A program made the translations under genes and the position numbers. The notes beneath the pieces are model-generated. The model did not search any database. It was given only the letters and a program-made list of their open reading frames with translations, and was not told the origin of the DNA. A DNA stretch of 55,510 nucleotides from a virus: the IMG/VR virus record IMGVR_UViG_3300035698_002871, positions 1 through 55,510 of that record. One strand, given 5' to 3'. Of this stretch, positions 1 through 55,510 are shown in pieces; positions within the stretch are counted from its first letter, which is position 1, and each line of letters opens with the position of its first letter.

Positions 1-3000
1 AGAAGCAAGTCCTTCTGGCATCCAACTACGGAACTGTAATAGGAATCTACCTAGTATATAGGATTTCATAACAATAGGAGAATTAGGGTCATAATTACCG
101 TGTATCTTTTTATTGACTTGTATAGCACGATTACGGAACTTTCTAAATTCTTTCATTTGTGATTTATCAGCAATATTACCAGACCACTCGGTATTCTCTC
201 CGAATTCTTCTACTTTCCATTCTCCATCTTTATCGAAAGCTTCTAATAACTTTCTTTCTTTACCAGTAATATCTTTTACTTTATGATGAAGCATCATAGC
301 TACTAGACTCATACCCTGGATAAAGAATTCTGACCTTGTTTGGAATTCGTATACTCCAATATTACGAGTAACCCTAGATATTTTACTTACACCCTTATTT
401 CGTTTAGAACCTGCGTAAGCTGCTTCATTGACTTCGAATAAAAGATCAAACTTGTTAACCATTGCCGTAATCATTAGAGCTGTATCAGTTGTAATACCTC
501 CAAGTTTACCAACATTGTTTAGCATTAACCTAAAGGCTGTAAGAGCCTCACCAGTGGTGAAGTCTTCTCTCCCATTAGCGTGGATCATATTACCCATTAA
601 ACCAAAGCCTAAGTTAGCAGTAGCTGAAAAAGGGTTGTATGCCATACCTTTCATCTGTGTAAAGTTCATAAGGATACCACCTAGACCAGATACAGTTACT
701 TTTCTAGTAATGATAGCATCTAATTCTTCAGTGAGTCTTTTATTCTCTACTATATATTTAGGGGTACTAATTTCATCACTGGCATATGCTATTTGTAGTT
801 CTTCTAGTAACTTAGTAAGTCTCTCTTTCTCCTCTTTAACTTCTTTATCTATAATTACTTCCTTGTTAGTATATATCTCATCTCTTTGACGATCACCGTA
901 TAACATGGCATCGATAGTATAACTTACAGAGTCTTTTAAATTGGTAAGTTCACCATCTTTAGTATATATCTTATTTCTAAGTTTATCATATAATGTGTTT
1001 CCACTAGAATCTACTTGTATTTCTTCAGCTTCATATACTACACGTTGAGCTAATAGTACTGTATCTTCAATCCTATTTAAATGCTCAAAGTTATAAGCAG
1101 CGTGACCAAAGATCTCTAACGCTCTTAATACATCTGTTGTTTGAGTAGCACGATCTTGATAGCTTGTTAAAACCTTTTGACCTGTCTGAGGATCTATAAC
1201 CATTGTCTGCTTAGTAGGTAGTTTAAGGTAAGGGAAAGGAATATCTTTAACCTCTTGTCCTCCAACTCCTGTTAATGGTGCTTCTTTAATATCCACCGCT
1301 GATATACCTTCTAAGAATTTAGAAGAAGCTTCAGACCAAGCACCTTCAAAATTAGAATCAAGCATACGTTGTACTAGTTCATTTTGTACTTTAGGTAAGA
1401 AGTTGGTATGTACTTGGTTTTCCATTCTAAGATGAGGTGGAATCTTTTCAATATGATCAGCCATAGTCTCAGTGAACCAATCAAAGAATTTAGAATATAC
1501 TTCATCCTTCTCAATTTCAGCGTACTGTTTATCAAAGTACTTCTTATTAGCATCTGAATTAGGATCTGGATGCATTATAATCTTATGGTAGTTATTAACA
1601 CCCAGGGTGCTTGAAGCTAAGCCGGAGTATAGCTCATCTAGTAAATTGATGGGAGACTTAGTATCCATTTCATACTCAAGTGCTTTATCAGCATCATCCT
1701 GAGAATAGTTTACTATCTCAATTACTTTAGCTTCTTCTCTAGTTATAGTACCCTCTAAATGATCAAGGAAATTTTTCCATTGTCTATCAGCATTAGCTAG
1801 CATTATCTTTGCTTGCTCATCTCCTACCTTTTCTTTAAGCATTTTAATATGCTCATCTTTCTCTTCTTGAGTACTTTCTTCTCCATATAAAATTCTAGAA
1901 TCAACTATTATGTTGTTACCTTTTAACCATTTTTTATACTTGGTAATTTCCTTATAGTAATCAACAGTTCCCTTATTAGAATTGTGTATACGACGTTGAA
2001 GGTTATATCTATCTTTATACCATAGTTGACTTAGTCTGTCTACTCTGTCACCTGTCCATTCACCGTTCTCATCTTTCTGGAACATTAAATCAAACCCATG
2101 TTTTTGATAAGCAGGAGATGCCTTAAGCTTCTCACGTTGTTTCTCTATCTCTTTAGAAGCTTCCTCAGCTCTATAACTAGCATCACGCTTAGCATCTTTC
2201 AATGTCTTAGCTACAAATGATAGTAATGGAACTTTAGTCTCACTGGCATCTAGGAAATACTTACGTCCTACACCAATATCTTTCAATTTTTGAAGTGACT
2301 TGGGAGTAGTTTGTTGTATTAAATTCTTATTAATCTCACCTGAGATAAACTTTAAATTTATTTTAGCTGCACGATCTGTTAAACTATTAGAGAGTTCTTC
2401 AAGCTCTTTAAGAACCTCTTCCATAGATGCTGTAGGTTGTTCAGCATCACTTGGGTATAGTACCTTACGAATATCCGCCCATAACTCAATGGTCATCTTA
2501 GCTTGCTTAAGCTCTGTATCAGTAATCTGAGGGTTATCAAGTATATTGATTACCCAATCTAATGACTTTTTAGCAAGGTCTGTAATGTCAGTTACATTTT
2601 TATCTTGTATAAGTTTGTGTCTTTCAATGCCTAATCTCTCTATCTCTTGTTGGAAATTAGAAGTGTTAGCATTAAGCTTAGAAGAAGCTTGTTTTAAACT
2701 CTTGGTTCTAGCATCAATACGAGCTATAGTTTCAATTAAGAAGGTATCTAATCTATTAGTACCTTTTTTCCTAGGTGCTCCTACTCTGTATTCGAACATA
2801 TCTAACTGTCCTTCTTGATTAGAATTTTTATCTACTATTCCTGTGTCATTATTAAATCCAAATTCTTCTTGTAATCTTTGTTTTAAATAAGCATACGTTT
2901 GTGGTGCTTTTTGTTTAAGCTTAGCAAGACCAGTACCAAATCCATCTTTAGGAAAGACTAAAGATCTACCATCCTCTTTTATTTTAACTATATCAGAATT

Positions 3001-6000
3001 AATAACATCTTTATTAGATTGTAAATCGTTGTCAGACATAAATGCATCTGCACTATTACTAGGTTTAAGTTTAGTTGCTATCCCAAAAGCATTTTCATTA
3101 TTTCTAATTTGTGCTTGTCCTCCAGTACCTGTTCTTCGTATATTATCTCCAAATACATATATCTTATCAGGATTAGTTTTTACATCTGAATTTGAATATC
3201 TAGCTACAACTTCAACCTCACTAGTTTGTGGTAGAGAAGTAGCTTTCTCAGCCTCTGTTAAAGGTTCTGTTCGTAGTATAAAGGTAGTTTGTTCTGTTAA
3301 CCCTAGTATAGCATGAAGACCAGCCTCAAGAGCAGACCCAGGCTTTACTTTTAAGCCTATTGATTCTGCTAGTGCTTTTATAAACTTGTTATAGATGTCC
3401 TTAATACGATCCCATAGTGTCTTCTTAGAAGTAAACTTAATATTATTTGCAAACTCTTGTATTTTTTTATCAGTTGGAAGTGCGACTGCAAATTCTTCTA
3501 TTGAAGTAGCATGGTATAAGAAGTTAAAATTCTCTGGGCTACCAGCTATTAATGACATCTCATCAAAAATCCTATCACGTGATTCTTTAACATCTCCTTT
3601 ACTTGTAAAAAGTTCTTTTCGTAAGTTTATAAAGTTAGTGATAGTATCTTTTCCAAACTTTTTCTCTAACTCTTTAAGTAGTATCTTATGTACAGCAAAT
3701 AGTTCTTTAGCATATTCTTTTTCTTCCTTAGTTAATACTGCAGTATTAAGGTTATCTACCTTTCCTTTATTCTTAGCTCTAAACTCAGCTCCCATCCCCA
3801 CATTATTTTGCACTTGATATGCTACAAGCAACATAACTGTAGAAGCATGTAAGGCTTCATGCAGAATAATTGCATCAGCCTCTGTTGTAGTATACATATT
3901 AGTATCAAACAGATCCTCATGGAATCCCATATCTATTCTATTCTTTACAAAACTAGGTGTAACATGTCCAATCTCTGTATCGCTACCTGTCTCTATAGTT
4001 AATTTTCCTTTATATGGGAATCTATGAAGAGAACTATTGATAATAGCAGCAAGAGCCCTGTAAGAAGGATTTAGTGATGTCTCAGCTATTTTGTTCAGCA
4101 TATTAGGAAGTGCATTAGATATATTTCCTGTTTTGTTTATTCCATAACGCTGTTTTAATGTTAAACTTCCTCCATCAGGATTAGGAATTACTATTGGAGT
4201 TTGCTCAGGTAAGATAGCATGGTCTGGAGCTATCACTGGTTCAACTCCGTATTCCTCTTCTAACTCTTTTACTAACTTATCTATATAGGTCTGTTGAATT
4301 TTACTAGGATTATTCTTTACGTATAAACTTTTAGCCTTAGTAGATTTAGGTTGAAACTCTTCAATAGACTTATTTCCTAAAGTTGGAATCCTAACATAAA
4401 TTCCACCACCTGGCATTGCTTCAGTTTCTTCGTATAGTACCCATTCATTATTCTTTGTATCCCTTGCACGTAAATATTTAGGGAAATGCATATTCACAAG
4501 ACCTGCATCTTGTACTAAGTTATCCAACTCTGGTGATAAGTCACCGTTGATTGGAGGCATAGTAAAGTATAAAGCTGTATTATCAATGAGAGGTCTTCCC
4601 ATTAAGTCAAGCCCCACAAACTTATCTGGTACACTATATACTAGATCTGGGTTATGTTGAATATACTGTCTAATGAATTTAAATGCGTACTCAGCCATAT
4701 CCATCTTATTAAAACCTCTAATAGTCTCAGCTAGACCAGATATCTTTATCCAATCAAATGGAATGTACCTCATGAAATTATTAGCTCTCTGACGAGCTCC
4801 TGTGAGGTATAGGTACTTTATAAGATCTGTAGCTAAGTCTCTAGTGTCTTTATTTACAAGTAAATCTGTAAATGCTTGTACATTTTCAGCGTCATCTAAT
4901 TGGATAGCTGAAGTACCTTCAAAATGGATTGTACTTGCTTCCTTAGTAAGTGGGTTAATATCAGTACGAATACGTTTAAGTAGAATATTATCTTTTGTTG
5001 CTTTAGCTGTCTTAGCTTTATGAACTCTATGTGCTAATGAATTCTTACCTAGAAGTAGTCTCTTACGATCCGCTTTACTATTGTAAGTAATACCAGCCTC
5101 TATACTACTATAAAGATAAGCTTTCAGCTGGTCAAATATCTGTCTCTTAAGTATTGGAGTAAGTTTTTCTCTCGCTATATGATTTTCAATCTCCTTAAAG
5201 ATACGTGCTCTATCTACGTCTGTATATTCTGGGAGCAGACTCTTATATAATTCTTGAGCTAATTTAGGACCATGTTCATAGGCTTTACCTAGTTCAGTAC
5301 TATATTGGAACTTTTCTTTTTGGTCTTTATACCCAAGTAAATTAGAGGTATTAGCAATAAGCTTATTATGTTTTACAAATTTTTCAACTTTATCAGACTT
5401 ATCTGATGCATGGAAAAGATCTTTACCCGCACCTTTAGTATCAGAGTTTATAGCAATTTGTACTTGTAATAAAGAATTACCTACCTCTTCAAACTTTTTA
5501 AACAGTTCAAAGATAGCTAACTGATCATTTAATTCTTGTATAGTAGAATTATCAGTCCCTAACTTAGCTAATAAGATATTAGTACTGAATGTAGCAGTAT
5601 CATTTCTTAGCACAGTAACTTCTCCGTTACTATCCTTAATCTTTTGTGTCCAACGTTCTTTAATGATATCTGTTGCTCTATCCTGAGGAAGTCCACCTGT
5701 ATTGGCTATAACACTAGCTTCTTGGTTAGAGTACTCTTGTACGTAATCAAGTAAGATAGGCTGTACTAGTAAGTTAGTAATATATTCTATACCTAATGTT
5801 TTACCATATTTTTTATTAGTATCTGGAGATTGTAATATTGACATAGCAATGGCAGCTCCAAATGTGATATCATTTAAATTAACCTTATCTAGCTTCTGAT
5901 CGTTAGCATTATCTACGGCAGCTGACTGAATATCAGATATAACCATTTGCTTACTAATCTCAGAAGAAGTTTTATCCTCGTTCTTAAAGAGGTGATATCC

Positions 6001-9000
6001 ATTACCAGAGAGATCTGATAGTGAAAGAAACTCACCAGGGGCTATTTCAATATCGATTTTTCTTACACTATCAATAGGCTCATCGGGTTGACGTAAGAAT
6101 AAGTCCTTGTCTTGTGCTGATGCATTGAATGTTGACGCCAAACTCATAATACTTACCCCGGATTTTCCATACCTGTTAGAGATGAAACTTTGTTGTTGTC
6201 CTCTACGAGTGTAGTATGTATCAGATGCCTTTTTAACAGTCTTCTTTACATTTTCTATCTTTTTTATAGCATTACTAAGGTTATCTTGATCAACTGGCTG
6301 TAATATCCTCTTAAGCATCTTAGGATGAGTTAAAACAGACCAGTGGACATCTATGTAGTCATTCTGGAGATCTTTCATCCCTTTGGTCTTACCCTTTCTA
6401 TCCTTTTTGTAAGCTTCTTCGATTGCTTTTAGGTTACTATCAGTCAAGAATGCAGATGTTAAAGCTTGTACTAACTCTTCTTTAGTGCTTTCATCTAAGC
6501 TGCTAAATAAGTTAGCTACAAAATCAGAGAACTTCTTCCACCATGAATATGCTTCTCCTTTTCTGGCTACTGCTTCTTCTCCAATAGCTTGTACTAAAGC
6601 TTCTTCACTTCCCCATTTCTTGATAGCTTCCTTTACAATCGCTGTCTCTCGGAACCATGCAATATAATGGTGAGCATATTCATGAGGTATTGTATCTTCC
6701 TTCTTATTTAAAGCATCTATTAGCACAGTACCAGCATCTATGTTAGCCTGTCCTATAATTTTATCTGCCTCATCTTTCTGTAGTAGAATCTCTTGTAGTA
6801 CTTTAGGAGAAGAAATATCTATTTCATTCCAAGTGTTACTATGTTCATCTGTAATTTCTTTTATACTATATAACTTGTTAAGAATATCAGTAACTTTATT
6901 AGCATAAAAAGCTTCTATAGGTTTAAGTTTCTCTAAACCTTCAGTTTTCATCCTTTGTTTTTTAGCTTCTAATTCACTAAGTTGTTTGGTGTCTATATCT
7001 ATTCTTACATTAGTTATATATCCTTTACTTTCAAATTCTTTTACTCTATTATCAGAAGGTCGCATAGCAAAAAGTATATCTTCTATATTTTGTAAACCAA
7101 AATCTCTATTTTTATTCATAGAAATTTCTTTTTGTATTCCTTTATCTGTTTTATCAAAACGTAGGCTACCTTTTTTAACACTTATTATTCTTGCGTCAAT
7201 GTTTTTAATCTCACTAGCAATAGTTTCATGTCCCTGTATTTTAGCGGCAGTTTCTCCTGTAGGAAATAATATTTTCTTATAACCTTTCTTAATACTATCT
7301 TGTACTAGCGATTGTATAAAGAAATTAACCCAGTTACCGTCTTTATTTAGTAGTTGTAAAAATTGATTTCGAGAAGCAGAAAACTTTTTAAGATTATTTT
7401 CTTTATCTAATTGTTCTTCACTAGTTATAACATCTATTTGATAGCCGTCTAAAAATATAATAGGTTCATCTTTTAATTTAATTGACGCAGGAAAATCAGG
7501 TTCCCATTGATTTTCGTCTGGTAAAAACTCAGCCTCTGTTTCAGGGCTATAAGAGTCTACAGTACCTGTTACCATATGACCCTCTACATGTCTTAATATA
7601 ACTTTATCTCCTTTTTTTGGAGTAGTATAACTAGAAGCAGTTAAATCTTTACTTTTTCTACCATACTGAAATAAAGGAGATTGTATTTCTTGTACTCTAA
7701 GAGTTTTAGTTAGTTCCCCTCCTGTAGTTTTTTGAGAAGTTAGCACTGATAAAGTTGGCTCTGGTCTACCTTCATCATCAAAAGTAACATCATCCAGTAC
7801 TTCTGTATTTATGGTTTCAATTTCTCCACCTATAGTTTTCTCATCAGTTCTAATCCATCCTAACATATTAGGGACACCACTAGAAAAATCATTAGTATGT
7901 GCCATAGACTGGTTAAGTATAGCAGGTGTTTGTATTGTCTTTACTGTATAGTTAGTACCTCCTGGAGCTGCTAGGTTTGCATACTTTTGAGTAGGAGCAC
8001 TCTCTTCTTCTATATCATAACTAAAAGGACTATCATCTAACAATACACCATCTTCATCTTGATTTACCCCTCTTTGATTTTTAACTTCAAAACTAGTTTC
8101 CATAGCAGTATTAACTTCAACAACAAAACTATTTTCAGCTAATAAAGATGTAATAATTTCTTCTCTTAAGTTGGACGTGTTAAACTTTAAAACTTGTTCA
8201 TCTGCTTTTGCTTTACTTACTAAACCTTCTTTAATTAAAGAGTTCCATAATCTTCTAGCAGATTCACTTTGCTGTTCTGGGTCACTTGTTAAAACACCTT
8301 CATTTTTATTAGCTAAATGGTTTAAGTATTTATAAAGTTGTTTACCTAACCCTTTGTTTCTATATTTTTCTTCTAACTTTACACCTTTTATTGTTTTATT
8401 TTTACCTTCAAGTAAAGCAACTACACCTATTTTATTATTTTTATAAACAATATCATAAGTATTTGCATCTTCTGGATGATTTTCATTATTTGGTTTAATG
8501 CTAAAATCTTTAATAAATTCTTGTTCAGAAACTTTATCTTTATATTTATCTAATATAATTTGTTTTTGCTCTTTAGGTATTTGAAGTTCTGTTAAGATTT
8601 TATTTAAATCCCAATTATTCTTTTTCCCTTTAGCAAATACTTGTTTAGCTTTATCAGAAGATAGTATAGATACTGCTTTTAAATTGTAGTCTACTCTATT
8701 ATCATAGTCTTTCTGATTAAGTACATTGTCTCCTTTTTCCCATACAGGGTTATTAGTCATAGTGAATCCTACCCTATCTCCAAATAACTCTTGAAGTTTA
8801 GTAGTTAAATCTGCAGTTGTATTATCTTTTTGGGATGTCTCTATAATATGATTAAGAATCTCTCTCTTATCATTATAGTTAAATATCTTACCATCTATAA
8901 CCTTATGATTATAGAAATAGAAATACAATTTATCAAAATCAAAGTCAGCACCCATCTGATTGGTAATACCATTTGGTGCTATCACAAGATCTCCCATGTA

Positions 9001-12000
9001 TGTTGGAAGAAATCCTACTACTTCAATAGGAAGCATAGAAGAATGACCTTGAGTAGGTATACGAGCTGCTATAGCACGTCTCATTGAATCAGGAAGTTTA
9101 TCTTTGTCTACAACTTTTTTACCATTCACAATCTTAGTAAATTCTTCTGTCTTTACCAGAGTGCCGTCCTCATTGTGGAAGTATGAAGGTAAAAGTACTT
9201 GTGCTGCCTTAGTTTTACCATCAGCCGAGTGAATGAATTGGAGTCCTTTCTTAAAATCAAAGCCTTCTATATATGTAATAGCTTCCTTGTCTCTTTTACT
9301 GAGTTGATTAAGAGAATTCTTACCTTTAAACCCTGCTCCTGCAGCTGCTTGTACGTAAGACTTACCTGGCATCTTTTGCCTAATGATTGTAGAATCGATT
9401 AAACTCATTAGCATAGACTCAATAACCTTAACAGAATTATTATATGCTAGAGGTATAATAAACCCAGTACCATCTTTAGTGAGCTCCAATGAACGTAAAT
9501 CATTGACAGGATACTCTCTCAGTATAGCTTCTTCAACTAGGATCTTTCTAATCAAGTTAAGGTCCTTGAACCTATAATTTCCTTCAGTAGTCTCTTCAGC
9601 TCCTAAACGCTCCATAAGTTCAATCTTACCTAGCTCCATCATTTGCTTACGAAGATCTTCCTTATGTTCTTTGAGTTTTTTACCGGTCATCTTTTCATTG
9701 AATCCTGGAAGCTCAAAATCTTTCATATCAAGTATACCTTCAAATAGAAGCTTATTAACCTGAGACATTGTAACAATCTTAGACTTCAATGGGTCATAAG
9801 GCATATCTTGCTGGATACGGAATCCATCTCTAGGTAATATGATGGGAGTAGAGAAATCTAGGTCTGACTTTAATGTTCCTTCACTAAATATAACTTGAGA
9901 GTTAATAGTACCAATCTTAGAAGCAGATTTAAATGCTAATCTATCAATGTTATGGTTATGCATCTCTTCCATTACCTCTTGTAACTCAGAGTTTTCTACC
10001 AATTGAGGTACTAAAGGAATAGAAGAAGATTTTATATAGTGAATTCTACGTACATCTCTTGTGGTATCAAATACATCTCCAACATATACAGGTTTCATAG
10101 GTTGTAATATGAAACTAAGCTCATCTGAATTGAATACAGGAGCCTTTTTCTTTTCAGATGCCTCAGCTATCTTACTTTCAACTTGATCATATACAGCTTT
10201 AGATATCTTACCGTAAGCCCAAAGAACCTTTATATGCTCAGAGACTGTAGTAAGCTCCTGCGCATCGGTAGTATTGATCTCATCATATCGGAATGCACCT
10301 CCTAAAATTTTTATATACTCTTTTAAATGCTCAGCTTTAACGATATTATCATCTACAAATACATAGTTAACTAATGAGCCTTTCGCCCAATTACCATCTG
10401 CCCCTGGTGCAATATCTTTCGCTAAACGTTTCTGATATTGAATCAAACTAGTGATGACTGAATCTCCCTTCCATGCCAATGCAGGGTCCCCTGATATTAA
10501 GCGACTCATCTCACTGTATGCAAACGTAGTGTTAAGTTCAACGTCTAATGCAGCGTACATCCATAATAGAGTAGGATCATTTTTATCTTTATATTCAGTT
10601 GGAATAGTCTTAACATAACTAGAATCTAACACAGGACTACTAGTAGGAGATTCCGGATCTAATAGACCCATAGATACCCAACGTTGTACCGTTTCAAGTG
10701 CTACATCGTAGAAATGTTGTTGGACACGTGGTAGTACTACATTTTTTAAATCCTCTACTGTCATAGTAAGGATCTTTTTTTCACCCTCCATAGTCCAAAG
10801 TTCATCCATCTCATTTAAGAATGGGAAGAAGAAGAAATGCTCAGCTCCACCATCGTCATAAAAATCAATATGTTGTTTCTTTAGAGCTTCCTTCTCTTCT
10901 TTACTCTTATTCTTATTACCTTCTTCAATACTCTGGTAGTTAGTAATCCTCTTGGCTTCAGCTTGCACCATTTCAAGTATCATACTTTTTCCATTCTTTC
11001 CTAACTCAAGCTTATTTTTCTTTTGTAATGCTTTAACATTAAAGTTAATATTTTCTTTAACCGTCTTAAGTATAGGAGTAGCTGTCTTATCTGAAATAGT
11101 AAGCCATGGCACATTCATAACATACCTTTTACCTTCTGATTGAGAATCACTATACACCATACCTCTATTCTGAAGTAGGGAGACTACCCAAGTTTCCATA
11201 TCTATATCAGACATGTTAGTACGAGTAATTCCTTCATTAGCTTTGGAACCATCTTTCTTTATAGTATCCGCATAGAAGATGTTAAATCCTTCTTCTCTAA
11301 ATTTAGTACTCTCTTTAAGTTGTCTTAGGTATCTAGAATCTTTTGAATATGATATTGAACTTAAGTTGTCTAATATAACATGTCCCTTAGTTTTCAGCTC
11401 ACGTACCTTATGTGATAGGTAAGAAGGTTTAATATAAGAGAATACTGTTTTACCTTCACCTGTTGAGTGAGAGTGAGAGTACACACTAGTTGTGAACCCA
11501 GACTCTATTCTAGCTAACGTAGTAACAGAGCTCTCATTTAAGAGCGGGTTATTAACTAATAGTTCTAAGTCATTAGGATTATCTCTATCAGACTTCTTCA
11601 TTCCTATTAGATGTTGACCAATAGTATGGAACACACCATTTTTATATAGGTAATCAAAAGTTGAATTGAAACGTTTCTTAGATGTTTTAGAAATATTTAT
11701 TAAAGCATCTTCACTTAAGAATATACCAATGCTTTTTAAAGCTTCATGTGTACCTGAGATAAGTTCATTAAATGCATCTCCTTTAGGATTCTTAGCTGCT
11801 AATTTACCAAGTTTCTTAATGTCAGCAACATATTTAGCTGCTTCTTCCTTATCAATTACAAGCTCCCCTTTATCATTCTCCTTAGTAATTGGAGATGTTT
11901 TTTGATTCTCTAACCATTGGTCTTTAATCCTCTGATGGATTGCATTACGATTGGTATTAATTGGGGTCATTACATACGCATACGAGTCATCACTCCTTCT

Positions 12001-15000
12001 AACCCTCTTCCAAAGAAGAGTAATCATCTGTGAACGAGTATTGGAGAAAGTAGAAACAAACTCATTTCGTAGGTGTGTATTTTCATCTCTTAGTAATCGT
12101 AACCTAACAGCTTGTAAGGTAGCGTTGTGAGGATATGACACCTCAATATGTGTCATAAAGTCATCAAAGTTTGGATTGATATCCGCTAGGACTGTCATCA
12201 ATTCACCAAAGGTAGTATCTGCTGATACAGACTTATTAAATCCAAGGAAGTTCTTTTTAGGTATAATCTTCTGTGTCTGAGGATCGATTTCAAGATCTTC
12301 TATAGAGGTTAGAAACAGCTTCATATGAGCTGAAGCAGTATCTTTAACATCTATCTGCCATCTAGCAAGATCTGACCATCCTTGACGCTCATATAAAGAG
12401 ATGATTCCTTCATAACCAGGGAGATCGTTACTCTCTTCGTCTTCTACGCTATCAAGCTTTGATATAGTAGTATCAACTACTGTAGTCCAATCACCTTCTT
12501 CTCCTTCAATTGTATATCCAATACGTTCAATGTAATCTAAAGCTAACTGTACAAATCCTGTGTGCTCAATAGTTTCAAGATTATCACTGATTCCTTTTTG
12601 ATTCTCCCAGTTATTAATAACCTTATTAAAGAAGTGTAACTTTTCTTCTGCCAGTGCTTGTTTTTCAGTATCTGAGTAAGAAGCTAATTCTGATTCTGTT
12701 ACAAATCTCTTGAGTATCTTAATTGTAAATTCTGACTTAGGATCCACTTTAGCCTCTGCTATTCTTTTTAAGTTGTCTGCAATGACTTGCATCTGATCCT
12801 TAATAAGTGCAAAGGTAGTAGTAGGATGTATATTTCCTTTAATCATGTTAGCTAACCTTGCTAGCATGAAAGATATAACTTCAGATTGCTGATAAGATGT
12901 AAAAGGCTTTCCTCCTGTACGATCGTTAACAGTATATCCTGTCTCAATAGAGTTCAGTTCTTCTGCTTGTTCATCACTTAGTTCAATAGAATTCTTTAGT
13001 ACCTTATCAAGGTCCTCAGGTAAGTTATCATTTTTAGCTAGTGCTCCAAATATACCTTCAAAATCTTCAAATCCTGTGTCTTCCTTTGATGTATCTTCGT
13101 AATCATCATTTATAGGAGGAGTAGGAGTCTCTATAGTTTCTTTTCCTTGATCTAAGATCGTTATTACATCAATAGTTGTTACCGGTTGATCAAAGTATCC
13201 GTATTCAACTTCTCCCTTTGATTCAATTCTAGTTCCTTCAATGTCTGTTTCACCGTTAGTAGCAATGAAAGTGTTATAGTTTTCAAACGAGTTCGAAGTT
13301 ACTTTACCGTCTAAACTGATAAGAGGAAGGTTAAACTTAGCTTCAGAGTTTATTCTATCTATGTTAACATTTATATTTTTATTCTCTAGTATAACTTTTA
13401 CCTCTTCTAAATTATCTAACGTTACTTTTATCGGCGTACTTTTATGTCGTGCTATGTGTATACCATCCTTAGATATATTAAGGTGGGTAGGACGTCCTTT
13501 AATATCATCGTTATCTGCGTAGTCTCTGAATTGTTCTAATGTTCTAGAACTAACAAATGTGATTGAATTTAAGAAGTTTCTTAAACCAGACATAGTTGCA
13601 ATGTCTGACCCAGTTTCAAGTAATATTTTCTTAGATACCTTAGTGTTACTTTCTATATGAGCTTTCATAGCTCCTATAACTGTATCTAAAAGTTCACCTT
13701 TCATAGTTTCCTTTAATGTAGGAGGATAGAAAGGAACTGCAGCATACTCTCCATTAGGAGCAGGAATTACTATAAAGGGTACCCCATTTGGGAACTCCTT
13801 AACTGCAGTAATAAAATCTTTACCAAAATTGTCTTCAGCTATCGTATCCCTGTTAGCTTTATAGATTCCATTGTGACTTACAACAAATCCTAGTTTCTCC
13901 CAGTCTGGTACACGAGATGCTATCTTACCGTAGTCACTAGTTACATAGAGAGTACCAAATCCGCGACTCTCTATAGAAGAAGTAAACACAGCCTCTGGTC
14001 CCGCTGATAGAATAGTACTTCTCATCATACGTGCTAGTCTTGCTTGACCTTCTACGTTACCTGCAAAGTCTTCTATTACGTCAGCGACATTATCATATGA
14101 ATTCTCTGTCTCTCCATTGGGATGGGTTATTACTGAATGTGCCTCAATCCAACGAAGGTCATGGACATATCCTAAAAGATTATCTGCCTCATCATATATA
14201 CCAATCGGAACAGAATCTACAGAATCCTTTAGCTCTTCATAGGTCTCTCCATTTTCTGCATAGGATGTATCTATCCGTAAAGTTAAAGGAGTGCCTTTTT
14301 GGTACTTAGAATGGCTCTCAAATGGTAAGTATAGGTTAGGATTCTTATCAAGGTCTGTGGAGGTTTTCCATTCTCTATACATATTAGGAAGAATCTCTCT
14401 CTGTAATCTCTCATACTGACGTGATAAGTAAGCAATAGAAGATGCGGCTGGAACTAGCTTTACACCATCAAACATTACATTAGGAGCTCCTTGAGTCTTT
14501 GACTTAATGGATTCCTCAAAGTCTGCACCTGATTGATCAGATGTTTCTTCGTCCTCACTTGTATCAGTATTAATTTCTGTTACTACCTCTTCAGGAGTTG
14601 TTTCCTTTTCAGATTCTTCATCTGTTTGAATAGCTGCTTCTTCTAAGCGAGTAATCTTATCTTCATACTCATCATAAATAGCACTAATCTTTTTAATCAC
14701 TGTACGTAACTGTGCTTTTAAACTAGCGAGTAACTTACTATCAGTAGGATTAGGAGTAGTAGTGGTTTTCTTTTTTTGTTGTTGTTTTAGTTTATCAGCT
14801 TCCTCCTTAGATTTTTTAATCTCTGCTTTTAACTCATTTATATCTTCCTGAGAAGTCCCTTTAAATCTTCTACGTGCTCTTTTAAATGCTGCTAAAAGTC
14901 CTAATAATCCAAATTGTACATCACCAGGAACTGTAGGAGTACGATCATTATCAATTGGTGTACGAGCTTCAGGGATGATTAAAGCTCCGCCAGAATGTGG

Positions 15001-18000
15001 GTGTAGTATGTTATACCCTTTCCACTGGTCAGTTTCTAGTGTACCATCTTTTGCTGCAGGTTTTGCAGTGTAAGAGCCAGCATCGTAAACACCTATGGTT
15101 AAATTTTCAGATGTTATACCAAACTGTTTCATGATATTATTAGCCTCCTTCTGGAGGATGGTAAGAGATCCAGTTACATCTCTAACAATTGTATTTCCTT
15201 TAGTATCTTGAAATATAAATACAGCAGAAGCACCAGAGAATCTAGAGTATGCACTAGGACCTGAAGCAGTTGTTACAAAGTTTGCTACTGTTTTACCATC
15301 TACTGTCTTAATACCATGGGCACCTCTAATACCTATATTAGATTTTGCTTCCCAATCAAGTTCTGAGAATTTATATTGGTGTAGTCTTGTTATTGTTAGG
15401 TCCCATGGGGCTACCTCACTTGCTAATTTATACTTAGTAGTTACTCTATTTCCATTCCTAGTAAACACTGGTACGTAATCATCTAATGCAATATCTTTTC
15501 CAATTCTATTCTTTTGGAATGCTTGAGAGGCTACTTCTAATTCTTCATCTGATGTTTTATCAGTTAAGTCTACTCCATTATCATCTAGAATCATGAAGTG
15601 GGCTACTCCTTTAACCCCGGTTATTTTCTCATTTCCTGTGATTTTAGATTTAATACTACTTGTTACATATGTAAATCCTTGATCATTAAAGAATTGATTT
15701 CTAACCATTAAAAGGGAGTCTTGTACTCCTTTTCTAGCTTTATAATGAGAATCTTTTACTCTTCCAATCTCTTCAGTATATGTGTTTGACTTTTTATATT
15801 CTACTGAGTTATCTGATTCAACAATTACAGGGGCGGTTACAACTTTTGTTGTATCCACAATTACCTCGTTCTTTGTCATATCATATAACCCTACCTTAGC
15901 TAGGGCTCTAACAGCAGACTCAGCTGCGTAGTCGGGTATTATTTCCAGGGTGGTCTCAATGGTTTGGTTAAGATCTCCAGTGGCTACAACTGACACACCA
16001 GTTCCAAGTGTGCCTAAGACAGCGATAGCTAGTATAATCTTCTTGATAGCATTGACTATTCTAGTAACCATTGCTTTAAACTTAGAAGATCCTTCAGTCT
16101 TCTTATCAGGTGACTTAAGTTTCTCCTTTACAGCTTTCCCAATTTTTTTAGTTGCTTCGTCCGCACCTACTTCAAACTCATTAGCAATAGCTGTTAATTC
16201 TTCTTCAGTAGCTTCCTCTTCAATTTTCTTTTGAATAGCAGCCTCAAGATCTCTAGCTAGTTCTAATGCTTCTTCTTCAGCTTTCTTTTGGTCTTCTAGT
16301 ATCTTTTTTTCACTTTGTTCCTTAAGCTTGGCTACTTCTTCACGTTCAAGATTTCTTCTTTTTTGTTCCCTCTTCTCTTGTTCTACTTCAGTTTCTTTGT
16401 TTAACTGGTCTTCTAGTTCTTTAAGAAGCGTCTCTGCTTCAGCTAGCTCTTTCTCTTTTTTAGCTATCTTATCTTCAAGTGCTTGCTCTTGCTTAGTTTT
16501 AACAGTACTATTTTGTTGTGTTGATTTAGATTCAACCTCAGTCTTAGTTCCTTTACTTGCTTCTAGCTCCTTAATCTTTCTTTCTAGTTCTTTTCTTTTT
16601 TCAATTAGTGGTTTAAGCTTAGCATCTCTTTCTTTCTCTAGCTTTTCTTTATTTTTCTCATCGGAATTTTGCTCAGCCGCTTTGGACGCAGCTGCCCGTT
16701 GTGCCTCTTCTTTGGCCCTTTGTTTCTTTTTAGCTCTTGCTTCAGCTTTGGTAGATTTAACTGACTTCTTTTTCTTACTTCGCTTACTGTCATTCTTAGC
16801 TTTTTCTTTCTTTGTTTTAGCTTTTTTTACTTGGTTCTCTAGATCTTTCTGTGCACCTGCTATAAATTTGTTACGCTCTTCAGTTGAAGCTAGCTCTGCG
16901 TATGCTACATCCATCTCTTTAATGAGTTGTTGCAACATCTCTTTTTTAGTTTGCATACTAACAATTTCATTATTAGATTCTAAGATTCCTTTATATCCTT
17001 CTCGTAAAGAGTCTCCTGGAGATGTATCTTCAGGGTTGGCTTCTTTAAATTCCTTAGTAGCTTCTTCAATAGCCTTTAGATTCTTATCTCTTTTAGCTTT
17101 AGCAAATATCTCTCTCCCTTTTAGCACAGACTTAATATGGTCTCTAAGTACTAAAGGGTCTGTTTTAGAGTTCCTAGTTGTAGGGACTGGGGATCCAAAC
17201 TCTCTAATTGCTTTTAGCTTAGCTTGTGTGGTTCTTAAGTCAGCATTATCATACTCTACTCTTGCATCTTCAATCCACTTTAAAGTTTCTTCCACTGCAG
17301 CTACATCTTGGAAAGCTGTTAGTAAAGTATCATCAGTAGGTAATCCACGAGCAGCTGCTTCACGTTTAATCTCTTCTTGATAATCACTGATCATCTCATT
17401 AAGATTAAGAACTTCAGTTTCAAATGAACGAGTTTGTACTCTATTCATAAACAGTAAGTTACCGTAACCAGACTTTCTTACATCTTCATCACCTCTTACT
17501 TGGTCAGTTTGTATCCTATCAAATACTTTTGTTAGGTACTCTATATCTTTAATACTTTGTTTAGCTAATTTAGGATAATAATTAGGAGACTTAGGATCTA
17601 CATCTAATCCTTTACTACTAGCCTCTTCCTCAGTCATGTTCATAATTTCTTCGTACATACCTGTAAAAGAATCTTTATGACCACTAATAGCAGCATCGTA
17701 GATTCCTAGATTGAACAATGCTTTACTTGCACTTTCATATGCAACTACATCTCCTTTCTCTGATGCTTTAACTAATTCATTCTGTGCTTCCTCAAAAGCA
17801 AGTATCTTTTCAAGAATATAATCCTTATTACTCTGGAAGGATTCAGCACGTTTCTTAGCGTCTCCTTTAGTAGCTCCTAAGGAAGTAAGCATGACAGTTT
17901 GACCTATACCTCCTACAGCTCCAAGTACTGCACTTACTAGTGCCTCCTCGGTTCCCATAGATTGGAACATACGTTCTAAGAAAGTATCTGCTTCCATTCC

Positions 18001-19155
18001 AGTAATGTTACCTGTAGCTAGTCCTCCTTCATAGAGTCCCTCACGTTCAGCAACAACGTTATTAACCTCTTCCCAAGCTTCACGGAATGCCTCACGTTTA
18101 AGTATACCAGCGTATATAGCTTGATGGGATGGAGCTTGTACTCCTGGTTTAGATCCTTTACCTTGTAAATATGTCTTGTATTGATTTTTAGTCCAACCTT
18201 TTGTAGGCTTTAAAGCAGCTTGCGTTGCAGAATAGTAGAAATGATGACGAAACATTGGAAGAACTGAAGTCATATTCAATCCTGTATTCATAACAGTATT
18301 AAGACCAACAGTAGTTGCCGCTGCTGCAGAAGCCTCCTCTACAGTACCACCATCAAGTATTACTTGTTCATATACACGTGCGCCACTCATACCACCTTCG
18401 GTATAAGCTAACTGAGCAGATAGTACTAGACTCGAAGCCATATCAAGTCCCCTGGTAGTATTAATAAGTTTTGATAGTCCTTTGGCACCTTTCGCATATG
18501 CACCTCCAAGACCAGCTCCTGTAATACCAAATTCAGCGATAGATTCTACAAGACCCAATCCATTTTTAATCCACCAACCAGAGTCAGTGGCAAATACTTC
18601 GTTGGGTTCTTCTAGATATATAGGGTTAACCTCGTCAAGTTTCTTTCTCCATTTCTGAGCGAATTGTGTAAGAGCATTTGAATAGTCTCCTCCCTCTTGT
18701 GTAACTGTATTCCACTGGGCTTCAAAGTCCCCTAGATAACCTACATTCTCAATTAGTCCTAAACCTATAGCAGGTATAAGAGTAAGAGCTGCATTACCTA
18801 ATTGCTCACCAGTTCCTTGACGGATAGCTCGCATCTTCTGTAACGCTTCTTCACCACCTGTTGGCATGAAGACAGTTGTTAAATAGTCTTTGTAATTTTC
18901 TACAGATTCTCCTCCTTTAAATACAGTAGGACTATATGCTGGTATAGCATTAGCTTCATCTGAGTAACCTACCATATGTGTAGTTACCTCATCAGAAGGT
19001 CCTCCCATAGATGGTTGTGACTGAGGATTTTTATTACCTAGTACATCTGTATTAGTTGTATCTACAGATATAGGTTTTGTTGTTACTTCTACATTTGAGG
19101 GATCTACTGAGATAGATTTCGTAGTAACAGGCTTCTTAGCGCTTGGTTGATCCAT
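1..19155 (-). CDS. Giant virion protein with RNA-polymerase-like core and polyvalent domains (C-terminus outside window)
   Basis: One frame is open from ATG at 19155 to the left edge (6385 codons, no stop seen), so the protein is larger still. Visible in order: hydrophobic Ala/Gly-rich segments in the first 590 residues; a Lys/Glu coiled coil at about 590-990; a hydrophobic stretch near 1030-1060; an acidic linker near 1520-1550; an RNA-polymerase-like core with RQKMPGK (3259-3265), RIPTQGHSSM (from 3365) and the loop MGADFDFDKLY (Asp 3404, 3406, 3408), matching the DxDxD metal loop of crAss-like two-barrel RNA polymerases; a GNAT-like segment (YRNKGLGK, near 3600); a polyvalent-type segment (KKILFPTGETAAK, near 3970); zincin motif HEYAH (4158-4162); zincin motif HEALH (5099-5103); and a GDN...GTGGQA..R domain of unknown function (about 5325-5450). 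It follows two cargo-like genes with a 10-base gap. Family knowledge says such proteins are packaged and injected to transcribe early genes; that role is inferred here. Confidence 0.85.
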   Translation of the reverse strand, partial: MDQPSAKKPVTTKSISVDPSNVEVTTKPISVDTTNTDVLGNKNPQSQPSMGGPSDEVTTHMVGYSDEANAIPAYSPTVFKGGESVENYKDYLTTVFMPTGGEEALQKMRAIRQGTGEQLGNAALTLIPAIGLGLIENVGYLGDFEAQWNTVTQEGGDYSNALTQFAQKWRKKLDEVNPIYLEEPNEVFATDSGWWIKNGLGLVESIAEFGITGAGLGGAYAKGAKGLSKLINTTRGLDMASSLVLSAQLAYTEGGMSGARVYEQVILDGGTVEEASAAAATTVGLNTVMNTGLNMTSVLPMFRHHFYYSATQAALKPTKGWTKNQYKTYLQGKGSKPGVQAPSHQAIYAGILKREAFREAWEEVNNVVAEREGLYEGGLATGNITGMEADTFLERMFQSMGTEEALVSAVLGAVGGIGQTVMLTSLGATKGDAKKRAESFQSNKDYILEKILAFEEAQNELVKASEKGDVVAYESASKALFNLGIYDAAISGHKDSFTGMYEEIMNMTEEEASSKGLDVDPKSPNYYPKLAKQSIKDIEYLTKVFDRIQTDQVRGDEDVRKSGYGNLLFMNRVQTRSFETEVLNLNEMISDYQEEIKREAAARGLPTDDTLLTAFQDVAAVEETLKWIEDARVEYDNADLRTTQAKLKAIREFGSPVPTTRNSKTDPLVLRDHIKSVLKGREIFAKAKRDKNLKAIEEATKEFKEANPEDTSPGDSLREGYKGILESNNEIVSMQTKKEMLQQLIKEMDVAYAELASTEERNKFIAGAQKDLENQVKKAKTKKEKAKNDSKRSKKKKSVKSTKAEARAKKKQRAKEEAQRAAASKAAEQNSDEKNKEKLEKERDAKLKPLIEKRKELERKIKELEASKGTKTEVESKSTQQNSTVKTKQEQALEDKIAKKEKELAEAETLLKELEDQLNKETEVEQEKREQKRRNLEREEVAKLKEQSEKKILEDQKKAEEEALELARDLEAAIQKKIEEEATEEELTAIANEFEVGADEATKKIGKAVKEKLKSPDKKTEGSSKFKAMVTRIVNAIKKIILAIAVLGTLGTGVSVVATGDLNQTIETTLEIIPDYAAESAVRALAKVGLYDMTKNEVIVDTTKVVTAPVIVESDNSVEYKKSNTYTEEIGRVKDSHYKARKGVQDSLLMVRNQFFNDQGFTYVTSSIKSKITGNEKITGVKGVAHFMILDDNGVDLTDKTSDEELEVASQAFQKNRIGKDIALDDYVPVFTRNGNRVTTKYKLASEVAPWDLTITRLHQYKFSELDWEAKSNIGIRGAHGIKTVDGKTVANFVTTASGPSAYSRFSGASAVFIFQDTKGNTIVRDVTGSLTILQKEANNIMKQFGITSENLTIGVYDAGSYTAKPAAKDGTLETDQWKGYNILHPHSGGALIIPEARTPIDNDRTPTVPGDVQFGLLGLLAAFKRARRRFKGTSQEDINELKAEIKKSKEEADKLKQQQKKKTTTTPNPTDSKLLASLKAQLRTVIKKISAIYDEYEDKITRLEEAAIQTDEESEKETTPEEVVTEINTDTSEDEETSDQSGADFEESIKSKTQGAPNVMFDGVKLVPAASSIAYLSRQYERLQREILPNMYREWKTSTDLDKNPNLYLPFESHSKYQKGTPLTLRIDTSYAENGETYEELKDSVDSVPIGIYDEADNLLGYVHDLRWIEAHSVITHPNGETENSYDNVADVIEDFAGNVEGQARLARMMRSTILSAGPEAVFTSSIESRGFGTLYVTSDYGKIASRVPDWEKLGFVVSHNGIYKANRDTIAEDNFGKDFITAVKEFPNGVPFIVIPAPNGEYAAVPFYPPTLKETMKGELLDTVIGAMKAHIESNTKVSKKILLETGSDIATMSGLRNFLNSITFVSSRTLEQFRDYADNDDIKGRPTHLNISKDGIHIARHKSTPIKVTLDNLEEVKVILENKNINVNIDRINSEAKFNLPLISLDGKVTSNSFENYNTFIATNGETDIEGTRIESKGEVEYGYFDQPVTTIDVITILDQGKETIETPTPPINDDYEDTSKEDTGFEDFEGIFGALAKNDNLPEDLDKVLKNSIELSDEQAEELNSIETGYTVNDRTGGKPFTSYQQSEVISFMLARLANMIKGNIHPTTTFALIKDQMQVIADNLKRIAEAKVDPKSEFTIKILKRFVTESELASYSDTEKQALAEEKLHFFNKVINNWENQKGISDNLETIEHTGFVQLALDYIERIGYTIEGEEGDWTTVVDTTISKLDSVEDEESNDLPGYEGIISLYERQGWSDLARWQIDVKDTASAHMKLFLTSIEDLEIDPQTQKIIPKKNFLGFNKSVSADTTFGELMTVLADINPNFDDFMTHIEVSYPHNATLQAVRLRLLRDENTHLRNEFVSTFSNTRSQMITLLWKRVRRSDDSYAYVMTPINTNRNAIHQRIKDQWLENQKTSPITKENDKGELVIDKEEAAKYVADIKKLGKLAAKNPKGDAFNELISGTHEALKSIGIFLSEDALINISKTSKKRFNSTFDYLYKNGVFHTIGQHLIGMKKSDRDNPNDLELLVNNPLLNESSVTTLARIESGFTTSVYSHSHSTGEGKTVFSYIKPSYLSHKVRELKTKGHVILDNLSSISYSKDSRYLRQLKESTKFREEGFNIFYADTIKKDGSKANEGITRTNMSDIDMETWVVSLLQNRGMVYSDSQSEGKRYVMNVPWLTISDKTATPILKTVKENINFNVKALQKKNKLELGKNGKSMILEMVQAEAKRITNYQSIEEGNKNKSKEEKEALKKQHIDFYDDGGAEHFFFFPFLNEMDELWTMEGEKKILTMTVEDLKNVVLPRVQQHFYDVALETVQRWVSMGLLDPESPTSSPVLDSSYVKTIPTEYKDKNDPTLLWMYAALDVELNTTFAYSEMSRLISGDPALAWKGDSVITSLIQYQKRLAKDIAPGADGNWAKGSLVNYVFVDDNIVKAEHLKEYIKILGGAFRYDEINTTDAQELTTVSEHIKVLWAYGKISKAVYDQVESKIAEASEKKKAPVFNSDELSFILQPMKPVYVGDVFDTTRDVRRIHYIKSSSIPLVPQLVENSELQEVMEEMHNHNIDRLAFKSASKIGTINSQVIFSEGTLKSDLDFSTPIILPRDGFRIQQDMPYDPLKSKIVTMSQVNKLLFEGILDMKDFELPGFNEKMTGKKLKEHKEDLRKQMMELGKIELMERLGAEETTEGNYRFKDLNLIRKILVEEAILREYPVNDLRSLELTKDGTGFIIPLAYNNSVKVIESMLMSLIDSTIIRQKMPGKSYVQAAAGAGFKGKNSLNQLSKRDKEAITYIEGFDFKKGLQFIHSADGKTKAAQVLLPSYFHNEDGTLVKTEEFTKIVNGKKVVDKDKLPDSMRRAIAARIPTQGHSSMLPIEVVGFLPTYMGDLVIAPNGITNQMGADFDFDKLYFYFYNHKVIDGKIFNYNDKREILNHIIETSQKDNTTADLTTKLQELFGDRVGFTMTNNPVWEKGDNVLNQKDYDNRVDYNLKAVSILSSDKAKQVFAKGKKNNWDLNKILTELQIPKEQKQIILDKYKDKVSEQEFIKDFSIKPNNENHPEDANTYDIVYKNNKIGVVALLEGKNKTIKGVKLEEKYRNKGLGKQLYKYLNHLANKNEGVLTSDPEQQSESARRLWNSLIKEGLVSKAKADEQVLKFNTSNLREEIITSLLAENSFVVEVNTAMETSFEVKNQRGVNQDEDGVLLDDSPFSYDIEEESAPTQKYANLAAPGGTNYTVKTIQTPAILNQSMAHTNDFSSGVPNMLGWIRTDEKTIGGEIETINTEVLDDVTFDDEGRPEPTLSVLTSQKTTGGELTKTLRVQEIQSPLFQYGRKSKDLTASSYTTPKKGDKVILRHVEGHMVTGTVDSYSPETEAEFLPDENQWEPDFPASIKLKDEPIIFLDGYQIDVITSEEQLDKENNLKKFSASRNQFLQLLNKDGNWVNFFIQSLVQDSIKKGYKKILFPTGETAAKIQGHETIASEIKNIDARIISVKKGSLRFDKTDKGIQKEISMNKNRDFGLQNIEDILFAMRPSDNRVKEFESKGYITNVRIDIDTKQLSELEAKKQRMKTEGLEKLKPIEAFYANKVTDILNKLYSIKEITDEHSNTWNEIDISSPKVLQEILLQKDEADKIIGQANIDAGTVLIDALNKKEDTIPHEYAHHYIAWFRETAIVKEAIKKWGSEEALVQAIGEEAVARKGEAYSWWKKFSDFVANLFSSLDESTKEELVQALTSAFLTDSNLKAIEEAYKKDRKGKTKGMKDLQNDYIDVHWSVLTHPKMLKRILQPVDQDNLSNAIKKIENVKKTVKKASDTYYTRRGQQQSFISNRYGKSGVSIMSLASTFNASAQDKDLFLRQPDEPIDSVRKIDIEIAPGEFLSLSDLSGNGYHLFKNEDKTSSEISKQMVISDIQSAAVDNANDQKLDKVNLNDITFGAAIAMSILQSPDTNKKYGKTLGIEYITNLLVQPILLDYVQEYSNQEASVIANTGGLPQDRATDIIKERWTQKIKDSNGEVTVLRNDTATFSTNILLAKLGTDNSTIQELNDQLAIFELFKKFEEVGNSLLQVQIAINSDTKGAGKDLFHASDKSDKVEKFVKHNKLIANTSNLLGYKDQKEKFQYSTELGKAYEHGPKLAQELYKSLLPEYTDVDRARIFKEIENHIAREKLTPILKRQIFDQLKAYLYSSIEAGITYNSKADRKRLLLGKNSLAHRVHKAKTAKATKDNILLKRIRTDINPLTKEASTIHFEGTSAIQLDDAENVQAFTDLLVNKDTRDLATDLIKYLYLTGARQRANNFMRYIPFDWIKISGLAETIRGFNKMDMAEYAFKFIRQYIQHNPDLVYSVPDKFVGLDLMGRPLIDNTALYFTMPPINGDLSPELDNLVQDAGLVNMHFPKYLRARDTKNNEWVLYEETEAMPGGGIYVRIPTLGNKSIEEFQPKSTKAKSLYVKNNPSKIQQTYIDKLVKELEEEYGVEPVIAPDHAILPEQTPIVIPNPDGGSLTLKQRYGINKTGNISNALPNMLNKIAETSLNPSYRALAAIINSSLHRFPYKGKLTIETGSDTEIGHVTPSFVKNRIDMGFHEDLFDTNMYTTTEADAIILHEALHASTVMLLVAYQVQNNVGMGAEFRAKNKGKVDNLNTAVLTKEEKEYAKELFAVHKILLKELEKKFGKDTITNFINLRKELFTSKGDVKESRDRIFDEMSLIAGSPENFNFLYHATSIEEFAVALPTDKKIQEFANNIKFTSKKTLWDRIKDIYNKFIKALAESIGLKVKPGSALEAGLHAILGLTEQTTFILRTEPLTEAEKATSLPQTSEVEVVARYSNSDVKTNPDKIYVFGDNIRRTGTGGQAQIRNNENAFGIATKLKPSNSADAFMSDNDLQSNKDVINSDIVKIKEDGRSLVFPKDGFGTGLAKLKQKAPQTYAYLKQRLQEEFGFNNDTGIVDKNSNQEGQLDMFEYRVGAPRKKGTNRLDTFLIETIARIDARTKSLKQASSKLNANTSNFQQEIERLGIERHKLIQDKNVTDITDLAKKSLDWVINILDNPQITDTELKQAKMTIELWADIRKVLYPSDAEQPTASMEEVLKELEELSNSLTDRAAKINLKFISGEINKNLIQQTTPKSLQKLKDIGVGRKYFLDASETKVPLLSFVAKTLKDAKRDASYRAEEASKEIEKQREKLKASPAYQKHGFDLMFQKDENGEWTGDRVDRLSQLWYKDRYNLQRRIHNSNKGTVDYYKEITKYKKWLKGNNIIVDSRILYGEESTQEEKDEHIKMLKEKVGDEQAKIMLANADRQWKNFLDHLEGTITREEAKVIEIVNYSQDDADKALEYEMDTKSPINLLDELYSGLASSTLGVNNYHKIIMHPDPNSDANKKYFDKQYAEIEKDEVYSKFFDWFTETMADHIEKIPPHLRMENQVHTNFLPKVQNELVQRMLDSNFEGAWSEASSKFLEGISAVDIKEAPLTGVGGQEVKDIPFPYLKLPTKQTMVIDPQTGQKVLTSYQDRATQTTDVLRALEIFGHAAYNFEHLNRIEDTVLLAQRVVYEAEEIQVDSSGNTLYDKLRNKIYTKDGELTNLKDSVSYTIDAMLYGDRQRDEIYTNKEVIIDKEVKEEKERLTKLLEELQIAYASDEISTPKYIVENKRLTEELDAIITRKVTVSGLGGILMNFTQMKGMAYNPFSATANLGFGLMGNMIHANGREDFTTGEALTAFRLMLNNVGKLGGITTDTALMITAMVNKFDLLFEVNEAAYAGSKRNKGVSKISRVTRNIGVYEFQTRSEFFIQGMSLVAMMLHHKVKDITGKERKLLEAFDKDGEWKVEEFGENTEWSGNIADKSQMKEFRKFRNRAIQVNKKIHGNYDPNSPIVMKSYILGRFLLQFRSWMPEGLAS

Positions 19156-19165
19156 TTATAGTGGT

Positions 19166-21571
19166 TTAAAACTTCGGTTGTTTTGATGTTACGGCTCTTT
19201 CTTTTTGTATTCGCTCATATTCTTTCACTAGTTCTTTTGGTACTTGTTGACCTAGCCCTTCGTGTTGTATAATAGTACTAATTATTTCAGCGTCTGCTTC
19301 ATTCATTCCGTCTTCCATCAGTGTCTTTTTAGCAGTTAGAGCTTCTATGTGTACTTCTTCCCTAAGTTTAAGTTTTAAAGCTAGGTCTTCTCCATCTGCT
19401 GCTCCAGTTGTCATAGGAGTAAATAAAAGTTCACCACCATTAGCACCAGGTGTTTCATATCCTGCAACATAACCTTGTGGTGTACTTTTAACTACCACAT
19501 TATTTCCATTAGCAGATATAAATTTCTGCTTAAGAGGAGTACTATCTCCTCCTTGGTGTAGACTATAAATATCAGCTTTAGCAATTGCAGGTCCGTAGTC
19601 ATGGATAGCTAATATTTGATTTCCTAATTTTTGAGTGCTTATTACAGGATCATTTATCATATCTAATGCTATCTGTCTAATTTCTTCTCTACCTTGTCGC
19701 CCTTGAGATATTTGATAACTACCTAATGCTTCCTCTTTAGTGCCTCCTTTGTCATAAACAGTTAGTATTGCCTTATTATTACCATTAACATCCATATTTG
19801 CTGTAAGGTTAAATTCAGTCCTGTAAGCTCCTACACCAAAATCATCTTTTAAGTCATCTAATATAGGACGGTTTGATTCTGTATTAGACCATCCAGTCGC
19901 TTGGTGGTTATTTATATTATTTTCTTGTGCTATAGCCCAGTTTGATCCGAAAGTACCTTTAGTACTTGTGAATGATGTAGCTTGCTTCTTAAGAAGTTCT
20001 TTATTTTCTATTAGTTCCTCTATATGTTCCTTTCCTCCTACTAGTGCTGTTATTCCATCTTCTACTATTTGATCAGCCTTTTCTGCGCTTATGTTTAATT
20101 CTTTAGCAACACGGGCTTTCAGGGCGCCTGCAGGGTCTGAGATATGAACTCCTATTTTACTAAGTATCCCATTATCAGGTAACATTGTTATTCCTTGAAA
20201 AACAAGTTCTTGTGTTAAGTCACTAACCACATTATTTCTACTACTATTAAATAAAGTTTTATCTTCTCCATATAACATATCTTTATCTATACCTAGCAAT
20301 TCAAGTTGTTCTATTGCATATGTTTGATCAGGAGTAAGATTTGCTTCTCTATATTTTCTAAGTTCTGTACTTATAAAATTAGTGTTAGCATTTAATGTTC
20401 GTTTTTGTGTGGCTAATTCTTCTACAGTTGCCTCATAACCTTGTGGCATGTAAGTAACTACGCCTTCATCGTTAGTTACAATTTTATCCTTTAAAAAATC
20501 TACTTTACTTTGTAATCCTGCAACTTTATCTTTGGTTGTTTCTACCTGTTCTTGGAATTCATAGAAAGTCTCTGAGTCAGTAAGGTCAGTTAATCCAGCA
20601 TTATGTGTAGCATCAACTTGGTATTCAGGTTCCTCTGCTTTTTTCTTTGCAGCAAGTTCCTCTGTTAGGTTCTTACGAATATCAACATTCATAGTTTCAT
20701 TTCTTTTTTGTTTTCCTAGTGCTACTCCATGGACTTGTTCAACAAAAGGATTGCCACGTCTAGGTACCATTTTACCTTCTTCATTCTCTTGAAGTATATT
20801 TCCCCAACCTGCTTGCGGGTTTGATGATAATATTCCACTTTGTTCTAAAGAAGCAAGTAAGTCTGGGTTACTACTAGCTTGTTTTATAATAGAGTTTACT
20901 ATAATATCATAATCTAATGTTTCTATAGTACCTTCTACAAATGCTTTTTCTAAATCTCCTTGTTGAATAATCTTTTTTGTTTTTTCAGATATACCTCGTA
21001 AGTAAGGAATAGTGTTAGAACTAATATTTTTTACTGCCTCATTGATGTATTCAGTAGTATTTATTTTATTAACAGGTTGCTGACCACTAAATGCATTATA
21101 GCTTCCATCTTCTTGAAAGTTGGTGCCTTCAAATTGACTAGTAGCAAACCCAACTAGTCGTTGAGCTTCGGCAGGTGATAGACCACTATCTTTTATTCCT
21201 TTATAGATACCATCTTTATAAGCATGTGCTGCGTCAAAGTTGGCTTGTATAGCACTCATAGAACCACGAGTCATTTCTTTATTCATCTTAGTTCGATAAG
21301 CATTTATCTGTGGCATAGCAGCAAATGGATCCCTACCTAAGAGTTCACTTAAAGGTGCTAGACCTTCTTCCATCTCAGATATCTTTGCATTACGAGCTCT
21401 AGTATCTACATCTCCAAATGCATCCACATTATATTGAGCAGCTATATCATCGGCTATTTTAATGCCTTTCTCCTCTTCAGCACGCATCATCTCACCTGCA
21501 CCAAATAGATGCTCCATAGGCATTGGAATGAATGTTGATTGAACCGCTTGGTCATATCTATTACTTGCCAT
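19166..21571 (-). CDS. Putative internal virion (cargo) protein
   Basis: 801 residues, soluble, with no signal peptide. The N-terminus (FIPMPMEHLFGAGEMM) resembles the conserved start of large virion proteins that lie between the tail gene and the RNA polymerase gene in crAss-like phages. The rest is largely helical and charged, with several E/K-rich stretches, and ends in a Lys/Gln-rich tail. It sits one base after the 785-residue gene and 10 bases before the giant gene, so the three are probably co-transcribed and co-packaged. No catalytic motif was recognised. The cargo assignment rests on position and general character. Confidence 0.6.
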   Translation of the reverse strand: MASNRYDQAVQSTFIPMPMEHLFGAGEMMRAEEEKGIKIADDIAAQYNVDAFGDVDTRARNAKISEMEEGLAPLSELLGRDPFAAMPQINAYRTKMNKEMTRGSMSAIQANFDAAHAYKDGIYKGIKDSGLSPAEAQRLVGFATSQFEGTNFQEDGSYNAFSGQQPVNKINTTEYINEAVKNISSNTIPYLRGISEKTKKIIQQGDLEKAFVEGTIETLDYDIIVNSIIKQASSNPDLLASLEQSGILSSNPQAGWGNILQENEEGKMVPRRGNPFVEQVHGVALGKQKRNETMNVDIRKNLTEELAAKKKAEEPEYQVDATHNAGLTDLTDSETFYEFQEQVETTKDKVAGLQSKVDFLKDKIVTNDEGVVTYMPQGYEATVEELATQKRTLNANTNFISTELRKYREANLTPDQTYAIEQLELLGIDKDMLYGEDKTLFNSSRNNVVSDLTQELVFQGITMLPDNGILSKIGVHISDPAGALKARVAKELNISAEKADQIVEDGITALVGGKEHIEELIENKELLKKQATSFTSTKGTFGSNWAIAQENNINNHQATGWSNTESNRPILDDLKDDFGVGAYRTEFNLTANMDVNGNNKAILTVYDKGGTKEEALGSYQISQGRQGREEIRQIALDMINDPVISTQKLGNQILAIHDYGPAIAKADIYSLHQGGDSTPLKQKFISANGNNVVVKSTPQGYVAGYETPGANGGELLFTPMTTGAADGEDLALKLKLREEVHIEALTAKKTLMEDGMNEADAEIISTIIQHEGLGQQVPKELVKEYERIQKERAVTSKQPKF

Positions 21572-21572
21572 T

Positions 21573-23921
21573 TTATCCTGGTATTAAACCTTGAATTTTA
21601 TCGTACTTACCATATAAGGTTTTCAATATCTCATACATCTGAGCTTGTTGTTGTTGCTGTTGATAAATAGCTGAAGCTTGATTAGCTCCTGTTCCTACAA
21701 GATTACGTGCATTACCTTCTGCAGCAAGCTCACCGTCTTCTGTTCTATATTGATCAGCTCTATCAGCTTCTCCTAACCTTTGCATTACACTAGCCCATTG
21801 CATGTCAACACCTGCATCATGACGTCCCTTACCTAGAAGAACTCTTTCTTGTTGTTGGTCTGTTTGATCACTTATAGCCATCATCTGATTCATAACTCCT
21901 CCAGAGCTTCCACCCATGTCTCTTGTATTATCTAGTAATCTAGCTTGAGTATTTTTTCCTACTCTTAGCATGTCATCAACTTGATAGCTATCTTTTGCAC
22001 CTTGCATAAGTTCATTAACTCTACCCATCTGATCATTGTATGTTCGTCCAACTGAATCTTTATTTCCTAAGCCACGTCCTATGTTAAATGCAGCACCTGC
22101 ATAAGGTATTAAACCAGCATAGTTACCTAGTCCATTGTTAGTACCAGGACCCGTAGGTTGTGGTGGTGCATTAGTATTACCTGCCCAAGCTGCTTTTTGT
22201 TCTCCTATAGTCTTAGGTGCTCCTGCAATTACATCTTGCTTACTCTTACCTTGGTCTCCAGGTGTCATAAATGGAGCCATCTTATAGTCATTTGGATTAC
22301 TTGTATCTATTAATGGGTTAGTAGATTGAGTAGCTGTTGGACCACCTCCCATTGTAGGATTAGATAAGTTAAAAGGAGATGTTCCTTGGGGAGTCCCATT
22401 CATATTCATACTTTGAAGAAATTGATTTAACCCTCCAGCACTTTGAACCCATGGGGGTAAGTTTCCTCCTTCCTCATAAGATGGCATACCACCAAAGTTA
22501 GTAGCGCCTCCAAATTGAGTTTTACCTATCTTCATCTCATCTCCATCTGGAAGGTATCCTCCGTATTTCTTTTTGAAGTCTGTTATCCCTTTCTGTAGCT
22601 TCTCTTTTTTGAATGCTTCTTGTTCTCCTTTAAGACGTTCTAACATCATAGCCTTAGTCTTCTTAGAGATAGCATCGTCCTTAGGTTTAGCTTCCCACTT
22701 TTTAGCATCGTCTGCGAAAGTCTTTTTAGACGTAGGGTTTATAAGCTTGTCTGAGTATACATATTGGTTAGCTATTCCTTCTCCTCCTTCAACCTCAGCT
22801 GAAGCATTTGATTGATGTGTAGGATTTCCATTAGCATCAACTGGTATACCACCTCCTTCATGTGAAGGGCCTTTCAACATATTGAGTTGACCACCATTCT
22901 CCATGAAAGGTATAGCTTGTCCAGCTGCACTTCCTAATTGCATACCAGCCATGGTACCAGCTCCGGGAGCTACAACAGTTCCTGCAGCAGCACCTATTAA
23001 AGGCATGAGTGCTTGGAGTAATCCTCCTTCAGCAAATTGCTTAGTACTATACCTTGAAGAGTCGACTGTTTTTAATAGTTGAGGATCATATTTAGAATTA
23101 AATACTTGTCTCCCCATATTGTGTCCTGCTGCATCTTGTCGAGAGGTAGGATCTACATACTTTTCCCATCCATCTCCAGATTTAACCATTAGATTCCTAC
23201 CTCTTAAATTTGGAACTAGCATCTTAGGGTTCTTATTCAAATCCTTAGGAGTCATATCTATACTATCCATAGGACTTGGAGCATTGGGTCTAGGAGGATA
23301 TACAGGTGGGACCCTTGTTTCTGCTGGAAATCCTGAAGTTCCATATTTAGCAATTCTATCTTTTTTCTGTTCTTCAGTTAAGGTATCTATTGGAGCCGTT
23401 GCTAATGGATCATAATAAGGTAAACCAGTCATACTTCCACCAGGTGGGAGGTTGACTCCGGAGATTGTATCATAGAATATGAAACCTTGTGGGTCTATTC
23501 TGTCATCTAATACAGCTCCTGGGCTATTAATATCGACTCTTGAAGGATAATAATCATAAATAAGAGTTTGATGGGGATTATTATCATAACCTTTTAATTT
23601 CGCTTCAGCTTTCTTCCGAAGTTCTCTTACTTGATCCTTACTGAGACCAAAAGTGTCCTTATATGCCTGCAAGTGCCTTTTTGATGTTGCAGCTTGCTGA
23701 AACGAGGTCATTAATCCCGCATGTTTCCCTCCCCCAGCCTGATAGAAATCAGTCCTATTGACGTTGTCCGCATAATCTATCTCCCTTGACGCATACTTCC
23801 CTCTGTCGTATAAATCATCATAATGAGCTTGAAGCGCCTTAGCACTATTAGTAATAAGTAGACTATCTTGCCTAGTTGCAGTACTCTTCTTCTTTGGATC
23901 CCCGGTCTTTTTCTTAGCCAT
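21573..23921 (-). CDS. Putative internal virion (cargo) protein with Gly-rich central region
   Basis: The start chosen is the ATG at 23921 (MAKKKTGDPKKK), because a -7 element (TAAATTTG, 23928-23935) lies six bases upstream and would exclude the earlier start at 23930. About 782 residues. The basic N-terminus is followed by a Pro/Tyr-rich region, a Gly/Ala-rich hydrophobic stretch (LIGAAAGTVVAPGAGTMAG), then a segment of the form GPSHEGGGIPVDANG...AEVEGGEG that I recognise from large virion proteins of Bacteroidota phages. The middle is Asn/Gly/Pro-rich and low in complexity, and the C-terminus is Gln-rich (YQQQQQQAQMYE). It is probably ejected with the giant protein. Function is not established. 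Confidence 0.6.
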   Translation of the reverse strand: MAKKKTGDPKKKSTATRQDSLLITNSAKALQAHYDDLYDRGKYASREIDYADNVNRTDFYQAGGGKHAGLMTSFQQAATSKRHLQAYKDTFGLSKDQVRELRKKAEAKLKGYDNNPHQTLIYDYYPSRVDINSPGAVLDDRIDPQGFIFYDTISGVNLPPGGSMTGLPYYDPLATAPIDTLTEEQKKDRIAKYGTSGFPAETRVPPVYPPRPNAPSPMDSIDMTPKDLNKNPKMLVPNLRGRNLMVKSGDGWEKYVDPTSRQDAAGHNMGRQVFNSKYDPQLLKTVDSSRYSTKQFAEGGLLQALMPLIGAAAGTVVAPGAGTMAGMQLGSAAGQAIPFMENGGQLNMLKGPSHEGGGIPVDANGNPTHQSNASAEVEGGEGIANQYVYSDKLINPTSKKTFADDAKKWEAKPKDDAISKKTKAMMLERLKGEQEAFKKEKLQKGITDFKKKYGGYLPDGDEMKIGKTQFGGATNFGGMPSYEEGGNLPPWVQSAGGLNQFLQSMNMNGTPQGTSPFNLSNPTMGGGPTATQSTNPLIDTSNPNDYKMAPFMTPGDQGKSKQDVIAGAPKTIGEQKAAWAGNTNAPPQPTGPGTNNGLGNYAGLIPYAGAAFNIGRGLGNKDSVGRTYNDQMGRVNELMQGAKDSYQVDDMLRVGKNTQARLLDNTRDMGGSSGGVMNQMMAISDQTDQQQERVLLGKGRHDAGVDMQWASVMQRLGEADRADQYRTEDGELAAEGNARNLVGTGANQASAIYQQQQQQAQMYEILKTLYGKYDKIQGLIPG

Positions 23922-23927
23922 TAACAA

Positions 23928-23935
23928 CAAATTTA
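23928..23935 (-). promoter_or_regulatory. Candidate Bacteroidota -7 element before the cargo/vRNAP operon
   Basis: The minus strand reads TAAATTTG then six bases then ATG, matching TAnnTTTG. No TTTG is seen at the expected -33 position, so this is weaker than the promoters before the portal and scaffold genes. If used, it would give an almost leaderless message for the cargo and giant-protein genes. Confidence 0.35.
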
Positions 23936-23939
23936 GCGA

Positions 23940-26900
23940 TTATCTACGAGATAACCTAAAGATTAACTTCGCGTAGTTCACGTACTGCCTTAGCTCCGTG
24001 TTATTTACATTCAATGTGAACTTAACATATACATGCTTATCTCTGATACGATCTTTAAATATTCTTGTAGTATCCCAATTGTTAGGATCAAATATATTTA
24101 CTACTCCGATCTCTGTCATAACATTTCTTGGTAGGTTAAGTTGCCATTCTCTTTCTACTCGTTTGATATTATCTCCTATGACCAATGGTACTATACCAGA
24201 GTGCTGGTAAGCATCCCAGACTTCTAGTTCTTTCCATAGAACTGGTTGTTGAATATCATTCTCATCGATTGCATAAGCATCTAATTCTACATTATCCCAG
24301 ACTTTAGTCTCTAAGGGATGTGCATTAGAAAGAATAGTAAATGATGAAGGTACTTGTACCCCATAATATAAACCCTGTGGGCCTTCTTTGTGCGCATATA
24401 AGTTAAAGAGTATATTAGCATTATCTCTAGATAGTAGTTTATCTCGATTACCTGCGTACATCTTAGGTGTAGCAGTATCAAAACTTACAAACTTATTTAT
24501 TCTAGTACTTAATACTAATGTTTTAGAACCTTCTGGTGAGTTATAAGTTATATAGAGCTCGTTATCTTTACCGTGATGGTAACAATGTAAGCCAGAAGTT
24601 CCTACAGGATTGTCCTGTGTGTATACTGAATCGGGTAAAGACCTAAACCATTCAGCTAATCCTGATACATCATTCAAAGCTGTGGTACCTTTACCTGTCA
24701 ACATCATAAAGTTTCTATTTAATGCATCGAACCATATTACTCCGGAATATATCGCTACCACACTCCACTGATGTTTAGAGCCACTCTGGGTAGTAAGATA
24801 CTTTGCATCATCGATTGTTTTTCCATTACCTAAAGATGTGGGACCAGCAGTAGTAGATACGATAGCTCTAGGATCAATTGAGAGAAGTCCCATTGCTCTA
24901 TCTTGCCAGAAGAACATCTGATCATTGTGAGATAACAATTTGTTTATAGGGCCATGGTTTCCATCGACGTCATAATAATCTTCTGAGTTAAAGTCAGTCC
25001 AAGCATCTGATTGCTCACCATTAATCTTGACTTGTGAGTACATTAATCGATTATCAAATTCTGTTCTAATCTGATAGTCTAAAGGGTTAGAGAAATATTT
25101 TCTAAAGGATTGTGTAACTCCTGTTGTCCACTTACCTGCAGTTATAGTATCAAAGAGCTGATCTTCAAGTGGGTCAGTAGCAATGGATGTCATTAGGTTA
25201 GCTACACTATAGTTAGTGTCTATATTATATCTAGACTCTATTGGATAGTACTGAGCAGACATCTCTGATAGAGCGTCATCTCCATAAGATTCAAATCTTC
25301 CTGATGCTGCTTTGATATGAGCATAGATACCTACGTAAGTATCACCTCCGTACACTTTAGATACGATTGTATTATTTGATGTCGGTGAGATAGGAATGAA
25401 ATGTCCTGTCCCTATATAAAGATTAGCAGTTCTAGAATCTGCAGAGTTACCTCCGTACTGATCAGTAAGTTGTCTTGTTATATTAGCAATGAGTTTTCTA
25501 CGTAATGAAGGTGCTGGTCCCATAATAAGATCTCCTGATCCTAGATTATAAGAAATGAGAGCATTCGCCCAAGGACTATTAACAGTTCCATTAGAAGAAA
25601 AGAATCCTTCAGGAAATACTCTAGACTCCTTCATAAGAACTTGATTGTGGTCCCCTTCAACTTTAATTGCAAACGTTTCAGATGCCCAAGCAGAGTTAAG
25701 TTTTGTGCTATGTATATAAGTAGCCCCACTCCCTAAGAAATTAGGGAAGGTATTTAACCCATAATATCTACTTAAGTATTGGTGCTTCTTTATCTCTGAG
25801 GATAAGAAAGTTAAGTTATCTGACTCAGAGATATCTTTATAATATATAGGATCTTCATAGTAAGTCATAGCATGTCCATACTGAGTATTAAAGTTTGGGA
25901 AGGCTTCTGATGGAGTTACATATCCTTGATCATGTCTTATGTTAGCATAGCTCTGAGAAGCCAAGCTGAAGCAAGGTGTGAGTTTCAATCCTGCTTGCTG
26001 ACCTAGACTAATTAGTGGATTGTTAACTGGTTTGAGATCTGGTGAATCGAATGTTCTTAGATCATTCTTATTCTGTCCTACACGCTGTACTATCCTATCT
26101 AAGGATTGCATACTTCCAAAAGGGAAAGAAATTTCAGAAACTAAACCCTGCGCAATAATGGTACTGTTAGCAGCAGACCTATCCATACGTACGATAGAAT
26201 ATCCTGATATCTGTTCTTTAATTTCATCAGTAAGGTTTACTGTAAATTCTAATCCAATAGTTATACCTGTAACTGTAGTGGTACCATCATAAGGTTCAAA
26301 GCTTGTTTCAACTAATGAGATATCATAGTGGTCTGGTATACGAATGTCTGCTATCCATTTAGCTTCTGAAGGACGTCCTTGCTTATCAAAAAGAATTATA
26401 GCAAATCTATATGTCTCCCCACGTTGATACCCAGTAAAGTGATGTACTGCATAGGGATTCTTAAACGCTCTCCATAAGTTCCCCATATTATAGTCCACAC
26501 CATTGAGATTCATAGTGTCCCAATCTTTTGCACTTTCAATTCCTTCACCAAATCCTACGTTCTTTAAGAAAGAAGAACCTACAGTAGTTAGAGTAAGATA
26601 TTCAGTAGCAAATTTAAATGATACGTTTGGTCCTTCTCCTCCTAACTCTCCATTAAGATTAAACTTATGCTGCTCTGCAGACACAACTGCTCTGGTCCCC
26701 GAATCATTGTAGGGATTGATCTTATCCAAAGATGTTGCATAGTCATCAATCGTAGTACCATCAGAGCGATAGCGGTATGCATGCGCATCAAATTCAATAC
26801 TAGCGAACGAGTCATGTATGTTACCGACAAACAATCTATTGTTCTTAATAGCAAGCGTCTTAGCATGCGATAGTACATTAGATAAGATTGAAAACTCTTC

Positions 26901-28067
26901 AAGTGTAAGTTCAATATCTGAGTCGGACGTTCCATAATGAGTGTAAGAGTAAATTGGTTCCCCTGATAAAGTTCCTAGTTGGACTCTAGTTATAATAGGT
27001 AATGATAATTCAGTTGCTTTATATAATGATACTATTTCTATTTGATCGTAAGAAGTGTCTGATAAAGCTATTGATATCTCAATGGCTTTTGCAGAGACAC
27101 CTCCTGCATTATTTGTAACGTATTCCGACCATTCTCCTTCAAAGGATGCTACTGCTATTGGAATAACATTACAGGTAGGTGAGTACCCTGTGGTTATTCC
27201 ATTTAGTTTCCGTAGTCTATAGGCGTATTGATAATGCCCTTCAAGTAGTGTCCCAGGCCCTTCAAGTATCTTCTCAAGTTTTGGGAATGAAAATTGAAGT
27301 AGAGGTGTGATATCTATTACATCTAAGAATGAACTTAGAGATTCTAAATTTAAACTTCGTATAGGGTTATTAAAATCAGTCCAGAACACTTTACGTATAT
27401 CTGGTGTTTCAAATCTACTTACAGCTTCTATTTGATGTAGAGTACTGAAGCCCATGTTTCTATTACGACGAAGAGTTATATTAAAAGCACCGTCTGAAGG
27501 ATATGTCACCTCCCAAATCTGTCCAGTCCCTAAGGTTTGAAGATCTGTTGTGAATAGAATAATACTATCACGGAGTTCAGTAGCTCCTATGAGTTCTAGA
27601 ACTTGTAATTCCGGTGTTAGTTCCGTTGATGAAAGGTTGTCTAATGTAGTGATAGTCAAGGTATTAATCTCACTTCCGTATATAACAACTCCGGTGCTAT
27701 TAGCCTGTGCAATAACAACTGTCTGGTTTGCATTAATAACTTCAGCTAGACCTTGATAAAATAACTCGCTATTATCAGTCTGTTCTGGAGAGGGAGAATA
27801 TGTTATAAGTCCTCCACCCACTTCCTGAATACCTATTCCATAGATATCTAATTCAAAGTTATCTGTAGTAACTAGCTCTACTGAACTAGTCTGCAAAGAA
27901 TTTAAAACCTCCTTATGTCCTTTTAGAACTTCTAAGGCACCATCAGATAAACCGGCCTCAGTTATGACGCGCATGTTAACTGCTTCAAAATACTCTTGAG
28001 GATCTCGAACAGATGTTTTGATATCTTGATTAATACCTTTGGAAAACTCTTGTAGTTGCTTAGCCAT
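23940..28067 (-). CDS. Large tail protein, crAss-like muzzle/nozzle type
   Basis: 1375 residues. The N-terminus (FSKGINQDIKTSVRDPQEYF) is the pattern I associate with the very large beta-rich tail (muzzle/nozzle) protein of crAss-like phages. The rest is mainly beta-strand with many aromatic and Asn/Thr residues and no signal peptide. Its ATG shares one base with the stop of the ring-protein gene before it (TAATG at 28067). In related podoviruses this protein forms the distal tail tube and plugs the channel before DNA ejection. The assignment comes from N-terminal similarity, length and position. Confidence 0.75.
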   Translation of the reverse strand: MAKQLQEFSKGINQDIKTSVRDPQEYFEAVNMRVITEAGLSDGALEVLKGHKEVLNSLQTSSVELVTTDNFELDIYGIGIQEVGGGLITYSPSPEQTDNSELFYQGLAEVINANQTVVIAQANSTGVVIYGSEINTLTITTLDNLSSTELTPELQVLELIGATELRDSIILFTTDLQTLGTGQIWEVTYPSDGAFNITLRRNRNMGFSTLHQIEAVSRFETPDIRKVFWTDFNNPIRSLNLESLSSFLDVIDITPLLQFSFPKLEKILEGPGTLLEGHYQYAYRLRKLNGITTGYSPTCNVIPIAVASFEGEWSEYVTNNAGGVSAKAIEISIALSDTSYDQIEIVSLYKATELSLPIITRVQLGTLSGEPIYSYTHYGTSDSDIELTLEEFSILSNVLSHAKTLAIKNNRLFVGNIHDSFASIEFDAHAYRYRSDGTTIDDYATSLDKINPYNDSGTRAVVSAEQHKFNLNGELGGEGPNVSFKFATEYLTLTTVGSSFLKNVGFGEGIESAKDWDTMNLNGVDYNMGNLWRAFKNPYAVHHFTGYQRGETYRFAIILFDKQGRPSEAKWIADIRIPDHYDISLVETSFEPYDGTTTVTGITIGLEFTVNLTDEIKEQISGYSIVRMDRSAANSTIIAQGLVSEISFPFGSMQSLDRIVQRVGQNKNDLRTFDSPDLKPVNNPLISLGQQAGLKLTPCFSLASQSYANIRHDQGYVTPSEAFPNFNTQYGHAMTYYEDPIYYKDISESDNLTFLSSEIKKHQYLSRYYGLNTFPNFLGSGATYIHSTKLNSAWASETFAIKVEGDHNQVLMKESRVFPEGFFSSNGTVNSPWANALISYNLGSGDLIMGPAPSLRRKLIANITRQLTDQYGGNSADSRTANLYIGTGHFIPISPTSNNTIVSKVYGGDTYVGIYAHIKAASGRFESYGDDALSEMSAQYYPIESRYNIDTNYSVANLMTSIATDPLEDQLFDTITAGKWTTGVTQSFRKYFSNPLDYQIRTEFDNRLMYSQVKINGEQSDAWTDFNSEDYYDVDGNHGPINKLLSHNDQMFFWQDRAMGLLSIDPRAIVSTTAGPTSLGNGKTIDDAKYLTTQSGSKHQWSVVAIYSGVIWFDALNRNFMMLTGKGTTALNDVSGLAEWFRSLPDSVYTQDNPVGTSGLHCYHHGKDNELYITYNSPEGSKTLVLSTRINKFVSFDTATPKMYAGNRDKLLSRDNANILFNLYAHKEGPQGLYYGVQVPSSFTILSNAHPLETKVWDNVELDAYAIDENDIQQPVLWKELEVWDAYQHSGIVPLVIGDNIKRVEREWQLNLPRNVMTEIGVVNIFDPNNWDTTRIFKDRIRDKHVYVKFTLNVNNTELRQYVNYAKLIFRLSRR

Positions 28068-28825
28068 TAGTTACGTGCATTAGGAGATGTGAAAGAAGAG
28101 AAGCCTGAATTATGAGACTTTGTATTTGTACGTAGTCTTAACCACATACGTTTGATACTTTCCATCTTATCATAAGAAGGCATCTGAGCCCTTCCTCTAG
28201 CAGAACGGGCAAACTTACGCCATTCCATCTTTGAGTCCCTGTAGTGTACCTCTGGAGCTCTCTGGGATCTCCATTCTTTACGATCCAACATCATCTGTAC
28301 ATATGTGGCCACTGCATTTTTATATGCAACGTCATCTGGTATCATAGGATAACCATCGCCATCTACCTTAACACCTGTATAAGCAAGCTCTAAAGTTCCA
28401 GACTCTAAGTTAGTATGAAGGTAACCATCTTGTACTATATAAGTATAAGGCATTACAGAAGCGTTAGTTGTATTGCCAAGCATTGGAAAGTTAGTTTCAT
28501 CTACAGGAGTGTGGTTAAGATTATTACTTACAACTGTGTCAAGTCCTTTATTAGTTGGACCATGTGTTCCAGTCGCCCATACAAGAGGAGCTCCATTATA
28601 TTTAACACCATCTATTGTTTCTAATTCACACGGTAGCTTAACTTTGTAGTTAGATACTACAATTGCTTTGTTAGGAATACGTTCTAACTGTGTGTAAGCA
28701 CCAATGAAGTCCATTGCTTCAGCTGCCCATTCTACTGCGTCCCATATGTTAAGTTCTTGCTTATGGGGATAATCCCTATAAACCTTCTCAATAACTTCGT
28801 AGACTGATACATATTTGTATATCAT
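28067..28825 (-). CDS. Tail ring/stabilisation (adaptor) protein
   Basis: 252 residues. The N-terminal helices (VYEVIEKVYRDYPHKQELNI, then WDAVEWAAEAMDFIGA) are followed by a beta-rich middle and a Trp/Arg-rich helical C-terminus (RKEWRSQRAP). This matches the family annotated as tail stabilisation or ring protein beside the muzzle gene in crAss-like phages. It would stack under the portal to build the tail barrel. It overlaps the 161-residue gene by four bases (ATGA) and runs into the muzzle gene with a TAATG junction, so it is translated in a coupled series. Confidence 0.65.
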   Translation of the reverse strand: MIYKYVSVYEVIEKVYRDYPHKQELNIWDAVEWAAEAMDFIGAYTQLERIPNKAIVVSNYKVKLPCELETIDGVKYNGAPLVWATGTHGPTNKGLDTVVSNNLNHTPVDETNFPMLGNTTNASVMPYTYIVQDGYLHTNLESGTLELAYTGVKVDGDGYPMIPDDVAYKNAVATYVQMMLDRKEWRSQRAPEVHYRDSKMEWRKFARSARGRAQMPSYDKMESIKRMWLRLRTNTKSHNSGFSSFTSPNARN

Positions 28826-29307
28826 TTAATTAATAGATAGTCAACTGGTCTTGAAGAGTCTTGTAGACGTTGTGCTAAGAGCCTCTTATGATCACGAGTT
28901 GGAATAAACTTATACTTACTAATGTTTTTACATGCGCCATGATTCTTTTTACTCCACACAAAGAAAAATTTGTATCCGTTAGTATGGGGATTAAGATGGT
29001 AAACAATTTTATCGAGAGCCTTAGAAGTTTTCCAATCAACTGCTAGTCTGCTCTTCTTATTAATTTTAATCTTTGTCTTACGAATTGATAGTTCTCCTAA
29101 GCTATGAGGGAATACAAATGTATTACTACCATCTATGATATACTCTTGTATAAGTAGTTCATTAAACATTCTATTTACAGAAGTATAGATACCTTTAGGT
29201 TGATCAAATGCTCCCTTATCTATAGATTGTTCATGGTAATCTTTGTATGCATCAACAAGAGTTTTAGCTCCTGTAGTCTTTCCAGGGCCTCTCTTAGTTA
29301 TTATCAT
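28822..29307 (-). CDS. Conserved tail-region protein with HU/IHF-like segment
   Basis: 161 residues, basic. After a short N-terminus, residues about 40-80 (MFNELLIQEYIIDG, then FPHSLGELSIRK) follow the helix-turn then beta-hairpin pattern of HU/IHF proteins. crAss-like phages encode proteins described as IHF-like near the tail genes. The C-terminus (IPTRDHKRLLAQRLQD) is a basic helix. Neighbours on both sides are ring/adaptor candidates, so a virion role is equally possible. It overlaps the upstream gene by 14 bases. The HU/IHF similarity is my reading of the pattern and needs a profile search. Confidence 0.5.
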   Translation of the reverse strand: MIITKRGPGKTTGAKTLVDAYKDYHEQSIDKGAFDQPKGIYTSVNRMFNELLIQEYIIDGSNTFVFPHSLGELSIRKTKIKINKKSRLAVDWKTSKALDKIVYHLNPHTNGYKFFFVWSKKNHGACKNISKYKFIPTRDHKRLLAQRLQDSSRPVDYLLIK

Positions 29308-29962
29308 TTCGCGGTGTCTGTTGTGCGTTATTAGTTTCGTCTGGTTCTATTTGTGATACTATTCCAAATCTGTCTTTAAGGATAATAGTTGTAATTGTTT
29401 CTGCCATTGAAGACGTTATAGGGTAGTGCTCATCATCTGTGTAACATTGCCCATCTTCACCACAAAATTTATTCACTGCTGCTGGATCTTCAAATACTCC
29501 TGCAGCTGATATAATCTCTGTGGTTAAGTCGTTTAGTATATACAGATGTCTATCCTTCATATAGTAACGTCTAGCTTTATTAGTATATTTATTAAAGCTT
29601 GCTGTCCTTTGTCTGAAATAGTTAGTCTTAGAAAAGAAGATTGCACTTGAACCTTCTCCGGAATATACTGCAGTTAACATATTTCCACTATTACCACCCA
29701 GGGTGTTTGGTATCTCTTCGATTGATCTCAGAATCTTACATCCATCTTTCTGCTCATACACTTCTAATTCTATGCACTCTAGAAATTGCAGAAGAGATTC
29801 GGGGAGTTCACCTCCCCGTTTCATCTTCTGTTCAACCAAGCCTGCACGAACCTGATCAATCCAATAGCTTACTTGTAATTCCGATACTTTTTCATCGTCA
29901 CTCTGTTCGCCGCCATAGGCCACGTTCATAACGTCAAATATCATTTCATTCTTTGTAGGCAT
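29294..29962 (-). CDS. Putative ring/adaptor virion protein
   Basis: 222 residues. It starts MPTKNEMIFDVMNVAYGGEQ, a helical N-terminus typical of podovirus head-tail adaptor proteins, with a short beta domain and a terminal helix (SSMAETITTIILKDRFG). The acidic Asn-rich tail is probably disordered. The ATG overlaps the exonuclease stop by one base (TAATG). Its position between the exonuclease and the muzzle-adjacent genes fits one of the several ring proteins known in crAss-like tails. No enzymatic motif was seen. Confidence 0.5.
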   Translation of the reverse strand: MPTKNEMIFDVMNVAYGGEQSDDEKVSELQVSYWIDQVRAGLVEQKMKRGGELPESLLQFLECIELEVYEQKDGCKILRSIEEIPNTLGGNSGNMLTAVYSGEGSSAIFFSKTNYFRQRTASFNKYTNKARRYYMKDRHLYILNDLTTEIISAAGVFEDPAAVNKFCGEDGQCYTDDEHYPITSSMAETITTIILKDRFGIVSQIEPDETNNAQQTPRNDNN

Positions 29963-30723
29963 TAGTCTTGTTTAATACGATGCTTTAAATAGTGTATGTA
30001 CATTTTACCTGATATTGTAAAGTACTTTCCACATGTTTTATTCTTGCATCTCATTTGGTGTTTAATAGTACCACTTGCAGTTGGCCTTTCTTTCTCATGA
30101 GTTAACTTAGTAGAAGCACAATGTGGACACGACCATTTATCTTCTCCTGCTACTACACCTGCATGAATTTTATGAGGAACTACTCCTTCTATAAACTCAT
30201 GTACTTTCTGTAGTAGTATAACATCATGATCACAGTATTCTAACATCTTAGGCATCTTAGACTGATTTTCAAATACTATATTTTTCCATAGTGTATGATC
30301 TGTCTGTACTTTTTCTCCTAAGTTATAATATTTTGCAATATCATTCAGTCGATTAGAAGGCAATTTCAGGTTAGCTCTGGTACTATTTAAAGTATCCATT
30401 GATCTCCATCGAGGAAGGTTCCTTATACCGTGGAAGAGAGCTCTAGCTCTTACCCAAGGTATATCAAATCTATCTCCATTATGTCCTATAATTAAATCAG
30501 CTTCATTCATTGCTTTAATAAGCGGGATTAAAACTAATTTATCGTTACGTTTCTCTCCCCAATCTGCATTGTGGACTTTTTTTTCATCTCCCCATTTCCA
30601 TGAGGCGCATATTATCTTAGCGTCCTCTAGAACATTATTGTATGATAAGCTGAGATTATAACCTGGTCTCCAAAACCAACCTAAGCAAGGTGATGTCTCT
30701 AAATCAAAATATAATATCTTCAT
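29962..30723 (-). CDS. DnaQ-like DEDDy 3'-5' exonuclease with C-terminal zinc ribbon
   Basis: 253 residues. RNase H-fold exonuclease motifs are complete: FDLETSP with Asp7 and Glu9 (ExoI), GHNGDRFDIP with Asp87 (ExoII), and YCDHD with Tyr163 and Asp167 (ExoIII; the YxxxD spacing makes it the DEDDy class). This resembles the RNase_H_2 exonuclease family. A zinc ribbon follows, with CPHC (Cys199, Cys202) and a second pair at Cys226 and Cys231. It would degrade DNA or RNA from the 3' end. It lies inside the virion operon between a fibre-like gene and an adaptor gene, an odd place for a replication enzyme. It could act at packaging or be late-expressed. Confidence 0.8.
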   Translation of the reverse strand: MKILYFDLETSPCLGWFWRPGYNLSLSYNNVLEDAKIICASWKWGDEKKVHNADWGEKRNDKLVLIPLIKAMNEADLIIGHNGDRFDIPWVRARALFHGIRNLPRWRSMDTLNSTRANLKLPSNRLNDIAKYYNLGEKVQTDHTLWKNIVFENQSKMPKMLEYCDHDVILLQKVHEFIEGVVPHKIHAGVVAGEDKWSCPHCASTKLTHEKERPTASGTIKHQMRCKNKTCGKYFTISGKMYIHYLKHRIKQD

Positions 30724-30732
30724 GTTATTATT

Positions 30733-31308
30733 TTATGCTAGCACGGGAGCCGTTGCTCCATCCGCTGCGTTTCCTAGTTCAATCGCTACCCAATCAGTTC
30801 CATCCCACATAAGTAATGCAAAATCACCTGCATCTGCAAAGGTGATAGTTGTTCCTCCTGAAAGGCTAGTAGGTGTAAGAGTTCCATCTCCACCATCTAC
30901 AATCAGTTGAATTTTCTTTAACTGTCCTTTTATCTTACCATCAATCAATGTAAGAGCATTAGCTCCTGTAGTTGTTACAGCTGAATAGAATTCAGTCATT
31001 GATATGGCTCCGGCTCCTGAAAGATCTTGTTGGACTGCGATTGGCATCATAGGAACGAATGTAGAAGAAGGTCCTCCAAATGCGCTACCTGAAGCTGCTG
31101 ATAAGAGATTAGCGGTAATTGCAAAATCTATTGCACCTCCTATTTTAATATCAATCTGATCATCCGTTGATGATGCAATAGTAGTATCTCCATCTGCATC
31201 AAGGATAAGTCCGTCTGCTGTTCCATCTAAGTCTACAGTTCCGTCTTCTATTACAACCCCATCGATGAGTACACCGCCTGAGGCCACAGTAAATTGTGTT
31301 ACGCCCAT
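30733..31308 (-). CDS. Putative virion fibre/appendage protein
   Basis: 191 residues, rich in Asp, Gly, Thr and Ala. Residues 20-75 (DLDGTADGLILDADGDTTIA and on) contain the short beta repeat common in tail-fibre stems of marine and Bacteroidota phages. The C-terminal half looks like a beta-sandwich ending near FALLMWDGTDWVAIELG. There is no signal peptide. Nine bases separate it from the exonuclease. Structural role is inferred from composition and context. Confidence 0.45.
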   Translation of the reverse strand: MGVTQFTVASGGVLIDGVVIEDGTVDLDGTADGLILDADGDTTIASSTDDQIDIKIGGAIDFAITANLLSAASGSAFGGPSSTFVPMMPIAVQQDLSGAGAISMTEFYSAVTTTGANALTLIDGKIKGQLKKIQLIVDGGDGTLTPTSLSGGTTITFADAGDFALLMWDGTDWVAIELGNAADGATAPVLA

Positions 31309-31310
31309 TA

Positions 31311-31691
31311 TTATTCTTTTATGTAGTCATTTGGAGTATCTATTCCAAAGACTTTGTTTTCTATTAAATTCTCAAGTAAGAATTCAACTCCTATATCTAC
31401 TATTTTATCACAAAGGTCAAAAGCACTATCCCCAATATCTTTCATTGGTATTACTATAACAGCAGTTCCTGTCATAGGTAATGGTACTTTTTTATCTTCT
31501 TGACGATAGGAGAATAAAGGTTTAATAAATATAGATTTTCTAGGTAAGTCAATTATAATTGATTCTACCTCTACCTCTATGTTTGTTTTGTGTTGAGTTA
31601 TTAAATCAACAAGTTGTTGCTCCACTGTTATATAACTAGGAGATTCTAAATCTCTTAGAACAGGTGCTGCAGGCTTTTTTATGTCTAACAT
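31311..31691 (-). CDS. Hypothetical small virion-region protein
   Basis: 126 residues, alternating helix and strand, rich in Ile and Asp (IEVEVESIIIDLPRKSIFIK). No recognised domain. A TATCTTTG -7 element lies 15 bases upstream of its ATG, so it may be the first gene of a transcript running toward the ring and muzzle genes. Two bases separate its stop from the next gene's start. Confidence 0.5.
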   Translation of the reverse strand: MLDIKKPAAPVLRDLESPSYITVEQQLVDLITQHKTNIEVEVESIIIDLPRKSIFIKPLFSYRQEDKKVPLPMTGTAVIVIPMKDIGDSAFDLCDKIVDIGVEFLLENLIENKVFGIDTPNDYIKE

Positions 31692-31706
31692 TGTATTATT
31701 TTTTTA

Positions 31707-31714
31707 CAAAGATA
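31707..31714 (-). promoter_or_regulatory. Candidate -7 promoter element (TATCTTTG)
   Basis: The minus strand reads TATCTTTG in the short gap after the 562-residue fibre gene, followed by a 15-base A/T-rich leader to ATG at 31691. It matches the Bacteroidota TAnnTTTG element exactly. No TTTG is seen about 20 bases upstream, so confidence is moderate. Confidence 0.45.
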
Positions 31715-31727
31715 GTAAAATCTTTTA

Positions 31728-33416
31728 TCATGCTTCGTCTCCATGGACAACATATGAATATTCAACACGGTTTGCTGTTATAGAGGATGCTACTCCAACT
31801 ATTAAAACATCTCCTGCTGCACAGCTATTAGTAGTTGTGACATCTGCTCGAACCATTGTTGCAGCTGATGTAACAGTAACTGTAACTGAAGCAACTTCTG
31901 TAGCTGTAACAGCTGCACCTACCGCAGTTCCAGTTGCAGGTCTAGCCATTTTTAATACTTTGAATGTAACATCGCTACCATCTTTATCGGCAATGAAATC
32001 AACTTTAAGAGTTATATTATCTATTCCAAAGGGAACCTGAATACCTCCCTCGTAAGCCGCTTGAGCATTTACCGTGGTGTGAGGGTCGCTGTAACTTGCG
32101 GCAACATTATAATTGACACCTCCCTGCCCTGAGCCGTAATAAAGCCTAGCACCGTATACTGTAGCATATACTGCATTACTAAAACTCCATTTTCCTCCAC
32201 CTGCAGAAGGTAACGCTGTTTCTATAACATTACCATCAGTATCCACAGCTAATGCGTATGCAGGAGTTCCGGTAAAATTATTATCTCCATATTCTGTGAA
32301 AGCCACAGCACCATCATCTGCTATTGTAATTTCTCCCACCCCAGAAGTACTTGACATTCCTCCTTTTAATCTGAGGAGTCCTGTACCTTGCTTTTGCCAT
32401 ATCCAAAATTCTCCATTAGTTCCAGCTCGTCTTTGTATAGTAGCTTGCTCATTATAGTTAGCAGCCGTAGATGCAGCAGCATAGAAGGTTAAAAATATAT
32501 CTCTATCTGTTCTAACAGTACTTGCTGATAGCGCATCTTCATAGAATCCTAAACCTGTCTCATGGAAACCAGGATTAGAATAGAATTGTGCGTGGTTAGA
32601 CCTTACATGGCTTGGAGTATATGAAAATATAGTACCATTAGTAGCACAATTAAAAAGTATATTACCATTTGTAGTATGCTGGGTTATAGTACCGCTATCT
32701 ATAAAGACTTCAAAGTCTCCTCCACTTGAAGTAGATGCGTCTCCTGCAGCATTAGTTACAGATGCACTAGTGATAAGGAACTTCTTATTATTAAGTCCCA
32801 TAGATCTGGTACTCCCTGTATCAACTATATGACCATCTCCTGTGTATATTCTAAGGTCAAGAGCAGAGTTAGCTATAATCTCATATCCATTAACAGGTTT
32901 CCAATCTCCCACACGAGGATCATATGTCATTACATATGTTTTATCTTTAAACCCTAATAACCAATCTACTCCACTTACAGCTGAAGGTTCATTTCCAGCC
33001 CATGTTGTAAGAGTCTGATTAACTAGATCTCCAATACCTTCATAAAATTGTACAGACACATCACTCAGGTCACTCATAAGAGCTGCGCTCCATCCAATAG
33101 CTATAGCAGGAGCAGCATCTGTTCCTCCTACTGCAGTAACAATTCCTTGCACTCCAGTGAATGTGATAGTCTCTCCATCATTAACTGTCTTAGGAGTTCC
33201 TGAATCACCTGTGATTATGAAGGTACTCATATCACCACCACCACCGGTATCCAGTGCTGCTAATTCTTCGTAGATGATATCATACATTTGATCCAAGTGA
33301 TGGAAGCGTACGTTCTTTGAATCGTATTGCCACTTCCTAGCATCCAGATGCGTATCATAAAGAGGTGCTCCGGGCTTTAGTAAGTAGTGATCTGATGCTC
33401 CATATATTAAAGCCAT
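31728..33416 (-). CDS. Tail fibre or receptor-binding protein
   Basis: 562 residues. The N-terminal 50 residues (DHYLLKPGAPLYDTHLDARK and a helical segment) look like a virion-attachment region, followed by a Gly/Asp linker and a long Ser/Thr/Gly-rich beta region with scattered aromatic residues typical of trimeric phage fibres. The C-terminal 150 residues look like a separate beta-sandwich. It terminates with TGA. Start is coupled to the upstream spanin-like gene (TAATG at 33416). Receptor binding is an inference. Confidence 0.55.
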   Translation of the reverse strand: MALIYGASDHYLLKPGAPLYDTHLDARKWQYDSKNVRFHHLDQMYDIIYEELAALDTGGGGDMSTFIITGDSGTPKTVNDGETITFTGVQGIVTAVGGTDAAPAIAIGWSAALMSDLSDVSVQFYEGIGDLVNQTLTTWAGNEPSAVSGVDWLLGFKDKTYVMTYDPRVGDWKPVNGYEIIANSALDLRIYTGDGHIVDTGSTRSMGLNNKKFLITSASVTNAAGDASTSSGGDFEVFIDSGTITQHTTNGNILFNCATNGTIFSYTPSHVRSNHAQFYSNPGFHETGLGFYEDALSASTVRTDRDIFLTFYAAASTAANYNEQATIQRRAGTNGEFWIWQKQGTGLLRLKGGMSSTSGVGEITIADDGAVAFTEYGDNNFTGTPAYALAVDTDGNVIETALPSAGGGKWSFSNAVYATVYGARLYYGSGQGGVNYNVAASYSDPHTTVNAQAAYEGGIQVPFGIDNITLKVDFIADKDGSDVTFKVLKMARPATGTAVGAAVTATEVASVTVTVTSAATMVRADVTTTNSCAAGDVLIVGVASSITANRVEYSYVVHGDEA

Positions 33417-33865
33417 TATTTAAGTATTAATATTCCTCCGACAATTATGCCAATAGCTATAATCCTATCACGCCATCCTGCTATACGTGCCTTACGAAGT
33501 TTCTGTTTCAAGTATTTAATATCGTCTTCTAGTAAATCTATAATAGAACGCCTGGCCATATCTGAACGTTCAAATGACTCTGACTTCTCTACCTCATTCA
33601 TATAAGCTGTCTCGTACTTCTTAGCACGTATGATATATTCATTCCTCTCAGCGTATACTATAGAGTCCATTTCAATCATGTACTCATTTCTAGATAGCGC
33701 TGTTAGAATATCATCGACCGTTTCTACGGTCATCCCTATTAACGTATCTCCTCCATAAACTATCTTGACGGGCAAGTGCTGTTGTGAGAGCATCGATCCG
33801 CTCATCAACATTAGTGTAGCTAGAGATAATAAGTACTTGATCATTATATGATATAGTGGCTTCAT
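33416..33865 (-). CDS. Spanin-like protein with signal peptide and C-terminal membrane anchor
   Basis: 149 residues from ATG 33865; an internal ATG at 33844 (MIKYLLSLATLMLMSG) would give a cleaner signal peptide. The middle is charged coiled coil (residues about 65-130) and the C-terminus is a hydrophobic anchor (IIAIGIIVGGILILK). An export signal, a periplasmic coiled coil and an inner-membrane anchor is the layout of a unimolecular spanin, but no lipobox cysteine is visible. It overlaps the preceding membrane/coiled-coil gene by 155 bases out of frame, as Rz and Rz1 genes do. Its place after the endolysin supports a lysis role. Confidence 0.45.
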   Translation of the reverse strand: MKPLYHIMIKYLLSLATLMLMSGSMLSQQHLPVKIVYGGDTLIGMTVETVDDILTALSRNEYMIEMDSIVYAERNEYIIRAKKYETAYMNEVEKSESFERSDMARRSIIDLLEDDIKYLKQKLRKARIAGWRDRIIAIGIIVGGILILK

Positions 33866-34130
33866 TGGCTCCTGTATTAAGATCTTCTAATCTAAGAGAT
33901 GATTTTCTTAGTTCTTCCATAAGTAATGCATTAAGTGCATCTAACTCATTCCTGTGGTTTTGTTCTTGTTTTATTATATCTTCTTGTAAGATACGATTTT
34001 CTATCCTATTCTCACTAGCTTTTTTTCTTAAATCCCAAACATATACATATAAGGAACGTCCAATAGCAAACATAATAAGTGCTCCTAGAAGAAGTATACC
34101 CCCTTTATATGAATTCCATATCTTCTTCAT
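33711..34130 (-). CDS. Inner-membrane coiled-coil protein, i-spanin (Rz)-like
   Basis: 139 residues. One N-terminal membrane segment (residues about 9-30, GGILLLGALIMFAIGRSLYV) is followed by a long charged coiled coil (about 35-85) and a C-terminal tail rich in Asp/Arg. This is the topology of an Rz-type inner-membrane spanin. The gene directly follows the M15 endolysin (TAATG at 34130) and its 3' third is overlapped out of frame by the next gene. Function is inferred from topology and context, since spanins diverge too far for sequence recognition. Confidence 0.45.
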   Translation of the reverse strand: MKKIWNSYKGGILLLGALIMFAIGRSLYVYVWDLRKKASENRIENRILQEDIIKQEQNHRNELDALNALLMEELRKSSLRLEDLNTGANEATISYNDQVLIISSYTNVDERIDALTTALARQDSLWRRYVNRDDRRNGR

Positions 34131-34576
34131 TATCTTAATTCAAAGTGTACTAAGTCGTCAAATGACTGGTCTTTAAGTATAACTCCATCTCTGTCCCAGT
34201 TACCTCCCCAACGTAGTTCGTGTGATATTCTACCCTTTGATTTAAGTAGTTTAGCGGCTGATATCATTACACCTGCTATGTAAGAAAGATGATTCCAATC
34301 ATATGCGATAGTTCTTCGTGTAGCCTTATCTGGATGATATGCAAATATATCTATTGCCTTTGAAGGCTTATGATTATGCATTCCTTTCCGAGTGATCCCA
34401 TCGATCTTAGATTTACCTTAATCAAACATCTCCTTCTGCCTCTCTGGTGAACGGTATCCTTCTGCTATACCAAAGTCTACCTCAGACAGTTGGAGTGCAA
34501 AATTGACTATCCTATAAAAGTCAGGATGACAATCTCTTAGTTTCTTAGCTGAGTTAACTCCTATTGCGTATCCCAT
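34130..34576 (-). pseudogene. M15-family peptidase endolysin interrupted by an in-frame ochre codon
   Basis: Reading from ATG 34576 gives MGYAIGVNSAKKLRDCHPDF and on to GYRSPERQKEMFD, then TAA at codon 53 (34418-34420), then in the same frame GKSKIDGITRKG and the rest to TAA at 34130. Ignoring codon 53, the product is 148 residues, the usual length of phage L-alanyl-D-glutamate or D-Ala-D-Ala peptidases (M15). The zinc-site pattern HxxxxAxD (HKPSKAID), the RWGGNWDRDG segment and the DLVHFEL end are all present. Both halves look fully conserved, so the stop is recent, read through, or a consensus error. Downstream restart at ATG 34381 would lack the N-terminal subdomain. The start overlaps the preceding stop (TAATG). 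Confidence 0.8.
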
Positions 34577-35175
34577 TATATAAATATTTCTCCGGGGGTT
34601 ATACGTTGTATTACAATTTCTCTGAAGCTTGTTACAACAGTTCCAGTATCTGTCTTTAAAAAGAATTGTAATCCACTAGCAAAAGCTAAGACTATAGTTA
34701 CAAAATTAAAATGAGCAGTAACATATTCTCCGGCTACTACGGGTAAAGTTTGGACAGCTAAAGATTTAGTTGGTGAACTAGTACTTAAACTTGCATCCAT
34801 ATTAATAGTTAGAGTAGTTGCGCTAGCTCCTATACTACTAATGAGTAATCTCACTTGCACAGAGTACGAATCACAATCATGAAAGGGTACTAACTTAGAT
34901 ATAGACTCATCCCAAATAGTAGTTCTATCTTCATATCCTACTGGAATTACTATTTTACTCACATTTCTTGGAATAGTCATAATAGAATCAGTAGAACTAA
35001 AAGTCTGTGTGGCTGATTCTGTATTCTTACAAGAGTCGTACCCATAAGGATGCATACCTCCTGAAGAGATAAAGGCCCTCATCATATCATTAAAGTCTTT
35101 AACTTTCATAGTACGATTCTCATCTCCTCCGATTAAGTAATCTTGTTTTCTCTTAAATGGCTTACTTGGTATCAT
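34576..35175 (-). CDS. Putative virion fibre/head-decoration protein
   Basis: 199 residues. A polar N-terminus (residues 1-45, with KVKDFNDMMRAFISSGG) is followed by a predicted beta-sandwich (about 55-195) rich in Ser, Thr, Ile and Val. No enzymatic motif or signal peptide. It lies between a holin candidate and the endolysin and is joined to both by TAATG junctions. A structural role is the simplest reading. It is unusual for a structural gene to divide a lysis cassette. Confidence 0.4.
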   Translation of the reverse strand: MIPSKPFKRKQDYLIGGDENRTMKVKDFNDMMRAFISSGGMHPYGYDSCKNTESATQTFSSTDSIMTIPRNVSKIVIPVGYEDRTTIWDESISKLVPFHDCDSYSVQVRLLISSIGASATTLTINMDASLSTSSPTKSLAVQTLPVVAGEYVTAHFNFVTIVLAFASGLQFFLKTDTGTVVTSFREIVIQRITPGEIFI

Positions 35176-35465
35176 TACTTTATATCTGGTGGTTCTTCGT
35201 CTTTAGACTTCTTATTAATAATTATATTCCCTTCTCCTCCTTGGAACTGATCATTACCAATCATTCCAGCTTGTAGAGCATTAGCTCCCATGTACAATCC
35301 TGCTAAAGTGACAATAGCGAGAGACCAAAGTTTAAAGTTCTCCGTTCTATCGCTATACTCAGTCGCCACACTGTCTACTCTTACATAAAAAAAAGTCAAT
35401 ATAAAACCAAGTACGAACGTTAAGAAGTACTTCCTTGAATCTCGTATGGCCTTTAAGGATTTCAT
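35175..35465 (-). CDS. Two-pass membrane protein, holin candidate
   Basis: 96 residues. Two hydrophobic segments are visible: residues about 12-29 (KYFLTFVLGFILTFFYVRV) and about 47-65 (LWSLAIVTLAGLYMGANAL), with a short charged loop between and a polar, charged C-terminal tail (KKSKDEEPPDIK). This size and topology match class II holins, which permeabilise the inner membrane at lysis. It lies 600 bases before the endolysin. Coupled by TAATG at both ends. Confidence 0.5.
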   Translation of the reverse strand: MKSLKAIRDSRKYFLTFVLGFILTFFYVRVDSVATEYSDRTENFKLWSLAIVTLAGLYMGANALQAGMIGNDQFQGGEGNIIINKKSKDEEPPDIK

Positions 35466-35773
35466 TAGTGCATACCTGGATTGTCTTTATAAAATTCGGT
35501 TATATTTTCATCATACTTATCAAACTTATCTTTAAAGTCAGCTTGATTCTCTATGATAATTCTTTGGTTAGTTTCCATCCTTATAAGGACGTCTCTAATT
35601 AATTTCTGATCTGCTTTATATAAGTCAAACTCATCTTTAACAATACCCATCTCAGTTTCTAGTAACGATATCCGTATTTGAGTATGTACGTATGTTCCTA
35701 ATACTGCTATAGATATGGCCAATGCTATACTTATAGTTTGCCCTAGTGTTATCTCTCCCTTCCATGATGCCAT
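35465..35773 (-). CDS. Small membrane-anchored coiled-coil protein
   Basis: 102 residues. One N-terminal membrane segment (about 10-28, TISIALAISIAVLGTYVHTQ) is followed by a coiled coil to the C-terminus (LLETEMGIVKDEFDLYKAD and on). Proteins like this (XhlA-like, or spanin-like) often lie beside holins. It precedes the holin candidate with a TAATG junction. Its exact role is uncertain. Confidence 0.45.
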   Translation of the reverse strand: MASWKGEITLGQTISIALAISIAVLGTYVHTQIRISLLETEMGIVKDEFDLYKADQKLIRDVLIRMETNQRIIIENQADFKDKFDKYDENITEFYKDNPGMH

Positions 35774-36255
35774 TAATCTTGTTTTCTAAATGCATAGACT
35801 TCTAATCCTCTTCCTACTAGGTCTGCTGCGGCTAATCCAGTGAGCTTAACATTCACTCGAATAGAGCCGAACATACTTATACTAGCTTGTCCTACTACTA
35901 ATTCATCTGCTATACCATCAAATTTTATTACTGCTCTATAGTTCACTATGGAACCAGATTGAATAACCAGGGTTACATCGATTGCGTAATCGAGTCCATT
36001 CGCTGCTGCTGTAGTAGAGTTAGCGATAGATATTGTAGCTCCACTAACTATTTCAACAGTAATTGCTTTATTATTAGCTGTCGCTGCTGCTGCTCCAAAC
36101 GTAGATACTTTAATCACATCTCCTACTTCTAGGTCTAATGTTCCAAGTATTGAACTGAATGCAGTCTCTGTAGCACTTGCTGATAATGAGTAGTCTACAG
36201 CTGATGCGTATATTAGTTCTCCTAAGGAGTCGCTATTTGTTCCTTTGTAAGACAT
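35773..36255 (-). CDS. Small beta-rich virion protein
   Basis: 160 residues, rich in Ala, Ser, Thr and Val, with alternating strands and no membrane or signal segment. It looks like a single beta-sandwich (for example LEVGDVIKVSTFGAAAAT and ISMFGSIRVNVKLTGL) of the kind found on phage fibres and capsid decorations. Stop/start joined to the flanking genes. No family recognised. Confidence 0.4.
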   Translation of the reverse strand: MSYKGTNSDSLGELIYASAVDYSLSASATETAFSSILGTLDLEVGDVIKVSTFGAAAATANNKAITVEIVSGATISIANSTTAAANGLDYAIDVTLVIQSGSIVNYRAVIKFDGIADELVVGQASISMFGSIRVNVKLTGLAAADLVGRGLEVYAFRKQD

Positions 36256-37319
36256 TATATTTTAAACCAATTAGTTCCGTCAGTTACAAAGTCTGCTGAT
36301 TCGTAGTCTGAATTAAATACTACTGATGCAGCGCCATCTATAAGAGCTCCGGATTGTCCTGATATTGTAATGTTATTGGTTGCAGCTCCTCCACCAGAGT
36401 CTTTCACGGTTATCCTTACTCTGCCAAAATTAGGAAGAGCTGATATAATTGGTAGAGATACAGTTCCTGTTCCAGTTGCTGACCTTCCATTTAAAAGGGT
36501 ATAAGATCTAAATACCAATGCTGCTAGAAGTGTTACAGAAGACGAGTTAGATGCTGCAGTTATGATGTGAGTATCTAACATAGCTCCGTGCTGGGCTGCA
36601 TCTAGATAAGCATCACTTGTATTAAGTGTGGCCTGCTCACTTGCAGTAGCTTTTCTAACCACTCCTTCAGTTGTATCTGTTGCTGTGACTCTCCGGATAT
36701 CCCAAATAGTCCAGTTAGAACCTACTGTGGCTTGATCTCCTGACGCAGTAAATGGTACATGGCAATATATAAGATGTCCTACTTCAACATCTAAACCTGA
36801 TGCACCACCTATTTTACCTGCTACTGATACTCTGTATGTTATTCCTTCACCTGCTGTTAGATAGTTAGGATTTGTAGAACAATCTATATCTACCGGTATT
36901 TTAATTCTAGCAGATATTTCACTATCTACATATACCTTAGGAGTAAATGCCAATGGATCTACAGGAATATTAATATAACTGAGCAAAGGGCCCGTCATAG
37001 TGTCTCCTGTTATAGCTACTTTAAGTGCTAACTCAGTATCTACGTAGTTCTTTGTAGTTAAATGTGCAGATAGTGTTGGTGTTACTCCAGCTACAGTTCC
37101 TGTGAATGTTCCTCCTGTAAAGGGCATATATGTATTAGGAACCGTTATAGTACGGAATGTATTATTCTGTGCAATTGATACTCCAAAGGCAGAGTCATTA
37201 GTAAGCCATGTTACCATGGATGTCCAATTAGCCTTGAAGTCATTACCCCCACGGTTAATAGCAAACTCATCGGTAGCTTGGATTATAGTTGCGAGTGTCT
37301 TATCGGTAATTTTTGCCAT
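36255..37319 (-). CDS. Tail-fibre-like protein with GDTMTGxL repeat
   Basis: 354 residues. Residues about 70-135 contain the classic phage tail-fibre repeat (MPFTGGTFTG, TKNYVDTELALK, GDTMTGPLLS, then a second YVDSEISARI). The N-terminus (ITDKTLATIIQATDEFAINR) is a common virion-attachment pattern. The C-terminal region is beta-rich and ends in a domain with an FGRVRITVKDSGGG motif that resembles fibre tips. It probably forms part of a host-recognition or head appendage. Confidence 0.55.
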   Translation of the reverse strand: MAKITDKTLATIIQATDEFAINRGGNDFKANWTSMVTWLTNDSAFGVSIAQNNTFRTITVPNTYMPFTGGTFTGTVAGVTPTLSAHLTTKNYVDTELALKVAITGDTMTGPLLSYINIPVDPLAFTPKVYVDSEISARIKIPVDIDCSTNPNYLTAGEGITYRVSVAGKIGGASGLDVEVGHLIYCHVPFTASGDQATVGSNWTIWDIRRVTATDTTEGVVRKATASEQATLNTSDAYLDAAQHGAMLDTHIITAASNSSSVTLLAALVFRSYTLLNGRSATGTGTVSLPIISALPNFGRVRITVKDSGGGAATNNITISGQSGALIDGAASVVFNSDYESADFVTDGTNWFKI

Positions 37320-37732
37320 TATAATATTATATTAGTATCGATTGCGTCATTATCATTCCATAGTATACTCTCATCTGGTACAGTATTCCACTGCCAAGGC
37401 TCTGAAACGGTAGTAATAGTAGCAGGAAATTCCCATACAGTCTCCTTTCCGTAGAACTGTGCCCCGGTCATTTTAGAGATTTGTTCTAGTATATGATCAA
37501 TCTGAGCTTCAGTTAAACAATTTAATAGTTCTTCAGCTGCTGTTGAAGGTGCATCATAACGCAATAGAATATCTACCCATTGAGTTAATAGAACCATCTT
37601 CTTTTTCATACAAGATGAAGCACCTCCATACTTATCTTTTTTACATACAAATTGTATGTACGTATTAGCAGCACATACCGCTTGGTACCTTCTAACTGTT
37701 AGTACATCATCAGTGGTATATTGTGTTGCCAT
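37319..37732 (-). CDS. Hypothetical protein of the fibre cluster
   Basis: 137 residues. The N-terminal two-thirds are helical with three Cys (AVCAAN, QFVCKKDK, SSCMKKK) and one more in LLNCLTEAQIDHILEQ; the C-terminus is Trp/Asn/Asp-rich. It may be an adaptor or chaperone for the adjacent collagen-like and fibre proteins, but no family was recognised. Joined to neighbours by TAATG on both sides. Confidence 0.4.
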   Translation of the reverse strand: MATQYTTDDVLTVRRYQAVCAANTYIQFVCKKDKYGGASSCMKKKMVLLTQWVDILLRYDAPSTAAEELLNCLTEAQIDHILEQISKMTGAQFYGKETVWEFPATITTVSEPWQWNTVPDESILWNDNDAIDTNIIL

Positions 37733-38175
37733 TAGCCTATGAAAGTAATACGGTAAAGTTGGGGTGAAATATCATCGTTTGGAAAGGCTACATATGCTGT
37801 ACCTTGTGATTGAACTATAAGACCACAGTCTTTAGTTATTTCTTCCCAATAAGAATTAATAGCGAAGGGGTTGGAAACTGGTACATATCTCTTTATAGAG
37901 ACTACATAATCAGCAAGAGTTGCTAGTGCTGTTCCATTAACGTTATCAACTAAGTTAAAGTCACTTATGCTGAACGTAGCATTTACAGCTGTTCCGGGAA
38001 ATTCTAGTGTATATTTTTGAGGGCTTCTAGGTGCCGCTGGGCCAATTGGTCCTTGTGGGCCTATAATAGACTCACCAGCTGGGCCTTGTTCTCCTTGATC
38101 ACCTTGAGGTCCTTGAGGACCCTGTGGACCAGTAGGGAGTATGAATGGTGTTAAACCGCATGTATCGCATGACAT
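37732..38175 (-). CDS. Collagen-like repeat virion protein
   Basis: 147 residues. After a CDTC N-terminus, residues about 16-48 are Gly-X-Y triplets rich in Pro and Gln (GPQGPQGPQGDQGEQGPAG), which would form a trimeric collagen-like rod. The remaining 95 residues look like a beta-rich head domain. Collagen-like stems are common in phage head and tail fibres. It is preceded by a Cys-rich gene and followed by fibre genes. Confidence 0.55.
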   Translation of the reverse strand: MSCDTCGLTPFILPTGPQGPQGPQGDQGEQGPAGESIIGPQGPIGPAAPRSPQKYTLEFPGTAVNATFSISDFNLVDNVNGTALATLADYVVSIKRYVPVSNPFAINSYWEEITKDCGLIVQSQGTAYVAFPNDDISPQLYRITFIG

Positions 38176-38750
38176 TATCCACAGTTATTACAATATTTTG
38201 AATTAGAGCAAAGCTTTTCTAGCTTAGTCTTAATGTTATCAGCTTCAGTGAAATTACCTACACCAGCATGATACGATATTCCTCTGAGATATCCTAACGC
38301 AGTTAGAGCCTCTTCAAATTGATCGTCATCACATTTACAGTTATCATAGTCGATACCTGCGAATAGTTTATCGATGCAACATTTTAAAGAGCACCATAAG
38401 TACATCTTTATTACTTTAGTATATGTCGCAGCATCTGTTATCACATTATATGTGAACGTATATAAACCTGAAGGCCAAGATGCGTCAGCTGTTAATCCTG
38501 CTAAAACAGAAGTAACTTCAAATTCTAATGTAGTATCTACAGTAGGATAGGAAGGAGATAAGTTTACAAATACAGTGGCACCAGATGGGAAGGTTATAAT
38601 TAATGCCGCAACACTAGCTTCTGAAGTCTCTTCATTTGGGGTTCCCCAACCTCCAATATTCTCTCCTGTGTATGCGCCTGAAAGTTCTTTAAAGGTTACA
38701 CCTATACAATTGCATTTTTGAACAATGCTAAAATTTAATATGTTTGCCAT
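38175..38750 (-). CDS. Virion-region protein with beta-sandwich and Cys-rich helical tail
   Basis: 191 residues. Residues 1-115 look like an immunoglobulin-like beta-sandwich. The C-terminal 75 residues are helical with closely spaced cysteines (WCSLKCCIDK, DNCKCDDD, and the final CSNSKYCNNCG), a pattern seen in several marine phage structural proteins and suggestive of metal binding or a disulphide-linked tip. It is the first gene after the terminator at 38761-38790. Function unknown. Confidence 0.4.
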   Translation of the reverse strand: MANILNFSIVQKCNCIGVTFKELSGAYTGENIGGWGTPNEETSEASVAALIITFPSGATVFVNLSPSYPTVDTTLEFEVTSVLAGLTADASWPSGLYTFTYNVITDAATYTKVIKMYLWCSLKCCIDKLFAGIDYDNCKCDDDQFEEALTALGYLRGISYHAGVGNFTEADNIKTKLEKLCSNSKYCNNCG

Positions 38751-38760
38751 TAAAGAAAGG

Positions 38761-38790
38761 TTTAAAAAGAAGGGGGAGACTGGCTCCCCC
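38761..38790 (-). terminator. Intrinsic terminator after the 122-residue virion gene
   Basis: On the minus strand GGGGGAG (38790-38784) pairs with CTCCCCC (38778-38772) around a 5-base loop, seven perfect pairs, followed at once by TTCTTTTT. This is a textbook rho-independent terminator. It lies between the 122-residue gene and the Cys-rich gene, where it could cut transcription of the downstream fibre genes relative to the head genes. Confidence 0.75.
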
Positions 38791-38795
38791 GTTTC

Positions 38796-39164
38796 TTAGA
38801 ACATGTATTCCACATAAAAATCTACTTTACCAGCTGTTAAAGCTGCTGTAGCTACTGTTAGAGTCAAAGCTCCATTTGAAGATAAGGCAACTGCTGTTGC
38901 AGAAGATACTAGGGCTAGTGTGTTTCCAGCTGTAAAGCCTGAATCAAAAGCTAGTGCATCTGTAATAGCGGTAGAACCTGCCTTAAGTTGAACCGTTGCT
39001 GATCCTCCAGAAGTAAATGCAGTTAATTCTATTGCTACTACATTAGTGATAATAGCTCCATTAGGAAGCGACTCACCAATTGCAGGAGTTATTACACTCG
39101 CTGCTCCACCGTCTACATCAAAGTCATAACGGATTTTTACTACGTATTTATTAGCTAAAGGCAT
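38796..39164 (-). CDS. Small beta-sandwich virion protein, capsid-decoration candidate
   Basis: 122 residues, one compact beta domain (LPNGAIITNVVAIELTAFTS and LTLTVATAALTAGKVDFYVE), a pattern common in small abundant phage proteins. It is directly followed by a strong terminator, which would give it a high transcript level compared with the fibre genes. Both points fit an auxiliary capsid or head-decoration protein, but this is inference. Confidence 0.45.
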   Translation of the reverse strand: MPLANKYVVKIRYDFDVDGGAASVITPAIGESLPNGAIITNVVAIELTAFTSGGSATVQLKAGSTAITDALAFDSGFTAGNTLALVSSATAVALSSNGALTLTVATAALTAGKVDFYVEYMF

Positions 39165-39175
39165 TATCGTTTAGA

Positions 39176-40183
39176 TTATAGGGTTATAGCAGGAAGTCCA
39201 ATAGACGCTGCGTATGGATTCATAATGCCTTCAAAATAAGCTGTCATAGCTGTATTTGAACTTTCAATTGCAACTATCGTCATCTCTGGGAAGTCGCGCT
39301 TGGCAGTAAGGTCTTTAGTATTATGACGATCAAAGTGTTCGATAACATAGATATCATAAGTAGCAGCAACTACCGCATCAACTGGATACGATGGAACTGG
39401 AAACTTAATGAGGTTAGTTACACCAGTGAATCCTAAGCCTCTACGCTCTAGATCTTGTACCAATGCATATGTACCTACACCTGGATCTGGACTTACAGAA
39501 GCAGAGTTAGTAGCAGTTTTAGTACCATTAGTCTCAATGTATCCGTATTGATCAACTCCTACAGTAGCATCAAATCCTAGATCGATAGCTAATTCAAAGT
39601 TTACTTGTCCGTAATCATCAATAAAATTTTTCGTTAAGGCTAAACCTGTAACGCTAATACCACGATCAGCTCCAGTTGTTGTTACTGCAGCTACTGCTTG
39701 ACGAGCAAATTCTGCATCTGCATTCATCTTAGCGACTAGTGCTGTAGCAATCTCTGCTTGTGTTGCAGAAGCATCTGCTGTGTAATGGTAAGAACGTTTG
39801 GCTGGCCTCTTACTCCAGAGTTCTTTATCATGTTTGAATATGATATGTAAAGAATACTCTGTAGAATTAGCAGTGTTAAGTGCGCCAGTAGTTCCGTTAT
39901 AACCTATGTAAGATACCTGCTCAGCAGCTACTGCATATGATTGTCCTTTATACTGGGTGATACTTCCACCATTAATTTTTGCTGACATCTTTGGTGCTTC
40001 ATTTGCACCGGTACCTTGTACTATATAAAAGTCCGAGGCAGACGTGATTGAGTCACCCGCAGTTAAGGGAGTGAATGTGTTATCTAGTACAAGTAGCTCA
40101 CCATTTTCAATATCAGGTAAACCTGTTGCATCTGGTGTTATACTCGCCTTAGCGATAAGCAGTCGATATATGTAATCGTTCAT
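39176..40183 (-). CDS. Putative major virion structural protein
   Basis: 335 residues, mixed alpha/beta, no signal or membrane segment. Contains a conserved-looking HDKELWSKRPAKRSYHYTA segment and a domain with an AEIATALVAKMNADAEFARQ helix that I associate with tube- or sheath-like virion proteins. It lies between the ring-like gene and the decoration candidate, a position held by head or tail structural proteins in related phages. No precise family named. Confidence 0.45.
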   Translation of the reverse strand: MNDYIYRLLIAKASITPDATGLPDIENGELLVLDNTFTPLTAGDSITSASDFYIVQGTGANEAPKMSAKINGGSITQYKGQSYAVAAEQVSYIGYNGTTGALNTANSTEYSLHIIFKHDKELWSKRPAKRSYHYTADASATQAEIATALVAKMNADAEFARQAVAAVTTTGADRGISVTGLALTKNFIDDYGQVNFELAIDLGFDATVGVDQYGYIETNGTKTATNSASVSPDPGVGTYALVQDLERRGLGFTGVTNLIKFPVPSYPVDAVVAATYDIYVIEHFDRHNTKDLTAKRDFPEMTIVAIESSNTAMTAYFEGIMNPYAASIGLPAITL

Positions 40184-40198
40184 TGCTTTTGGGATTAA

Positions 40199-40888
40199 TT
40201 ATTCTTGTTTCTTAAGTTCATTCAACATCATTTGATAGTGCTGATCTGTTTGGGTTGCTCGTGTAGCAGCTGTTACCGCCATCTTCACAACCTCTTGATG
40301 AATATGATCAGAGAGTTCGCAATCCACGGACGAAGATAAGGAGATTCTAACTGGTTTCCTAATATACCGCAAATAGTAATTTGTAGGTATAATAGTGTCT
40401 GTTCCAATAAGTTCTGCTTTGTCCTCATACGAGAGCCTACGTAGCCTCTTAACATTTGGCCTGTTGAATGGATCCCTTTTCACTTTGTTGTAGTCATCGT
40501 GAGTTGTTGGTTTCACTTCACTACGTTTAGTACTAGACTCCCCATTACAATCCGTATAGATTACATCTGCTTCTTCATTTACTGCGAACCAGTAATCAGA
40601 AGGCAAATTAAAAAATAGGCTGTTTGGCTTGTTATTAACTGAGACAGGTAAAGCGGATGTTGTGTAGTTCTTAACTACCATCCGTAAGTCATCAGTACGT
40701 TTTTGAGTTTCCTCAAATGCTTGTCCATGTGCCATAGGTCTCCCTGAGTATCTCAGTTTTATTAGGGCATCTTGTCCTTCTTCGTTCAAGTAGAGATCAA
40801 TTTCTTCCGGTAAGAAGTTAGGATAATTCAATGAGTCCATTTTATCAATAAGACTCTTGAAATAGGCATGCATTTCAGTAGCTGTCAT
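40199..40888 (-). CDS. Head-tail adaptor/ring protein
   Basis: 229 residues. Helical N-terminus (MHAYFKSLIDKMDSLNYPNF, then LPEEIDLYLNEEGQD), a beta-rich middle with FFNLPSDYWFAVNEE, and a terminal helix (DHIHQEVVKMAVTAATRATQ). This arrangement is characteristic of the ring proteins under the portal of crAss-like phages. Its start overlaps the stop of the post-MCP gene by one base (TAATG). Confidence 0.6.
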   Translation of the reverse strand: MTATEMHAYFKSLIDKMDSLNYPNFLPEEIDLYLNEEGQDALIKLRYSGRPMAHGQAFEETQKRTDDLRMVVKNYTTSALPVSVNNKPNSLFFNLPSDYWFAVNEEADVIYTDCNGESSTKRSEVKPTTHDDYNKVKRDPFNRPNVKRLRRLSYEDKAELIGTDTIIPTNYYLRYIRKPVRISLSSSVDCELSDHIHQEVVKMAVTAATRATQTDQHYQMMLNELKKQE

Positions 40889-41760
40889 TAGTATCTGAGT
40901 TTCTTAGCTGCTTCTAGTTGTTCCATTAAATTCAATCGAAGGTCTTGGTTTAGTGGATCATTAAGATATCCAACTGCGGCATCTAAGTCATAGCCGATAT
41001 CTACTGTTCCATGCATATAGTGTCCTCCCTGAATCCTCAAGATATTATTTTGACTAAGGTTATTGAGTAATACTCTAACATCACGATCTGGCATTTTGGC
41101 TATTTTAAGGAACTCCGAAGGGTTCTCTTCCATGGCTTTATACAATTGATTCTTCACTACCTCAGGTTGTGTATGTACAGCTCGATGTCCTAGTAAGTTA
41201 AGGAAATCAATTTGTTCAGCTTGAGACATTTTAGCAAAGTACGATGCTGCTTCAAGTTTATCTTCAATATTCTTATTCTCTGATCTTGCATCTTCGACAA
41301 TGTCGTAGACTACATAATCAGCTTTGGGGGTTGCGTTCAAGCTATTTATAGATTTTGCAACTCGTCTAGACTGTTGTGCTAATCTTAAATTAATAACATC
41401 GACTGCTATTCCCATATCAAGAATTGTATCTTTCTCTCCTAACCGAAATACATGATCTTTCCAAAAGTCTGAGCTAGAGTGAAGTTCACCATTTGGTAAC
41501 CTCATTGCTTGCTCAAGCGTTCGTTGTTCATCTTCTGTTAGTCCTGTTTGATATCCACCCCTACCTTTTTGGGCAATGATAGTATCCTGACATTTTGGAA
41601 ATCTGTGAAAACCTGACCACGTGTTTCTCGCAAGTGGGCGGATGATAACTTTTTTTCCAACTATTAGTAATTGTGTAACTTGTTTAACACCAGTAGAAGG
41701 AGAAGACTCTGTTGCCTTCTCTTTCGTTACTGATGGTTTGTTTTGAGATTTCTCGCTCAT
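40888..41760 (-). CDS. Conserved post-capsid virion protein
   Basis: 290 residues. The Ser/Thr/Lys-rich N-terminus (1-30) is probably disordered; the rest is helical with a short basic beta region near 30-60. A protein of this size regularly follows the MCP in crAss-like phages. It begins ten bases after the MCP stop. It may be part of the head or a head-tail joining factor. No enzymatic motif. Confidence 0.5.
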   Translation of the reverse strand: MSEKSQNKPSVTKEKATESSPSTGVKQVTQLLIVGKKVIIRPLARNTWSGFHRFPKCQDTIIAQKGRGGYQTGLTEDEQRTLEQAMRLPNGELHSSSDFWKDHVFRLGEKDTILDMGIAVDVINLRLAQQSRRVAKSINSLNATPKADYVVYDIVEDARSENKNIEDKLEAASYFAKMSQAEQIDFLNLLGHRAVHTQPEVVKNQLYKAMEENPSEFLKIAKMPDRDVRVLLNNLSQNNILRIQGGHYMHGTVDIGYDLDAAVGYLNDPLNQDLRLNLMEQLEAAKKLRY

Positions 41761-41769
41761 GTTTTTATA

Positions 41770-43230
41770 TTATCCTTTAACTGCAGTGCAAATTAATTCA
41801 CCACAAGCCATTGGGTTTTTAATCATAATACCACATTCAGTAAGCATGTGTACTGCAAATCCGTCCTCGTTGTTAGAACGCATTGTGCTCACGCTGTCTG
41901 CTGTGTTACCGAAAGGATCGATAGAACCGGCTGTATGCCACATAACATTTTCAGAGTCTTTCTTATAGACCTTCTGAATGTTAGACTCTCCACCATGTAC
42001 GCCAAAATCCAAGATAGTGAACCTATAAGATTCAATCGGACGGTTAGTTTTATAGTGAAGTTGACGGTTAGATACAGTATCATCATAAAGCGGTAAGTGC
42101 TTCAAAGTAATACGTGTACCATTCAAACCTTCGTAAGTCTTAAACTGACCTCCTAAAGATAGAGACTGACCAGAGCCAGTAACAAACTTAGAGTCTACCA
42201 GTGTATATTGAGCTGCTGCATTCTTCATCGCATTGTCAAACTCGGCAAAACCAAATTCTCCTGTGAAGCAAACAAAGTCTCTTGACGCTTCAGGTGCGAT
42301 GTTATATGACAAGTCAATCATAAACTCACGGATGATACTTTCTGTTAATTCTGTGTAGTAACGCTTATGCGCTGGAGCAATTTGCTCACGAATACCTGCA
42401 CCTTCAAAGACTGGAAGTTGGTTGTTACCAAGCATGTTAGTCTGACCCTGGGCATTAGAAGAGTAAGTAGAATACCACAATGAGCGTTCCATCTCTTTAT
42501 ACCATTGTGCCATAGCTTCCCACTCAGCATAACGTAACCATAATTCAGTATCTTTTTCAGATTTAGGATCTTTCAACTTAATGATCATTACATCAGTTGC
42601 AGCTGAACGAGAGATAGTGTAACTCTTACGAAGTGTCGTAAGGTGATTACGCATCTTGAACGGAGAGCTGAAGTGAGTCTGTCCACCAATTGAAAGTTCT
42701 GGTACTGTGGTGTACTCTTTAGAAAGTTCACGTCCAGCTTCTACAAGAGAAGGATCAATGAAAGAAGTTTCATCTGGATTAGTAGAACGAAGTTCAAGGA
42801 TATACCCATCACCATCAAAAAGAGGATCACTCATAACACGTACACGATAATCACGATCATCAAGTACAAGTACTTCTTGAGCTGCGAACCATTTCTCTGC
42901 AACCTTCACACGGAACGTAGTTCCATTAAGTCCAGGAGTTACACCGCCGTCTCCGAAGTTTCCTATAATTGTAATTGCTTTTTCATCGTCGCCTTGTAGC
43001 ATCCATTCGTACTCGCGATTGCCTACTTCCATTTTACGTCCCATACCATCGGTAAGATACATCATTGGAAAAAGGCCTGCGCTACCCCAGATGCGGGCTA
43101 CAACTGAACTGATAAGTTCTGGTTGCGTTAAATACATAGAACTAAGGTGACCTTGGACAGTAAGTCCAGCATGCCATTTAGTTTTATATAGTTGTAGGTT
43201 GTTTAGACCTAAATTAGCTATTGCTGCCAT
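41770..43230 (-). CDS. Major capsid protein
   Basis: 486 residues, the typical length for crAss-like HK97-fold capsid proteins. It starts MAAIANLGLNNLQLYKTKWH and has features recalled from that family: an early GHLSSMYLTQPELIS helix, MKNAAAQYTLVDSK, and a C-terminal region ending in MLTECGIMIKNPMACGE. It follows the scaffold-like gene by 24 A/T-rich bases with no Shine-Dalgarno sequence. Gene order (TerL, portal, scaffold-like, MCP) supports the call strongly. Confidence 0.85.
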   Translation of the reverse strand: MAAIANLGLNNLQLYKTKWHAGLTVQGHLSSMYLTQPELISSVVARIWGSAGLFPMMYLTDGMGRKMEVGNREYEWMLQGDDEKAITIIGNFGDGGVTPGLNGTTFRVKVAEKWFAAQEVLVLDDRDYRVRVMSDPLFDGDGYILELRSTNPDETSFIDPSLVEAGRELSKEYTTVPELSIGGQTHFSSPFKMRNHLTTLRKSYTISRSAATDVMIIKLKDPKSEKDTELWLRYAEWEAMAQWYKEMERSLWYSTYSSNAQGQTNMLGNNQLPVFEGAGIREQIAPAHKRYYTELTESIIREFMIDLSYNIAPEASRDFVCFTGEFGFAEFDNAMKNAAAQYTLVDSKFVTGSGQSLSLGGQFKTYEGLNGTRITLKHLPLYDDTVSNRQLHYKTNRPIESYRFTILDFGVHGGESNIQKVYKKDSENVMWHTAGSIDPFGNTADSVSTMRSNNEDGFAVHMLTECGIMIKNPMACGELICTAVKG

Positions 43231-43254
43231 TCATATATTATTATTTATTATTGA

Positions 43255-44394
43255 TTAAGTTTTTCCTAACCAACTTCTAAGTACACTTTCATCTACTCCT
43301 TTTGCCTTCTCTTCTTTCTTAGGTTTACTAGATCCTTTTAATCCATCTCGTTTGTCTGTGAAGTTTCCAAGGTTTGCTCTCAAGTTGTTCGTGACTTCCG
43401 TCGAAACACCTTTAGATAGGGCAGTGAAATCAAAATTAATGTGATACAGATAAGCCATCAATAGCTGTTTTTCAGGATCTTGAGAATCTTTCTGTAATTG
43501 GGTTAAACCTGATTTCTTATCTGGACTAACCATGTAATCAATAAATTGGCGTTTAGTTTTATCAGTTAAAGAGAATCCTCCAATTTCCTTTCGCTTTGTA
43601 ACGTCTTCAGAAATCTGTGTTACAGTTTCTTTGCGTTGCTCTGCTCTAGCTTGTTTATGCTTCTCTTCGTCTAATGTTAAATTTTCACGCTCCTTTATCT
43701 GTCTTTTTGTGCCACGTGCTTTTGCACGTTTAGCTTGAGCTTCTAGTACTCCGCTTTCAGTATATGTATCAAGTAACTCTTTGATAGATGCTTCATCGTC
43801 GCCATCTGCTCTAAGGTCTTCTTCGACTAGTACTCTTTGGAGAGCTTCATTCTCTTCTATGAGTTCATTTGTCAATTGTTCATAATCTCTTTTAGAATAA
43901 GCTTCTATAAAAGTAGCAGGGTTACCTCCTGCCTCTAAATATTCTAAATACTTTTTAGAGACTCCAGATTCAAACTTATCTTTATAAGCTTCTACTTTCT
44001 TACTAACTGCGTAGGTAATTGCTTCTTGTAGATACTCTGGATCTGTTGCTTCTAATTCTGTTTCAAATCCATCAATGTCAAAAGCTCCTAAATCTTCAAA
44101 GTGTTTAACCACTCCTTCAAAATTTGGTGCGTCGTCTGGGTCAGGTTCATCAGAGTCTACTGGATCTACTGGTGGTACAGGGTCGGCTGGATCTGGATCT
44201 GGATCTGGATCAATTGGATCTGCAGGATCAGGTTCTACTGGGTCCACAGGATCCACAGGTAAGACAACTGGATCATCTATTGTATCAATAGGATTGATTT
44301 CTACTACTGGTTCTAGTCCTTCCATTGAAGGTACTAGTTGAACAGGAATTTGTCCTGTATCACCATCTTTTGTTCTATTATCTTTAATTGCCAT
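43255..44394 (-). CDS. Scaffold-like capsid assembly protein with Pro-Asp repeat
   Basis: The start is set at ATG 44394 (MAIKDNRTK; 379 residues) because the -7 element ends five bases upstream and includes the region of the earlier possible start. Residues about 30-95 are a low-complexity repeat of Asp, Pro and Val (PVDPVDPVEPDPADPIDPDP and similar). Then come acidic coiled-coil helices with EEKHKQARAEQRKE. Acidic, extended and helical proteins encoded between portal and MCP are usually scaffolds. No protease motif was seen. It has its own promoter. Confidence 0.6.
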   Translation of the reverse strand: MAIKDNRTKDGDTGQIPVQLVPSMEGLEPVVEINPIDTIDDPVVLPVDPVDPVEPDPADPIDPDPDPDPADPVPPVDPVDSDEPDPDDAPNFEGVVKHFEDLGAFDIDGFETELEATDPEYLQEAITYAVSKKVEAYKDKFESGVSKKYLEYLEAGGNPATFIEAYSKRDYEQLTNELIEENEALQRVLVEEDLRADGDDEASIKELLDTYTESGVLEAQAKRAKARGTKRQIKERENLTLDEEKHKQARAEQRKETVTQISEDVTKRKEIGGFSLTDKTKRQFIDYMVSPDKKSGLTQLQKDSQDPEKQLLMAYLYHINFDFTALSKGVSTEVTNNLRANLGNFTDKRDGLKGSSKPKKEEKAKGVDESVLRSWLGKT

Positions 44395-44399
44395 GGGTA

Positions 44400-44431
44400 C
44401 AAAATTACATTTGTTGTTCTGTATGAACAAA
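44400..44431 (-). promoter_or_regulatory. Bacteroidota-type promoter before the scaffold and capsid genes
   Basis: Minus strand TTTG (44431-44428), 20-base spacer, TAATTTTG (44407-44400), then five bases and ATG at 44394. Both -33 and -7 elements match the Bacteroidota primary sigma-factor consensus. The predicted transcript begins at or within a base or two of the ATG, so translation would be leaderless. It gives the scaffold and MCP a dedicated start separate from the portal. Confidence 0.75.
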
Positions 44432-44474
44432 TATGTTCATAGTTATATGTTAAATTACCTCTTTCCCTTATAGC

Positions 44475-46859
44475 TTATTTGGAAGGGCGGGGAGTTGGTT
44501 TATTAGCTACTTTACGCTTAATTGCTAACTCTTGGTTCTTTAAACCTAAATCTTGTGTTAGTTTTTTACGTTGTAACTCTAAAGCACTTTTCTTAAGTTT
44601 AGTATCATCATTCGCTTTCTTCTTATCTAGTTCTAGTTTAGCTCTAGCAATTGGATCTTCTCCTTCTTCTCCTTGTTCTTCAGGTACATTTCCTGATTGT
44701 TTAAGAAGTTCAAGTTCAATCTTGTTCTGACGATCTAACTTATTTTCATTATTATCATTGTCTATCTTCATCTTCTCCCAATCTTGCATTTGTTTCTGGA
44801 GGGCTTGGGCTTGTTCACCTTGTTGCTTCTGCATAGATTGTTCGTATTCTTTACGATTCTCTTCTGCAGTTACAAGAGAATTTTTGATTGTAGACATATT
44901 ATCTGATACCATTATAGTAGCAACCTCAGCTGCAGAGATCTTATCATTCTGTAACATCGCTTGTGCTAAGCCTCTCATGGTTTCAATTGCTCTTGTATCT
45001 TTAGTAGTATTACTTACAAAGATTCCGTACTCACATGTAGCGAACTCACCAGGGTCTAGGTTAAGCATGGTGCGGCCTATGTCGTCGGATACAAAATTTA
45101 TCTTCTTTCCGTCTTTCCATGCGATACGAGATGCATCGATTAGGGCTTCTAGAACTTGCTTCTTACATTCGTTATGTTTGTGGAACCAATACTCAGTGAT
45201 ATGAGCAGACTGTTGGATACTACGTTCTACGTTTCCTACAAGTTCAGATGCCATTGATTGGCCTTCACGTTGTCTTGATACTCCTACTAGTCTTCCTAGA
45301 TTATCTTCCAAGTTACTTATAAGGTCAATATAGAAATTGATCTGTGACCCAGTGGTCATATCCACAGATGTGAATTGATTGAAAGCTGAACGTTCTCCAT
45401 CCTGTCCTTCTTCAAATGAGTTGATAAATGCAATACCCATGGCGTCTAAGTAGTACATCCACTTGTCAAGGTCCCAGCCTTTAGAAAGAGGAATTTGTGC
45501 TAGATCGACAACCATTGGTTTACCCTTGTCTTTTGCCATGAGGTTCTCCACTCTAAAGTATGCGATATCTATGAGGTACTGGGTAGTCTTCATTCTCTCT
45601 ACTATAGAGACTGATTCAGAATTCATAGCATTGTAGATCTTTCCTACGTAAGAACTCTTACATTTAGAAGGGTTATCCATCGATCTACGTTGGTTCTCTT
45701 TTGCTTGTATCCTTACATAGATGTCATCGTGTATCTTAGTAGTAGTCCAGTATTCTTTAATCCAATGTATCTCTGCTTCATAATCATCGAATCTCCATAC
45801 TCCCTTATCTTTCACAGCGTACTCTGGTAGTTCAAAAGTCTCGTCTGCTAGTTCAGTAATCTTTCGCCCTGTTTGTTCATCAGTAGTTGTAATAAAGAAC
45901 ACCTTACGGAAAGAAGCCCATTCATATATGGTTACACTGATTAATCCATTACGATTCTCTGGTTTTGTATATCTTGATTCAGAGGAGTACTCTGCAGCAG
46001 ATCTGATTAGAACTTTCATTCCATCATACATTCCTGGCCCATCCGAACCAAATCCTGAACCTGTACTATTTAGATCTTCTAATTTTTTTATTTGTGTGTC
46101 TGTCAGTTCCGAGTGGAACTCATCGATTATAGATGCTAGAGTTAGATGTCTTTCTTCTATGATAGCTGATGCTTCGTCGACATTATCTATGTCAGGATCT
46201 AGTACTACTGTGATATCCAGTGGGTTAGCTACTCTTATGACTGGTTGCCCTTCTATAATACCAACCCAGTACAGTTCTTCTCCTGCTATTAAAGCATGCT
46301 TAAACCCTTCATTGAACTTTTCTACTATGCGTTGTTCCTGCATTAAATAGTTTACAGCTTGCTGTCCATTACGTTCTCTTATATCTTGGTAGCTATAACG
46401 AACATACTTCTGCATTTCTTTAAGTCCATCTTCATCTTTAGTTCCTAACATGTACTCACGTAAAGATCCCATAATTAGTTTCTGTTGCTCTCTTTCTAAT
46501 GAAGATGTAGCATCAGGGTTAGTTGAGATAACTCTAAAGTTAAAGGGGCGATTAATCTCTTCTCCTAATAATAGAGATATTTTAGGACTGATGAAATCAT
46601 AGTGTTTTAAATCTGCAGGTAACTCTTCTTCTTTAAACCCGTAGGGGTTAGTTACATACTCAAAGTCGGCTCTATTTAAGATACCATTGAATAAGTTATA
46701 ACAAATTGCTTTATTCTCTTTGGATCCTCTACCGTTAAAGTTACTACTTTCGGTTAAACCGTCTAGTTCATTACAAACTTCTTTAGCCCAAGTCTTTGTC
46801 TTTCTGGTCTTAGGCAGCTTTTGTCGGGGTCCGTCTATCTTTCCTGTAATCTGTTTCAT
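44475..46859 (-). CDS. Portal protein
   Basis: 794 residues. An early LFNGILNRADFEYVTNPYG motif and IRVANPLDITVVLDPDIDN, with a long helical body, are typical of large crAss-like portal proteins. The last 120 residues are Gln/Lys-rich coiled coil (QKQQGEQAQALQKQMQDW), fitting a barrel extension into the capsid. It lies 57 bases after TerL with its own promoter. Forms the dodecameric vertex through which DNA is packaged and ejected. Confidence 0.85.
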   Translation of the reverse strand: MKQITGKIDGPRQKLPKTRKTKTWAKEVCNELDGLTESSNFNGRGSKENKAICYNLFNGILNRADFEYVTNPYGFKEEELPADLKHYDFISPKISLLLGEEINRPFNFRVISTNPDATSSLEREQQKLIMGSLREYMLGTKDEDGLKEMQKYVRYSYQDIRERNGQQAVNYLMQEQRIVEKFNEGFKHALIAGEELYWVGIIEGQPVIRVANPLDITVVLDPDIDNVDEASAIIEERHLTLASIIDEFHSELTDTQIKKLEDLNSTGSGFGSDGPGMYDGMKVLIRSAAEYSSESRYTKPENRNGLISVTIYEWASFRKVFFITTTDEQTGRKITELADETFELPEYAVKDKGVWRFDDYEAEIHWIKEYWTTTKIHDDIYVRIQAKENQRRSMDNPSKCKSSYVGKIYNAMNSESVSIVERMKTTQYLIDIAYFRVENLMAKDKGKPMVVDLAQIPLSKGWDLDKWMYYLDAMGIAFINSFEEGQDGERSAFNQFTSVDMTTGSQINFYIDLISNLEDNLGRLVGVSRQREGQSMASELVGNVERSIQQSAHITEYWFHKHNECKKQVLEALIDASRIAWKDGKKINFVSDDIGRTMLNLDPGEFATCEYGIFVSNTTKDTRAIETMRGLAQAMLQNDKISAAEVATIMVSDNMSTIKNSLVTAEENRKEYEQSMQKQQGEQAQALQKQMQDWEKMKIDNDNNENKLDRQNKIELELLKQSGNVPEEQGEEGEDPIARAKLELDKKKANDDTKLKKSALELQRKKLTQDLGLKNQELAIKRKVANKPTPRPSK

Positions 46860-46879
46860 CTATCAATGTTTACAATTTG

Positions 46880-46911
46880 CAAATCTATAACATTAGCACT
46901 ACATTTCCAAA
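46880..46911 (-). promoter_or_regulatory. Bacteroidota-type promoter before the portal gene
   Basis: Minus strand TTTG (46911-46908), 20-base spacer, TAGATTTG (46887-46880), then a 20-base leader to ATG 46859. Both elements match the Bacteroidota consensus. It lies in the only gap between TerL and portal. Confidence 0.7.
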
Positions 46912-46916
46912 TAGAG

Positions 46917-49040
46917 TTACCGTCTATTCTTCTTAAATAGCTTCCTATTAGAACTTAATAAGCCTGTATTGAATATATCGTCCCTAGTATTAGCTACTGA
47001 TTTTGCAGTTATCTCTTGTCTTTCTTTCATGTATAATGCAACTAGAATCATAGCTATCGCTCTGTCATAGTTACCATCTTTAGGGTCATACGCAATAAGC
47101 TCTTGCAGTAAAGGTATAGAACGAATAGTATGTAAATTAAGTATAGGGGTACCATCTTCATTCTGTCCTCGTTCTTCTAGTAACCAATCTCTTAAATACA
47201 TTTCACCATCACGTTTAATCGCTTCTGGCATGTGTATACCAAATCCCCTGTGTACTTTAGAATTCTTAATACTCTTCTCTATAATTCCCGGCTGTTCTGC
47301 AAGAATGTACAGACATTTCTTAGCTCTAAAATAAGTCATCATACCTTTAAGCTGGTTCTCATACAGAGTCTTAGCACCATAGTATATCAATAACTTACGT
47401 ACATTCTCATAATATTCTTCTGCCATCCTAGGACGTCCAGTATACTCTGCTACTACTATGTTGTAGGTTTGATCAAAGCTTTGGAATGTCTTATAAATAA
47501 TAGTAGAACCCAGTGACATCGTTGTAGAATCATCTTGGTCATAAGGGTCAGTTCCTGCTATATATAGTCCAGGTGGGGTCTTGTTATTAAAATCCTTATA
47601 AGGGTGTTCCCATATAACAATAGCTCCTGTATTATCTTCATTGTGTTCGTGAGGGAACTTTTCTATAGGTTTAATCCTAGTAGGTGAGAATTTAAGTCCT
47701 TCATTTCCCCATACTAATTCTCCTGATGAGTATACTCTAAGATCCTTATCAGTTTCAAGTCTACCTAGCTGCTCGTTAAGTTCAGCTGTTGGAAACTTAT
47801 TACCTGACGTACGAAGGAAAGCTTCCCTTGGAGTCTTTGGATACTGAGTAATAAACTTCTCCCATGATACCTGACTACCACCTGCATCACGTTTAGCCTT
47901 ACGTTCAAGGTCCAGATAGATTTCAGCAAACTTCCTATTGGAGTTTCCATCCTCATCTACCATTTGTACTGCCACTTGTGGTTCATCCTTATATTGGTCT
48001 AGATCCTCTAGCCCCCTATAAAGTTCTGGCATGTAGTGTATTGACTTAGGTACAATGATTTCACCTGGCTTGTACCACATGTCATCAATAAATAGTCCAC
48101 ACTGCGTTCCTCTTCTACCCTCATCCCATATATTATCAAATGGTCTTAGGTTATAACGAATAGGGTTATCAAACATAGCAGCAAAATCTGCTGTGCCTCC
48201 TTCCATGTCTCCACCAGTTCCAAATATAATAGGCATTCCAATCATATTGGCACCATCCATAAAGGTTGGTTGAGTTACTCCCCACGTTTCCAATAGGTTA
48301 GGCCACTTACCAGCTTCCTCAAATAAGAAGAGACTTGCTTTCTTTCCAATCGCATTAGAGAAGTTATCCTTAAAAGTAAGACTATATACTTGAGAGTTAG
48401 TTCCTCTCCATATCTTAGTACCATCTTCCTTAGTAACTTGCCATCTAGCTTCTATGAAGTCATGACGATCTGGATCACGTCTCTTCCGGAATGCTGTATG
48501 CTCGTTAACAAAGTTGAGCATTGTAAGAGTCATGTCCATGGTAAGCTTAGCCAATACTTTTAAGTAAGCTCCTATGATACTTGTACTTGCTCTTTCAAAC
48601 GTATACATGTGTGCACATAACGCAGCGTTCTTATAGGAGAATCCTTTACGTCTAGACTTCGCTACAATCATACCCTGGTTATTATTCCAAGCATTTTCTA
48701 TCTCTTGGAAGTAATAGAAGTCCATATCTAAGAACCTAGGAAACATCAAACGAGTTGTGTTTCTTCCATTGACTTCCGTTGTAGCTTTAATCTGTGTAAA
48801 GTTCAAATAGAAGTAGTGGCGTCCTGTTATATGAACGCCAGCAACTATATGTCCTTCTGTGCATCTCCTACGTTGCTCATCCCAGTACTCCTTGTATGTT
48901 ATAGTACCTTCTGGTGCATTAGTATAGTATCCGTACTTAAGGAAGTTTAAAGCCTCCCTAGAGTACTCTCTAGTATTCATAAAAGTTGGAAGTATCTGAA
49001 GCCTATTTAGCTCCAGCCTCTTACTTACTATCTGTGCCAT
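46917..49040 (-). CDS. terL: Terminase large subunit
   Basis: 707 residues. ATPase motifs: a Walker-A-like AKSRRKGFSYK at 127-137 and Walker B LFLFEEAG at about 237-244. C-terminal RNase H-like nuclease half begins with YIAGTDPYDQDD and ends near YDRAIAMILVALY. This is the DNA-packaging motor and headful nuclease. Length and motif spacing fit crAss-like terminases. It overlaps the 97-residue gene by 20 bases. The small subunit is not obvious; the 175-residue coiled-coil protein upstream is one candidate. Confidence 0.92.
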   Translation of the reverse strand: MAQIVSKRLELNRLQILPTFMNTREYSREALNFLKYGYYTNAPEGTITYKEYWDEQRRRCTEGHIVAGVHITGRHYFYLNFTQIKATTEVNGRNTTRLMFPRFLDMDFYYFQEIENAWNNNQGMIVAKSRRKGFSYKNAALCAHMYTFERASTSIIGAYLKVLAKLTMDMTLTMLNFVNEHTAFRKRRDPDRHDFIEARWQVTKEDGTKIWRGTNSQVYSLTFKDNFSNAIGKKASLFLFEEAGKWPNLLETWGVTQPTFMDGANMIGMPIIFGTGGDMEGGTADFAAMFDNPIRYNLRPFDNIWDEGRRGTQCGLFIDDMWYKPGEIIVPKSIHYMPELYRGLEDLDQYKDEPQVAVQMVDEDGNSNRKFAEIYLDLERKAKRDAGGSQVSWEKFITQYPKTPREAFLRTSGNKFPTAELNEQLGRLETDKDLRVYSSGELVWGNEGLKFSPTRIKPIEKFPHEHNEDNTGAIVIWEHPYKDFNNKTPPGLYIAGTDPYDQDDSTTMSLGSTIIYKTFQSFDQTYNIVVAEYTGRPRMAEEYYENVRKLLIYYGAKTLYENQLKGMMTYFRAKKCLYILAEQPGIIEKSIKNSKVHRGFGIHMPEAIKRDGEMYLRDWLLEERGQNEDGTPILNLHTIRSIPLLQELIAYDPKDGNYDRAIAMILVALYMKERQEITAKSVANTRDDIFNTGLLSSNRKLFKKNRR

Positions 49041-49314
49041 TAAGAAGTTTTTTAATGTGGTCGTTATTATTCTTCCACTTTCTTAATCTCTTAGAAGTAC
49101 GTTGTATTAAGAGCTCCAGTCCTTTTACACTTAGATGTTCTAAGTATATAAACTCTTTCTCTTTTGGTTGATCTAAAGCATCGACATATAACTTCTCTCC
49201 GTTCTTCCAGAACGTAGCATATATATTTCCATCTTCTTCTAATCTAAGAGCTAATCTTCCTTTAGGCTCCAAACGGAACCCTATTTTTTCTAATTGTTTG
49301 TTCGTAATTGCCAT
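49021..49314 (-). CDS. Hypothetical protein before TerL
   Basis: 97 residues, basic, with a beta-rich N-terminal half (FRLEPKGRLALRLEEDGNIY) and a C-terminal amphipathic helix (ELLIQRTSKRLRKW). Its 3' end overlaps the TerL start by 20 bases. One base separates it from the membrane protein upstream. It is placed where small packaging factors are often encoded. No family recognised. Confidence 0.45.
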   Translation of the reverse strand: MAITNKQLEKIGFRLEPKGRLALRLEEDGNIYATFWKNGEKLYVDALDQPKEKEFIYLEHLSVKGLELLIQRTSKRLRKWKNNNDHIKKLLNGTDSK

Positions 49315-49315
49315 G

Positions 49316-49717
49316 TTATAGGGCTTTCATTGTTAGTGATTTAATAGTTACTGCAATGATATGCACTGCGATAGAAAAAAGCAGTACATTAAGAAACACC
49401 GGGGTGATCAGTATGCAGACTGCTATACATAAGAATTGATACGCGAAGAATTGTGTAAGGTGCCATCCGTCAGTGAACATTACGAACCATCTTGATGAAC
49501 CCCAGAATCTTTCCTTTTCTACCCAAGGACTTTCTTTTGTAGCCTGAGTAAGCATTGGGTACCACTTATTTCTCCAAGTGACTCTCTTATCCCAGAACTG
49601 TGGGTTGTTCTTAATGAACTTTATCTCAATTGAGTCATAGTGGTGTGCTAACACATCCATTATACCAAAGAGTATGAATCCTATACAAAATAGGACAATT
49701 GCTAATATCGTTACCAT
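49316..49717 (-). CDS. Membrane protein of a family common in Bacteroidota phages
   Basis: 133 residues. Membrane segments at about 3-22 and 88-125 (one long hydrophobic region, likely two helices), with a conserved-looking loop NPQFWDKRVTWRNKW and ERFWGSSRWFVMFTDGWHLTQ. I recognise this loop from uncharacterised proteins in Bacteroidota phages and genomes. Function unknown. It overlaps the T9SS-type gene by seven bases. Confidence 0.55.
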   Translation of the reverse strand: MVTILAIVLFCIGFILFGIMDVLAHHYDSIEIKFIKNNPQFWDKRVTWRNKWYPMLTQATKESPWVEKERFWGSSRWFVMFTDGWHLTQFFAYQFLCIAVCILITPVFLNVLLFSIAVHIIAVTIKSLTMKAL

Positions 49718-50502
49718 AATACTTGAATTTGTTTTTTAACTGTTCCATCGCTATAAAAGTATAAGTAGAATACATGTGGTTGAGGATACTCAACTGTTCT
49801 ACCCATAAGGTCAGCGATTCTTAATAATTCTGGCTTATAAAGTTCTACTTCTGTAGGTTCTGTGTTAAAGGGAGAAGGAGGGTTTAATGCTAAGAAGCTT
49901 TGTTCTGAGCACCATGCAAAATCTCCATCCCCTTCGCACCATCCAAAGGTATCTATCTGAATATAGTACGTCATACCTGGGACTGCGTTTGTGATTAGAA
50001 TGGACCAATATTGTCTAGTTGGATCGTAATCGCCAATTCCTAGGTAGTCTGTGGGCCCAATAACTCCCGGATAGTCATCTGACCACCAATAGCAATTAGT
50101 TCCAAATACTAATCTAGCATCCGCACAGGTTGGCCCTGCTTCCCAGAGATGCATTGCAAATCCTTCTAAGGGCCCATGATCGCCTATATTACCTGTTGGG
50201 TGTCGACAAGTTCCATTGAATATGTTTAAGCATAAATATCCTGTCCCATCGATAGGATAGGTGAAGTGCCCCCAAGTGTCGTAGTTAATCACATGACATT
50301 GGTAATCTCCTATTCCTACAGTATTATTCATATCAGTTGGATAGAAATCTCTATTCGTTGTGTCTAAGGAGAATGGCACCAATGTCTCAGCAGGTAGAGG
50401 ATTCATTCCTTCTACTCCGTTACATATGCCTGACCAATTCTGTGCTACTCCTGTTAACCCTATACTTAGTAGTAAGATTAAGACTGCTACTTTTAAACCC
50501 AT
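49711..50502 (-). CDS. Secreted protein with probable T9SS C-terminal sorting domain
   Basis: Start set at ATG 50502 (the frame opens upstream only from a TTG). About 263 residues. MGLKVAVLILLLSIGLTGVA is a clear Sec signal peptide. The mature part is Cys, Trp and Gly-rich, with a beta-rich domain that looks extracellular. The last 40 residues (LLRIADLMGRTVE, then FYLYFYSDGTVKK and a short strand) fit the type A C-terminal sorting domain of type IX secretion substrates in flavobacteria, where it directs export and is then cleaved or linked to the surface. A phage gene with such a tail suggests export to the infected host's surface. It could also be a virion protein with a coincidental ending. 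Confidence 0.6.
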   Translation of the reverse strand: MGLKVAVLILLLSIGLTGVAQNWSGICNGVEGMNPLPAETLVPFSLDTTNRDFYPTDMNNTVGIGDYQCHVINYDTWGHFTYPIDGTGYLCLNIFNGTCRHPTGNIGDHGPLEGFAMHLWEAGPTCADARLVFGTNCYWWSDDYPGVIGPTDYLGIGDYDPTRQYWSILITNAVPGMTYYIQIDTFGWCEGDGDFAWCSEQSFLALNPPSPFNTEPTEVELYKPELLRIADLMGRTVEYPQPHVFYLYFYSDGTVKKQIQVLW

Positions 50503-50714
50503 TTTCCTGTCCAATTAAACCACGCGCCTAACCAGAACGTAGCTGGTACTAATAATACAAATGCTCCTAAAGGCCAAGCAAAAATAGCAAATGCTGCTGC
50601 TATTAGGTGCAAGCCTATTCCTTGGTCTCTCTTTTGTGTGTTACGCCACATATATTGTAGGAAGTTGGAGTGCTTTTTCTGGTGTACGCTCTTCTTTTTC
50701 ATTTTTGTTATCAT
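50493..50714 (-). CDS. Small membrane protein
   Basis: 73 residues. A basic N-terminus (MITKMKKKSVHQKKHSNF) and a hydrophobic C-terminal half (HLIAAAFAIFAWPLGAFVLL and VPATFWLGAWF) that would form one or two membrane helices. ATGA overlap with the preceding gene. No known family. Confidence 0.5.
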   Translation of the reverse strand: MITKMKKKSVHQKKHSNFLQYMWRNTQKRDQGIGLHLIAAAFAIFAWPLGAFVLLVPATFWLGAWFNWTGKWV

Positions 50715-51238
50715 GCTTCAAATAGTCCTGTACTTCCTCCTCCTCTGTCACGAGTAGAGGTAGTGATTTCTTTTTTAACTTTCTCTTCTAGTTTATTGAG
50801 AGAGTCTATAATTTTACCAACTTCTCCTAGTGTCTTAGCTACTTTTGTAGGGTCTATGGCATCTTCACCTTCATACTCTACATTACGTAGCCAATCAGCT
50901 AGTTTATGTACAGATGATCTAGCCGCTTTCAAAAGTCTAAGACTAGGAGAGTTTTGTTCTTGTGTATATTCATATTCAGTTAACAACGTAGCAAGCTCAG
51001 GGTCAGGCTTCCATTTTGAAGGCATTATATCTGAAGCTACTTTCCTTCTCTTCTCCTCTTCTGGGTATCCAGCATAAGGAGATTTGAAGTCGCAAACATA
51101 ATACGTATAAAGAAGTTCCCTGAACGCTGTATGCTTTCCTTCCTCTTTATCTCTATCCCATATCTTCCGCATAGCAGGTATTGCTAGTGCATCAGGGTCA
51201 AGAACGAGTTCGTGATCTTTGAGTGTGAGTAATCCCAT
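50711..51238 (-). CDS. Conserved protein, possible small terminase or packaging factor
   Basis: 175 residues. The N-terminal region (VLDPDALAIPAMRKIWDRDK) and FKSPYAGYPEEEKRRKVASD precede a C-terminal coiled coil (VAKTLGEVGKIIDSLNKLEE) and a short Arg/Gly tail. This resembles a protein that commonly lies upstream of TerL in crAss-like and related Bacteroidota phages. The coiled coil and position would suit a terminase small subunit, but no DNA-binding helix-turn-helix was seen. It overlaps the upstream gene by 41 bases. Confidence 0.5.
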   Translation of the reverse strand: MGLLTLKDHELVLDPDALAIPAMRKIWDRDKEEGKHTAFRELLYTYYVCDFKSPYAGYPEEEKRRKVASDIMPSKWKPDPELATLLTEYEYTQEQNSPSLRLLKAARSSVHKLADWLRNVEYEGEDAIDPTKVAKTLGEVGKIIDSLNKLEEKVKKEITTSTRDRGGGSTGLFEA

Positions 51239-51548
51239 GTTTAAATCCTATCTTTGAATCGCTTGGAGTTTCCAATAATAATTGCTTCAACCTTTCATAG
51301 TCCATCATTATTACACGGGATTGCCCATTATATGTAACTAGTGACCTCTTACTATATTTACGTCCTTTATCAGTATAAGCAGGTTCTACTTCTGTAATTC
51401 CGTCAATGTCTCTACAAAACCAGGGTGTCTTGAAGTTTTCCTTAACAAGCTCTAGGTCTTGGTACTTTTCACCTGTCTCTGCGTCTTCCGTGAGTACTTC
51501 CTTATAAAGGTCTCGTACTACTATGAACTCAATCTCTTTTCCTTCCAT
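51198..51548 (-). CDS. Hypothetical conserved phage protein
   Basis: Start set at ATG 51548 (MEGKEIEFIVVRDLYKEV), since the frame upstream opens only from TTG. 116 residues, beta-rich, with a basic segment (KGRKYSKRSLVTYNGQ) and an ERLKQLLLETPSDSK helix. It overlaps the HU/IHF-like gene by 20 bases and the following gene by 41. No family recognised; its neighbours are DNA-packaging or virion-related. Confidence 0.45.
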   Translation of the reverse strand: MEGKEIEFIVVRDLYKEVLTEDAETGEKYQDLELVKENFKTPWFCRDIDGITEVEPAYTDKGRKYSKRSLVTYNGQSRVIMMDYERLKQLLLETPSDSKIGFKHGITHTQRSRTRS

Positions 51549-51729
51549 TGACCATCGCTTTAGGTGCAAATACTCCTAATTTGTGCAGTCTTACTGCTAT
51601 TCCTGCGGATAGGCATTCTTTAACGTATTTAAACTGATGACGAACCATCCTGTCTACTACATGAGACGGTAGCCCATATTCTTTTGCTATTGCGTCTATT
51701 ATCTCTGGTGGTAGCTGGTTGGTCGCCAT
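51529..51729 (-). CDS. Short HU/IHF-like DNA-binding protein
   Basis: 66 residues: PPEIIDAIAKEYGLPSHVVD, then a long helix and GIAVRLHKLGVFAPK. The two N-terminal helices followed by 'xVxLxxLGxFxxx' match the HU/IHF fold, but the protein ends where the DNA-wrapping beta arms would begin. crAss-like phages are known to encode IHF-like proteins. It could bend packaging-site DNA or act as a dimerising partner. It begins 11 bases after the 3' CCA end of the tRNA, so tRNA processing would leave almost no leader. Confidence 0.55.
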   Translation of the reverse strand: MATNQLPPEIIDAIAKEYGLPSHVVDRMVRHQFKYVKECLSAGIAVRLHKLGVFAPKAMVNGRKRD

Positions 51730-51740
51730 GTCAGTTTAGT

Positions 51741-51815
51741 TGGTTGCGGGAGTAGGAATCGAACCTACGATCTTCGGGCAATGACCCCGACGAGTTACCA
51801 TTTCTCCGTCCCGCG
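51741..51815 (-). tRNA. Initiator tRNA-fMet (anticodon CAU), CCA encoded
   Basis: 75 bases with encoded CCA. The anticodon is CAU. Three initiator hallmarks are all present: an unpaired C1 opposite A72 at the top of the acceptor stem (CGCGGGA versus TCCCGCA), an A11-U24 pair in the D stem (GAG/CTC), and three consecutive G-C pairs at the base of the anticodon stem (TCGGG/CCCGA). T arm GTAGG/CCTAC with loop TTCGATT. It is very close to the bacterial initiator tRNA consensus, with a D loop two bases shorter. It sits five bases after the dockerin-like gene stop and 11 bases before the HU/IHF-like start, inside one transcription unit. Confidence 0.92.
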
Positions 51816-51820
51816 TTATA

Positions 51821-52363
51821 TTATTGTCCGTATCCTGCTAAGAATAAAGTTAAGTCTCCTGTATTGATAGTACCATCATTATTCAGGTCCCATTCCATGT
51901 GTGCATACTCAGTATACTCATCTACATCTGGATAGAAGTCTTCAAACACTCCCCATTGGGATGGTGCATCAGGATTGAATTCACATGTTGGTACATCATT
52001 ATAATCTAAGTATGCCCACATATCTCTAGTAAAGGTTACTCCAGTAGGTTTGTGTGTAGCTGTCATAGTCATCATTACCACGCCATCACACTCTGGTTTA
52101 AGATCTTTAAGCTGTGGTTCAGGTAATGTAGTCATTAGTTCACCATTCACATACCATTCCCATTCAAAGTCAGGATATACCAGTTCATGTTCTCCTGGAG
52201 GAAACATTCTAACTCCATTAAGGAGAGTTAGGTTACCTAGCTTAGAACCACCTCCAGATATATCTTGGTAATAGTTATTGAACGCTGGGAATACCCTGGG
52301 TGCGTCTTGGACACTTCTACCGTAGTAGGCTAAAAAGTCTAATAAGTCTGCTGTATTATACAT
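51821..52363 (-). CDS. Dockerin-like calcium-binding protein
   Basis: 180 residues. The C-terminus (WDLNNDGTINTGDLTLFLAG) is a canonical dockerin-type EF loop: Asp159, Asn161, Asp163 and Asp170 occupy calcium positions 1, 3, 5 and 12, followed by the dockerin helix LTLFLAGYG. The very N-terminus (NTADLLDFLAYYG) repeats the helical half of the same unit without its loop. In between is a beta domain (about 30-155) with VYPDFEWEWYVNGEL. There is no signal peptide. In-frame TAG lies just before the ATG, so the N-terminus is correct. It overlaps the GroES-like gene by 8 bases. The two half-repeats may pair within one chain. Confidence 0.65.
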   Translation of the reverse strand: MYNTADLLDFLAYYGRSVQDAPRVFPAFNNYYQDISGGGSKLGNLTLLNGVRMFPPGEHELVYPDFEWEWYVNGELMTTLPEPQLKDLKPECDGVVMMTMTATHKPTGVTFTRDMWAYLDYNDVPTCEFNPDAPSQWGVFEDFYPDVDEYTEYAHMEWDLNNDGTINTGDLTLFLAGYGQ

Positions 52364-52682
52364 CTTCTGCTATTGATGAGATTAAATATACTCCAAATAC
52401 TAACGTAATGCCTTTCTCATCCCTAGCTAGCTCTACAGCTTGACCTTTAAGTGTCACAACGTCACCAACCTTGATTGGGTAGTGATCTCTGTTAACTGCG
52501 GGACCAATCTTTTTAACGGTTATCAATGCTGTAGCTGCATCATCCATCAAGGATTTCTTATCTACTCCTTCTGGTATAATTAGTTCTAGCTTACTCTCTT
52601 TAAAGGCTAGATAACCAATCACCATATCTGCAACTGGTCTGTATACTTTAACTTTTACTTCATCTTTTGTTATGATATCCAT
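52356..52682 (-). CDS. GroES-like co-chaperonin candidate
   Basis: 108 residues, near the length of GroES. After a beta-rich N-terminal segment, ELIIPEGVDKKSL looks like the mobile loop region and ITVKKIGPAVNRDHYPIKVGD, VVTLKGQ and the ending LISSIAEDV follow the GroES barrel pattern (V.AVGPG, VKVGDxVxF, I..DILA). Phage co-chaperonins such as T4 Gp31 replace GroES so that the host GroEL can fold the capsid protein. The match is partial, and a distant OB- or beta-barrel protein is an alternative. Confidence 0.5.
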   Translation of the reverse strand: MDIITKDEVKVKVYRPVADMVIGYLAFKESKLELIIPEGVDKKSLMDDAATALITVKKIGPAVNRDHYPIKVGDVVTLKGQAVELARDEKGITLVFGVYLISSIAEDV

Positions 52683-52702
52683 GGTAAATAAATCTTTTAT
52701 GC

Positions 52703-53011
52703 TTAGTCTAAAGAGATCATATCGTCTTCTCTAGGACCTAAGTCTTGTTCTATTTTACTAACCATTAACTGGTGTAGTGATAATACAGTAAACTGAGCTG
52801 GGATGTACATTGTTTTTTTGACATCCACTTCATATTTACCGCAACATAATGTACTTGTTGTAGTTCCATCAGTTTCAGAAACTATTCTATAATCTAGGTT
52901 GGTAGTTGGCATGCGAAGTTTAAGTTCTGCTCTAAGTGCTTGCAGACCTTCAAAATATTCTTCCCAAGTTACAATCGCTGGGTTTAGACTACATGCTTTT
53001 TCTATTGTCAT
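52703..53011 (-). CDS. Hypothetical protein expressed from a leaderless-type promoter
   Basis: Start set at ATG 53011 (MTIEKACSLNPAIVTWEEYF; 102 residues): the -7 element TATCTTTG lies four bases upstream, so the longer frame from 53047 would begin before transcription. Helical N-terminus and a beta-rich centre with LCCGKYEVDVKKTM. No domain recognised. It leads the small accessory operon that includes the GroES-like and dockerin-like genes and the tRNA. Confidence 0.55.
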   Translation of the reverse strand: MTIEKACSLNPAIVTWEEYFEGLQALRAELKLRMPTTNLDYRIVSETDGTTTSTLCCGKYEVDVKKTMYIPAQFTVLSLHQLMVSKIEQDLGPREDDMISLD

Positions 53012-53015
53012 GGTA

Positions 53016-53048
53016 CAAAGATATATAAACTTTCTTACACTAAACAAA
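53016..53048 (-). promoter_or_regulatory. Bacteroidota-type promoter before the 102-residue gene
   Basis: Minus strand TTTG (53048-53045), 21-base spacer, TATCTTTG (53023-53016), then TACC and ATG at 53011. Both elements match the consensus and the start codon is where transcription should begin, so the message is leaderless or nearly so. The -33 element lies inside the T-rich tail of the upstream terminator. Confidence 0.7.
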
Positions 53049-53071
53049 CAAAGACCCTAAAATAGAGTCCT
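53041..53071 (-). terminator. Probable intrinsic terminator of the 150-residue gene
   Basis: On the minus strand AGGACTC (53071-53065) and GGGTCTT (53057-53051) form seven pairs, including two G-T wobbles, around a 7-base loop, then a T-rich TGTTTGTTTA. Weaker than the 38761-38790 terminator. It overlaps the -33 region of the next promoter. Confidence 0.45.
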
Positions 53072-53148
53072 TGTATGCGTAACTAGCTGAGGGTTACAAT
53101 ATTAGATAGTACCTCCTTCTTTAGTTAGATATGCTAAAGTCAATCAGC

Positions 53149-53601
53149 TTACTTCTTTGCAGGGAGTTTAGTTTTTAGTTCCTTTACTGCAAACATAGGT
53201 TTACTTATTTCAAATGAGCCTGCAATGGCATCAATTGCCGCTTGAAACTCTTCTTTGGACAGTTGCTTCTTAGCCATGAGAGGTATAAATAAGCTCTCAA
53301 GGTTAGTAACGCCCCGTTTAAGCTTTATCTTCCCTGCTCGGACATATCTATTAACTTCTCCAACAACTAGGTTCAGATCTTCTTTACTGAAGTTCATATC
53401 CCCCTTGATGGTTGGTACTATAATCTTGGTTAGTAGTGATACTACTTGTTCTTTTGTCATTACTTCTTTATTTGTGGTTAACTCTTTATCAATAAAATCA
53501 AACTCTATGGCACCTAGCTCACCAGTCCGCATCACTGTCCATTCTTTAAGGCGTTTCCACTCGTTAAAGTCCATCCATAACTGTCTTGTTATCTTTTTCA
53601 T
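53149..53601 (-). CDS. Hypothetical basic protein expressed from a leaderless-type promoter
   Basis: 150 residues, helical and basic, with an acidic/aliphatic middle (TKEQVVSLLTKIIVPTIKGD) and a Lys-rich C-terminus (KELKTKLPAKK). No recognised domain. It is the outermost minus-strand gene, facing the plus-strand gene at 53768 across a 166-base divergent region. TATCTTTG lies four bases before its ATG. Being first in its own promoter unit, it may be regulatory. Confidence 0.5.
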   Translation of the reverse strand: MKKITRQLWMDFNEWKRLKEWTVMRTGELGAIEFDFIDKELTTNKEVMTKEQVVSLLTKIIVPTIKGDMNFSKEDLNLVVGEVNRYVRAGKIKLKRGVTNLESLFIPLMAKKQLSKEEFQAAIDAIAGSFEISKPMFAVKELKTKLPAKK

Positions 53602-53605
53602 AGGA

Positions 53606-53613
53606 CAAAGATA
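53606..53613 (-). promoter_or_regulatory. Bacteroidota -7 element (TATCTTTG) before the 150-residue gene
   Basis: Minus strand TATCTTTG then TCCT then ATG at 53601. The -33 region has TTTC rather than TTTG about 21 bases upstream. Start codon position implies a leaderless message. Confidence 0.6.
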
Positions 53614-53712
53614 GAAAAAATATTGTAAAATTTTGAAAAATATTTAGAATATGTGTGCATGTATGTCTCTTCAAAAAGACCCCCTCTAGGTTACGGCAAT
53701 CAAGATGCCCCA

Positions 53713-53733
53713 GTAGCCGTGCGGCAGAGCTAC
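53713..53733 (+). other. GTAGC/GCTAC hairpin in the plus-strand leader
   Basis: GTAGC (53713-53717) and GCTAC (53729-53733) form a 5-base stem with an 11-base loop, 35 bases before the ATG of the 218-residue gene. A stem of the same sequence and loop size recurs after that gene at 54533-54553. The 166-base divergent region also has an A/T-rich stretch (53614-53645) and no clear plus-strand -7 match. Confidence 0.3.
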
Positions 53734-53767
53734 TTTAAATCTGCCCAAATCTCTAATCAAATTTCTA

Positions 53768-54424
53768 ATGGAAAAGCTAACTAAGAACTCGAAGCCTAAG
53801 GCGACGAAAGCGTTAGAACTCGATGCTGCAGCTGGTATCATCGAATCACGTCAATGTATCACGTCCGTTGGCAACAAGGTGTTTAAGGTCATGAGTGAAC
53901 CGACCGAGATTGTCATCGACAATGAGGATGACCAATTCCATGGTGAGACTGTTCACCTTGTCAACCTCAATGCTGATACACCAGACCTACGTGCTAGAGC
54001 AGACGCTACACTAGACCATGCTCTGGATATCGCCCTTGCAGGCGATATAGATGAGACAGCGGAGCTATTTGCTCAAGACGCTGCATCGTATGGATTGGTC
54101 TTCCGTGTACTAGCCGGAGGCTACGTCCCTAAGAAGGGCAAAATGGTTGAGTGCTTCGTAGACGAAGTCATTCCTAAATCAGGAGACAATGAAGGCAAGC
54201 CTGTCTTCCGTATCGCTACCCTCACTAAGATGGGTATTGATGGGAAAGAGACTAAGCGCAAGAAGCGCTCATCTACTCAGGATAAGCTCGCCAAGCTCGG
54301 ATTCAAGGTTGATTCGAAGAAAGCGTCCTCATCTAAGCCTAAGAAGGCTAAAAAGGACAAGAAGGCTAAAGCCGAAAAGACGGAAGTCGGATCAGATATC
54401 GACTCTGGTTCTAAAGAGGACTAG
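53768..54424 (+). CDS. GC-rich protein with Lys-rich tail, possible single-stranded DNA-binding protein
   Basis: 218 residues, first gene of the plus-strand block. The core (about 25-155) alternates strands and helices, with a possible OB-like beta region (VFRVLAGGYVPKKGKMVECF and VFRIATLTKMG). The last 60 residues are Lys/Ala-rich and then acidic (KPKKAKKDKKAKAEKT; SDIDSGSKED). A globular core with a charged, acidic-ended tail recalls SSB proteins, but no SSB fold signature was confirmed. Its base composition is visibly richer in G+C than its neighbours. It ends with TAG. Confidence 0.4.
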   Translation: MEKLTKNSKPKATKALELDAAAGIIESRQCITSVGNKVFKVMSEPTEIVIDNEDDQFHGETVHLVNLNADTPDLRARADATLDHALDIALAGDIDETAELFAQDAASYGLVFRVLAGGYVPKKGKMVECFVDEVIPKSGDNEGKPVFRIATLTKMGIDGKETKRKKRSSTQDKLAKLGFKVDSKKASSSKPKKAKKDKKAKAEKTEVGSDIDSGSKED

Positions 54425-54755
54425 TCCTTGTCTTTCCCAACGTAATGTGCAATGTCCTAGGCTTAACGGCTTGGGACGTTGTACTTTACTTTCTACTACA
54501 AGTTCCAGAGTTCCAATTATTCTATAGTACAAGTAGCAGCAATCCCGCGCTACGCTGGAAATGTACACCACTTTCACCATCATTCATAAGACATTCAAAT
54601 ACTGTTTATACACACTTATATAGCATATTCTTTTTAAACAGTCGTAATAGAACATAATTAATAACTAGAGGGTAATTAATATTATCCTCTAATTTTTAAA
54701 TAAGCCAATGAAGTTGAATGTGTTTGATTAAATATTAATTCTAATAACTACAATA
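54425..54755 (+). ncRNA. Structured gene-free region, candidate non-coding RNA
   Basis: This 331-base stretch has no convincing gene. A 12-base-pair hairpin lies at 54451-54480 (AATGTCCTAGGC / GCTTGGGACGTT, hexaloop TTAACG, a few G-T wobbles). A competing pairing joins CAACGT (54438-54443) with ACGTTG (54476-54481). Nested stems follow: TTCCAG (54503-54508) with CTGGAA (54555-54560), enclosing GTAGC (54533-54537) with GCTAC (54549-54553). After 54570 the sequence is A/T-rich and unstructured. It may be a 3' regulatory element, small RNA or terminator complex. There is no long T run after the first hairpin. Confidence 0.35.
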
Positions 54756-55091
54756 ATGAAAGACAAAAAATTAGGTTTACCAAAAGAGATTAAAGAACAA
54801 TGGATTGCTGCTTTAAAAAGTGGTAAGTATATTCAAACTAACGGGTCTCTTGAAGTTACTGAAGAAAACGAACTAAGACATTGTTGTATAGGCGTATTAG
54901 GTTGTATTGTACCTGAACTAAATAATAATGTATTTGGAAATACTACAAACTCTCCTTATAGTTATTTAAAAAAACACTTAGACTTTAATATAGTTAGGGA
55001 ACTTTGGACAACGAATGATAGAACTATTGATAAATTTAATAGGAATTACTCAAATGTTATCCCTCTTATTGAATCTTTTCCAACTATTTAA
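54756..55091 (+). CDS. Small phage protein of the CCxGVLG family, copy 1
   Basis: 111 residues. EIKEQWIAALKSGKYIQTNG then HCCIGVLG and a C-terminal LWTTNDRTIDKFN...YSNVIPLIES. The motif set (K.W..AL.SGKY.Q, CC.GVL, ND....F..V...IE) marks a widespread small phage protein of unknown function. Followed 10 bases later by a paralogue. Low GC compared with the 218-residue gene. Confidence 0.6.
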   Translation: MKDKKLGLPKEIKEQWIAALKSGKYIQTNGSLEVTEENELRHCCIGVLGCIVPELNNNVFGNTTNSPYSYLKKHLDFNIVRELWTTNDRTIDKFNRNYSNVIPLIESFPTI

Positions 55092-55101
55092 TATTACAAC
55101 T

Positions 55102-55437
55102 ATGTTACACGTAAATACATTAACTAAAGAAATAAAGGATAATTGGGTTAAGGCTGCTAAATCAGGTAAGCATACACAATGTGAAGGTTCACTTGAAGAA
55201 AGTGGTTGTTATTGTATCATTGGTGTATTAGGTGCTATAACACCTGGTGTAAATAATATTCCTTATGATGAAAAGAATGCAATTTCATATCTTAGTAAGC
55301 TTGTAGGTTCTGAAATAATAAACCTTATATGGAGAACAAATGATAATCTTCGAAAATCTTTTAATACACCAATGACTGAAGCTAAAGATTATAGTAATGT
55401 ATTACCTGTAATTGAAGCTTTAGAAACAATAGATTAA
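55102..55437 (+). CDS. Small phage protein of the CCxGVLG family, copy 2
   Basis: Start set at ATG 55102 (MLHVNTLTKEIKDNWVKAAK; 111 residues) for best match to copy 1; the frame also opens at 55015 inside copy 1. Shares K(E/D)xW(I/V)xAxKSGK, CxIGVLGxI, the NDxxxxxF region and YSNVxPxIE with copy 1. One Cys of the CC pair is replaced (YCIIGVLG). Tandem duplication followed by divergence. Confidence 0.6.
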   Translation: MLHVNTLTKEIKDNWVKAAKSGKHTQCEGSLEESGCYCIIGVLGAITPGVNNIPYDEKNAISYLSKLVGSEIINLIWRTNDNLRKSFNTPMTEAKDYSNVLPVIEALETID

Positions 55438-55510
55438 TTAACCCTTAAAAATAGTATCATGTTTGGAATAAGAACAGGTGCTAAATATTAACTACAACAA
55501 TAAATAACAT
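55438..55510 (+). other. Right-edge A/T-rich intergenic sequence
   Basis: Only a 10-codon frame (MFGIRTGAKY, 55459-55491) is present. This is probably the leader of a gene starting beyond the window. No promoter element or hairpin seen. Confidence 0.4.

What the first reader, a model, noticed from the sequence alone, without database searches (positions are those of the whole stretch)
51741..51815. Phage-encoded initiator tRNA with all three initiator hallmarks
CAU anticodon, C1-A72 mismatch, A11-U24 and three G-C pairs at the foot of the anticodon stem are seen together, with CCA encoded. Phage tRNAs usually serve elongation; an initiator is uncommon. It could raise initiation capacity during infection or resist host tRNA-cleaving defences.
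Basis: seen in the sequence. Interest (0 to 1): 0.78.

Follow-up and report, generated by a model that had tools for sequence, protein, structure and literature searches.

The report
crAss-like phage initiator tRNA with U37
This bacterial virus carries its own copy of the tRNA that starts protein synthesis, and the base next to the anticodon (position 37), an A in every bacterial initiator checked here, has become a U, a change that keeps recurring in unrelated phages and may let the virus keep starting proteins when the host's own starter tRNA is attacked.

Summary
Window 51741-51815 (minus strand) is a real tRNA (ARAGORN; Rfam 47.1 bits) with every initiator hallmark named: CAU, C1·A72 mismatch, A11-U24, three G-C pairs at 29-31/39-41, encoded CCA. 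An initiator covariance model scores it 77.5 bits against 53.9 for an elongator-Met/Ile2 model. The virus is crAss-like; in near-full-length relatives this is the only tRNA, and it lies upstream of, and co-directed with, terminase.

In Bacteroidota genomes the same pattern gives A37 in 156/248 genomes and U37 in one, on a phage contig. Across viral contigs, U37 (and less often G37 or C37) initiators occur in many phages sharing no detected proteins.

Best reading: a phage initiator for late-gene translation, altered at 37 to escape a host factor that reads the anticodon loop (VapC-like nucleases cleave tRNAfMet there). The escape step is inferred. A rival, U37 pairing with A(-1) of the message, was tested and fails outside this clade. 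A new variant of a known kind.

The parts
51741..51815 (-). initiator-type tRNA-Met(CAU), 75 nt, CCA encoded
   Evidence: ARAGORN; Rfam RF00005; initiator CM 77.5 bits vs elongator/Ile2 CM 53.9 bits
51781..51783 (-). anticodon CAU (positions 34-36)
   Evidence: ARAGORN anticodon position 33; sequence
51780..51780 (-). U37, in place of the A37 of bacterial initiators
   Evidence: sequence; 18/18 relatives U37; Bacteroidota A37 156/248 vs U37 1/248
51815..51815 (-). C1, unpaired with A72 at 51745
   Evidence: sequence; hallmark table
51529..51729 (-). HU-like DNA-binding protein gene directly downstream of the tRNA
   Evidence: Pfam PF00216 E 2.2e-6; phrog_379
51821..52363 (-). gene of unknown function directly upstream; its stop lies 5 nt before the tRNA
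   Evidence: ORF list; no PHROG/Pfam match
46917..49040 (-). terminase large subunit, same strand, 2.7 kb downstream of the tRNA
   Evidence: phrog_6681 E 1.1e-139
44475..46859 (-). portal protein
   Evidence: phrog_6547 E 6.2e-135
41770..43230 (-). crAss-like major head protein
   Evidence: phrog_11589 E 8.2e-115; tblastn to crAss-like phages about 42% identity

Best explanation
Shown: a structurally intact initiator tRNA gene of a crAss-like phage, lying in the terminase/structural gene block and conserved in its relatives, with A37 replaced by U. Inferred: it is transcribed with the block, charged with Met and formylated by host enzymes (C1-A72 mismatch, A11-U24), and enters the ribosomal P site with the help of the conserved 30-40 G-C pair, so that phage late genes can be started when host initiator is short. 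Inferred, least certain: the change at 37 is kept because a host factor that recognises the initiator anticodon loop, most plausibly a VapC-type or other anticodon nuclease, no longer acts on it. Rough confidences: initiator identity 0.95; functions in initiation 0.8; change at 37 serves escape 0.4.
For: Initiator identity. Selection on the structure: compensatory changes in all four helices. The middle anticodon-stem pair 30-40 is G-C in 17/17 while 31-39 drifts to U-G. The 86-89 kb relatives G257, G260 and G261 hold this tRNA and no other, so codon supplementation by a tRNA set is not the reason for it. U37 is 18/18 in terminase-anchored relatives, against 1.8% U37 in other viral tRNAs. Cells keep A37: 156/248 Bacteroidota genomes with A37, one with U37, no true G37/C37 tRNA in 118. 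Only 9 real U37 initiator-type tRNAs came from the 84,980-genome collection; for two Alistipes, a Tannerella, a Mycobacterium and a planctomycete MAG the same genome also has an A37 copy, and the Alistipes and Tannerella U37 copies match phage contigs with head genes. Recurrence: 65 held contigs with a U37 CAU tRNA form 25 protein-sharing clusters; G37/C37 in 22 further contigs; two tRNAs differ only at base 37, U vs G (L484/L612). Literature: VapC toxins of several bacteria cleave tRNAfMet between anticodon stem and loop (PMC8522696); phage tRNAs carry anticodon-loop changes read as nuclease escape (PMC10264068).
Against: No host, expression, charging or cleavage data. It is not shown that any nuclease reads base 37 of the initiator. 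PIN-domain proteins were not found in the two Alistipes and one Tannerella MAGs holding U37 copies, although these are MAGs and may not be the true hosts. Many phage initiators keep A37, as do crAss-like Buchavirus and Bohxovirus. PMC10264068 reports that phages of enteric bacteria generally avoid encoding tRNA-fMet when VapC targets it.
Confidence: 0.45

Rival explanations
1. Extended codon-anticodon pairing: U37 pairs with A at -1 of phage messages, so the tRNA favours phage start sites (A-AUG) over host ones (U-AUG, matching host A37).
For: In the window A:T at -1 is 15:4 for genes not overlapping the previous stop. crAss-like genomes with U37 have higher A/(A+T) at -1, relative to their own background, than A37/no-tRNA gut crAss-like genomes (Mann-Whitney p 0.003).
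Against: Clade members without a detected tRNA can be as A-rich (G264 0.70, G287 0.78). Two crAss-like U37 genomes are not (G288 0.34, G289 0.50). Unrelated U37 phages show the opposite trend against A37 phages (p 0.019). G37 and C37 forms also exist. Phylogeny is confounded with the tRNA, and gene starts were called with a simple script.
Confidence: 0.12
2. Extra supply only: the phage adds a copy of the rate-limiting initiator for late protein synthesis, and base 37 drifted because phage copies are under weak constraint there.
For: Many phage initiators are ordinary A37 copies; G37 and C37 also occur; position 37 is not among the recognised critical initiator features (general knowledge).
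Against: U37 is fixed in 18/18 of a diverged clade while neighbouring stem positions turn over; the simple transition to G is less frequent than U by contigs (19 G, 3 C, 44 U); other viral tRNAs are U37 in 1.8%.
Confidence: 0.3
3. It is an elongator-Met or Ile2 (lysidine) tRNA that resembles an initiator.
For: Two relatives (L021, L022) have U11-A24 like elongators.
Against: Window 77.5 vs 53.9 bits, and every clade tRNA scored is higher under the initiator model; 1-72 mismatch and A11-U24 in the window.
Confidence: 0.03
4. It is an attachment-site copy of a host tRNA left by integration, without function for the phage.
For: Full-length tRNA genes can mark attachment sites (general knowledge).
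Against: It sits inside a tight operon upstream of terminase (2.7 kb here, about 1-8 kb in relatives), co-directed, carries a U37 that cellular initiators lack, and has its own compensatory changes. No integrase was found in the flanking genes tested.
Confidence: 0.03

Closest known systems
Bacterial initiator tRNA (tRNA-fMet, E. coli metZ/metY type)
   Same: CAU, unpaired 1-72, A11-U24, G-C pairs low in the anticodon stem, 7-nt loop, CCA
   Different: U37 with G32/G38 in place of C32/A37/A38; A13-A22 mismatch; carried by a phage late-gene block
Initiator tRNA next to terminase in Buchavirus cr60_1 (Crassvirales, Suoliviridae)
   Same: initiator-type CAU tRNA on the terminase strand, about 150 nt upstream of terminase
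   Different: A37; sits beside a CUA suppressor-type tRNA in a TAG-recoded genome
Shigella phage Sf14 tRNA-Met with loop CTCATTA (PMC12482277)
   Same: A-to-T at loop position 6, i.e. base 37, reported against host CTCATAA
   Different: the paper says neither Sf14 tRNA-Met is classified as fMet and does not interpret the change; the Ounavirinae phage phiEa21-4 tRNA scores as initiator here (78.6 vs 55.5 bits) but has A1-U72
Nuclease-insensitive phage tRNAs (van den Berg et al. 2023, PMC10264068)
   Same: idea of loop changes near nuclease cleavage sites in phage tRNAs
   Different: that work concerns mycobacteriophage and enterobacterial phage tRNAs and reports tRNA-fMet as avoided; base 37 of initiators is not discussed in its main text

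Membership tests
bacterial initiator tRNA (tRNA-fMet) | CAU anticodon in a cloverleaf tRNA | tested here: met
bacterial initiator tRNA (tRNA-fMet) | no Watson-Crick pair at 1-72 | tested here: met
   C1-A72 mismatch
bacterial initiator tRNA (tRNA-fMet) | A11-U24 in the D stem | tested here: met
   15 of 17 clade members
bacterial initiator tRNA (tRNA-fMet) | three G-C pairs 29-31/39-41 | tested here: met
   met in the window; in relatives only 30-40 is invariant
bacterial initiator tRNA (tRNA-fMet) | scores above elongator/Ile2 CAU tRNAs under a trained model | tested here: met
   77.5 vs 53.9 bits
bacterial initiator tRNA (tRNA-fMet) | A37 (usual, not strictly defining) | tested here: not met
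   U37
bacterial initiator tRNA (tRNA-fMet) | formylation and P-site initiation in vivo | not testable with these tools
   needs RNA and protein work
elongator Met / Ile2 (CAU) | paired 1-72 and Y11-R24 | tested here: not met
   C1-A72 mismatch, A11-U24
nuclease-escaping phage tRNA | anticodon-loop change relative to the host's targeted tRNA | tested here: inconclusive
   changed against all Bacteroidota initiators seen, but the host is unknown
nuclease-escaping phage tRNA | insensitivity to a host anticodon nuclease | not testable with these tools
   no nuclease identified; PIN search inconclusive
Crassvirales phage | crAss-like MCP, portal and TerL | tested here: met

The most novel reading that the evidence does not exclude
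Base 37 of initiator tRNA is a contact point in an arms race: host anti-phage factors recognise the invariant A37 of tRNA-fMet, and many unrelated phages, including a crAss-like clade whose only tRNA is this one, have independently replaced it (mostly with U, also G and C) so as to run translation initiation on a private, resistant initiator.
Probability: 0.33. Interest if true: 0.8.

Novelty: new variant of a known kind. Interest (0 to 1): 0.6.

Why it matters
Initiator tRNA is a single essential gate for all protein synthesis and a known target of toxins. A phage clade that keeps only this one tRNA, altered at a base that the bacterial genomes checked do not change, turns the old question of why phages carry tRNAs into a one-nucleotide test (A37 vs U37). 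The recurrence in unrelated phages gives a way to look for unknown host factors that read the initiator anticodon loop, and offers a natural initiator variant for studies of translation initiation.

Tried and rejected
1) Recoded genome: the first 19 kb lack long plus-strand ORFs because of one minus-strand ORF of at least 6385 aa; codes 4 and 15 add nothing. 2) Elongator Met or Ile2: rejected by two competing models. 3) Chance fold: energy alone is uninformative (z -0.98); covariation decides. 4) U37:A(-1) pairing: promising in the clade, fails in unrelated U37 phages. 5) U37 as a host trait: rejected for Bacteroidota and, for five of eight genomes holding a U37 copy, by a co-resident A37 gene. 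For two Dehalococcoidia genomes and one Sedimentisphaerales genome only U37 was seen; the Sedimentisphaerales neighbours look viral or plasmid-like, the Dehalococcoidia neighbours match nothing, so these stay open. 6) VapC as the named culprit: PIN matches absent from three Bacteroidota MAGs, so not claimed. 7) Papers on crAss-like initiator tRNAs: none found in the held library.

Full report
WHAT IS THERE. The minus strand of 51741-51815 is a tRNA-Met(CAU) by ARAGORN and Rfam (47.1 bits), the only tRNA in the window. It fills most of the gap between the stop of an upstream gene (51821) and the start of an HU-like gene (51729), all on the minus strand. Downstream on the same strand lie terminase, portal and major head genes of crAss-like type. 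The window is a viral record of 55,510 bp.

INITIATOR IDENTITY. C1-A72 mismatch, A11-U24, GGG/CCC at 29-31/39-41 and encoded CCA are all present. I built one covariance model from 25 initiator-type and one from 22 elongator/Ile2-type CAU tRNAs of viral contigs. The window tRNA scores 77.5 bits with the first and 53.9 with the second; every clade tRNA scored also prefers the initiator model.

THE PART NOT NOTICED. The anticodon loop is G U C A U U G: base 37 is U. In terminase-anchored relatives, 18 of 18 loci with a CAU tRNA have U37 (16 distinct sequences). Seventeen aligned tRNAs show compensatory change in every helix (97.6% of cells paired, 12 pairs with double changes, covariation score 0.473 against 0.140 in shuffles), and the 30-40 pair is G-C in all. 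So the tRNA has been kept while diverging, and U37 has been kept with it. Three relatives with near-full-length records have exactly one tRNA, this one (G257, G260, G261); two others of 81-89 kb have none (G262, G263). Most relatives do not encode the full CCA.

CELLS DO NOT DO THIS. The same initiator pattern finds A37 in 156 of 248 Bacteroidota genomes, U37 in one, and no true G37/C37 tRNA in 118. In the 84,980-genome collection the U37 pattern gives 75 hits, of which 9 are real tRNAs by ARAGORN. Of eight genomes followed up, five also carry an ordinary A37 initiator. The Alistipes and Tannerella U37 copies match phage contigs with head genes. The Dehalococcoidia cases (L238, L243, L272) remain undecided: no A37 copy was seen in the two genomes searched and their neighbours match nothing.

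IT RECURS IN PHAGES. Sixty-five held contigs carry a U37 CAU tRNA; grouped by shared proteins they form 25 clusters (short contigs may inflate this). Lineages with distinct terminase or head genes include the crAss-like clade, phrog_29-head phages (L072, L232), phrog_38-terminase/SPP1-portal phages (L076, L077), phrog_2-terminase phages (L074, L082), and Alistipes phages with a head protease (L066); also Ounavirinae phiEa21-4 and the T4-like ZPAH1. In whole-collection scans with one pattern, real tRNAs with U37 were in 44 contigs, G37 in 19 and C37 in 3. One pair of tRNAs differs only at base 37 (U vs G; L484/L612). Many other phage initiators keep A37, including crAss-like Buchavirus, where the tRNA also sits next to terminase, and the Loutivirinae sampled (4 A37, 1 G37). 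U37 in other viral tRNAs is 1.8%.

MECHANISM. Initiator function is inferred from structure. Why 37 changes is open. Escape from an initiator-specific anticodon nuclease is favoured because VapC toxins of several bacteria cleave tRNAfMet between anticodon stem and loop (PMC8522696) and because loop changes in phage tRNAs have been linked to nuclease insensitivity (PMC10264068). Against it: no nuclease known to read A37 of the initiator was found in the papers read, and three Bacteroidota MAGs lack PIN matches. Pairing of U37 with A(-1) was tested with start contexts: the clade leans that way (window A:T 15:4; crAss-like groups p 0.003), but unrelated U37 phages lean the other way (p 0.019), so it is at most a clade trait. 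Weak constraint at 37 cannot be excluded but does not explain fixation of U in the clade.

WHAT IS KNOWN. Phage initiator tRNAs as such are annotated in public records. An A37-to-U change in a phage tRNA-Met was tabulated for Sf14 without interpretation and said not to be fMet (PMC12482277). I found no report in the held library of U37 as a recurrent feature of phage initiators. The library is open-access only, so this is not proof of priority.

LIMITS.

Noticed in passing
window 1-19155, minus strand: One open frame of at least 6385 aa that runs off the window, followed by 801, 785 and 1375 aa frames; a giant virion-type gene as in other crAss-like phages (cr60_1 has a 13.5 kb one).
   Followed up: partly
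window, gene starts on the minus strand: Strong A at -1 before ATG (A:T 15:4 in non-overlapping genes) and many 1-nt stop/start overlaps, whereas gut crAss-like genomes prefer T at -1.
   Followed up: yes
L484/L491 and L612: Initiator tRNAs identical except base 37 (U versus G), in records from different sources.
   Followed up: no
L059 / EU710883.1 22490-22564 and 22744-22817: The Ounavirinae phage phiEa21-4 has two CAU tRNAs with U37; the first scores as initiator (78.6 vs 55.5 bits), so the Sf14-type tRNA-Met may be an initiator missed by annotation.
   Followed up: partly
L343, L345, L378, L394, L395: In Loutivirinae crAss-like phages an initiator-like CAU tRNA with A37 (or G37 in L395) lies next to a CUA suppressor-type tRNA upstream of terminase; cr60_1 reads TAG as sense.
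   Followed up: partly
L238, L243, L272 (Dehalococcoidia genomes): U37 initiators among large ORFs without Pfam or PHROG match; phage contigs or a true host trait, undecided.
   Followed up: partly
L133, L175: Initiators with loop GTCATCG (C37), an analogue of the window's GTCATTG loop; L072/L084 share GTCATTG itself.
   Followed up: no
L006 5910-6680: A crAss-like relative where the U37 initiator heads a cluster of five further tRNAs (Gln, Thr, His, Phe, Arg).
   Followed up: no
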